From: Blastocladiella britannica
Taxonomy: Eukaryota; Blastocladiomycota; Blastocladiomycetes; Blastocladiales; Blastocladiaceae
Length of the DNA: 48,467 bases
Assembly: GCA_025349905.2 (NCBI GenBank)
Contig: MU624579.1
Location: forward strand, 1-48,467
Direction: 5' to 3'
A program made the position numbers and the translations under genes. Positions 1 through 48,467 of the stretch are shown piece after piece (position 1 is the first letter of the stretch; the number at the start of each line of letters is the position of its first letter). The notes beneath the pieces were generated by a model, which saw nothing but the letters and a program-made list of their open reading frames with translations, had not been told where the DNA came from and made no database searches.

Positions 1-660
1 AAAAAACGCGTCCGTACCGTCGTCGAAGGGGTGCTCACGGTAGGCAGAACGAAAGCAGCACTCGAAACCACCGGTGCAGCCGCCGCCGCAGAAGGCTCAA
101 ACCACAACCTCACCAGCACCTGCCCGCCGTACCGTCCCGCAAGCGACTTGAGTTCCACCCAATCAAAGAATGCCGGTGCATCCTGCGTCGACGGTGCCGA
201 AACCAGTCCCTTGGGGAACTCCATGTACGTGGTGCCCAGGACCTCGTCGTCCTTGTACTTGCACGAGTCCATGACCTGCAAGTACAGCTGGCGGGTAACG
301 TTATTGACGGTGGTCGAGACGGGAAACGCCATGGGGGAGGACATGGAGGACCAGTCGGGGCACGTGTGGCCTTTGGGCGCCGGTGGCGTTTGTAGCGTGC
401 GGCGCACCAGCGAGACCATGCAGTACGGGTCCATTTTGACCAGGCCGGACGAGGGCAGTGACCGGGCGCGGACTGTTTTTTAAAACCCATATTCAATTTT
501 CTTGGTCGATATGCACAGCTTTGTTTGAAGGGTGCCGCATACCGGGCTGGACCATGAGCATGCCCAGGGTACTTGACGAAACCGGCGAAGACGACGACGG
601 CGACGATGAAGATGTGGACGACACGGACGATGAACGCGATAAAGAAGTGCTTGCCATCAT
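1..660 (-). CDS. C2-domain protein (3' end cut by window edge)
   Basis: Two exons are seen, 660-543 and 472-1, with a 70-nt intron (donor GTATGC, acceptor AACAG). The start at 660 opens two Met codons followed by a Ser-rich leader of about 30 residues. Across the junction the protein reads LGMLMVQPVRARSLPSSG and then LVKMDPYCMVSL, which is the beta1-beta2 pattern of a C2 domain with the first Ca-site Asp in MDPY. Further on, LYLQVMDSCKYKDDEVLGTT fits the second calcium loop and the lG strand. C2 domains bind membranes, often with calcium; the partner or pathway cannot be told. The reading frame is open to base 1, so the C-terminus is missing. Confidence 0.75.
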
Positions 661-746
661 TTCTGCGTGTGCCAGTGAAGGGAAATGGGGAATGAGGGCG
701 CGGACACATGCATGAACCGCATTAAGTACAGCGTTAAAGATTTATT

Positions 747-3700
747 TTACTCCTCCTCGTCCTCGCCCTCGCCCTCCTCGTCCGCGACCAGCGGAGCCGC
801 CCGGCTCGCCGGCCGTGAGCCCAGAGCAACTCGAGCCGCGCTCAACCGGTTCGCCAGCACCGCCAGCGACCCGAACTGCACCAGCGCGGCCACATGGAAG
901 TCGACGCCGTACACCGTGGCCATAGCCGCCAACATCCGGCGTGCGACGTGCGGCGGCACCACTGCACTGTCCCCATCGGCAGCGGTCGTCGAAAACACGT
1001 CCAGGTCCAGCACTGCCGCCGGTGGCGACGCACCCGCAGCGGCAGAGGCCAGCACGGGCGGCGGCACCAAAGACCCATCATCGAACGCAGCCACCAGCAG
1101 TCGGGCCAAGTCAGCGGGGGTCGGGTCAGGCCGAGCGGCCATCGCGTCCGTGGCGCCATCGGTGGACGTTGATCCCGGCAACTGCGGGGCGGTCATCTGG
1201 AACGGCGGCGACACCGCCACCACCGTGTGCGACTCGTCGTAGTGCACGCGCGCCTCGTACCACCCGGGCGTCCAAGGCGCCGCGGCGCCTTCGAACGTGA
1301 CGGTCCCACTCTGCACATCCGCATCCGCTGCCGCTGCATCCGATCCAACCGGCACAATGGGAGCGTCTTGTGCATTGTTCAAGTACTTCCACCGCCCCGC
1401 CGACGACACGGGTGTGGTCGCCAGTACCGGAACCGAATTTGCCGGCACCGAGGTCGCGTAGGGACCGGCAACGCGGTACAAAGCAATCCAGTCGCGGCGG
1501 CCGGCAAGGCCGCGCGGGATCGAGTAGGCCACGCGGATCGGCGCACCGTACTCAGCCTTGCCCGATGTCGAGTGATCGAGGTGAACTGCGTACAGGGCAC
1601 GCGCGGTGGGGGCCAGTGCGGCGGCACTGCCCGCGGCGGCACTGGCGCCGCCGACCGAGTCCACGACCGCGACGCCAGAGGAACGCACGGATTCCGACAC
1701 GTTTTGGAGCCGGGCGGCGACTGACGGCGTACCCGCTGCCGCCACTGCTGCCGGAGCACTGCGAGCCACATCCGTTTGCTGGTCAGGTACAACCGCCGCC
1801 GTCACATTCGCACCAGCAGTGGCAGGAGGAGACACCACGCGCGCGACCAGCGGCGCCACGCGCTCGCGCACCAGCTTGACGGCGCCCGACTCTTTGCGCA
1901 CGGCGCTGCCGTACAGCCGCGTCATATGGGGCTCCTCGACCAGCCGCAGGAACGCAAAGTTCGCCGCCTGCGACCCGATCGCCAGCGCCGCCATCGTCCA
2001 TGACCCGGACATGAGCGCCAGGCCCCAGAACGCCGAGTGGCCCATGATCTTTTCCGGGTTGTTGACGAACCGATAGATGCCCGTATAGAAAAGCTCGGTG
2101 GGAAGTTCGGCCCGGTCAATGAAAAACTATTAAAATTCCGTGTTAGTTATGACCACCGCGAAATATACAAAGAACAAGACATACGTCGCCGAAAAAGTAT
2201 CCAAAGTCGCCCAACACCTCGTGCACGCTGACGGCGGTCCACCCATGCAACAGAATCAAGACCGCGCCAACCGTATGCCGCAACACGAACGTGCCCACCG
2301 TCCAATCATCGGGCACATAGTAGTTCTTGAGCGCGGCCACCGTGAACGCAATGTACAGCATCGAGATCGACAAGTTGTAAATGGGCTTCCAGTGTTCGAA
2401 CGCGTCCTTGTTGGACCCGCCAAACTGGATAAAGTGGCGGGTCCATGCGCGCCGCGTCGACTGCGCGTGCAGCACGTACCCGAGCACCCCCGAGTGGAAC
2501 GCGATCCACACCGCCGCCTGCGCGGTCGCGAACGCGCGGGTTCCAATCAAGCCCGTGACAATAGCGTACCCGCAGATCACCAGCGTGAACAGGTCCGGCG
2601 CGCGGTACACGTCGACGTTGCGGACTACGCCGACCAGGTCGCGCGCGAAATACGTGCGGAAGACGCGCATGTATGCCGGGTTGGACAGGATCTGGTGCGG
2701 CAAGTGCCGGTCTTTCCCATACGTCTTGAAAATGTGCGGGTTCTCGACGTACGTCAGGAACGCCAGCTGGCCGAAATGAGCCACCAGCGACACAAACAAG
2801 ACCGTGTAGGATCCCGTGATCAGCGCTACCCCGTAGTACCCCGCGTACCCGACCGAGTACATTGGGTGCGGGGCCATTTCAAACACGCCGTCGAACGTCA
2901 GCGACGGGTTGTTGAGGAGGAAGAAAAAGTCGCCCCAGTCTAAAATCGATTTTATAGTGAGTACATTGTTCGAAAAAGGAAAAAGGAAAAAAAACATACA
3001 CCAAGCAAAGTCCTTGACAACCCGGTGCGCATCCACTTTCACCCACAGGTTAAACACAAGCACAACCAACCCCGTAGCCAGCCGCGCCAGGTCCGTGAAG
3101 CCAAAGTTGGACCAGTCCCAGTACGCGAAAAAAAAGATGCAGTAGGTCGCGAAATCGTTGATCAGCACCAGATCCACAATGGACCGGTACAGCAGCCAGG
3201 TGTTGAATTCGAGCGGCATGGCCTTTTTTTTTGTCGTTGGATGTGAGTTCAATATGAAACGCAGCAAATAAAAAAGCGGTATACCTCAAACGAGTACTCC
3301 CCACCCATCTTGCGCTCAAACTCGCGTTTAAAGAACTTGGCGGCCACTGGGTTCTTGGCAGCGTCAAACCATCCGTTCTCGACCACTACGCCCTGCAACC
3401 ACCGCTCGTCCGACTGCCGTTTCAAAATGTACCCCAGACCAGCATTGTACGCGGCACGCCAGAACAAGAACAGAAACAAAAACACCCAGCGCGGCAACGG
3501 AGTAAAGAAATACAGCGCGATCTGCGTGCCCATGATCGCCACCGTCGCGAAATCAAACAGGTTGGCCTCCGGTGCGCGTGCGTTTTTGCCATCAGCAGAC
3601 GAGGTGGGCTTGTTGGGGGCAAGGTGGCCAAACACCGACGTGAGCATGTCGGCAGTCTTGGGAAGCGCGAAAACGGTGCCCGAGGGCGTCACGCCGTGCA

Positions 3701-3803
3701 TCTGCTCGCCCTTGTCGGTGTTGTCGCCGACGGCAGTTGATTCCGTGGCAGTAGTGGAAGCGGGGCTGGCGCGATGGCGCAGGCCAGTATCAGAGTCGGC
3801 CAT
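747..3803 (-). CDS. CHO2: Phosphatidylethanolamine N-methyltransferase, CHO2 family
   Basis: It converts phosphatidylethanolamine to its monomethyl form, the first methylation towards phosphatidylcholine, in the ER membrane. Four exons: 3803-3285, 3222-3000, 2939-2185 and 2126-747, giving about 958 aa, within the usual fungal range. The phases close exactly, and the joins recreate family motifs such as AWYWGDFFF (donor GTATGT at 2999) and GDFFIDRAELPTELFYTGIY. Both methyltransferase-like halves are present (FDGVFEMAPHPMYSVGY; TGIYRFVNNPEKIMGH), as are GTVFALPKTADMLTSVF near the N-terminus and LVEEPHM/YVENPHIFKTYG. The last 300 residues are the Ala-rich soluble C-terminal domain usual in fungal members (GPYATSVPANSVPV, WTPGWYEARVHYDESHTV). 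An upstream in-frame Met exists at 3896, but 3803 fits the family N-terminus better. Confidence 0.95.
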
Positions 3804-4123
3804 ATGTGTCGTTTGTCGTATTATGCGCAAGAGAGAGTGGGAGAGGGATCCGCTTTTTCGCGTTGCTTGTTTTGGTTTGGGGAGAAAAGAAGTCAAAGTT
3901 CAAAGTACGCGCGCGTGTGCGTTGGATTTCAAAATGAAAGAGAAAGGACCAGAGGCATGGACGGCGAGATTGAAAGAGAAAAAAGGCGAGGGGGCGGCCT
4001 TGGTCAGCAACCTGAGGGTACGTGTCGCGCGCGTCGGTCGCGTTTTTCTGTTGACCAAGAAAAAAATGATGACGAAGCATTAACGTGTTTGCATTTACGA
4101 CTGTCAAAAGTCCTTGAATCACA
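3804..4123. other. Intergenic region, no gene seen
   Basis: This 320-base stretch separates the start of the CHO2 gene from the end of the M28 peptidase gene. It is more AT-rich than the neighbouring exons and should hold the CHO2 promoter. I see no coding frame with the local codon bias and no clear structured element. Confidence 0.5.
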
Positions 4124-6036
4124 TCACCACCGGCTCCCCGCGTTTTCAGAGCCTGAGCTGGGCACGGCGGCCAGAGCTGCAACGTACACGGCCATGGCGG
4201 CGGCCGTGTCCTCGAGATCCAGTGGGTCGAGCGCGTCCATCATCTAAGTTTGGGAAGTTTCGAGATCAAAGAAACGAGAAATGGGAAAAGAAATGAAAGC
4301 GTACGTCCGCCGCGGTATGGTGGTACCGGAAGTACACGTCCGACGGCGTCGCCGAGTCCCACGCGCCGCACAACGTCTGCGCGCACCAGTCGCCCACATC
4401 CGGCCCGCCGTTCCCCCCACGCCTAACCTCCCCACCACGCCCGCCCACCTCGCGAATCAGCTCAGCAACACTTGCCAGCGCCTCAAACTGCGCGTCGGTG
4501 GTAGCTCCACCAACCGACAAATGCCCAGGCTCAAACACGCCCTCGTCCGACTCGATGGCCGCCACCACCTTCTCGTGCTTGTGCGCGGCAAAGTAGGCGT
4601 GTCCGCCATACAATCCGTACTCTTCGGCCGTGAACGCCACCAGCCGCACGGTGCGGTCCGGGTTGCGTTCGGACGCGTCCAGCAGCAGTTGCAGGGCCTG
4701 GTGCATGACCATGTACCCGTCGGCGTCGTCGGCGGCACCGACGCCAAGTTCCCACGAGTCCAGGTGCCCGCCAATCACGACAATTTCGTCGGGACGGACG
4801 GAGCCAAGGACTTCGATCACCAAGTTGCGGGACACGCCCTGGCCGATGGAGTTGGCAAGCGTGAGGTGCACGCGCGGTGGAGACAGGGTGGAACCGGGGC
4901 GTTGCGAGCGCTCGTACTGCCGCTGGAGCATGTGCGCGTCTTCGACTGCGAGCGCTGCTGCTGGGATTCTATTCTCATTTTTTTTTTGTTGTCAGGTCTC
5001 AGCAATGGCAAATGAGAGGGATCCACGTACGATGCGCGCGTCGAAGCGCCCGTGTGCGGCGTCCGCATGCTGTACGGCGTGACGGACCGGATCAAGACTG
5101 CCACGGCTCCCCTGTTATTACAGCATGAGAAACTGATCCCAAAAAAGGGAGAAAAAAAAACGCACCACTTTTCCGCCCACACCCCCGCGTTCTGGCGAAT
5201 CAGTGACCCATCGCTGTACTTTGTCCACTCGAACGCAATCACCGCGATTTTACCCCTGATCCCGCCCTTGGCACCCACGGAATCCAGTTCCTCTTTACTG
5301 GCCACCACCACCACCTCGGCGTTGATCCCCTCGGGCGGCGTCGGAGCTGTGAACCCGAGCCCGACCACGGCCAGTGGGAACGATTTCAGTGTTTCGGTGG
5401 TCAAAGTCGCCGATTCGGGGCCACGGTTCCAGGTCGGGATCGGGACTTGCTCAAAATGTACCGACAGGTTTTGGGCGCGCGCGCGGGAGGCGACCATGTC
5501 CAGGGCGGATTCCAGCGCTTTGTTAATTGTCGTGAGTTTGATCTGCTGGTGAAATGAATGGATTATCTGGTACCTTGGGAACCGCCCGGACGCGGCCCGT
5601 ATGTGTCTGTGAACACCCATGTGTGAGTGCATGAGTAAAAAAAGTATGCGGGCCGACTCGCGGGTCAAGTATCCAATAATGAGCTCAGCTGATCCGTGAA
5701 ATCATTGCGCCATTTCTTCATCGCCCAACGAAAAGAGAACGGACCCGTCAGCTCGGCCAGCTTGTCCCACGCCAGTACGTCGACCCCCCATTCGTCAGCT
5801 GCCGGCACATGTTTTCCATTGTTTGCATTGGCCAAAAGACGCTCCTTGTTGGCGGCAGAGCGCGCGTAAATCCGTTCGACGAGGGGCCGGAACGCATTCT
5901 GTTGATGGTTGTTTTTGCTCACTGCCATCGTGCTGAATGAGTGCTGCTGGGTGGTCGGGGCAGCGTCGACGGCCGCGATCGCTACGGCCACCAGCAATAG
6001 GCCAAGAGCGGGCCAGGATCCAGTTCCAAGAAGCAT
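4124..6036 (-). CDS. Secreted M28 zinc metallopeptidase, carboxypeptidase Q type
   Basis: Six exons: 6036-5745, 5606-5574 (33-nt microexon), 5517-5169, 5111-5031, 4968-4305 and 4243-4124; 512 aa with every phase closing. Residues 1-25 form a signal peptide (hydrophobic GLLLVAVAIAAV, then DAAP), so it acts in the secretory path or outside the cell. The microexon restores the family motif DTYGPRPGGS. The M28 metal centre is complete: GGHLDSWE (His and catalytic Asp), ADDADG (bridging Asp), TAEEYG (catalytic Glu and metal Glu), ESDEG (Asp) and YHHTAAD (His). IPAAALAVEDA and GAVAVLIRSV are typical of the plasma glutamate carboxypeptidase (CPQ) group, which cleaves dipeptides. The natural substrate is not known. 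Confidence 0.9.
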
Positions 6037-6073
6037 TTTTTTTGTAATTTCAATTGGTTGAAGTGAAAGAGGC

Positions 6074-6609
6074 TCATTTCGCAATCAACGCATCCAAAAC
6101 GCCCTGCTGCTCCTGCTCCATCTTGGCGTACGTCTCGGTCTGTGCCATCAATCTTTTATCTTGAAGTCAATTTATGGCATTGGTGAATCCATATATAAAG
6201 AATACATGCCGATCCAGTTGCATTTGACGCTCACGTAACAAGAACGAGATGCGGTTGAGTTCAGCGACCCGACGTGCCGGCTCGCGTTCCACGGCGGTCC
6301 GCAAGGCGATCGTCTTCAGCTTTTGCTTTTCAATTTCGCCCGCGCGCGCCTCGACAATGGCCATAATGTCGCCGACCAAGGACGAAAACTCGTTGACCTC
6401 TACATCGTTTTTGCAATCAGTAATGATTGAAAATGAATGTAGTAATTTTACTGACTGGATGAGAATTCGCGGCACTGATCGCGCAGTCGCTCCGATGCAT
6501 CGGCTACCGTGGGCGGGATCAGGCGCAGGCGGCCCAGATCATCAAAAGAAACAGTGGCAGCTGCGTTGGTGGCAGGATTGGTGATGGACCCGCCGATGGC
6601 CGAAGACAT
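6074..6609 (-). CDS. IFT20: Intraflagellar transport protein IFT20
   Basis: A small coiled-coil subunit of IFT complex B, needed to build the zoospore flagellum. Exons 6609-6456, 6399-6210 (or 6206) and 6152 (or 6139)-6074, about 140 aa against 132 in animals. The first join (donor GTCAGT, acceptor GATGTAG) gives REFSSKVNEFSSLVGDIM, colinear with the family. ELNRISFLLRERQMQLDR is the conserved C-terminal helix. The last intron is ambiguous. A GC-AG intron (6209-6153) keeps the exact family spacing (LMAQTETYAKME), whereas a GT-AG choice starting at 6205 with acceptor CACAG gives a protein about 3 residues shorter. The flagellar role agrees with the centrin gene at 25.2-25.9 kb. Confidence 0.85.
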
Positions 6610-7019
6610 GTCCGAGGGAAGATGGCGCAGAATTTTCGGTGATTTTATATTGCGAATTTCGCGCCAAACTGAAATGATCATGAGCGAGTTTTCGCCTCAA
6701 CTCTCCAATATAGCATTCACAACCCCCAATTTCTGTCTAATTTTAATCTTCTTCATGTTTCATCAATCGAGTGCGCGGGACGTCTGCGCCAGCCACGAAT
6801 GCCTCTGAACCCTTTAAGATCAGCTTTGAGATTTACCCAAAGTCGTTTTACAGGGCACCCATTGACAAAGCTTTTGGCATTTTGGCATTTTGGCATTTAC
6901 CGTTTCGAATGTCGGCGATCTGGAGGCCCAGCTGACCGAGAAACTGTGTCCCATGGCGCGCGCGGCTGAGCTACATCCGGATGGAAAATGGACCATCAGG
7001 TTGGACGAGAACTTTGCCG

Positions 7020-7490
7020 AGTAGTTTCGTGATAACCTTGACTTGTGGGTTTTTTTTTTGAAGGCGGAAACCACTCGTACACGTTCAAGCGGCTGGACAA
7101 ACGAACCTATAAAAACCTTGTGCGTGTCCTCAATGTCTCTTCCATCGCCTCCTGCTGGATCTTGAACCCGACCTTTTTTCCTCTCGCCAAACCGAAGTAA
7201 TGCTGATCGGCTGATGAAACGCCATTTTATTGGCGTGGGCGGCCTCATCCAGATAGGACAGCGGGTGGTCCTGGAAAAATGCAATGATAAACTGGCGGCG
7301 CTCGGGTTCGCCCTCCGTGTCTGATCGGGATTCTCGCCGTAGAGGCTATGAATCCAGGTGTAAATGGACGTCTGGGACCTGGCGAACACGTATGCGACCT
7401 CTCGGACGGGGATACCAAGGACGAGATGGGCGTGGAGCGCGTGAAAGCGCGTGCAGGCGCTCGCATGGCGCCGGGAGACCTGCAACTTGA
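7020..7490 (-). pseudogene. Decayed Tc1/IS630-like transposase fragment
   Basis: On the minus strand a helix-turn-helix-like stretch (HALHAHLVLGIPVREVAYV, then SQTSIYTWIHSLYGENPD) is followed in another frame by DHPLSYLDEAAHANKMAF and HQPISITSVWR. The same order of motifs occurs in the transposase remnant at 20.3-20.8 kb (NPLLYLNEAVTKYTKHYG, SISVTTVWRILFDAG). The frame changes between the two parts and no DDE catalytic core is present, so it is dead. It represents the N-terminal DNA-binding half of an IS630/Tc1/mariner-like transposase. Confidence 0.6.
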
Positions 7491-7691
7491 CGATTTAGGC
7501 AGGGGTGGACATGGCGGTGCGTATTTATTGATCGTTGATAAAGAATTGAGGGCCGGAATACGCTGCACGGTGTTTGAGAGAGTGGGGCGAAAACGTGGGG
7601 GTCATGCTGAACACTCAAGTTTTGAACGAAAAAGACAATACATTATCATATACACTATTGTGCGATGGCCAAAGTCCACTTGGCCAATCGT

Positions 7692-7760
7692 CACAGGATG
7701 CGGTTGATGACGTGGCAGTTGAGTTCGGCGTGAGGCGGGGTGCCTGCCATGGGTGGCATA
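7692..7760 (-). pseudogene. Duplicated 5' fragment of the neighbouring ankyrin-like gene
   Basis: The minus strand reads AGTPPHAELNCHVINRIL, nearly identical in bases to the N-terminus of the gene starting at 8677 (TSTPPHAELNVHVINRIL). Homology stops after about 65 bases and the frame then ends. It is a truncated duplicate, not a functional gene. Confidence 0.6.
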
Positions 7761-7909
7761 GGGGAGCGTATTGATATTTGTTGCAGTAAAGTTGGTGGGC
7801 AGGGAGAGTGAGGCCCAAAAATATTTCCCTCTAAAAGAACGTAAAATGGCCACAAATTGTCCTTCAAATTGAGTTGTGCCAGTCAATCCTTTCCCTTTTC
7901 CATGGCTTG

Positions 7910-8677
7910 TTAGGGGCGGCGGGTTTCAAGCTCGGGTCCAAACTGTTGCCACCAGCTGAGCACATCGACATGGCCGTTCTTGCTGGCCCAGTCCATGGCA
8001 TTCTCCGAATACTCAAGCTCAAGGCCAGCATTGCGCCACCACTCGAGCACATCGACATGGCCGCTCCTGCTGGCCCAGTCCATGGCCCAATCCGAGTACT
8101 TGAGCTCGAGGCCAGAGCTGCGCCACCACTCGAGCACGTCGACGTGGCCTTCCTCACTGGCCTCGTCCATGGCATCTTGCGAGTACTTGAGCTCAAGGTC
8201 AGTATCGCACCACCACTCGAGCACATCGATGTGGCCGTTTGCACTGGCCCAGTCCATGGCCCAATCCGAGTACTTGAGCTCGAGGCCAGAGCTGCGCCAC
8301 CACTCAAGCACATTGACATGGCCGTTCCAGCTGGCCCGGCCCATGGCCCAATTCGAGTACGTGAATGGCAACCCAAGGGAACGTCGCACCTGCAGCGCCT
8401 CAGTCCACCCCAGCTCGCTTGCCCTATTGGGCGACAGGGACCATGCACAACGGAAAATAGCCATGACCACGTCTGGCGCGTCGTCGCGCAGCATTACGCG
8501 GGCATATTGGGCCAGTCGGCTTCGATGTGCCTGGGCAGTTGCCAGAGATTCTTTGGACAATTGTTCATCGTCGGGCTCTGGACAGTGCTTCTTCGTGGTG
8601 TGCTCGAGCACAGCATGCACGAGGATGCGGTTGATGACGTGGACGTTGAGTTCGGCGTGAGGCGGGGTGCTTGTCAT
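7910..8677 (-). CDS. Ankyrin-like WW-rich repeat protein, small
   Basis: A single exon of 255 aa starting MTSTPPHAELNVHVINRI. The C-terminal half holds about five repeats of 29 residues with the pattern YSxxAMDWASxxGHVDVLEWW followed by about eight variable residues; the Gly-His and Leu-x-Trp-Trp positions are nearly invariant. The repeats are also alike in bases, pointing to recent internal duplication. This resembles degenerate ankyrin repeats and the bigger protein at 35.9-37.6 kb. Such repeats bind other proteins; the partner is unknown. The gene lies between transposon remnants, and its 5' end is copied at 7.7 kb. Confidence 0.75.
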   Translation of the reverse strand: MTSTPPHAELNVHVINRILVHAVLEHTTKKHCPEPDDEQLSKESLATAQAHRSRLAQYARVMLRDDAPDVVMAIFRCAWSLSPNRASELGWTEALQVRRSLGLPFTYSNWAMGRASWNGHVNVLEWWRSSGLELKYSDWAMDWASANGHIDVLEWWCDTDLELKYSQDAMDEASEEGHVDVLEWWRSSGLELKYSDWAMDWASRSGHVDVLEWWRNAGLELEYSENAMDWASKNGHVDVLSWWQQFGPELETRRP

Positions 8678-8737
8678 GGGGTTGTTGAGATTTAATGGAA
8701 GAGTGACCCAGCAAAAGTTTCCACGCACGCACATCCT

Positions 8738-10140
8738 CTACCTTTTTTTTTTACCAATGCAACCGATGTATTTATGGGACCAATTGGCTCGGCCCCGCCC
8801 AAATCAAGAGAGGAGAATCAAAGGAAGAGGGAACACAGCGTGATCGCATCTTGCGCACCGACCAGGACATGTGCGCCACCCCAAGGCCAACCAACCGCGT
8901 GCAGCTGTGAAGCGCACTTGAGCGGGGGAAGGAAGAGAGAAAAGGGCGATGCACATTTGCCTCGAGAGGCGATCCCAGTCAACCACCAGGCGAGCAAAAG
9001 CACGCCGGACTTGGCCGCGAGGCAGTGGTGGGTTGAACGCATGTGCGCCACCCGTGTTGTTGGTGGGCAGTGACGCGGCGCTGGCCACAGGTGGGCTCAC
9101 AGTGCTGTTGGTGGCTGGACCCCGCAGAGCGGCTCGAGGCCCACCAGATCTTGGTACATGGACAACGCGCCACCATGGCAGGCGCGCGCAAACTCGGCAT
9201 CGCCACAGACAAGCGAACGACGCAGCAGACCACCATTCCGGCAACAGACATGGTTGGGCAAGGATGTGGCAAGAGCGATGTTGGCAAAGCAGCATGGGGA
9301 CAGCTGTGCATGGGCATGCCATCAGCTGTGGGTGCACAATCGGGGCGGTTCAGCCAGGTCGGGGGGTTCTGTCACCAGGCATGGGATGAGCTCGGTGGTG
9401 CAGGTGCACTGTGAGAGCCACACTTGCTCGCGAATCATGGCCAAGAAGGCAGTGATCGCATCTGACAGGAGCACAGCCTTGTACTTGCATACATCTGTCC
9501 AGTCCCGAACCCAATCCTCGAGCACGAATGCCTGCGGCCATGAGCAGCGGCGCGGCGTGGTAGTACTGCTCGAGCGCCGCCGTCGCCCCATCCCTTTGCG
9601 CAGCCGGGAGGACCATGGCGCCCTTGGCGCACGCATGCCCGACTGCGTCGGCGACCTCGTTCTGCGCGTCACGACACACCAGGAAATGGCCTGGCCCGTC
9701 GACGGCAACCATGCACGTTGGGCAGTTCGGCGACGGGAATGATGCTGGCCACTGCTCGTGCAACAGCACGCGGGTTGGCAGTGTGCCAACCGCGATCTTG
9801 ACCATCCACGCCGCGTGCACGTCACGGCCAAACGGAACAACTTGACGTGACGCCTTGGAGCCGCCGCCAATCGCCTCAACCATCCTCGCAGCATCGACCC
9901 GGACAACACCGTGGGCCCGCCACACACGACCAACCGCTCGACTCGTTTCGCGGCAGTCAACCAACGCGCGCACAAAGCGCCGCGGATCTCCCTCCAAACG
10001 CACACCTCGCCAACCCCACACGAACCCCAAGTCGCACTCCCGCCGCGCCACCGCGCTGCACGAAAGCACCCCACCCTCACCACGCGCACCACGACCCGCC
10101 AACACAGCGCGCAAGGCTCATGGCCAACCCCGACATGTCT
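8738..10140 (-). mobile_element. Non-LTR retrotransposon (LINE) remnant, 3' part
   Basis: The minus strand encodes the end of a LINE ORF2. WMVKIAVGTLPTRVLLHEQW followed by CPTC, GPGHFLVC and a downstream tail is the reverse-transcriptase-associated zinc finger (K...LPT...C..C...H...C), around 9710-9830. The coding frame covers about 9350-10060 and the RT domain itself is missing. Downstream on the same strand is a non-coding tail (8750-8905) ending in a run of A (T run at about 8743-8752 on the plus strand). That tail recurs alone at 21.73-21.89 kb, which supports its identity as the 3' UTR. The element is 5'-truncated and probably inactive. Confidence 0.6.
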
Positions 10141-10141
10141 T

Positions 10142-10329
10142 AAATGACCATGACCTGGTTCTTGGCCTGCCTTGGGACAGCCGAAATCACCGCGCAACCC
10201 GGCTGGCAAGCTGCCTCACGGCCTGGATCATGCCAGTTGAGTTCATAAAAAAGTATAAGACATCAAGCCACTTCTGTATTGTTCAACTCCGAATAATTAC
10301 AATTTTGGATTTCCCTCCGCGCACGTCAA
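10142..10329. other. Spacer, no gene seen
   Basis: Between the LINE remnant and the RPL33-like fragment I see no frame with the local codon bias. The sequence turns AT-rich after about 10240, as promoters do here. Confidence 0.35.
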
Positions 10330-10380
10330 AAATTTTGGCAGCTATTATCAAAAATGACCACCGCTCGGTAAGTACGATTA
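10330..10380 (+). pseudogene. Stray copy of the RPL33 core promoter, exon 1 and splice donor
   Basis: The stretch from TTTTGGCAGC through AAAAATGACCACCGCTCGG to the donor GTAAGTACGATT is nearly identical to 22215-22267, which is the 5' end of the real ribosomal protein gene RPL33. The copy includes the ATG (10354), the 14-nt first exon and the donor, but no second exon follows. It points towards the gene at 10916. It is either a dead duplicate or a captured promoter; the sequence alone does not tell which. Confidence 0.6.
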
Positions 10381-10501
10381 TTACTCGAAAAGCACCTGGA
10401 GGAACCACGACCGACCGTTTGCTCGCACGCACGCCTGTAAAATTGTTGTCGAGTGAGACTAAATTTTTGTATTGAACAATTCCCGAGGAACACGCTAACG
10501 G

Positions 10502-10793
10502 TTAACACCTGAATCTCCTTCGGCCTGGCGCCGAAGGAGGTTTTCCCGGTCCGTACATGACCACATGAAACTCTAAATTGAGTGCACGACGGAGACCAAC
10601 ACCGGTCGCCGGCCCGCCGCCGAGGAAAACTTGGTGGTTGGGTTTGTCCTCGTCGGTGAGCGCGTACTTGGCCTTGATCCGTGCGACAAATTTGTCGATG
10701 GACGACTCGCCACCGACCAGAGTGCGATAGCGGCGACGGCGGTGCGACTTATGCACGGGGGAATCGAGGACTTGCTGGGCCTTGTTGTACTTA
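10502..10793 (-). pseudogene. Fanzor (TnpB-like nuclease) remnant with the catalytic region deleted
   Basis: The frame QQVLDSPVHKSHRRRRYRTL, then SSIDKFVARIKAKYALTDED and GGGPATGVGLRRALNLEF aligns with the intact Fanzor at 15.9-19.0 kb (KSHRRRRYRSLIGSKSSIDK; GGGPTLSVGLRRALSLIF), and the bases are also closely alike. Relative to the intact copy about 45 bases around IMYGDWSNPNG are missing. The frame then runs out before the RuvC-II Glu, zinc finger and RuvC-III Asp, and nothing of the N-terminal two thirds is present. It is therefore a dead internal fragment of a second Fanzor copy, lying head-to-head with the gene at 10916. Confidence 0.8.
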
Positions 10794-10915
10794 CCGTCCA
10801 TTGTATTTTTTTTATTAGCGGGAGGATCTTTTGTTGTGTGGTTGGTGTCGCGAATGGTGTCTTAATAAAGAACCACCAATATTTATCGCTCCTTGAATAT
10901 TTTCTTGCAATTGAC

Positions 10916-12085
10916 ATGGCCGGCCGCAGCAACAAAAAGTCAACTGTGGCCACGACAGCTCCCCCGCCATCGCGAAAGCGCCCCGGGCTCAGTGCCACTA
11001 TTGCGTTTCCGTCAACTTCAGACGAAAGCGACAATGCTCGACCTACCCCGAAACGCGTGCGGCGGACGCTTGCGACCCTTGTGCTTAGCTCTGACGTCGA
11101 CGATGACGACGTGATTCTGGACGTCGACGGTGACGATGCGAGTTTGGACATCGGCAATGATGTGATTCGGGACATCAAGGGTGACGATGTGAGTCTGGAC
11201 AATGGGGAGCCCACCTTCATGCTGCAACCCCAACAGCAGGATTCGCCTGACATTATACTCCAGCACTTTACGCCGACTTTGCTGCGCGGGGGGCAATTCG
11301 TCTTGGGGGAAGCAGATGGTACCACTTCATGTGCTTTTGCATCTTTAAAAATGCTCAAGCCATTTTCTACAGATCTTTTATTCTTGGGCGAATTCACTGT
11401 TACGTCGTCGGAGCGTTTTCAGGTGCCCCCTGCACTCATTGCCGCCAATGGTACTTACACTGGCTCGGCCGATGCCGCGATTGGCGAGGTGCTTCTGATG
11501 GCCATCGAGCAAGTACTCGTCTGCACCCGCGCCATGATCGAGCAGCGGGACGGCAACTATTACTACCAATACCGGCCCCGCCCAAAACCAACCGACATGC
11601 CCTTGTCTGAAACCGTCGTCTATCGGTTGGCGACTCCGTGCCGGACCCTTGCTGACGCCCTCAAGGTCAACGAATCCCATTTCTCAGCCGCGATGAAAAA
11701 AGACGCGTACTGGAAGCAGATGAGGCGCTTGCGGAAGACTGACGACAAGGTTTGTGAACGAGAGAAATGGTCCAACGAAACCCTGAGACCGTACCCTGTC
11801 GACAAGCGGCTCGAGGTCCGGACGCAATGGATTCGAAAGGGCACACCAATACCAGTGCTGCTAAAGCTCGCCGAGGTGCCTGACATCATCCGGACTCTTG
11901 ACCCGGCACTGGTGCCTTTGGTGCGCGTAATCGTATGCGCTCTTCCGGGGCAGTGCGTTACGGGCGACATCATGTCGTACAAGTGGTGCCTTTGCCTTCG
12001 AGATCGTGCGATCAACGATGCTGCTCGATCGGGCGACGAAGTGATCTTGAGGCTTCTTGATCCACTGCTCTTGAAGTTGTTCTGA
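10916..12085 (+). CDS. Orphan protein with acidic N-terminus, next to Fanzor remnant
   Basis: From ATG 10916 the frame runs 389 aa. A 54-nt stretch (11319-11372, GTACCA...TTTCTACAG) looks like an in-frame intron; if removed the protein is 371 aa. The N-terminus has a basic patch (RKRPG, PKRVRR) that may be a nuclear signal, then a repeated acidic motif (DVDDDDVILDVDGDD, IRDIKGDDVSLDNG). The rest is globular and unrecognised, with YWKQMRRLRKTDDKVCERE and VPLVRVIVCALPGQC as landmarks. I know no family for it. It is codirectional with the SNF2-like gene 336 bases downstream and may belong to the same element as the Fanzor, whose N-terminus is similarly acidic. Confidence 0.65.
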   Translation: MAGRSNKKSTVATTAPPPSRKRPGLSATIAFPSTSDESDNARPTPKRVRRTLATLVLSSDVDDDDVILDVDGDDASLDIGNDVIRDIKGDDVSLDNGEPTFMLQPQQQDSPDIILQHFTPTLLRGGQFVLGEADGTTSCAFASLKMLKPFSTDLLFLGEFTVTSSERFQVPPALIAANGTYTGSADAAIGEVLLMAIEQVLVCTRAMIEQRDGNYYYQYRPRPKPTDMPLSETVVYRLATPCRTLADALKVNESHFSAAMKKDAYWKQMRRLRKTDDKVCEREKWSNETLRPYPVDKRLEVRTQWIRKGTPIPVLLKLAEVPDIIRTLDPALVPLVRVIVCALPGQCVTGDIMSYKWCLCLRDRAINDAARSGDEVILRLLDPLLLKLF

Positions 12086-12420
12086 CCGTGGACGGACGGC
12101 ATGAATACATGGATTTTTTTTTTTTTTTTTTTACATTGGCAGCTCTCGTTCGGATTGTGTTTGGGACGCCTTCCTTTCCCCACATTTAGTCCACGGCACC
12201 AACACCTTCAACGGCACACTCGGCCAATATTAATCGTTTCTGGCCCTTTTCACTGTGACGACGATCCGCCCAGTGTGCTCCTCGTCTCCCCACAGGTGGC
12301 TAAATCTCATTTCTTTCCATTCTGCGGGGGTTAATATTCATAAGGAAAGTCGATCACAGACAGTGTCTTTTTCTTCACCTTTTGCCGGGCGTATTTCGTC
12401 CCAACCCAAATCTTGTTTCA
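12086..12420. other. Spacer between the orphan gene and the SNF2-like gene
   Basis: It holds a T run (about 12114-12132) after the upstream stop and a CT-rich, AT-richer stretch that is the likely promoter of the downstream gene. No coding frame stands out. Confidence 0.45.
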
Positions 12421-15268
12421 ATGGGCGACTTCGTCCCTGTTCCGCTGATGGGTGCCGGCAATATCGGCGATGCGGCCGTCGCAATCAATCTTGAGTGGCT
12501 CGATATCCTGCCTGATCAACAAGCCATGGTGGCTGCCATGCTCGCCAAGGAGAGCGTTGCCTTCACGCCCATCCAATTTGAGATCGAGCGCACAGTCGCC
12601 ATTCAATTTGGCGCGAATGGTCCAACTCGACGCGCACGAGCCGATCCTGGCCCCCGCTCCCTGTACACCGATGCCGTGTGCCCAATTTTCATAGATGTAT
12701 CGGCATTTGAGTCCGGGTCCATTGTCACTGCGTTGGCATTTGTCGCTGCCAGCAACAACCGCAACTTGCGGTTTGTCCCGAACCTTGGCGCCGAGCTGGG
12801 GCTGTTCTGGCCCCGATTGCCGGACGATATGCCGCGCATCCCTTCGCGTGCGACGCTCGTCGTCTGCCCTCGACTGCTGATGGCGCAATGGGTTGCACAG
12901 GCGCACTCCGTGATTTTTGGCCCCATCATTGCGATTTCCAATTTGGCGGAGCTCAAGGGCACCTCGTGGGCCGCGCTCTCAACCGCCGAGCTCGTTATTG
13001 TCGCCAAGGAGCTGCTGTTGCACTCGCAGTTCGCCCAGCCGCTTATGATCGACCAGGCCAACCGAGCGGACTTTGACGCTGCTGTCTTTGGTGACCGGCC
13101 GCCTGTTCCGGGCGAGCCCATGTACGATGTCCACAAGAAGATGCTCGACGCGGCGTGTTCTGATGTGGCGCGCATCCTGGACGACGGTGCCGAGGTCACC
13201 GGCCCCATGGTCTTTGTTGCGCCGTTCCTCGACCGTTACCACTGGCGGCGCGCCATTGCGCACAAGCTGCCGTCAACCATTAGTGACCCGCGGCCGAATA
13301 CCACGGGAACATGGACATTGCTTTCGAATATCAGCGCCGGCTCGTGGTTATCGGTTGTGCCGCCGCCGCCTCGGCCCGACCACGGCCGCGACGACCTCGT
13401 CCCGCTCGCTCACGTCAAGGAGGCAATGATGGGAGCCGTCATCACTGGTCGGTGGGGCATGGACCTACCCGATCACGCAGCAAAGCGTCTGGTGCCCTTT
13501 CTGGTTTGCTGCTGCCTCGGACTCAACTCCCCTGCAGCCCCTTTCGTTCCACCCGCCGTGTACACGGAGGTTCCGATTTACCTTTCGGAGATGGAAACGG
13601 TGGTCCTCGGTCTCACTGTGCTCATCAACCCTGTAGACGATGGGTTTGCTGTGCGGGCAGCGCAGCACCACCACATGGTTCGGTACGAGGTTGGTACAGG
13701 TGGCAAGGACGTCAAGCCCTTGGAGACACGGTACTGGTTCCTGCAGATGGCGTCGCAATCGAATCACTTCCTCAGACGCGCCTATGGTCTCGACCCGTTG
13801 ATTGGCAGCATGCTGAGCGCCAGTATGGTCCAGCTGCAGGAGCCGCCTGCCAGTTTTCAGACCAGTCATGGCCTGACTGTCGCTGACCTCTTCGAGTGGC
13901 TCGACCCTTTGCAGGTGTCCGATCAGGAGCTGAAGAAACTGCGCGAAATGCCGCGAAAGGTCAACAAGCTCGTGCCGCATGGGAACCAAGCTGGGAAGTG
14001 GCACCGGAAGTTGCTGCAGGCGCATAGTGCGCGTGTCCGGGCGTACGTGCACGATTTTTCTCCCTTGATTCAAGAGCTCACGTCCCCACTGGCCGAAGCG
14101 GCGACCGGCTGCAAGTCTTGCGGAGGCGATTATGCGGACGCCGATGTGGTGCTGCTGATGGCGACGAGACCGGCGCCGACGTGGCAATGCCAACGCTGCC
14201 AAGGTCAAGTGGACGGTCGTGAGGCGGTACCTCGTTTCATGTGCCAGCCGCGACAGTCCCGAGTCGCGCATGCAGCGGCAATAGCAGTGCTCGAGGAGCG
14301 GCAGCTGGGCCTGCATCGGATCGCCCACGCCCAGGGCCAATACGCATTGTTTTTGGACAAGGTCGATGTGCCCACGTGTACGGCCGAACGAGTCGTTGCT
14401 CGGCAAGCGCACCTCCCCACAGCGCGCACTCCCATCGCGGTCACAGACTTTATGGGTATTTGCGGGTCGCGGGTGACCCAGCTCGTGTGCCATGTCGCTC
14501 GCCTCCTGGACAGCACCAACTCCATCCCGGCCAAGGTGGTTATTTTCTGCGAGTATTTGCAGCAGATTAACCTCCTGCACGACGCTCTGACCTGTGCTGG
14601 CGTCCGATGCACTGCTGTCCGCCATGGCATCCACACGTACTACCCTCTGCAGGCCTTCAAGGTTGGTCTGGCACCTGGGACCGCTGCGGATGGCCAGCCC
14701 ATTGACACGGCGCCGGCGCTGGTCCTGATCATGCCGTACTCTGCTTGCGACTATTCTTTGGAATTGACGGAGGCCACCCACGTCGTCCTATCGCACCCGT
14801 ATGTGGGCCCGGACACTGCGGTCAAGTACGAAGGCTATGCGCCTGGTTGCCGGCTCAATAACAAGGAGTGGGGGGACGCGAAGCGGGCAGAGTGGTCGAA
14901 CGAGCGGTGGCGAGTGGAACGGCTCAAGTGGCGCGAGATCGAGCGCCTTGCCGTGGGACGTGTCGTGCTTGGTGCGTTCGCTTTTTTTCATTTCATTTTC
15001 ATTTTGTACTCTGACGCCAGTTCAAACGAAAATGATAGCTGGGCAAGCCAACTCGGTTCAAGTAACGCGTTTCTACGCGGCACACACGCGCGAGGCCGAG
15101 ATTGCGATGGGCTATGGTGACCCGCTGGATTTCCATGCAGACGAGCACACGATCGCCGCTCTGGAGCAGGACAAGCGGGATCGGTTCCCCAAGGACTGGA
15201 CTGGGTCGGGAGTGGATCGGTTGGCGGATGCTGTGATATATTCCTATCCTCGTCGCAGCGCAAAATAA
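12421..15268 (+). CDS. SNF2-like helicase-fold protein with degenerate ATPase motifs
   Basis: Exons 12421-14971 and 15021-15268 (49-nt intron, donor GTGCGT), 932 aa. SNF2 landmarks can be followed in order: IFIDVSAFESGSIVTALAFV (about residues 89-108) sits where motif I (DEMGLGKT) belongs but lacks the GKT; TLVVCPRLLMAQW (about 145) is motif Ia; LMIDQAN (about 209) replaces the DEAH box; AKVVIFCEYLQQINLLHDAL (about 707) is motif IV; LELTEATHVVLSHPYVGP is motif V; GQANSVQVTRFYAAHTREAE, created by the splice, is motif VI. A CxxC-(27)-CxxC zinc motif (CKSC...CQRC, about 564-600) is inserted. SNF2 proteins move along or remodel DNA using ATP. Here motifs I and II are altered, so ATP hydrolysis is doubtful and a DNA-binding scaffold role is possible. 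The frame and codon bias are intact, so it is not an obvious pseudogene. It is convergent with the Fanzor gene. Confidence 0.7.
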
Positions 15269-15918
15269 TATCATCACCCCAGTAGATCGAGGCAATTTTC
15301 GTCTTGGCAGTAACAAATGCATTTCATCTCACTTATAGACGAGCTCCTGGCCTGCGCCTAAACTGACTTTGATCTCGCAACCAACTTCGATCCAAATGGT
15401 GCTTCACTCGCATCGTTCCCGCCCGCAAAATGCCCAAGGCGGCGGCACTTGATCACAGGGATCGGCGCCGCGGTAGTCGGCAATGGTGCAGCCCAGGTGG
15501 AGTGGCACAAGTCGTAACCCCCGTTGAACCTGGCGCGCGCCATGCCAGTATGAGTAAGAGGAGCCGAGCGATGGAACACAGCTACCGGAGCTGGCTGTTT
15601 TCCCTGCAAGCGTTTTGTGACGAACGTTTTTGTTCCCAATAGACTCGAATTTTTTGAATAATGTTTCCGTAACCTTTGACCAGAACGTATAAGTAGAGGA
15701 TTTTGTCTAGACCGTCTGATATGACACGACCCGTTTCAGACACTTGCAATTTCCACGACGAACCAAGCGCGGTGAGCACGAGCACTTGGTTTCCGCCAAA
15801 ATGTAAGCCATTTTCGTTTGATCCAAAGATGAAAAAAAAAAAAAAAAAAATTTGGAAAATCGTTTGTTAGTTATGCCCGCTTATCTAGCCCGATTTGCTT
15901 TTAACGACCAACAAGGAA
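15269..15918. other. Convergent spacer between SNF2-like and Fanzor genes; possible guide-RNA region
   Basis: This 650-base stretch follows the Fanzor stop codon on the minus strand, the side where TnpB/Fanzor elements usually carry their guide (omega/fRNA). The plus strand shows a 14-base inverted repeat at 15917-15930 (GGAATCAAGATTCC) overlapping the Fanzor stop and an A run at 15832-15850. A minus-strand frame, about 15582-15830, reads VLVLTALGSSWKLQVSETG and then DKILYLYVLVKGYGNIIQK; it looks protein-like but lacks codon bias and a start. I cannot show an RNA here; fRNA is a positional guess. Confidence 0.3.
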
Positions 15919-18900
15919 TCAAGATTCCTGCTCCGGAGTATTCGGATTATCAACACCGTCTGGGCCATAGACCTGGTGCTGGGGTTCGTGGCGCAAGACC
16001 CGAAGGGCCTTGGCGGTGATATTGGCGACGGCAAGCGCGTCACGGTTCCACCACTGGCTCTTGCATTCGGCGCGGGGACAGCGCAGCAAGTGGTGGACCG
16101 GGGCGCGGGTTTCGCGAGGGCCGTCGTCATTCGGGTGTGGGTGGGCGTCTGAGGCTGGCGGCAGCCGGATCGTCACGCGGTTGAGAGGATGCATGACTGG
16201 GCCCATGCACACCGGGCAACAGCTCGATGTCCGAAACTCATTCACAAGGACGAGCACAAAGATCAGCGAAAGCGCGCGACGGAGACCAACACTGAGCGTC
16301 GGCCCGCCACCACGGAAGCCATTGGGGTTGGACCAGTCCCCGTACATGATGGCAATGGGCACGTCCTCGCCCGTCTCCCCCGACTGCACAGTGTACTTGG
16401 CCTTGATCCGCGCGACAAACTTGTCGATGGACGACTTGCTGCCGATCAGGGAGCGGTAGCGGCGACGGCGGTGCGACTTGGTCGCATAGTACACCCGGAG
16501 GGACGCGAGCACTTGCTGGCGCCTGAGCAGGTAGCCCCGGAACGACTCGAGCATGCAGCTGCAGGCCGAGCGACCGTTGGTGCCGAGGCTGGTCTCGATG
16601 GCCTTGATGTCGATCGTGGTGCTGGCCTTGTAATTGGCCATCTGGTTGCGTGCCTCGGCCGCGTTGCGGGTGTGCCCGGCCTCGTCCGCCCGCACGGTCG
16701 CCTTGTAGTCAAGCAAGTCGCCCTCGTACTTGGGCTGCTTGGCACGGCCCTGCCCGACGTAGTCAGGATCGCGGAGAGCCTCGCGCGTTCCCGCCACCCA
16801 CTCAAATCGGGCCTTGATGCAGCCACCGTCGTTGTTGTTGCCGTCCACGTCCACGGGGTCCACGCCGTCCTGGTTGGCCGGTGGCTGGCGGTCCTTCCGA
16901 TGGCCCGACCCGAGTGTCAGCAGGCTCCGCTTGCCCGGATCGGCCCCGAGTAGCGTGTATTTGTCGAGCAGCGCCGTCCGCGCGTTGTTGTCCAGATCAT
17001 TGACGTACGGCGGATCATCCGGGACAAACGCACCACCTCGATCGGCCCCAGTGTACCGCGTCAGCCCAAGCTGGCTCTCGTCGACATATCCCAGGCTGGT
17101 CTGAAACCCGTCGGTGGACATGCTGTTGCCGAAAACCAAGACCTGCTTGACCGGGAGAGGGCCTACCTCGACTGACCGCATGGGCGGACGCTTGTTGCGG
17201 CGACCGTTGGGCGGGACCGTGGCCGACAACTTGGTCACCGACATCCAAATGGCAGTGCTGAAGATGGCGGAGAACTTGTCAGGCAGGCGTAAACCACCAG
17301 TGCGCACGGCTTTTTCCGGCACGAGCGTGTACCTGTTCCTGATGCCGCTCAGATCGAACACGACACCGGGACACAGGGTACCGAGCGCCGACCGCAAACG
17401 CTCCAAGAACTGTTGTCGGCTGGTCAGCTCGTAAGGCCAGAGCCGAACCAATGTCCCAGTGTTGATCCGAATGTGCCGCTGGATGAGCGTGGTCCGCAGC
17501 GGCAGTGGCGAGAACAGCCTGGCCGACGATTCCTCGAGGATCCGGTTCATGTGCACCATGTACGGGAGGTAGTGGTGGGGATTGGCGGCTAGATCGTACA
17601 CAAAGTTGATGCGGGTGTCGCGGAGCGTTGGGGGACCAAGAAGCCTCAGCTGCGGGATAAGCACGGCCTGCACGTCCAAGGTGCTGTGCTGTTGAGGGCG
17701 AAAAAAAAAAAATCAAGCGACTGATAAAAAAAAGTGAAAATAGAAAGACAAAAAACGGACCACGTCGTCTGGTACGACTCCGCCGTACACGTAGTGAATC
17801 CACTTCTGGGCGCAACGTTTCAACGCGGCCGTCCTGGCGTTGGCTGGGAGGACGTCAATGGTGGCGCGCGTCGCCTCGGCCACCAGAGCGCGAGTACACC
17901 GCCTCACGTACTTGGTGAAGTGCGTCTTAATGTTTTGCTTGTAACTGGCCTGGAACTGGAAGGCCTCGATGCCAAACACTTCGGAGAGGTGGAGACCACT
18001 GACTCGCTCGCCAAAGAGGTCCGCGTTGTCGTCGAAAGCCCGCCGGATACGCGCGTCCAGCTCCCTGGTGCCAACAGAACGGCCTATTAAATTGGGTCAG
18101 GGTCAGTATATCACTGCTTTTTGAAGGAATTAAATGTACCTTCTCCCCGATGGGCCACTTCCCTGGCCACGCACGAGAGCAGGCGGCGGAAGAGGGACGC
18201 CGAAAAACCGAAAATCTTGTCGTTGGCCATGGTGCGAGCGGTGGCGTGCGTGAACCCGTTGGTGCCTTCGCCGGCCGTCAGCTCCTCGAAGCGCTCGAGG
18301 ATCATGAGCTTCAGGACCATCGTGGCTTGCTCGACGGCACATTGCGTCCGCTTCACGGCGTCTTGGATCGCTGCATCGAGCCGAGAGCTGCTGATCAACT
18401 TGGTGATCCGGCAAAAGCGGGTGATGCGGGCGCGAGCCATTTTGTCAGGGACGGGCAGGGGAGCTTTGCTCGGCTTGGACGGCTTGGGGAAATCCTTGAC
18501 GGCCTTGCGACCCTTGGGTCCCTTGCGAGCTTTGCGAACGTTGCCAACTTTGCGAGCTTTGCGCGAGGTGTGCGAGGTGTGAGCTTTGGGAGTAAACGCA
18601 TTGTCATCGTCGTCGTCATCGACCTCCTCGTCGTAAGTATCGTCGTCGTCGATATCGGCATCGTTGTCGATATCCCAGTCATTGTTGGAGTCGAACGAGT
18701 CGGAGTTGGAGTCGCCAAGAAAGTCGGAGAGGTAAGCGTCGCTATCGTCGCCAAAGAGAGCGCCGGACTCGAAATCCCATCCGTCCGTGTCAGACAAAGG
18801 GGCGCTTGAGGGGCGTTTGGGTTGACGACGAGCCAGTGGGGCGATTGGGATGGGAGGGAGTCGAGCGTTTGGGGCAATCATGTTGTTGTCGTCGTCAACA

Positions 18901-19025
18901 ATATTGATATAGTCGCCGTTTTCTGAGCTCGTGCTTGGCGACAGAGGGCCGAGAGGAGAAGCGGCGTTGTTGGTGCCAGTGTCATCAAATATGATATCGA
19001 CGTAGTCGTCGTTCTCGGAATCCAT
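15919..19025 (-). CDS. Fanzor, eukaryotic TnpB-type RNA-guided DNA endonuclease
   Basis: Three exons, 19025-18140, 18083-17761 and 17688-15919, give 992 aa; the phases close with introns of 57 and 72 nt (second donor GTCCGT). Residues 1-145 are acidic and disordered, followed by a Lys/Arg-rich stretch (RKARKGPKGRKAVKD, about 165-178) fitting a nuclear signal. HHYLPYMVHMNRILEES and LPLRTTLIQRHIRINT match the Fanzor N-terminal core. The RuvC nuclease is split as in TnpB: GADPGKRSLLTLG (Asp about 653), VNEFRTSSCCPVC (Glu about 887) and WWNRDALAVANI (Asp about 953). A zinc finger (CxxC...CxxxxC) lies between the last two. KSHRRRRYRSLIGSKSSIDK and MYGDWSNPNGFRGGGP are family signatures. All catalytic residues are present, so it may be active; the protein would use a guide RNA to cut DNA, probably helping transposon maintenance. 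A Fanzor1-like type is likely but not proven. Confidence 0.9.
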
Positions 19026-19360
19026 GTTTGCTATGGATAATAAATGCTGGATGTGAGAGGGCGAGGGCAGGAGTTTTAGTGCTATTCCAACACCTTCCAA
19101 TTACTGACTCACGTGTTTCGACCTAAAATTGAAAAGGTAGTACCTTTCCTTCGGAAACAAACCGTCAAGGGCCATGCCCTATAGCAATGCAGTTACAATA
19201 AAAAAACTTTTAATTCATGATATTAATACAGACAAGAAAAAAAACGCAAGATCATGTCAGCTACGCGTGCTTTGGCCGAGCGGCCGTCGGCCTCCTCGTC
19301 TGACCCCTCATTGTCCTCCTCACCAGCAGCGGCCTCCGCGTCCTCGACCTCTTGGTGGGA
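19026..19360. other. Spacer upstream of the Fanzor gene
   Basis: AT-rich sequence upstream of the Fanzor start, the probable Fanzor promoter. A plus-strand frame from 19254 (MSATRALAERPSA, Ser/Ala-rich, 53 codons) is open, but it overlaps the end of the minus-strand gene and looks like an antisense shadow. Confidence 0.35.
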
Positions 19361-20119
19361 TCACTTCATGACAGCGGCTGTTCACAAGAGCAAGGCAGTG
19401 TTGGTCAGTCATTGATCGACTTATGTGGGAAATATAAATTAATCATACCAAGAAAGAAGTCCTCCGGCTCGCCCGCGTCGTCGTCCGCACCCACGTCCGT
19501 CGGCTCCTGCTCGGTCGGCTTTGCCACCACCACAATTTCTCAGCAGCGAAAGTGATCTTTGGTGGATCCTTGGCCATGGCGCGAACGGACACTGGCGACG
19601 CCATCGCGAGGCAAGACACACTCACCAGGTCCGATCGAACCAGTGGTTTCCATGTCACCCTGAGAATATATTCATTTCAGCTGTCAATATGAAATGTACC
19701 AAGGCAAAGGGAAAAAGAAAGGGTGACGCAGTTTCATGACCAGCACTCAATGTAACAGGCGTGATGATGCGTCGCTCAGCAAAGTTGAGCTTAGTCAGGG
19801 CCAGCAGGACGCCAATCAAGAAACCGTCAGCAATGGCAAAGAGCGGTGTGACGACCTTGGCGTCCTTGTCCTTTTCCAGGTCCTTCTCGACATTGCGCGG
19901 TGCTCCAGGACGCTCGTCTCAAAGTAGCCAGCAACCACCTTCCCAGCTGCATCATCGCATTCGACGCTGTAGGTGGAGGAGTGTGGTCATGGTTAAGAGA
20001 CAAGAGCAGCTGCAACAAAAATGCTCTGAGCTGGGAGTGGGACAGATCGCGGTTGACGGTTGGAATGGGATGCGATTTTACAATGCTCTTGTAACGGCGT
20101 TTTACCAAATCAAACCCAT
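19361..20119 (-). pseudogene. Unrecognised membrane protein gene with a frameshift
   Basis: Strongly codon-biased minus-strand segments can be chained as exons 20119-20106, 19966-19757, 19659-19626, 19538-19449 and 19377-19361. They read MGLICVECDDAAGKVVAGYF, then VEKDLEKDKDAKVVTPLFAI with a hydrophobic helix (LFAIADGFLIGVLLAL) and KLNFAERRIITP, then GDMETTGSIGP, then EIVVVAKPTEQEPTDVG and an acidic end in FFLAAVMK. A one-base frameshift is needed at about 19890 (near GCAATGTCG), so it is a young pseudogene or holds a sequence error. The donor at 19756 (GTTACA) is weak. No family is recognised. Confidence 0.4.
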
Positions 20120-20333
20120 GGTAAACGCTGCCGCTGGCTCCCGCAAAAGTGTGCGAAAAGATAAAGCTGTCTGAGGACTTGAGATGATCCACAGCATCGG
20201 TCGTGGTCTGTTCCCTCGTTTTTTTTTTTTAAACCACCGATGTATTGTCGGTTTCACGGTTTCGCAGTCTTGAGCGCAGTTTCGCTGACACTTTCACCAA
20301 CACAAAAACCCTCTCTAAATCAAATATAACTCT

Positions 20334-20800
20334 ATGTCTCCTGCCCCGAAGGCCCGCGCTACCCCAACCCCACCGGCCCTTGCTGCGAATCGCTCTCGAG
20401 CGTCGATCGATGCTGCAGCCTAACGTCAAATCATGGAAGCCGTGTCCCTTGGACACACGAGCGTAAACACAAAATACCACGCGCTCTACATGTTTTATTT
20501 CCTGGGCCTGACGCAGGAAATGATCGGCGAGCTGACGCGCAAGGGCCAATCAACCATTTCGGATTGGATTAGCAAATTCGAAGAAACGGGTACCCTTGCA
20601 CGAAAAGAACGCGAAATTTTTTACCGCCGGGTTGGCGAGGCCCGCCGGAGCTGGATCCTTGACTTGTACAAGAAAACCCGCTTCTCTACCTCAACGAAGC
20701 GGTGACCAAGTACACCAAGCATTATGGTGAATCTATCTCTGTGACGACCGTCTGGCGTATTCTGTTTGACGCTGGGCTGCGCTGGAAGGTACACGAAGCA
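20334..20800 (+). pseudogene. Tc1/IS630-like transposase, N-terminal part, broken
   Basis: The frame starts MSPAPKARATPTPPALAAN, meets an in-frame TAA at 20421-20423, and continues MEAVSLGHTSVNTKYHALYM. It then reads LGLTQEMIGELTRKGQSTIS (helix-turn-helix) and ILDLYKK, and shifts frame in an A run at about 20670 to NPLLYLNEAVTKYTKHYG and SISVTTVWRILFDAGLRWK. After WK a donor-like GTACAC follows, but no further transposase is found: the next sequence is an unrelated minus-strand gene. A stop, a frameshift and loss of the DDE domain show it is dead. It is related to the remnant at 7.0-7.5 kb. Confidence 0.65.
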
Positions 20801-20814
20801 TTTTTTTTTATTGG

Positions 20815-21665
20815 TTTGCCTTGCATGAACGCCCGGCTGAATCAACTCGAGTGCCCAGACCCGCCACGCCATGTTTGTTACATGGTACTGAGGGAAAGCG
20901 GCCTTGAGACGCGCAACCATGGCCGGAACCAGCGTCTCGGACGGCGCTCCTACGCGATCGCGCACCGCAGGCGTCAACACGTCGCGTTGGAACGCGTTGT
21001 ATTTGGCAGCTTCGTCGAGGCCCGGGCCATACTGCAAGATGGTCACGGTCAAGGGCTTTTCTTGGCCGGGGACCAGCCACCCATCTTCTTGGGAGTGATG
21101 GCTAGGACGCCTTAGAGCTGTGGTTATATTAGCCAAGAACGTAAGGCAAGGCATTGGTCTTGCGATGTACCAGGGTAGAAGGCGAGTCCTTGGGTTAGGA
21201 GCGAGTGCCGGCGACCATTGTGCTCCAAAAAGATCGCCACGGGAAAAATTTCCTCCGTGTTCGTGCTGGGCGGAAGAGTCCATTTGCCGTCAAGCAGCTC
21301 AGCAACACCCACAAAGTGTCTGCCATACGTGGCAAACAGAGTCCGCATCAGCTCAGCCGGGTCGGTAGCGTAGGAGAGTCCGCCAGGAGCGGAGGAGTTC
21401 TTGCGAGAGCCATGTACGGCTTGATGACGACCGCACCGACGGAGACCTCGTAGCGGGCGCCGGGAGGAAGGGCGTCCTCGTCATCCCCGTCACCGCCAAT
21501 GGGGGCGTCGTCATCGTCGTCGTCGTCGTCGCCAGGGCCGGAGACGTTGCGACCAGGCGGGGGAGTCAAGTCACCGGACGAGGAGGGCGTCGACAAGGCG
21601 CGACGAGCCCGAGAAGGGGTCGAGGAGGCAGGCACAGTCGACAAAGACGAGGCCCGGGGAGACAT
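20815..21665 (-). pseudogene. Unrecognised gene, frameshifted and cut by the transposase remnant
   Basis: Coding-like minus-strand segments: 21665 to about 21393 (MSPRASSLSTVPASS, an eight-Asp run, then ARYEVSVGAVVIKPYMALA), a one-base shift, about 21392-21171 (GLSYATDPAELMRTLFATYG, FVGVAELLDGKWTLPPSTN), an intron 21170-21118 (GTACAT...CACAG), and 21117 to about 20815 (GWLVPGQEKPLTVTILQYGP, FPQYHVTNMAWRVWALELIQ). The frame then runs into antisense transposase sequence beyond a T run at about 20804-20811, so the original 3' end is missing. No family is recognised. The codon bias shows it was once a real gene. Confidence 0.4.
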
Positions 21666-21725
21666 TTTTAATTATATTGAGTCGGTCTTTAAGAGTCGAG
21701 GATGAGAAGTGGGGGTGTTTTCGTA

Positions 21726-21890
21726 GTTTTTTTTTTCCCAATGCAACCGATGTATTTATGGGACCACTTGGCTCGGCCCCGCCCAAATCAGAAGAAAAAC
21801 AAAAGAAAGGAGAATACAGCGCGGTCGCGCAATGTGCGCCGACCGGGACATGCGCGCCCCCAAAGCCAACCAACCGCGTGCATTTGTGGT
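21726..21890 (-). mobile_element. Solo 3' tail of the LINE (or a SINE sharing that tail)
   Basis: About 160 bases match 8743-8905 closely (plus-strand landmarks CCAATGCAACCGATGTATTT, TTGGCTCGGCCCCGCCCAAA, CCAACCAACCGCGTGCA). On the minus strand the copy ends in an A run (T run at 21728-21737 on the plus strand), as expected of a 5'-truncated retroposed copy. It lies between the two broken minus-strand frames. Confidence 0.65.
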
Positions 21891-22028
21891 GGCCTGTTCC
21901 CTCGTTGCCACGGTGGTGGGCGCGATATAGTTTGAGCCAGAGCTGGGCAAGCGGATGAAGGCGATCTTATCGTCGTTTTTCCACGCGTGTGGTTGGGCAG
22001 CGGCCGCGGTTCCAGGATCACGAGCCAT
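21886..22028 (-). pseudogene. Small unrecognised reading-frame fragment cut by the LINE tail
   Basis: From an ATG at 22028 the frame reads MARDPGTAAAAQPHAWKNDD, then KIAFIRLPSSGSNYIAPTT, and passes directly into the retroposed tail at about 21888. It may be the first exon of a gene interrupted by that insertion. No family is recognised. Confidence 0.3.
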
Positions 22029-22240
22029 GTCAAGAATTGATTTTAATATGTTATATTACAGGTCGCAGAGGCAGAATAATGTACATTATATTGTTCCAAG
22101 CCGGCGAGACTCGGAACAGCATCAGAATCCTTAAAAGTTGCATCATTTAACACGTTTCCGGAGAACGTCGTCGCCCTTCAGTAATCCCTTTCCCCACGCT
22201 TTTTGTCATAATTATAATTTTTGGCAGCCATTCTTCAAAA

Positions 22241-22760
22241 ATGACCACCGCTCGGTAAGTACGATTTGTTGTATAGTCAGAGACTGCGGACGCACCCGCG
22301 CAACCGCTCGCCATATGGTTGATACCGTGGATGCATTGGCGTGTCATTTTTATCTACAACAACTTAATTTTATTTAATATCGATATAGTCTTTATGCGAA
22401 AGGAAAAGTGCTTGGGTATATGCGCGCCCAGCGTAACCAGAACACCAAGCAGGTGCTGCTCCGTGTTGAGGGTGTCCAGACCATTCAGGACGCCGAGTTC
22501 TACCTTGGCAAGCGCGTTGCGTACGTGTACAAGGCCGAGCGGGCGATTCTCGGGTCCAAGATCCGCGTCATGTGGGGCCGCATTTCGCGCCCGCACGGCA
22601 ACTCGGGTGTGGTCAAGGTGATTTTCAAGAACTCTGTGCCCCCCAAGACGTTCGGTGCTCGCGCTCGTGTGGTACGTTTACTAATTGTTTTGCAGTAGTT
22701 TTTTGTGGTGCTGATTTTACTGTATTTGTGCAACAGATGCTCTACCCGTCCCGCATCTGA
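22241..22760 (+). CDS. RPL33: 60S ribosomal protein eL33 (RPL33; animal RPL35A)
   Basis: Three exons: 22241-22254 (14 nt), 22389-22671 and 22737-22760, giving 106 aa. The first join makes MTTARLYAKGKVLGYMRAQR, colinear with the fungal family; the second gives ARVMLYPSRI at the C-terminus. AEFYLGKRVAYVYKAERAIL and KIRVMWGRISRPHGNSGVVK are diagnostic. The large first intron after a tiny first exon is typical of fungal ribosomal protein genes. TTTACTAAT downstream of the second donor may be its branch site. The 5' end is duplicated at 10.33-10.38 kb. Confidence 0.97.
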
Positions 22761-23164
22761 ATGGGGTTTTTCTGGATCCAGGAATGAAATATCAATAATA
22801 TTTAGTTTCTGGCCTGAATTATCATTTCTCACATCTGAATTTGAGACAGGATTATAATCATCCTCTCCATTTCGCGACTGTGGATTTTGCGTGAGACATT
22901 GATGCTGCGTTAAGAACTTTAACATCGCCATCATTGTCGCGCCCAGTCGATTGAATTATTTAACCAGTTTTGGAGTCTGCCTCGGCTCCATTCGCGACTG
23001 CAATTGTGCCTGAGACATTGAGACTACGTCCAGCAGGAATGCCATCGTCGCCGGCGTGGTAGCTCCCTGTCAGGTGATGGATAGATTTGAGAATTGGAGA
23101 CAAACTCGCATCATTGACTCTTTTTCTTCCATCTCCTTCCTCCACAAACCAATCGTAATCAAAT
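22761..23164. other. Spacer with a pair of about 40-base direct repeats
   Basis: Between RPL33 and the ZPR1-type gene the unit CGCGACTG..(A/C)TTGTG or similar followed by TGAGACATTGA occurs at about 22878-22916 and again at about 22992-23030, 114 bases apart and diverged. The remainder is AT-rich and includes the promoter of the gene at 23165. No coding frame is convincing. Confidence 0.4.
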
Positions 23165-24019
23165 ATGGCCAAGAAGCCCGCTCCGCGCCGCTCAGCCCCT
23201 CGTCGCAAGCAACAACAGCCGAAACCTACCACCCCTTCAACCACCGAACAACAAACGGAACAACCAGTAATGTCCCAACAACAACAACAACAACAACAGC
23301 GCGGCCCCGTCCCCGCCCCGGGCGCCGAACCCATGCAACTGACGCGCGCGTGCCCCGCCTGCTCGACGCCCACCTACGCAATGGCGCTGCTGACGCGGTT
23401 CCCCGGCTGGGACCGCGACGTGGCCGCCACCCGGCACCAGTGTCACGCGTGCAACCACGTTTCCACGCGGTACACGGTCGGCGTGGCTCCCACGCACACT
23501 CAAGGACAACGCACGGTCCTGCACGTGCGGCACCCGCGCGACTTGGACCGCGACGTGCTCAAGTCCGAGCACGCGGTGCTGGCGGTGCCTGCTCTGGGTT
23601 TGCAGCTGCCCGGAGCCACCATGGCGGGAACGCTGTGCAGTGTGCGCGAACTGCTGGCGTTTGTGCGTGGCGATGTCGCGGGCAACTATGCGCGGGCGAT
23701 GGGTGAGGCGGCCGAGAATGGCGGCGAGGACCAGGAGGCACAGCTGGCGGCACTGGGAGCGTTCTTGGACAAGTTGACGCGTGTGCTGTCGCTGGAGGCT
23801 ACCGGTGATGAAGACCAAGTGGAAAAGGACTGGTTCGTGGCCGACGGCGTGGTGGCTGCCGATTCCCCCCTGACGATCGAAATCTCGGACCCGGCCGGCA
23901 ACTCGTACATTGCCCCCATGGGTGACGACGTGGCACTGGACACGGCACGCACCATCGAGGACTTTGAGCGGACCGCCGAGATGGTCGCGATGCTGGAGGA
24001 GCTGCTTGCGGTGGAGTGA
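23165..24019 (+). CDS. Single-domain ZPR1-type zinc-finger protein
   Basis: A single exon of 284 aa. A basic, Gln-rich leader of about 50 residues (SQQQQQQQQR) precedes one ZPR1 module: CPAC and CHAC about 30 residues apart, then VLAVPALGLQLPGATMAGTL and SVRELLAFVRG in place of the usual L.IPEL...PG...G..TTVEGLL, and a beta domain with LTIEISDPAGNSYIAPMG. Eukaryotic ZPR1, an eEF1A-folding factor, has two such modules; only one is here, so this is a shorter relative and the function is not certain. AATAAA at 24036-24041 is a likely polyadenylation signal. Confidence 0.7.
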   Translation: MAKKPAPRRSAPRRKQQQPKPTTPSTTEQQTEQPVMSQQQQQQQQRGPVPAPGAEPMQLTRACPACSTPTYAMALLTRFPGWDRDVAATRHQCHACNHVSTRYTVGVAPTHTQGQRTVLHVRHPRDLDRDVLKSEHAVLAVPALGLQLPGATMAGTLCSVRELLAFVRGDVAGNYARAMGEAAENGGEDQEAQLAALGAFLDKLTRVLSLEATGDEDQVEKDWFVADGVVAADSPLTIEISDPAGNSYIAPMGDDVALDTARTIEDFERTAEMVAMLEELLAVE

Positions 24020-24055
24020 CCGCTCTCTTTCACTTAATAAACTTCGCCTTCAATC

Positions 24056-24985
24056 ATGTCCACTGCCACCCCGCCCTCGGACTCCTCGACGGGATTCAAT
24101 GCGCTGGCGGGAACTTGGCTCATTGGCACCATGGCGGTCCTGGTAGCCGTGTGCCTGTGCGCGTGTATCCGCCACCGCATGCGCAAGCGCAAGCAACGGC
24201 GCCGCCGAGATGGCGACCGGGACGAGCACCACAACCGCGACTGTGCCTTACGTTGCCGCGTCGTGACACCTTCTTTGTCTCCAGCGTCAGGGTCGACTGC
24301 CGCTCAGGGTCGTCACCACCACCATGCCGGCGGCGGCGCTAGCTCGATTACTACCAATACAAGCATGCTGCCTCCGCCGCCAGCGTACTCGGCCGCGTGT
24401 CCGGCCGGCAGCGCGTCCGTCTCCATTGTCGAGGTGGCGCCTGCTATGACACCACCTCCTCCGGTTGCTGACCCGCGGTCGCCGATTCCCGGGTCCACTG
24501 GTGCCGTCAGTGCTGTTCTTATCGACGAAGATATTGAAGAGGACGATGATGACAATGTGCGCTTGGCTTTACTCCGCCACGGAGCCGGCGATGCCGACGC
24601 TGGTAGCCATGCGGGAGGTCGAATGCAACGTACCGTGATCCCGCCGTGCAACGCACCAACTACCGTGGCGATCCCGGCCGGCGCCACCGTGATCGTGCTT
24701 GCGCCCTCATCAGCGACTTTGGCGACGGTGGTGGCCACGAGGGAACAAGAGGATCTGACCGAAGAACAGCACGATATGATGATGGTGATGGACGATGGTC
24801 AGTCGGCCACCACCGCCTTTGATATCGAAGACGAAGGTGACCGTATCGATCCCGATCTGGAGGCGTCCGAGGTCGGGGATCCTAAGTCGCCGCACACTGA
24901 GTTGGTGGCCATGTCGTGTCCGCTTCCTCCCTCACCTTTTTCGCCTTCGCCTTCGCCTTCACCTCCTCCTTCTTCTCAACTGTGA
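24056..24985 (+). CDS. Single-pass membrane protein with long disordered tail
   Basis: A single exon of 309 aa starting 36 bases after the previous stop. One transmembrane helix (about residues 20-36, WLIGTMAVLVAVCLCACI) is followed directly by a basic stop-transfer stretch (RHRMRKRKQRRRR), placing the tail in the cytosol. The tail is acidic and Pro/Ser-rich and ends in repeats of Ser-Pro. No family is recognised. The start lies so near the upstream gene that its promoter must overlap that gene's 3' end. Confidence 0.6.
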   Translation: MSTATPPSDSSTGFNALAGTWLIGTMAVLVAVCLCACIRHRMRKRKQRRRRDGDRDEHHNRDCALRCRVVTPSLSPASGSTAAQGRHHHHAGGGASSITTNTSMLPPPPAYSAACPAGSASVSIVEVAPAMTPPPPVADPRSPIPGSTGAVSAVLIDEDIEEDDDDNVRLALLRHGAGDADAGSHAGGRMQRTVIPPCNAPTTVAIPAGATVIVLAPSSATLATVVATREQEDLTEEQHDMMMVMDDGQSATTAFDIEDEGDRIDPDLEASEVGDPKSPHTELVAMSCPLPPSPFSPSPSPSPPPSSQL

Positions 24986-25167
24986 GAGTACCTTGCTTTT
25001 TCTCTACTTGGCGTGCTCTTTTATTTGATTCCCCCCACCCCCACAACCTCACTTTCCTTTCCGTCTCTGCCTGATCTCATATTCTTGAAGATGTATTTCC
25101 TACTTTTCTCCCCTCCTCTCCTCTTATTTCTCGAACTGAAAAATTGGATCAAGGTTTATTTAAAAGT

Positions 25168-25933
25168 TCAAAAGTCGTCGGTCATGATGGCAATGAATTC
25201 CTGCTCGTTGACTACACCATATCAAGCAAGTGAGTAAAGGATCCTATCCATATGAAGTGTAAAAAGCTTACTCTCGCCGTCCCCGTCCACATCAAACTCA
25301 TCCACCATCGCTTTCACCTCATCCTCGTCCAAGTGCTCGCCAACCTCCATGGCCACTCGCCGCAAGTCACGCACCGAAATCGCGCCGCGGCGGTCGGTAT
25401 CAAACAACGCAAACGCTTTCCGTAACTCGTCTAACGGGTCTCGGGCCAGGATCTTTTCCGTCACTATTATACAACAACACCCATGCATCAGTTTCCTCCG
25501 ATCGTCTGACCAATGTGAAGCTTCGCGCACCGGATCGCTCGAAATCCTCATACTCCACGCACCCACTCCCACTCTGACCACCGTTGCCACCGTTTCGCGC
25601 CGATACTGCCATCAGTTTGGCCACCTCGGCTTTTTTCACATCGAACCCAAGTGCCCGGAACGCGACTTTGGTCTCGTGCGCATCGAGCCGGTTGTCGCGG
25701 TCGCCGTCAAACAGGTCAAAGGCTTCGCGAACCTCGCGTTTCTGGTCGTCGGTCAGGTCGCGCGGTAGCCCGGTACTGGTACCAAGTGGGAGTCGTTTTC
25801 TGTGAGGTCCTCCCGGTGCCGGTGCTGATGTGCCAGTGCCGGTAGTGGGGCCAGCGGATGAGGTGGACGAGGGGACGGGAGCGCGGCGCGACGCGGCGGC
25901 GGATGCGGCGGCGGATGTGAATGCCAGCGACAT
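25168..25933 (-). CDS. Centrin (EF-hand calcium-binding protein)
   Basis: Exons 25933-25531, 25463-25272 and 25211-25168, 212 aa. After a 55-residue Ala/Ser/Pro leader comes [19 protein letters not shown] and [20 protein letters not shown], then [19 protein letters not shown] and [19 protein letters not shown], the centrin pattern. EF1 ([12 protein letters not shown]) and EF4 (DVDGDGEINEQE) keep all calcium ligands; EF2 has an insertion ([11 protein letters not shown]) and EF3 is imperfect. The last exon supplies [13 protein letters not shown]. Centrins act at basal bodies and centrosomes, in keeping with a flagellated organism and the IFT20 gene. The subtype is not settled; the leader is longer than usual. 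Confidence 0.85.
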
Positions 25934-26038
25934 GGTTTTATTGATGTGAAATTAATGTGATCAAGACTTGATGCGATGGGAAATTGCGATCAAAATTCAA
26001 AGAGAGGTTCGATTTGCATTTTCACCCTCAACCATGGA

Positions 26039-28008
26039 TCACCTCCGCGACGATGATGACGACGACGACGGTCGCGGACTGCCCGACCGATCGCGGTGCC
26101 GGCGCGATGACCGTGACGATGATGACGTGCTGGCCTTGTCCTTATCCTTGCTACTGCTACTGGACGACTCCTTCTTGTCATCGTCCTTGTCCTTGTCCTT
26201 GATGGACTCGGACCGCGACGACCGGTCGCTGCGGTCGCGGTCGCGGCGGCTGCTTCGTTCCTATTTGATCATTGCATATCCCCCCCTCCTCCGTTAGTAC
26301 CCTTTTAAAACACGATACAAGATAAATTGAAGTACCCGACTCCGACTCCGACTCTCGTCCCGGTGCCCGCGATGCCGTGACGACCGCCGCTCCGACCGCG
26401 ACGACCGGGTCTTGGACCGGTCGCGCGTCTTGGACCGGTCTCGCCGCGACGACGACGACGACGATCCTGATGGGCGGTCGCGGTCCGACCGCGTCTTGGA
26501 CCGGTCCCGATCGGACCGGTCGGACCGGTCGCGGGTCTTGGATCGGTCCCGGGTGGACGTGCTGCTGGGTGCAGGCGACGCGCCACCGGGTGCGGGGGTG
26601 GTGGTGGATGTGGTGGAAGGTGCACGGACTGTGCTAGCGACAACAGCGGCGGCGGTGGGACGTAACGGACGGCCAAACTCGTCGTGGCCCGGGGCCGGGG
26701 GTGGGGCCATTGCAGCACTTTTTATATCCCAAAGTCAACACTTCGGCAACAACAAAAAAAAACATTGAAAGTAAACGCACCCTGGAATCGACGGCGGACC
26801 CATTGCCGTCACTGCTGGTGGTACCGGTGGGGGCCGACCACCCATGCCGCCATGCATGCCACCTCGGAAACCGCCCCGTATCGCTGTACCACCACCACGC
26901 ATATTGTTGTTGTTGCCCATCATGCCATGCCCACCTCCTCCCGGTTGTTGTTGCTGCTGTTGGAACCCAGGCCGCACAAACGGCGGATTTCCACCATTGT
27001 TTTGCTGCTGCTGCTGCTGCTGGAACCCTGGCCGCGCCGGCATGCCCATCCCTGGACGCGATCCACCAAACGAACCGCTCTGTTGTTGGAACCGCGAAGA
27101 ATGCTGTTGCTGTTGATGGTGGTGCTGGAAAGGATTGTCGTCAGGCACGATAACAAGATATGCAGCAAAAACAATAGCGTACAGCAGCAGATCCATCGCG
27201 CATCGCCCGCTGCCGATCGCAGTACATGCGCCACGAGTCCTCGTTGAACCCGTAGTTGAAGTAATCGGACAGATCCTCGCCGGGCCGCCGCCACGGCTTG
27301 TCCTCGAACGACTCGATCGGGACACCGGTGATGGGTTTCCCGTCGTACAGCGCCAATTGATCAATGGAATCGAGATCAAGGTTGGCCAGGGCGGCTGGAG
27401 CTGCTGCTGCGGTACCAGTAGCGGTGGTAGAGGCGGCAGGGGCTGCGTTGGAGGTAGCACTTGTGGCGGTTGCTGCAGTGGTTCCGTCGGCAGCGAGGGC
27501 GACCAAGGGTGGGCTATTACTTGGGATAGTTAGTTATCGCATACCATACAAGTACATAGTTGTGTACGTACACGGACGCATCGTCGGCCTCGTCCACCAC
27601 AATGTCCAGGCCCTGTTAATGTGGTATTTGGTTAGTAGTTGTCTTATAAGGTGTGTCTCTGCCGCCGTCTCAAGAGGGGAGACACCAGCAAAGCTATAAA
27701 AAAAGACGGACCGGATCGTCATCGTCGTCGTCTTCCTCCTCGTCTTCGTCCTCGTCGCCATTCTCGTGGTCGTTTTCAACATCCACATCCATTTCGTGAT
27801 CAAGCCCGTTATCACCACCACCATGACTGTCCACCACATCGATCTTTCCATTGCTGATGTCGTTAACCGTAGGACCTTCGAGAGAACGCGTGGGGACAGA
27901 TAACGGGGCCGACGCCAGAGGTTGCGTCGGAACGGTGGCCACAGCGACGGGCGCGGGTGCCGGCGCGCCGTACAGGTAGTTGTCGAGGTCGTCCAGGCCG
28001 TCGTCCAT
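26039..28008 (-). CDS. FIP1: FIP1, subunit of the mRNA polyadenylation complex
   Basis: Six exons: 28008-27712, 27612-27572, 27513-27183, 27124-26781, 26717-26336 and 26260-26039; 538 aa with consistent phases. Two introns carry ACTAAC branch sites close to their ends. The N-terminus is acidic (Asp/Glu runs). The Fip1 motif is complete: ESFEDKPWRRPGEDLSDYFN followed by YGFNEDSWRMYC. It links poly(A) polymerase to the cleavage and polyadenylation factor. Next come Gln-rich and Gly/Arg/Met-rich repeats (FQQQQQQQ, RGGFRGGMHGGMGG), a proline stretch, and a C-terminal Arg/Asp/Ser-rich tail of repeated DRSKTR units, resembling the RD/RS tail of animal FIP1L1. The CAG tracts are microsatellite-like. 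Confidence 0.9.
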
Positions 28009-28243
28009 TAGATATCGTTCTTATGATCACGTGTGCGAAGAGGAGCGAGGCCGTCAAACGTTCATGATCAGATCAACAATCCCAACCCACGAAAAACGCT
28101 CTTTGACTCAACCAGCCAGCTTTCCTTGGTACTTTTTTCTCTATCTGTGCCCGGCACCTTTGTCACCTTTCATCCAAGGTACACACGAGGCACTCAAGGC
28201 GCTCCATAGCGAAAAGAGCCGGCCTTTATAAGAAAGAAAGCGT

Positions 28244-30790
28244 ATGCCCTACCACCCAAGCTCGGCACCGTCCTCCTCCGCCATGTCACACTCCCACTCC
28301 CACGCCTCCCACGCCTCCCACGCCCACTCTCTCTCGGCCTCCCAGCAGCAGCAGCAGCAGCAGCTTGCCGCATCAACGGCCTCGACCCCGGGCGCTATCC
28401 CGTACCACCACCCGACCTACGGGCTCCTGTACTACTCGCCCGCCGCCAGCGCCGGGTACCCGACGGCCACCGGTGCCGCCGGATCGACGTCGGACGCGCA
28501 CCTGGCGTACCAGCAACAGCAGCAGCACGTGCACCAGCTGCAGCAACAGCACCAGCTGCAGCAAGCGCAAGCGCAGGCGCACCACATGTACTCTGCCGCT
28601 GCCCCCGGAACCGCCTCGCAGTACGCCGATCTGGAAGCGGTGGCGGCGGCTCAGGCCGCGCAGGCTGCGGTTTTGACGGCAGCGGCGGCTTCTGGTCAGG
28701 CTCAGGCGACTACGCCCGTGGCGGCGCCGCGTCCGATCGTAATCGCTCCTGCCCACGCGCCCATGACGGCGGCTCATGTCGAGTGCAACTGCTCGCCCAC
28801 CATGCTGATCCTTGTGGCCCCGCAACCCGCGCGCGCCGGCGCTACCGTCAGCGTCCCTGTGGTACTGTCGGCGGTGCGCGCAATGTACCCCGGCCGCACG
28901 ATTCGCGAGCGTGATCTGGTCATGGTTCCGGCTCCCGCCGGGATCTGGGGCGCCGCCGACGCTGCTGCTGCGGCCGCGGCTGCCGCGAAGCCTTCGGCAG
29001 CGGTTACGGCCACAGCTGCCGCGAAGCCTTCGGCAGCGGCTACGGCCGATCATCACAGTGGGACCAACGTGCACGCGCGCGAGTGGGCGCCCCCTACGTC
29101 CGCCGGCTCGACCGCGGCCGTTGGCCACGCGTCGCCGTCGCCGTCGTCTTCGTCGGCCGCTCACTCGGGCAACGGCGGCGCTCGTAGCACTGGTGCCCCG
29201 CAGCACCACCAGCAGCAGCACGGCCAGCACCAGCAACAAGCTGTGGCACGTCAAGAGCCAGCCAAGCCGCAGCAGCCCGCGGCGCGGCCCGCGACCATCG
29301 TTGCCAGCACGGGCGAGTTTGCGTTCCGCGGCGCATTCGCGGCCAAGAAGCACGGCGCCGGCGGGCGTCATCAGGGAGACCAGCAGCAGGGCCGCCAGCA
29401 GCCGCAAGGTCAGCAAGGCCAACAGCGCCGGTACCAGCAGCAAGGCCAGCAGCCGCAAGGCCAGTACCAGCAGCAGCAGCAAGCTGCCGTACGCACGCCG
29501 GCTCCCGCAGCGGCCCCGGCTGCCAGCTCTGGCGGTGATGTCGACTGGTCGACGTTTGGCGGCGGCGGCGCTGGCGAGGACGATTTGTCGGCCGCGTGGG
29601 CCGGGTTTGCCGGTGACTCGGCCGCGGCGGCCCCTGGCGTCGGTGGCGATCTGGCCGCCGACTGGGCGGGCGGTAACGGCGGCGGTGGTGGCAGTGCCGC
29701 CCCGTCCCCCTCGGCGCAGTCGCTGACGGCGCTCGTGCGTCCCTCTGCCGCTCAGCCCCAGCAGCAGCAGCAGCAACACAACAAAAACGGCCGAGGCGGA
29801 GCAGCTAACGGCGGTGGGCGTCGTCATGCCGCCGGTGGCAAGCCCGCAGCTCCCGCTCCCGCGGCTGCCGCGGCGTCGCCCGCGGGCGAGGTGGCCGATC
29901 TGGCGGCCGCATGGGCAGGGTTCGCGGACGTGGGCGAGCTGGGAGTCGATCTGGCGGCATCATGGGCCGCGGGCGATGCTCCCGCGTTCGACACGCCTGC
30001 ACCCGCAGCTGCTGCGTCGTCTTCGGCCAAGCCCGCCAAGGCGCCCAAGAGCGCGAGCAGCCGTGGCGGCCACAGCAACGCTCCGTCGCCCGCTCCTCCC
30101 GCTCCTCCCGCGCCTGCCGCGGCAGCTGGTGGCGCCGAGCCCGACTTTGCGGCCACGTGGGCGTCGGGCCCGGCCGACGACGATGCGCCAGCGGCGGATC
30201 TGGCCGCGTCGCGGGCCGGCGGCGACGATAGCGCTACCCCGTCTGCTGCTGCTGCCGACGAGCCGGCAGCACCCGAGGCGACCGAGGAGGGTGTCGCTGA
30301 GACTGAGAAGTCCATCACCAATGCTGAGGAGGAGTCGCACGAGGAAGAGGCGTGCGGGGTCGCGGCCCCCGCGGCGGCTCCGGGAGCCGGCCTGGCCTTC
30401 TCATGGGCCGGGTCCACTGCCTCGTCGCCCGCGCCCGTCGCGGCGGACGTGGAACCCGCGGCGGAGGCGGCGCCTGTCGACTTTGAGGCCGTGGGTGGCG
30501 TCGACTTGCTGGCGTCATGGGCGGGTGTTGATGCGGCCGATGCCGCCGGCATCGTTGGTGGCGCGTCGGAAGACCCGTGGGCCGCGTTCACGTCCGAGCC
30601 CGAGCCCGTGACGTCGTCGTTCTCGGGCGGCGGCCGCGGCAGTGGCCAGGGCGGGTACGGCGGCGGTCACGGCGGTGGCCAGGGCGGGTACGGCGGTCGC
30701 GGCGGATACGGCGGTGGCGGTCGCGGCGGAGGCAACGGCGGCGGTCGTGGCGGCGGCCGTGGCGGCGGCCGTGGCGGTCCCCGCTACTGA
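28244..30790 (+). CDS. Low-complexity protein: Gln/His-rich head, repeated DLAASWAG motif, RGG tail
   Basis: A single open frame of 848 aa. Residues 1-130 are Gln/His/Ala-rich (prion-like). A short ordered island follows (VECNCSPTMLILVAPQP, SAVRAMYPGRTIRERDLVMV). The second half repeats a short motif within disordered Ala/Pro/Gly: LSAAWAGF, LAADWAGG, LAAAWAGF, LAASWAAG, FAATWASG, LAASRAGG, LAFSWAGS and LLASWAGV. The C-terminus is RGG/GYGG-rich, typical of RNA binding. Codon use is extremely GC-rich, but the motif conservation across variable spacers argues that this is the true frame. It is probably a ribonucleoprotein-granule type protein; no family is recognised. Confidence 0.65.
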   Translation: MPYHPSSAPSSSAMSHSHSHASHASHAHSLSASQQQQQQQLAASTASTPGAIPYHHPTYGLLYYSPAASAGYPTATGAAGSTSDAHLAYQQQQQHVHQLQQQHQLQQAQAQAHHMYSAAAPGTASQYADLEAVAAAQAAQAAVLTAAAASGQAQATTPVAAPRPIVIAPAHAPMTAAHVECNCSPTMLILVAPQPARAGATVSVPVVLSAVRAMYPGRTIRERDLVMVPAPAGIWGAADAAAAAAAAAKPSAAVTATAAAKPSAAATADHHSGTNVHAREWAPPTSAGSTAAVGHASPSPSSSSAAHSGNGGARSTGAPQHHQQQHGQHQQQAVARQEPAKPQQPAARPATIVASTGEFAFRGAFAAKKHGAGGRHQGDQQQGRQQPQGQQGQQRRYQQQGQQPQGQYQQQQQAAVRTPAPAAAPAASSGGDVDWSTFGGGGAGEDDLSAAWAGFAGDSAAAAPGVGGDLAADWAGGNGGGGGSAAPSPSAQSLTALVRPSAAQPQQQQQQHNKNGRGGAANGGGRRHAAGGKPAAPAPAAAAASPAGEVADLAAAWAGFADVGELGVDLAASWAAGDAPAFDTPAPAAAASSSAKPAKAPKSASSRGGHSNAPSPAPPAPPAPAAAAGGAEPDFAATWASGPADDDAPAADLAASRAGGDDSATPSAAAADEPAAPEATEEGVAETEKSITNAEEESHEEEACGVAAPAAAPGAGLAFSWAGSTASSPAPVAADVEPAAEAAPVDFEAVGGVDLLASWAGVDAADAAGIVGGASEDPWAAFTSEPEPVTSSFSGGGRGSGQGGYGGGHGGGQGGYGGRGGYGGGGRGGGNGGGRGGGRGGGRGGPRY

Positions 30791-30969
30791 GTTCTGTGTG
30801 AAGTTTTTTCGTTCTTCTTTTGAGCGTGTCAGTTGAGTGACTCCCAAAATATGCATTGTTTTTTTAGTGTTTTCGTTCAGTGACTCTCTCGATCTCTTTC
30901 AATATCAACCACACGTATTATACTCTCATACTTGGTTCTGGACTGGTATTTTATAGTAAAGACAGAAAA

Positions 30970-32535
30970 ATGATTGCCACCTCGCCGGCCACCTCCGCCA
31001 TCACCTCGCGGTCCGCGGCCTCCCTCGACCTCCTCGGCAACCCGCTCCCTCCACCCGCCATCCCACAGCAACCACCAGCCTCGACACTCCGACCCCGAGC
31101 AGCATCTTCATCTACGCGCATCGCTTTGGCCGATACGCCCCCCGCTTTGGCCATGGCCGCCATCGAGAACGTGCGGTTATTTGGCCCATTGGTCCGCGCC
31201 GTCGCCGTCCGCGACTGGGTGCAGCTCGGGTTTTCGGCCCGCGGAATCAAGGTCGCCGCATGCGACGCGTCCGGGTGCGTTGCCGCCGCCGCGTACGTGG
31301 ATCGACGGATCTTCCGGTCGTACCGGTTCGACGGAGCGGCCGTGGCGGCGGTCGCACAGGCCCCCGAGCCGTCGCGGCAGATGCTTTCGCGAACACACCC
31401 CCAACAACAGCAAGGTGAGGCAATGGATCAAGAGGATGATCAGGAAGCAGCAGCAGCGGAAGCAGCATCGGCAGCTGAACTTCTGGTCACCGTGGACATG
31501 GCCATGTTACTGGACGTGCTCAACATGTACGGGTGCGCGTTCGTCAACCCGGTCCCCGGTACGGCCCCCGCGTCGCTCGAAGCGCATGCTGCGGCCGCGG
31601 CGGCGGGGATTCAAGGCGCGCATGGCACGTTAGGTGGGGGGCAGCCAGGACACGCGTCGGTCGGCGGAGTGGCTGCACTCAAGTTATGGGTCGGGGACGA
31701 GCCGGGGGCGCCGGTATCCATGGTGTATGTCTGTTTCCCATTTTTTCTGTCAGATCACCCAGGTACTGAGGATTGGTATAAATTTAGGGTCCAAGAACCC
31801 AACTTGACCACCCGCGCCGCCTTATCCACATTCGATCCGCCCGACGCCGCCGCGCACTTGCAAGCGGCGGCGCTCGCGTGGTCGGCGCCCGACGCAGTGC
31901 CGGCCTACCGCGTGGTCTTGGCGGCGGCCGCGCTCAGGGCGGCATTGTTGGACGTCGGCGTGCACGATCCGGTAACCGGGCCCGCCGCCACCGCTTCCGC
32001 CTCAACCACCGGTGGCGCTGGTGGTGATTCAGATCAGCAACGAGCGTCGGCCACAGTGACCAGCAGCGGCGGCGACCGCGTAGTCGCATGGACCGTAGAC
32101 GCGGCTCGAGGCGTGCTGGAACTAGCGGCGCGTGGAGCGCTCGGGTCAGCGACGATCTCGGTGCCGCGGGCTCAGTGCGACGTGTTTGAAGTGATGGCCG
32201 ACGACGGGACACCCGTGGAGGACGATAGTATGGATACCGGTGCAGCACCGCCGCAAGTGCTGGTTGCGCATTACCCGGCAACCGCACTGGACGTGACGTT
32301 GAGGGCGCTGGCGTTGGCGTCGCAGGTGGCGGTGCAGGCGTTGCCAACGGGGATCTTGCAGTTGCAGTGTTTGGTTCCGGTCCGTGGCGGTGGAGGAAGT
32401 GGATCAGGAGGAACGGGAGGTGGGGGTGCACGGTCACGGTCGGACGTGGACTGCATTCTCGAGTTCACGGTCGCGCCGCTGGTCATGGACGTCGGCGTTG
32501 GTGTTGGCGTTGGTGGTGCAAGTGTGTGGCCCTGA
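30970..32535 (+). CDS. RAD1: RAD1, subunit of the 9-1-1 DNA-damage checkpoint clamp
   Basis: Exons 30970-31724 and 31788-32535 (donor GTATGT, acceptor TTTAG), 500 aa. It forms a PCNA-like ring with RAD9 and HUS1 that is loaded at damaged DNA. Family features: VRLFGPLVRAVAVRDWVQLG and FSARGIKVAACDASGCVAAA (first clamp domain), LLVTVDMAMLLDVLNMYG, SMVVQEPNLTTRAALST across the splice, and LASQVAVQALPTGILQLQCL with CILEFTVAPL at the end. It is longer than animal RAD1 (about 280 aa) because of an N-terminal disordered leader and Ala/Gln and Gly-rich loop insertions. Confidence 0.8.
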   Translation: MIATSPATSAITSRSAASLDLLGNPLPPPAIPQQPPASTLRPRAASSSTRIALADTPPALAMAAIENVRLFGPLVRAVAVRDWVQLGFSARGIKVAACDASGCVAAAAYVDRRIFRSYRFDGAAVAAVAQAPEPSRQMLSRTHPQQQQGEAMDQEDDQEAAAAEAASAAELLVTVDMAMLLDVLNMYGCAFVNPVPGTAPASLEAHAAAAAAGIQGAHGTLGGGQPGHASVGGVAALKLWVGDEPGAPVSMVYVCFPFFLSDHPGTEDWYKFRVQEPNLTTRAALSTFDPPDAAAHLQAAALAWSAPDAVPAYRVVLAAAALRAALLDVGVHDPVTGPAATASASTTGGAGGDSDQQRASATVTSSGGDRVVAWTVDAARGVLELAARGALGSATISVPRAQCDVFEVMADDGTPVEDDSMDTGAAPPQVLVAHYPATALDVTLRALALASQVAVQALPTGILQLQCLVPVRGGGGSGSGGTGGGGARSRSDVDCILEFTVAPLVMDVGVGVGVGGASVWP

Positions 32536-32590
32536 CCAAAATGCATCTCTTTTTCCCATCGCAAGCTCTCGATTTTCCCATCAATATTAC

Positions 32591-34769
32591 ATGATCCCAG
32601 TCCTCCCCGCCTCGTCCCGCCGCACCTACTCGCGGTTCGGCGCGACCCCGGCGTCCGTGCACGCCTCGGACGTCCGATCCGCGCTGGCGGCCTGCGACGA
32701 CGCGTACTTTGCCGCCTGCCAGCACGACTGGGAACTGTACGGCGTCGGCGCATCGCACGCGCGGTACTTGGACTGTCCCGATGACCGCGACGACTGGGAG
32801 CAGTTGCGAGGTGGGTTTCACCGGACATTGGCGGCCGGAGTTCCATTAGACCGATCTGCCAATGGGGGGACTGGGGGTGGTCTGATCCGGCCGTTGGCGG
32901 CACCGTACGATACGTGCGACGCGTTGGTCGGCGTCGCGTGCTTGTCGGGCCGGGCGATGCGCGCGGCGGCCGGCGGGCATGCTTCAGGAGGTGCGATAAA
33001 TTTTCACATAGATTGGTTCGGATGCTTGGCTGATGGGAAAACTTGGTTGGAAAACAGCCACGAGCCACCCGTACGGCCGCGCAACTCACGACTGTTTCGG
33101 GTTCCGCCGTCCGCCGTACTCTTTATTAATGAACCAAGGAACAGACGAGGAATCGTCCACCGACAACCACTTCCCTTACTCCCGGATCGAGGCCGCGCAG
33201 CTGTTCAGCGCGCACGCGCACGGGTGGGGCGTGCACGCGCAGTTCCCGGGCCAAGTGGCCCTCGGGTTCTCGCGAAAGCCGATTGGTGGCGGGCACGGGG
33301 GCGATGAGCTGGAGTCGCTGGACCCGGGCCACGCGTTCGGGTTGCACGAGGTGGCGCTGACGCTGACGGTCGAGGATCTGCGATCCAACAGTACCATCAC
33401 CGATGATGAGCAGGATGATGATGATGACGGCACTGGAAGTAACGTGCGGTTTTACCAGCACCCAATGGTGCGCCGGTTACGTGCGTGGACTCGGTTTGGG
33501 CTCGACAACGACAACAACGACGACGGCGATGAGGACTCCGATCCGGTCTGGGTGCACCCACTCGCGACAACGACCGCAGCGGGAACCCGGCGTCACGATT
33601 CGGCCAGCAGCTTAGCAGATGGTGGCAACCCAAACGCTTCACTTGATTCCGCCGGCGCCGCAACGGTCCGGGCCCGCGCGCGACTGTACTTGCACCACTT
33701 AACGGCGCCGCGCACGCGCATCCACATTCCGCTGTCGCACATTGGCAAGCTGACGGTTCTGCGCGACTCGCGCCGGCTGGGCCGCGGCGTGCTGGTGGTC
33801 GAGCAGACGCGGCCCGCCCTCGCGGTGAGGTGTCCTGGACCCCTTACCCCCTCCGATGGATCGGAGGAGGAGAATACACTCCCACCAACGTTACCGCCCC
33901 GGTTGTACGTGTACGGCTACTTTGACGAGCTGTACTCGCTGGTACGTCGCGGCGTGTTTCTGGCCCCCACTTTCGACGGCGTCGTGTACCGCGGAGACCC
34001 GGAAGTCGCGCGCGATATGGCATACCACTCGACGTTTCCAGGCCCGGTTACTGCTTGGCGGCGGATCGTACGCCGAGTCTTGGGACAAATGTCATCGACC
34101 GATGATGGTGACGTGGTTCGCGAGTGGTCGGTCCCGGACCTCGAGCAGTTGCCGGTGCCGGCGCTGTGGGCGGTCGCCGAGGCATGTGGAGTGCGGAAAC
34201 TGGTTCCGCAGGACGCGGACGCGTTTACATTGGCCGAGCACTTGGTGCTGTATGTGCAGGTGGACGGTGATGACGAGAATGACGATGGTCAGGAGAGTGA
34301 CGACGACTACGATCCTCAGGACACATCCCGTGGGCTGCTCCTCGCAACCGCGCCAACAGCCAAGGGCGGTACCACGGACCCAGCGGCAGTCCGAGCCACG
34401 GGACGCAGCGACGCCAAGGACCAAGTCGCGCTCCAGCGCCGCGTCCGGTTTGCGGCCGAAACAGAAGACGACTGTTGTGACCACCACCACACGGATGACG
34501 AGCACCGGCAAAAGAAACTGAAGCGCGATCTGGGCCGGGTGATTGCCGAGTCGCGCCGCTCGATTCCGTCGGGCCACAACAACCAAGCAGGCAATTCGAG
34601 AGAAGATGGAACTCCGTGGGGACCGGTGCGCATGACGCTACTCATGATTGTCCTGGTGTTTGTGGTGCGGGGTGCCGCCGCATCGTTGCTGGCGCGGTTC
34701 CGGCCGCTGGGTGGGGCCACTCCTACCACCACCAGCACGACGACATCGCCCTTGGTCGCATCGCCATAA
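32591..34769 (+). CDS. Tail-anchored protein with a GRAM-like region
   Basis: Exons 32591-32990 and 33145-34769 (donor GTGCGA, acceptor GAACAG), 674 aa. A middle region, LYLHHLTAPRTRIHIPLSHI then GKLTVLRDSRRLGRGVLVVE and LYVYGYFDELYSLVRRGVF, has the strand pattern of a GRAM/PH-like lipid-binding fold. A single hydrophobic helix (MTLLMIVLVFVVRGAAASLL) lies about 35 residues from the C-terminus, suggesting a tail anchor with the bulk in the cytosol. Acidic insertions (DDEQDDDDD) separate the parts. The GRAM assignment is inference from pattern only; the protein could be a contact-site lipid protein. Confidence 0.55.
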
Positions 34770-34795
34770 ATGCCAGTCACAATACATATATATTT

Positions 34796-35711
34796 TCAAT
34801 AGTCGCTGTCGGAATCATTGTCGTGCCCACCCCCGGCCCGTCGGTCGCCGCCACGCACCACCTTGAACCCGCCGCCACCGCTCCGCATTCGGCGTTCCAC
34901 CGCATCTTCATCATCTTCATCGTCGTCGTCGTTCCCGCCGCGTGGTGTTTCGCCATACAACGTCTCGCGGGCCGATTTCTGGACGGCACCCACCGCCAGC
35001 AATAGCCGTTCCACGTCCGCGATGGTGGTGCCCATACCGCCCGGGATCGCCTGCATGCCCACGATCTGGCGAATCATGTCCCCGCCGTGGTAAATCACTA
35101 GTGTCGGTAAATTGCGGTCCGGGTAGTTCGGGATGCACTGGTCGCCAATGATCTTGACAAACTTGGTCTCGCGGTACGCGGCGGCCACGCGGCTCAGGAT
35201 CGCGGTCAGGAGCTTGCATGCCGGAATACTATTTACGTATTTTTAGTGTACGTGAAGCTGAGGTAGGTATATATGGGCGTATCCACATAGGTACCTGTCC
35301 TTGTACAGGTAACAGACCACCCAGCACTCTTTACTGGCGTCCGAGACCTCGCGCACAAAGTCCGGCTTGGAAATGGCCGTCACTTCGCCAAACCTTTTCC
35401 GGGACGCGGCGTCCTTCATTTCAGCCATTCGGCGTCGCCTTTTCATACCATATTGTCAGTGTAATCTATATAGTCGTACGTGCAAAAAGGATGTACCGAT
35501 AAGACTCGAGCACGCGGTCGTCCTCCTCGTCCTCGAGCTCGGCCAGCTCGTCCAGCGTGGCCCGGTCCAGCTGGCCCTCGCGCGAAAACGCCGCGGTGGC
35601 CGCCGCATCGACAATCGCCGCCAGATCGTCCTCGGTCACTTCCACGTCGCCCGACTTGTTGGGCAGGATGCCGCGGGCACGGAGAATGTCGTTCCACTCG
35701 GTATCTTCCAT
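34796..35711 (-). CDS. PLP2: Phosducin-like protein, PDCL3/PLP2 type
   Basis: Exons 35711-35497, 35438-35295 and 35228-34796, 263 aa. MEDTEWNDILRARGILP is the family N-terminus; YRRRRMAEMKDAASRKRFGE is rebuilt by the first splice; YKDSIPACKLLTAILSRVAA by the second; and KFVKIIGDQCIPNYPDRNLP with TLVIYHGGDMIRQIVGM is the thioredoxin-fold core. The tail ends in an acidic SDSDY segment, typical of the group. These proteins work with the CCT chaperonin in folding tubulin and actin and in G-protein beta folding, and are essential in yeast. Confidence 0.93.
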
Positions 35712-35862
35712 AATAAATTTTTTTTTTTTGGATTTTTTTTGCGATTTTGAAGAGAACAGCAGTGACTTGGCCTTGGCAGCCAAGATTTTCCCTGCCTCGC
35801 TCCCAAATCGGCCTTGGCAATTCCTGACAGCAAAATGGATCGTAAAAGATTTTATTTGATAT

Positions 35863-37578
35863 TTACTGCAATGACAAGTTCCCAAGCAACACCTGCTGGA
35901 TCCACTGCTCCATCTCGCCACCACACGTCACACAACTCAGATCGGCTGTGGACGGAAACGCCGTGCCGTGAACAACGTGCATCGCGTACCACCACTGGGC
36001 CGCGTCCAAATCACCGTCCTCCATTGCCGCCACCGCGCTCGCTGTGCTGTCGCCCGGCTCGAACCGCGCTCCGATCCGCGCACACAGGTTCCACACGCCA
36101 TCCAGGACCGCGGAAGTTGCCATTTTGGGCTGGTGGACCTTGACGCGGATCTTTTCCCCATATATGGCCAGTGGCTTGCCGTGCTCAACGTACAGATCAC
36201 ACAGTCGAACAAGCATATCCATTCGGCCGTCGGCCACCATGATAGCCACCATGGTCAGCGTGAATTGCGGGAGCTCAGAGTTGCGAGTGCAATGGTCAAA
36301 GTACCAGTGGAGAATGTCGTAGTTGCCAATATCAATGACCCAGGCCAGAATCGGCGTCGAAACACGCACCACGAGCCCAAACCGGTCCCTGTTATCCCAC
36401 CACCAGTCCAGAGCCGCCACCGATACGCTCGAGTACTTGGACGGGTAGAAATGCGCATCCATGTCTGGCCCGACCGTCCCAAACACAGTGTCCGTCCAGT
36501 GCTGGCGATCGAATCCCGATTCCCACCACTGGATCACGCTCAGATGCATCAGCGGGCGTCGCGGACGCCACTTGTATGGAAACCAGACCAAGTTGCCCGG
36601 GGTCTTGCGCAGCCGCCAGTACCAGTCCAAGAGATCGGCGCGCGTACCGAGCTCGCACAGAATGTCAGGAACATCGCGGATAACCACTTTCGCGGCCCAT
36701 GCGCCGACTTGACGCACCGTGTCGGTCCACCACCAGTCGCAAAAGTCGACCGACGCCGTCTGCACCAGGTACGGCATCATGGGCGCGTCCAGGGTCGGCC
36801 ATCGGAACGGACGGTGCCGCTCGGCGCAGTACTGCCGCCACCATTCGACTAATTGCATTGGATCGTCAGAGGTACTGAATGCAATCCCCGTCATGGATTT
36901 TTTCTCTTTTGAAATCATTGGCTGCGGTCGGGTGGTGTATTCGTTCCTCCACCAGTTCAACATGGCGATCTGTCTTGCTGCTGGGAGTGGGACAAACACG
37001 CGGTTGTAGCGGTCGACGGGGCGGTACTCGAACGTGAGCCCGTGCTGGACCGCGTACGCCTTGAGCCATTCGAGTGAGGCCACTTGGGCGTACCGCGTCG
37101 CTTCCGTAAACGGCTCGTTGATACCAGCTCGAAATCGCATGCCTCCACCTGCTGGAGCAATGCACCAGTCGAGAATCGCCGTGTGTGCGTGCTGGACGGC
37201 GGCTTCAAACACATGGCGGAGCGGCATGGACGAGAAATGCCGGTCGTTGGCGTGGCTATTCGAATCGAAAAGTGGGTGGTGGGACATGGCGGCGCGGATC
37301 CATTCCAGCACGGGCATGTGACCCGAAGTGGCGGCACCGAGGGCAATGCGGGAGACAGAGTCTTCGGTTAGAGTGGTGGGACCGAGAAGCTCGAGCAAGT
37401 CCACGCGGCCCAGCGCGCCGAGTGACGCTTTGGGGACCAGTCGGTGCACGATATGGCCATGGGTCGACGGAGTGTCGCTCTGCAACGCGGTGTAGAGTAG
37501 AGGCAAGCTCTCAGCAAGCGAGTAGGTCGCGTGGGCCGCAAAGACTAGGACGCGGTCGAGGATAAGGGATATGTCCAT
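35863..37578 (-). CDS. Large ankyrin-like WW-rich protein
   Basis: A single exon, 571 aa from MDISLILDRVLVFAAHATYS (in-frame Met codons also lie at 37587 and 37599). It consists of degenerate helical repeats with the signature x(M/I)LxWWxxx: MPVLEWIRAAM, AILDWCIAP, ASLEWLKAY, AMLNWWRNEY, QLVEWWRQY, DFCDWWWTD, DLLDWYWRL, SVIQWWESG, AALDWWWDN, DILHWYFDH. This is the same repeat class as the small gene at 7.9-8.7 kb. I associate such proteins with Blastocladiomycota, where they form large families; their function is not known. It shares a 190-base divergent promoter region with the multi-TM gene at 37769. Confidence 0.75.
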   Translation of the reverse strand: MDISLILDRVLVFAAHATYSLAESLPLLYTALQSDTPSTHGHIVHRLVPKASLGALGRVDLLELLGPTTLTEDSVSRIALGAATSGHMPVLEWIRAAMSHHPLFDSNSHANDRHFSSMPLRHVFEAAVQHAHTAILDWCIAPAGGGMRFRAGINEPFTEATRYAQVASLEWLKAYAVQHGLTFEYRPVDRYNRVFVPLPAARQIAMLNWWRNEYTTRPQPMISKEKKSMTGIAFSTSDDPMQLVEWWRQYCAERHRPFRWPTLDAPMMPYLVQTASVDFCDWWWTDTVRQVGAWAAKVVIRDVPDILCELGTRADLLDWYWRLRKTPGNLVWFPYKWRPRRPLMHLSVIQWWESGFDRQHWTDTVFGTVGPDMDAHFYPSKYSSVSVAALDWWWDNRDRFGLVVRVSTPILAWVIDIGNYDILHWYFDHCTRNSELPQFTLTMVAIMVADGRMDMLVRLCDLYVEHGKPLAIYGEKIRVKVHQPKMATSAVLDGVWNLCARIGARFEPGDSTASAVAAMEDGDLDAAQWWYAMHVVHGTAFPSTADLSCVTCGGEMEQWIQQVLLGNLSLQ

Positions 37579-37768
37579 TCTTTGCATGAAATAATTCATT
37601 GGGAAAAAGTAATTTGGATCTTTTTTTTTTCGGCGGCCAACACCCTGGTCGCTCAGCACCACCAGCAGCACCAGCACCCGAAGCCCCACCCACAACCAGC
37701 TCCAGCAACAAGATAAAAGATCAAAGATAACGCGAGCAACGATATCACAGCAATAACCACTTAATCAA

Positions 37769-38860
37769 ATGGATCCTGGAGCAGCCCCCACCCTCGCCGT
37801 CTACGCAGTCTCTGGAACGATCTCGCTGACCTCGGCCTGTTTCTTGGCCAAGCGCGCATTCCCAACCACCTCCTCGCGGTACTTGCCGACCGACTCGTCG
37901 ATGCGGTTCATGGCGATCCGGTGTCGCGCTCTTTTGGCCGCCAGTCTGATCTTACTCCTGGACACTGCCAGCAACTTTTGGTACTGGTCCTTCCACCTGT
38001 CGCGGTGGCCCACCGACCAGGAATTTGTCTGGTACCGGCTCCTATGGACATTTACGTTCTTGCCGATGGAGGACCTGATCACCATTGCCACCACCATGCG
38101 GTGCCTGGTGATCTTGCTGCAGCATAGCCCGGACACTCGGCGCCGGCTGCTGTACTTGATGCTGGCGCTGTGCTTGGTGATTCGGGTCACGTCCAACACG
38201 TTCGTGACGATATCGGTATTCAAACACGCGCACGACCCGCCGGCGGAGCGAGATAATGCGATAGTCATTCCGCTCCCGATTGCGGCCTTGGGCGGGTTTT
38301 ACCCGCTGTCGGTGATTATCGTCTCGTTCCTCTCGTTGCGTCCGCCCAAACAGGAGATGAGCTCGAGCATGATTCTCAACAGTGGGACGCTGGGCGGATC
38401 GGCGACCGCCTTCCAGGCCGCGAGCAACAGCGCGATTGATCAGCATCAGCACCAGCAGAGTCTCTCATCCGGACCCGCTGCCCTCCTCAAGTCGGTACTG
38501 CACGACCACCAGCCAACATCAATGGCGGCATCATCAGCAGCAGGAGCACGGATCCACCATTCTCCACCCCACCCACCACCTTCACCGTCCAAGCGGCGCC
38601 AAGGTATCCAGTACCAAATGTGCACCATCTTTGTGTTCATGACCGTTGTTGAGGTGTCGATTTGGATCCTGGCCATCTCGCTGACGTTTTATCCGCACTT
38701 GACCGAGGTCCACAATATTGCCACTGGGTCGCTATTGGCGTCGATTGGGGTCGGCGTCGAGTCGAGTTTCGAGCTGCTGCTCAAGCTGGATCGGGCGCGA
38801 GGGGTGAGGACACGCAATGTGGATCAGTTTATGGAAACGGCGGTTGCCATTGATCCGTGA
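37769..38860 (+). CDS. Seven-helix membrane protein of unknown role
   Basis: A single exon of 363 aa. About seven hydrophobic segments are visible: LAVYAVSGTISLTSACFLA, ALLAASLILLLDTASNFWYW, LLWTFTFLPMEDLITIA, RLLYLMLALCLVIRVTSNTF, IPLPIAALGGFYPLSVIIV, CTIFVFMTVVEVSIWILAI and IATGSLLASIGVGVESSFEL. A Ser/His/Pro-rich loop separates the fifth and sixth. No G-protein receptor motif is clear. A decayed tandem copy follows, so this is a gene family that multiplies locally. Confidence 0.7.
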   Translation: MDPGAAPTLAVYAVSGTISLTSACFLAKRAFPTTSSRYLPTDSSMRFMAIRCRALLAASLILLLDTASNFWYWSFHLSRWPTDQEFVWYRLLWTFTFLPMEDLITIATTMRCLVILLQHSPDTRRRLLYLMLALCLVIRVTSNTFVTISVFKHAHDPPAERDNAIVIPLPIAALGGFYPLSVIIVSFLSLRPPKQEMSSSMILNSGTLGGSATAFQAASNSAIDQHQHQQSLSSGPAALLKSVLHDHQPTSMAASSAAGARIHHSPPHPPPSPSKRRQGIQYQMCTIFVFMTVVEVSIWILAISLTFYPHLTEVHNIATGSLLASIGVGVESSFELLLKLDRARGVRTRNVDQFMETAVAIDP

Positions 38861-38941
38861 ATATATGTTAATTATTCCCTTCCCTGTAGCCGTATATCGG
38901 CGACTATTATTCTTTCAGGGATTCCCACTGCAAAATATAGA

Positions 38942-39665
38942 ATGAAATCCGTTGATCCCGGAGCAATCCCCACACTGATCGTCGATGCGGTTCATGACCT
39001 TTCGATGTCAAACGCCTTTACTAGCCACGATCCTGGTCCTCGTAGACACGGCCAACAACGCGTGGTACTGGCTTCTCCATTTGAACCGGTGGCCGACCGA
39101 ACGCGGGTACACGGCGTTACCGGTTCCTGCGCTCGTTACATGTGCCTCCGGCAGCGCCTGCCACGTCGTCGCCATCGTCTTCAATATCGGCTGCGCCAGA
39201 GAATCCCGCCGCTACATTACGCCGCCATTGCAGCGAATCCGCGGCGCCTTCCGCTACACCAACAACTCCAGGCGTTGATCCAAAACACTCGCCCTCCATT
39301 TCCAGCAAAGTCGTGCACTCAGTCCGCAAATTCCCCATCACCTCAGGCACTTCTCCAATCCTTGGAGCTTGAGCCGGCAACGTCCCCCAGCCGAGTACGG
39401 TATTCAGTACCAAAATGTCCGGCCTGTTCACGTACCTGACGGTCGCGCAAGCCGCACTGTGGATCACTTCCATCTCCACGTCGTTTTACCGGCACTTGAC
39501 GCGTTCACATCGTTGGGACCTCAGCTCTGCTGTTGGCGATTGGGATCGCGATCGAGATGTGTTTTGAAGGGCTAGTGAAACTGGATCGGACGCATTGGAT
39601 ACGCGCAAGGCATCGGGACGTGGATCGGTTATACGGAGACGGCGGTCGCGTTGGGTACCGCATGA
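38942..39665 (+). pseudogene. Decayed tandem copy of the seven-helix gene
   Basis: It begins MKSVDPGAIPTLIVDAV, matching MDPGAAPTLAVYAV of the upstream gene. In another frame it reads MRFMTFRCQTPLLATILVLV then DTANNAWYWLLHLNRWPTE, and in a third FTYLTVAQAALWITSISTS then FYRHLT. The homologous blocks are in order but in different frames, and the middle helices are lost. It is a pseudogene. Confidence 0.7.
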
Positions 39666-39685
39666 CAATAGAGATGTACTTATAG

Positions 39686-41626
39686 TTATGGTTCGGGAGA
39701 AGGAGTGGGTAGGCACGCAAAGATCTTGGTGATATCCTCCGCCAACCACCGTTTCTCCACCGCCATCGCCCTCAAGCGCCCTGCCAACTGCGCCTCCAGA
39801 TACGGCATCAGTTGCTCGCGGAACGCCGCATCCAGCGGTACCAGGCTCACAATGGCCCAAGCGGCGGGCACTCCGTCCGGCTCCGACTCGGCCCATTCTA
39901 GTGACATGACCAGTCCGGATATCACGGCGCCATTATCAGCGAGCGCACAGGAGATCGCGCGGTTACTGCTGCTTGGGGCCGCGAACGAGACCATGGAGAA
40001 GATCACTTGCGCTGCCTCGCGGCCGCACGCGGAGTCAACCAGAAGCGCCGTGATGGACGCGAGCAACGCGGATGCGGTTACTGCCGACTCGGCGCGCGCT
40101 TCGTTGCCCGAAATCAGCTGGTTGAGAAGAGCCAAGCACTGGCACACTGCTACCGAATCGGTCACCTGCACCAGGACGGCGGTCGCCGCGTCCCATATCC
40201 CCGCGGTTGCCACCACCGCGTCGCACATGGCATCGCCGGCCAAGGAGAAATATGTCAGCGCCACCAGTACCGACCCTCGGATCCGAGCGGGCATGTCGTC
40301 GTCCTGGTCGCCGTTTCCCTGGCGTTGATGAAGCTGGGCCACGAGCGCAACAATGGCGCCAAGGTCCACCATTCGATGCAACGCGCCCGGGTCCATGGTC
40401 CGGGCCAAGTTCTGCAGTCCGTCGGCGGCCGCGAGAACCGTCGTTCCAGGCGACCGATGCGTCAGTCGGATCAGTGCCGGCACCAGAACGTCCAGCTGCC
40501 GGTTGTACTTTGGGTTCCAGTCAATCGATAACTGGGCCAGCAGCCGGGCAGCGCGTGTCAAGTACGCCGGTGGTGGCCGAGTGTTGTCATGAACGAGGAC
40601 TACCAAGGCCCCGACGACGCCCTTTTCGATCATGCGGTCGCGGTACCCGGTCCAATTCAAGTTGGCCAAGTCGATCAGCATGTCCAATAAGCACCCGGGC
40701 CATGTTTTTCCTGCAGCGGTATTGGTCGGAAGTTGCGGCACCAGAGCGACCAGCGCTGGAAGAATTTCGGTGGCGATCAGGCCCTGGTGTAACGTATTCA
40801 GTCCCAGGCGGATGACTTGAGAAGCTCTGGCCGAGACCTCGTCCCGCGGATCGGACATGAGCGCGACTACCGCCGGCAGGATATGGCACTTCAAAAGCCC
40901 TAAAAAAAATTATACGGTTCGATTTGAGGAAGGGCCAGAGAGGGCAAGATGTATGTAAATATATTGCGTACCATTCCAGCTCACATTCAGGGCAGCACAT
41001 ACGAAATTCAGGCCATCAAGGACTGCCGCCGCATCCACGGCACCATTCGTCGCTGTCAGGTCCAAAATGGCCCGAAACGCGTGCTCGAACGGCTGGTACG
41101 TGTTTGCGAACCTTTCACATACCCCTGGTGGCATATCAATGCATTTCACCATCTTCTCGTGCGTATGGGCCAACCGGTGCACTTCAGGGACCCCCGGTCT
41201 CCACGCGTCATCCATTTCTAGTTCCGACGAGGAAGTATACAAGGATAGTACGAGCGGAAGCATCTCCGGCTTGTCGGCTTTCGCCACCGTCGCGATCGCA
41301 CGAGCGTCAAAGGTCGGGTCGCGACCGGGCAAGTTTGCCGCGCGTATCATTGCACAGCGGTCGGCAGTCAGTGCGCTGCACCGGACCAGTCGTTCCACCA
41401 GCTGCGGGTAGATTTGGTGGAATACACGAAGACGCTCAATATCGCCGCGAGCTACAGCGTCGAGAGCATTCAGGAGTGGGTGGTGCGTCAGTAATAAGTG
41501 CGAGTGCCAGAGCACCCGGCATGTGGATCGGAGAACGACCACTGCTTCTGTTGGTAAAAACAGGCCGAGAACGGCGTGCAAGTCGTCAGGCAAGTCAAAC
41601 AAGTGCATTTTGTATTGTTGGTACAT
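39686..41626 (-). CDS. F-box-like / armadillo-repeat protein
   Basis: Exons 41626-40972 and 40899-39686 (donor GTACGC, acceptor TTTTAG), 622 aa from the first Met or 616 from MHLFDLPDDLHAVLG. The N-terminus (FDLPDDLHAVLGLFLPTEAV, LRSTCRVLWHSHLLL) fits an F-box. The second exon is made of armadillo-type helical repeats: ILPAVVALMSDPRDEV, EILPALVALVPQLP, GVVGALVVLVHDN, VLVPALIRLTHRS, GAIVALVAQLHQR, ALLASITALLVDS. The repeats resemble those of importin-alpha and Vac8-like proteins. A ubiquitin-ligase substrate receptor is possible, but that is inference. Confidence 0.65.
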
Positions 41627-41651
41627 TTAGATAAATAAGCAAAGAAGCAAA

Positions 41652-44600
41652 TCACGGCGATCCGGGAAGCGCGAGCTTGGCTGACACAATAGAAAACACG
41701 GTGGGAATGACCGACATGAGCAGTGGGCCCAGCACCAGTCCCTCGAGCCCAAACGCATACAGCCCCAAAATGAACGCGAGTGCCGAAAATGCCGGGCTCA
41801 CGTCAGTGATTTCCGCGAAAAACGACGAGTCAATGAACATGCCGGCGTACACGTGAATCACCAGCAACGACACGGCGGCCCAGAACCGCGACTGCAGCCA
41901 GTACAGCGAGAATGCGGCGGGGACCGCCAACCAGAACGGCGGAATGACCGGAATCACTGTCAAAGCTGCGGTCAAGAACACCGACACGTAGACGAGGTCG
42001 ACGCCCCATGCCGAGAACGTGAGCCACGTGAGCATCGAGTGGAACGCCGTCATCTTGGTGGTGCATGCGAGCACGCTGATGATATTGTCCTCGAGCCCGC
42101 GGGTCAGCTCCATGTCCGGGTCGGCCAGGATCAGGACCTGTGCGAACCACGTGGTGATGGCGGTCTCGCGCGACAGCAGCGCGTGTAAGGTCACCAAGAA
42201 CAGCACGATTTGGAAGATCAGGTCAAAGAAGTCCAGCAGGTACTGCATCGACGACACCAGGACCGTGACGCCGAACGTGCCCAGCGACCCGAGCACCATG
42301 CTCGCGTACCCGGTGGCGGCCGACGAGTCCTTGACCAGCGAGCTGACGGTGGTGATGAGCGTCGACGACGAGTCCTTGACTTCGCTGAGAATGCCGGAAA
42401 GTAAAGCGCGGTCGCTCAGAATACCGAAATTGCCGGCCATCAGCGCTGCCAGCAGCTGCGCAATGTGCGGCATGCGCGTCAGAATCGCAAGCTCGTTGGC
42501 CAACCCCACCGATGCCGGGTCCTTGGTGAGCCCGCCGCCCAACAAAGTTGTGGTGGACATGGTATGCATCGCAAGGGACCCGTTGGCGGGCAACGTAAAC
42601 GACCGCGACAGCCGCGAGTACATTCCCGTGATGTTGGCCTGTGGGAAGTGCTCGCTGACCTTGGCATCGATCCATCCCATGGCCATAGTGTACCCTTCGT
42701 TGAGTGCTGACTGGAACTGCTCGCGCATGTCGTCCGACAGCTGTCCCTCGATCCCCCGCACCGACGCGTCCACTACCATACTGGTTTCCTGTACAATCTT
42801 GAACCCAATGAACGCCGTCAGCAGGAGCCCGATCGTGAGCACCGACGTGAGCACAAATAGCGCCGCAAACGAGTTGGCGTTATTGGCCAGCACTTCTTTC
42901 GCGCCCGACTTGCCCGTCTTGTACTTGCGGCGGACCCACCGCATGCCCAATCCGACCGTCACCGCCACGGTCTTGTGGGCGGCGGTGGCTACCACCATGT
43001 CGAGCGGGTGCATGTGCGCGCACAGCGTGAACCACGCTTTGCGTGCGCTCGCTCGCAGATGCACGCGGTAAATGCGCAGCCACACGTGCGCGGCCACATG
43101 CAACGTTGCGCACGCCGCGGCGACCGCCGCCAGCGCTAACCGGTTGGCCGGGTGCAGCGCCGCCCACGCGCAGTAGATCAGGTACAGACACGACAGCCGC
43201 CACACCAGCGTCAGGTAGAATGTGCCCGAATCAGTATCCAACGTGGGTGCTGCGTTCATCTGCTGCTGAGCTACTGCCGCTACCGCTGACGCCGCGGGGT
43301 ATTCGGGAACCGCGCCCAACAGCCCGGCCTCGTAATCGGACTTGGGCATGGCAAGTGGCGGCGGAGGAACCCCGGCTGGTTTGCTGCGAGCAGGCGACGC
43401 CTCGCGCGAGAGCGCTGCTGCCAACACGCCAGTCCCCGGACGCAACCCGCCCGACCGGTGCTGCTGGTGTTGGTGGCGCGAGTGCGCGCGGTGCGACCGG
43501 TGCTGCGACGATGTGCCGGATGTCGAGGAACTCGACGCGCTGTCGGTCGACCCGAGCCGCGGAGGGTGGTCGGAGCTGCTGACGCCCGCGGACCCGCGGC
43601 GCGGCTTGCTTACCGAGGCTGTCGTCAAGGGCGACCCGTGCTGTTGTTGCTCGCCACCACTACTGCTCTGTGGGGACCCCGACGTTGCCGCGTCAGTCAC
43701 TAGCAGCGACGGCATCGACGAGGTGATGGCGGACTTTGGCGTCACGGGCATGGGTGGGTACATTGAATCAGTTGTTGTTGGTACCATAGGGACCGCCACG
43801 GGCATGGGCACGGGCATTGGGACCACCGTGGGCATTGGTGTATTTTCGTCGGAAGGCGGTGGTGCAGATGACGAAGAAGCAGACGACATCAGGCCCGCGA
43901 TCGAATCCAGCGACGCCGTGAATGGTTTACGGCGCAACACATTGAATGGGTGGTGCGCGGCCACCGCCGCGGGCGACCGCGACCGTTGGCGCACAGTGGG
44001 ACTGGCAACCACTGCCGGCGGGTGCGCGTCCATTTCGACGTCCGAATGATATGACGCGGCGCCCGTAATGACGACGGCGGGACTGAAGGCACTCCGGCCT
44101 CGGCGTCTTGTAGACGGATCATCGATGGTGGTGGCGTTGGCGGAAGCGCTCCACGACCCAGGTCCATGATGGTCCGGCACTGGCAGCTGAGGCGCACGAT
44201 CGACCGGCATCGGCGAGTTGGTGGGTGTCTGACCACCACCAGTGCCAGAAGCAAAGCCCGGGTACACGGCCGACACCGACGACGTGAGCCACATGACGAG
44301 CGGGTCGGGGAAGTTGGACCCGGCCCACGACAGCGGGCGGTCGGTGCGTGAGGTGTTGCGGCGCATCAATAGCGACGCACGCGTCGTCGGCAGCGGGTGT
44401 AGGTTGGTGCCCGAAGCGGTACCGCTACTGGTCACAATGTCGGTCCCACGAATGGGATCCTCCTGATCATCGTCAGTGCCGTTCGGCGGTGGCGCAGAGG
44501 TGGACCGGCGACCAATGCCGGTTCCACTACCACTACCACCAACGGCAGTCTTTGTGGCCAGAGCCCATCGCTTGCGAGCGGCCGAAGGGGACGATGTGGT

Positions 44601-45057
44601 TGCGGGGGCAACGACGGGCGTGGGAGCCGAAATTCGTGCCACTAGGGCCAAGTACGATCGCAGCAGGTACGATACCAGGCGGTACAGGTCGCCAAAGCAC
44701 AGGCGCAGAAAGAGCTTGAGGCCCAGCCAGAACACGCGCGCGACCGATAAACCATGCTCATTGTCCATGACCGAGTCCACGGTTACGATCAGAATCTCGT
44801 TCTTGATGGCGTGCAAGGGCACCGAGAACACCACCGACCCTTTTTATTTATTTTATATTAGGTTTATTTTGGGATTGGTTCGTTGTGAAGGTATGAAAAA
44901 GCATACAGAAAAGCGGTCGGATGTACGGCTGCAACAGCACATAGTTGAGGTACACCACGGTGCACATGAGCACGATGCCGAGGTTGACGGTGGCCTGGAG
45001 CACGGCCTGCTTGATCTGCTCCGCCTCAATATGCATGTTGAGCGCGAATGTAGACAT
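41652..45057 (-). CDS. TMEM245-like multi-pass membrane protein (AI-2E transporter-related)
   Basis: Exons 45057-44907 and 44839-41652, 1112 aa. The splice makes LLQPYIRPLFWSVVFSVPLH, the family's N-terminal hairpin. After a second membrane helix comes an unusually long Ser/Pro/Met-rich disordered loop (about residues 120-520, with VPMPVPMPVAVPMVP). The C-terminal part has eight or so helices, ending VSPAFSALAFILGLYAFGLE and GLVLGPLLMSVIPTVFSIV, the AI-2E/TMEM245 signature (Gly-Leu-Glu-Gly...Gly-Pro). The substrate and role are not established for eukaryotic members. Confidence 0.75.
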
Positions 45058-45125
45058 CCTTAATGTTTCGTGCGGCAAAGAGAACAAAAAAACGGCAAAG
45101 TCAGAACATGACATCCAAAAATTGT

Positions 45126-45212
45126 TGTCAGAGGGCGGAATCGAACCAGCCATTTTCCCGATAATTCCAAAGTAATGTGAGTGGGATGTACTAACCGTTG
45201 TACTACACCGAC
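45126..45212 (-). tRNA. tRNA-Val (anticodon CAC) with a 14-nt intron
   Basis: Exons 45212-45176 and 45161-45126. Acceptor GTCGGTG pairs with CTCTGAC apart from one T-T pair; D-arm GTAC/GTAC with loop AACGGTTA; anticodon loop CTCACA gives CAC at 34-36; intron TTACTTTGGAATTA follows position 37; variable loop AAATG; T-arm GCTGG-TTCGATT-CCGCC with one C-C mismatch; A73. Five T residues follow shortly after, a Pol III stop. Three imperfect pairs (6-67, 31-39, 50-64) mean it could be a weakened or pseudo-tRNA. Confidence 0.75.
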
Positions 45213-45316
45213 GTTGTCTGTGGTGAACACAAACACCATTAATCGACCGACAACCATACCGGTCGCGTATAAATAATTTTTCTATTTTGCTGCACCGTAA
45301 GTGTGTACTCCGCCGA

Positions 45317-47152
45317 TCACTTCTTCTTCTTCTTGCCCCACTTTTTGCTGGCCGCCTCCTCCTCTTCCCGCGCCTTGGCCGCCGCCTCCAACGCCGCCGC
45401 CTCTTGTTCGGCGCGCACCCGCTCCTCCTCGGCCTGCTGCGCCTCCATCTCGGCCTGCTGCCGTGCAATCTCTTCCTCGGCGCGCTTTGCCCGCTCGCGC
45501 TCGTGCTCCTCTTCCTCCTGCTGCAGCTTGGCCATGTGCTCGGCCTCTTGGCGCGCGGCCTCTTGTTCCTTCTTTTTCGCCGCCGCCGGATCGGGGTGCG
45601 CTACTGGCTTGGAGGTGCCGCCGACTGTCTTTTTACGAGGCCTAGTTGTTTCGGTCCCGTCTGAGTGATGCAATCCAGCAACTGGGTGATGCGATCCAGC
45701 GGCTGGGTGATGCGGTTTGGCGGCGGGATGCGATCCGTTGGGTGCATCGCGCGCGGCATCTGCATCTCCGTTCACAGGAGAAGGAGCACCCGTAACAGGA
45801 GGTGGAGATGTCTCATCAGCACCGGGGTGATCCTTGGTGGGTGCTCGCGACCGCGGAACCATTCCTGGGTGCGCATGGGCCGCCTGCTCCTTTTTCTTGC
45901 TCACCCACGTCTCGTACTCGAGCGTGAGCCGGGCCTGGCGCAGCTTTTCCTCTGTATTTTATATAGCAGTGAGTACACTGCACCCCAAAAATACAAGATC
46001 AAATTCTTGGAATAGTGTACCTTCGCTGTCATTTGGATCGTTAGTCGACGCCTTCTTTCGCGCCGCCGCTGTCGGGACATTGAATCCGTCCTCGTCCGGC
46101 CTATATGATTCCCAGTCAATACCAAAATTTCACAATATTGGGAAAAGAAAACGTACAAATCCGTCACCACGTCCGAGTAATCGACCATGAGCGAGTCCAG
46201 TTTCTCGCGCAACCCGCCCACCTGGTGCTCGAGTGCAATCCGGACGCGTCCCGCATGTTCGAGCTGGTGCTCGAGCTCGCGTACGTGCTCGTCCACGGTG
46301 GCTTTGGCGCGGGCCGAGTCCGCGATCGCCTGCTCGAGCTTGACGCGGTCGCGCGTGGCTTTCACGCGCTCGGCTTCCAACAGCGACTCGAGCTTGTCGG
46401 CCCTGCGGCCCTCGGTCTCGGCTTGGACCTTTTATTCCTTACGAATGAGAACCGTGGAATGAAACAGCAAAATGGGTACGTACCGTCTTCAAGTGCAACA
46501 TTTCCTCGGCCTTTTTACGCTCGGCAACCAATTCCTTGTTGCGTCGAGTCAAGACCACAATGATATTGGTCTGCCGCAACGTCGCGTCCTCGCTCAGTGC
46601 TCCCGCGGCCCCATTGAGGCCCACCACGCCCGTGGACGTGCCCGCGGCCCCCGCGCCTCCACCGGGTCCAACCGGCTTATTCTTGCGGCCCGCGACCGCG
46701 GCAGCACGTAGCTTGGCCCACTCGGCATCAGACCGACGGGTGCGTACTTTCGAGCCAGCAACCGCACCTGGTATTGGGCCCGAGAGCGCGAATTCGTCGA
46801 CTTCGTCACGGGGATGTGGAGGATGGTGCCCAGTGACGCCGCTGCCACCGCCGTCGAGCTCCTCGAGCCGCGACGTCAGCTTTGTCACTTGCTCGCGGAG
46901 CGCGCGGTTGGATTCCTCGTACCGGATCCGTTGGCCGAAATCGGCTTGCCATTTTTTCTTTAATTACTTTACAAGTGAGTCCCAAGAATCAAGATCAATT
47001 GTAAAGGGTAAAATGCATACCTTGATTTCCTGTAACAGCTTATCCTTTTCGTCAGGACGTAACCCATCGGGAATCACCACTTCGTTCGGGTTCAGGGATC
47101 GCATGGGCTTGCGCTTGGACACTGGCGGTTTCCGCCGGTCTTTTAGGGCCAT
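45317..47152 (-). CDS. Coiled-coil protein of unknown role
   Basis: Five exons: 47152-47021, 46957-46484, 46428-46157, 46100-46021 and 45951-45317; 530 aa, phases consistent. Coiled coils: FGQRIRYEESNRALREQVTK, NKELVAERKKAEEMLHLK, KLESLLEAERVKATRDRVKL to LEHQVGGLREKLDSL. A His/Pro-rich linker with repeats HHPAAGSHHPVAGLHHSD follows, then a highly charged Glu/Ala/Gln helix (EQEAARQEAEHMAKLQQEEE) and a Lys-rich end (KKWGKKKKK). A cytoskeletal or flagellar role would fit the organism but nothing in the sequence proves it. Confidence 0.7.
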
Positions 47153-47676
47153 GGCTTGCGTTGTTTGCTCATAGTGTTTGAGAGCGGCGGCTTCGCCTTT
47201 GGCTGCATTTTTTTTTGTTGCTTTGGGAATGAATTTCCAATGAAATATGAATGTAAACTTATGGGCATACGCTTTGGTGGTGCCATCGACGCAGTGGGTG
47301 CGGCGGCAGCTGCAGGTGTGGTCATTGAGAAAGTTCCCGGCCCAGGACAGTTCGCAAGGTCAAGGCCAATTTTAACAAGGATCTGCAATCGGCTACGGGC
47401 ACGTTGCGTGCGTGTGTGTCGTTTGCGTGAATATGCGTGCGGGTTTCTCCAAATAGAGCCAGAGCAATTTGTTAATTTTACTGGAAGTGTATGCGCGTGT
47501 TGGATCCGATCCGTGCAAACGCAGTAGTTTTTTCCTGTTCTCTTGTCGTTACCAGCACCAAATATAAAGTCGGGTTTCGTCCTCCAGGTATGTATGGCGT
47601 CCGTGGTCTACGCCGATCCAGATAATTAGCGTATATATGGAGCAGAATAGAAAAGTATTAAAGAGCTCCGTGGGAA
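47153..47676. other. Divergent intergenic region
   Basis: This 520-base stretch lies between two divergently transcribed genes and should hold both promoters. A T run at about 47210-47217 and the TATATATGG-like stretch near 47632 are the only marks I see; no gene is supported. Confidence 0.45.
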
Positions 47677-48467
47677 ATGGCATCACAACTCGGATTCTTT
47701 TCCCAAAACTCAAATCAAACACCAATGGCCAAAAAACGAGCGCAAGCACTAGCACCATCGAGGACGCGTCCAATAGAGCCAACAACAACCGCACCTGTTG
47801 CCCAGCAAAGAGGCCCCTCCTGGCCCACCAATGTACGGTACCTGACCGACTACGAGTTTGATTCGCACGTGCCCACCGACGTGCGCCGGTCCGTGCTCGG
47901 CGACTCGCCCATGGTCCCTCCACGCGTCATAAGCAAAAGCGCACCCCCTCCCATCTCGGGCAACGTGGTAGTACGGTTCCTCGAAGGTACATTTCACTTT
48001 ATATATTCCATACACGCGTACCTCGCGATTAACAAACAGAAATAGACCCAACCCACCCGGCGTACCCGTACCGCGGCCTGTTTGCCGCCAAACCTTTGAA
48101 GCCCGGCACCCACATTTTGGACTACATTGGGGTCGTGTACGCCAACTCTAGCTATTCGGCCACCTCCGACTACGTGCTGACACTGTCGCGCGACGCGTGC
48201 GTGGACGCCGAGGCGGCCGGGAACGAGGCGCGGTTCATCAACGACTACCGCGGGATTCCGAGTCGCGCCAATGGGGCTGGTGGTGCGAATGGGCGCATGA
48301 CGTTGGGCCCGAACGCCGAGTTTCGCGAACGCGTCGACGCGCATGGAGTGCTGCGGATGGGCGTGTATGTGTTGGCCAAACCGGCGATCGGGATCCGGAA
48401 AGGGGAGGAGATTTGCGTGAGTTACGGGAAGGGGTGGTGGCGGGAACGTGGGCTGCTCGAAGACAGC
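47677..48467 (+). CDS. SET-domain protein lysine methyltransferase (3' end cut by window edge)
   Basis: Exons 47677-47986 and 48046 to the window end (donor GTACAT, acceptor AAATAG). After a leader of about 80 residues the second exon gives YRGLFAAKPLKPGTHILDYI (entry to the SET fold), SDYVLTLSRDACVDAEAAGN then EARFINDYRGI (the RFIND S-adenosylmethionine motif, like RFINHS in SET enzymes), NAEFRERVDAHGV and GEEICVSYGKGWW (the GEEI..Y motif). It transfers methyl groups to lysine, of histone or other protein. It resembles the small stand-alone SET proteins of fungi. The end lies outside the window. Confidence 0.85.

Follow-up and report, generated by a model that had tools for sequence, protein, structure and literature searches.

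The 48,467-nt stretch of Blastocladiella britannica DNA analysed here (the window) encodes a divergent Fanzor1 with an apparently intact catalytic core. The family to which it belongs is carried by a transposable element, and we consider it likely that the 3′ end of the gene doubles as an ωRNA scaffold and that one subfamily shares its element with a pair of genes, ORF1 and the weakly helicase-like ORF2 (HEL). B. britannica is a zoosporic fungus, recorded in the taxonomy as a blastocladiomycete.

Features of the Fanzor1 gene, its 3′ end and the neighbouring ORF1/HEL pair in the window
Feature	Position	Strand	Basis or remark
Fanzor relic, residues 794-884	10556..10777	-	upstream of, and divergent from, ORF1
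ORF1 frame	10577..12085	+	first 58 codons antisense to Fanzor relic
ORF2 (HEL), weakly helicase-like, BC828DRAFT_395597, 926 aa, small 3′ intron	12304..15268	+	public protein match
Probable HEL-side element end	15252..15275	+	aligned to miniature elements
Stretch past probable 3′ end, putative guide read here	15860..15893	-	sharp 3′ end of the family
Probable element 3′ end	near 15894-15890	-	closes conserved block
Candidate ωRNA scaffold: 7-bp hairpin in last codons, then block CCCAGACGGTG..AATCCGA	15894..16013	-	alignment of 3′ segments
Fanzor1 gene, 992 aa	15919..19025	-	three exons (19025-18140, 18083-17761, 17688-15919); homology; dN/dS
Intron 2, 72 bp, GTCCGT..CAACAG	17689..17760	-	same position in C4 copy
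Intron 1, 56 bp, GTACAT..TAATAG	18084..18139	-	absent from that place in C4 copy
Low-complexity N-terminus, acidic then basic, residues 1 to ~185	18471..19025	-	without counterpart in C4 and C525

The Fanzor identity anticipated by the original prediction is borne out by similarity to solved Fanzor1 structures and by the D-E-D/C4 motif. Searching the PDB with the window protein alone recovers Guillardia theta GtFz1 (E 5.7e-22), SpuFz1 (2.1e-10) and PpFz1 (3.8e-10), and a profile built from three genomic copies recovers the same proteins at 1.4e-36, 9.5e-16 and 3.6e-15, respectively; the nuclease is distant in sequence from all three. The three predicted RuvC acidic residues are present as D653 (GADPGKR), E887 (VNEFRTS) and D953 (WWNRDAL), as is the predicted C4 zinc finger, composed of CxxC (894/897) and CxxxxC (940/945). 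Their spacing, D653-X236-TS-XX-C4-X6-RD when counted by hand, agrees with the Fanzor/TnpB motif D-X(125-275)-[TS][TS]-X-X-C4-X(5-50)-RD (PMC3627910, in part). The three-copy profile additionally finds 11 other, distant proteins of 622–624 aa among 8000 candidates scored, and all three acidic positions (D, E and D) are invariant both in alignment A2 and in alignment A3, the latter combining the window protein with these 11. A single-sequence protein search, likewise with 8000 candidates scored, returns the window's own 546-aa ORF as its sole match. The protein is predicted to be RNA-guided and active.

Similarity to Fanzor/TnpB profiles, which had been proposed as a check, holds for the Fanzor1 structures but fails for the curated models, with Pfam PF07282 TNB scoring 13.7 bits (cut-off 26.3) and NCBIfam guided_TnpB 11 bits (curated cut-off 100). 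Because both scores fall short of their cut-offs the lineage is divergent, and the divergent branch suggested earlier is a reasonable description, given that seven other loci in the genome pass the TNB cut-off.

Exon 3 of the window gene has at least 66 matching rows in the 15.3-Mb assembly searched, revealing a multicopy family whose counts are lower bounds because many of the rows are short or contig-terminal. A second copy, C4, is 46% identical and retains the catalytic and zinc motifs in an exon 3 frame that is open up to the terminal stop. The C525 copy is interrupted, and many other rows are decayed or 3′-only. This multicopy occurrence, together with the sharp 3′ ends and miniature elements described below, identifies a Fanzor1 family carried by a transposable element.

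A second Fanzor/TnpB-like family comprises the seven loci above the PF07282 cut-off (L001–L007, on contigs C499, C3, C348, C37, C215, C64 and C2), with 0 of the 7 contigs among the 66 exon 3 rows. The coding strand was read for L001, L002, L004 and L007, leaving L003, L005 and L006 outside the motif comparison; DEYRTSKLC occurs in all four and DRDANAARNM in three loci. The window protein can hardly be aligned with L004 (E 0.15), which among PDB entries matches a TnpB-like protein best (E 0.0047). The L004 E value, this TnpB-like match and the absence of shared contigs therefore indicate that two Fanzor/TnpB lineages coexist in the genome.

Reconstructed from the minus strand of the window, the gene is an uninterrupted three-exon reading frame, as foreseen, extending from an ATG at 19025 to a stop codon that finishes at 15919. 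Intron 2 is supported because the C4 copy accepts an intron at the same place; intron 1 is placed by its GT-AG ends, and alternative GT-AG pairs also leave the frame open, with 78 combinations yielding more than 900 aa. The 992-aa product is unusually long, as the original prediction pointed out, most Fanzor1 proteins measuring 600–700 aa (PMC11423790, in part). The ~400-residue disordered N-terminal extension proposed at the same time is, however, ruled out by the alignment to C4, in which residues from ~190 onward are conserved at 45% identity; the extra N-terminus, judged against the two fuller copies C4 and C525, amounts to ~185 residues instead. The expected basic stretch is found in the translated protein and begins at residue 156.

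Three pairwise dN/dS values among three copies, 0.42 (window–C4), 0.38 (window–C453) and 0.50 (C4–C453), all lie below 1, a feature that would also fit a host-retained (domesticated), immobile Fanzor of a nearly single-copy lineage with a private acidic/basic N-terminus. Such a reading would further agree with the relic at 10556–10777 being the sole close copy seen (90% identical over 87 nt and 74% over 73 nt, the closest relative of the intact gene), with the lack of ORF1 or HEL on the 5′ side of the intact gene in the window, and with the outcome of a search for the 5′ end of that copy's own element, which found none. We regard domestication as rather unlikely, since the same relic and the decayed relatives record a mobile past and the candidate ωRNA block is retained at the 3′ end.

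The 3′ end of the family is sharp. With a query extended to base 941, 29 bases beyond the shared end, 16 group-B rows besides the query's own stop at query bases 911–919, 14 of them at 911–912, and the DNA after the shared end differs between copies. In a second comparison of flanks the query itself ended at the 3′ end, so that its end points alone prove nothing.

Alignment of 18 of the 28 3′ segments extracted, ten near-duplicates being left out, reveals a 7-bp hairpin formed by the codons A-K-A-x-R-V-L and 99.2% paired. Identical codons account for 127 of 140 same-residue pairs at the six stem codons of eight sequences, compared with 128 of 245 over the preceding 11 codons (rank test, P 0.0016, to be read as indicative given that the sequences are related and that the stem codons were placed after the fold was seen); with an earlier codon grouping, in which some of the stem was missed, the difference was smaller (0.84 vs 0.60). 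Beyond a variable spacer containing the stop codon, five of the six lineages compared show a clear conserved block, CCCAGACGRTG..ATCCGA; the sixth, L030, keeps half of it. The 7-bp helix gives no compensatory support because it hardly varies. A second helix has 14 double-change cells, a number reached by 0 of 500 shuffles, and 3 pairs with double changes, reached by 272 of 500. The folding energy of two single copies is not unusual, with 149 of 200 and 29 of 200 shuffles, respectively, folding as well.

Each of the three solved Fanzor1 ωRNAs has an SL1 of 7 bp, and their lengths are 75–150 nt (PMC11423790, in part), and the ωRNA of GtFz1 overlaps its last 17 codons (PMC10432273, in part). The conserved hairpin and block, taken with this 7-bp SL1 and codon overlap, lead us to read 16013–15894 (minus strand) as a scaffold, and the 3′ end of the gene as a probable overlapping ωRNA scaffold. 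The window copy has a shorter spacer, and its conserved block is translated. A frame running through a block that is post-stop elsewhere might mark a silent, recently dead copy; this is improbable in view of the open frame, the complete set of catalytic and zinc residues, and dN/dS values of 0.38–0.42 against the other two copies.

ORF1 and HEL lie together beyond the 3′ end of the intact gene. The true start of ORF1 is probably an ATG near 10916, because the first 58 codons of the frame are antisense to the relic. A public B. britannica protein matches ORF2 at 100% identity across 91% of the query; ORF2 has no match to a Pfam helicase domain, its profile search yields helicase DbpA as a weak match (E 0.31), and by eye we take it to resemble SNF2 motifs with a degenerate first motif. 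The DbpA match and the motifs weakly suggest a helicase-like protein of SF2/SNF2 resemblance. ORF1 has 10 rows in the genome, one of which is the antisense of the intact Fanzor, and HEL has 20; the two adjoin at C40, C216, C79 and C601.

Four miniature elements (C46, C526, C256 and C266), each ~760 bp long and 85–93% identical in pairwise comparison, are present at unrelated sites. Each joins the terminal ~205 bp on the Fanzor side to the terminal ~560 bp of HEL, back-to-back with tails outward, and retains the HEL intron (antisense to Fanzor); both ends are common to the four, the HEL-side end of L048 having diverged. At C229, HEL residue 489 is joined to a 42-residue Fanzor piece (residues 340–381, E 3e-6) in the same back-to-back orientation, and in the window the relic just upstream of ORF1 and divergent from it follows the same order. 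The miniature elements with both ends, C229 and the window relic therefore place Fanzor and HEL in one element type, to which the window adds ORF1.

Neighbourhood by chance nested insertion, with Fanzor and HEL never forming one element, is very unlikely in the face of four such similar miniature elements sharing both ends at unrelated sites, of the order repeated at C229 and the window relic, and of a Fanzor piece at five of seven retrieved HEL loci (none in C216 and C79). It would accord with the lack of HEL at 18 of 23 retrieved Fanzor loci, including C4 and C525, many of these loci being short or cut by contig ends, and with the tail-to-tail placement of the intact gene and HEL in the window, ~620 bp apart. 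That tail-to-tail pair was itself considered as a single element and rejected: HEL ends at ~15270 and Fanzor at ~15890, and the DNA between the two ends yielded, in the comparisons made, no family match apart from one of 49 bp to C549.

The 3′-anchored copies have a common 3′ end with an A-rich tail and variable 5′ ends, a pattern that LINE machinery acting on Fanzor transcripts by target-primed reverse transcription could generate in place of a DNA transposon or a Helitron-like element. We consider this origin unlikely: intron 2 is kept in C4 and C525, the HEL intron is kept in the miniature elements, though antisense to Fanzor, no target-site duplication is seen by eye at the 5′-truncated group-B copies L054, L056, L057 and L058, and the same 3′-overabundance characterizes Helitron-linked Chlamydomonas Fanzor1 (PMC3627910, in part).

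No transposase for the Fanzor element was found. The four miniature elements display no terminal inverted repeats by eye and no target-site duplication apart from one possible 8-bp case (L044, doubtful, by eye), and thus lack the inverted repeats and fixed duplication of DDE cut-and-paste elements. Seven inverted pairs of at least 20 nt occur in 5500–23000, and none was taken as an end of the intact copy, I2–I5 and I7 being poly-A/T and I1 and I6 lying inside coding or GC-rich DNA. Helitron Rep (PF14214) has no match in the genome, with control genomes equally silent. A single transposon uniting Fanzor with ORF1 and the helicase-like gene, devoid of a classical transposase and moved, along with its miniature copies, by the joint action of the helicase-like protein and the RNA-guided nuclease, is quite unlikely in this lineage.

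A LINE-borne Fanzor and a viral origin were also considered and rejected. An RNase H fragment at 9350–10117 at first seemed linked to Fanzor but is a separate repeat family (27 rows, PF00075), and the reverse transcriptase next to its C117 copy is part of a Ty3/gypsy-like polyprotein (by eye). Four stretches in viral contigs matched a pattern, with 0 confirmed (close relatives only). The window carries, at 9045–10117 (minus strand), a repeat fragment with a LINE-like tail and 27 rows in the genome; the fuller copy in L053 encodes an RNase H domain (PF00075, E 6e-10) and what by eye resembles a zinc knuckle at the C-terminus. A second miniature type (L045 1759–2611 and relatives) combines the Fanzor 3′ end with a 600-bp region X in which parts of the RNase H repeat lie in reverse orientation, the junction being common to 5 of the 17 copies compared.

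Elsewhere in the window, direct repeats flank the repeat-rich stretch in the same order (10330–10379/22216–22266, 92%, 51 bp; 8743–8909/21727–21888, 83%, 167 bp). By eye, the right 51-bp copy represents the 5′ end of an apparent ribosomal protein eL33 gene together with its first exon and splice site, which makes the left copy look like a duplication of that gene's upstream region. A degenerate helix-turn-helix of a Tc1/mariner-like transposase (PF01498 below cut-off, E 0.004) lies 5′ of the Fanzor gene at 20663–21115 (plus strand). An ankyrin gene with 87-bp tandem repeats occupies 7929–8364, where four overlapping 174-nt copies are found, the other three 77–79% identical to the first, and a tRNA gene lies at 45126–45212 (minus strand; Rfam, 42.1 bits).

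The preferred reading, a mobile-family Fanzor1 with a 3′ end serving also as scaffold, suggests a mode of action in which a segment starting ~30 codons ahead of the stop and running to the element end would be transcribed as ωRNA scaffold, while the host DNA flanking the element would supply the guide. Guide-matching DNA would then be cut by the complex beside a short motif and, by analogy with TnpB, cutting of the allele without the insertion may help copies persist or spread. In one subfamily, Fanzor would share its element with the divergent ORF1 and ORF2, with the Fanzor and ORF2 tails as element ends, and the miniature and 3′-only copies would be mobilised in trans.

What seems new here is the architecture of the lineage and its helicase-like partner, Fanzor1 in fungi, including Allomyces, being already known. 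A literature search returned nothing joining Fanzor with Blastocladiomycota, and a Fanzor-helicase element may already be in print. The role of Fanzor for host elements is presented as an open question in parts of PMC10432273 and PMC3627910; it becomes testable here because one small genome offers an apparently intact gene, 3′-only and miniature copies, a candidate scaffold and a linked helicase-like pair.

The best solved relative is GtFz1 (PDB 9cer, E 1.4e-36), with its RuvC-I, GNW/GDW, zinc-finger and WWNR stretches aligning to the window protein and its ωRNA overlapping the last codons, as in the candidate here (PMC10432273, in part). The third RuvC position is N in GtFz1 (PMC11423790, in part) and D953 in the window protein. 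The RuvC glutamate lies in a different local sequence in GtFz1, and the window protein has ~185 extra N-terminal residues.

Allomyces belongs to the same phylum as Blastocladiella, and Allomyces macrogynus, likened by description only, shares Fanzor1 with the window family. Spizellomyces punctatus is a zoosporic fungus, and its SpuFz1 is a weaker match to the window family (E 9.5e-16). Fanzor1 of A. macrogynus is known as AMa, with three families (PMC3627910, Table 1, in part). S. punctatus likewise has a Fanzor1 with a 3′-end ωRNA and protein-less short ghost copies, whereas its Spu-1 has ~30-nt terminal inverted repeats (PMC10432273, in part), of which none is seen in the Blastocladiella elements. 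Inton and Enton, likened by description only, are transposons bearing an SNF2 helicase (PMC3627910, in part), whereas ORF2 has no Pfam helicase match and is Fanzor-linked. The Chlamydomonas CRe elements differ in having Helitron ends and duplications, the Helitron Rep profile being silent here as in the control; their Helitron2-linked Fanzor1 families CRe-1/2/3 nevertheless comprise 3′-overabundant, 5′-truncated and internally deleted copies, as does the family described here (PMC3627910, in part).
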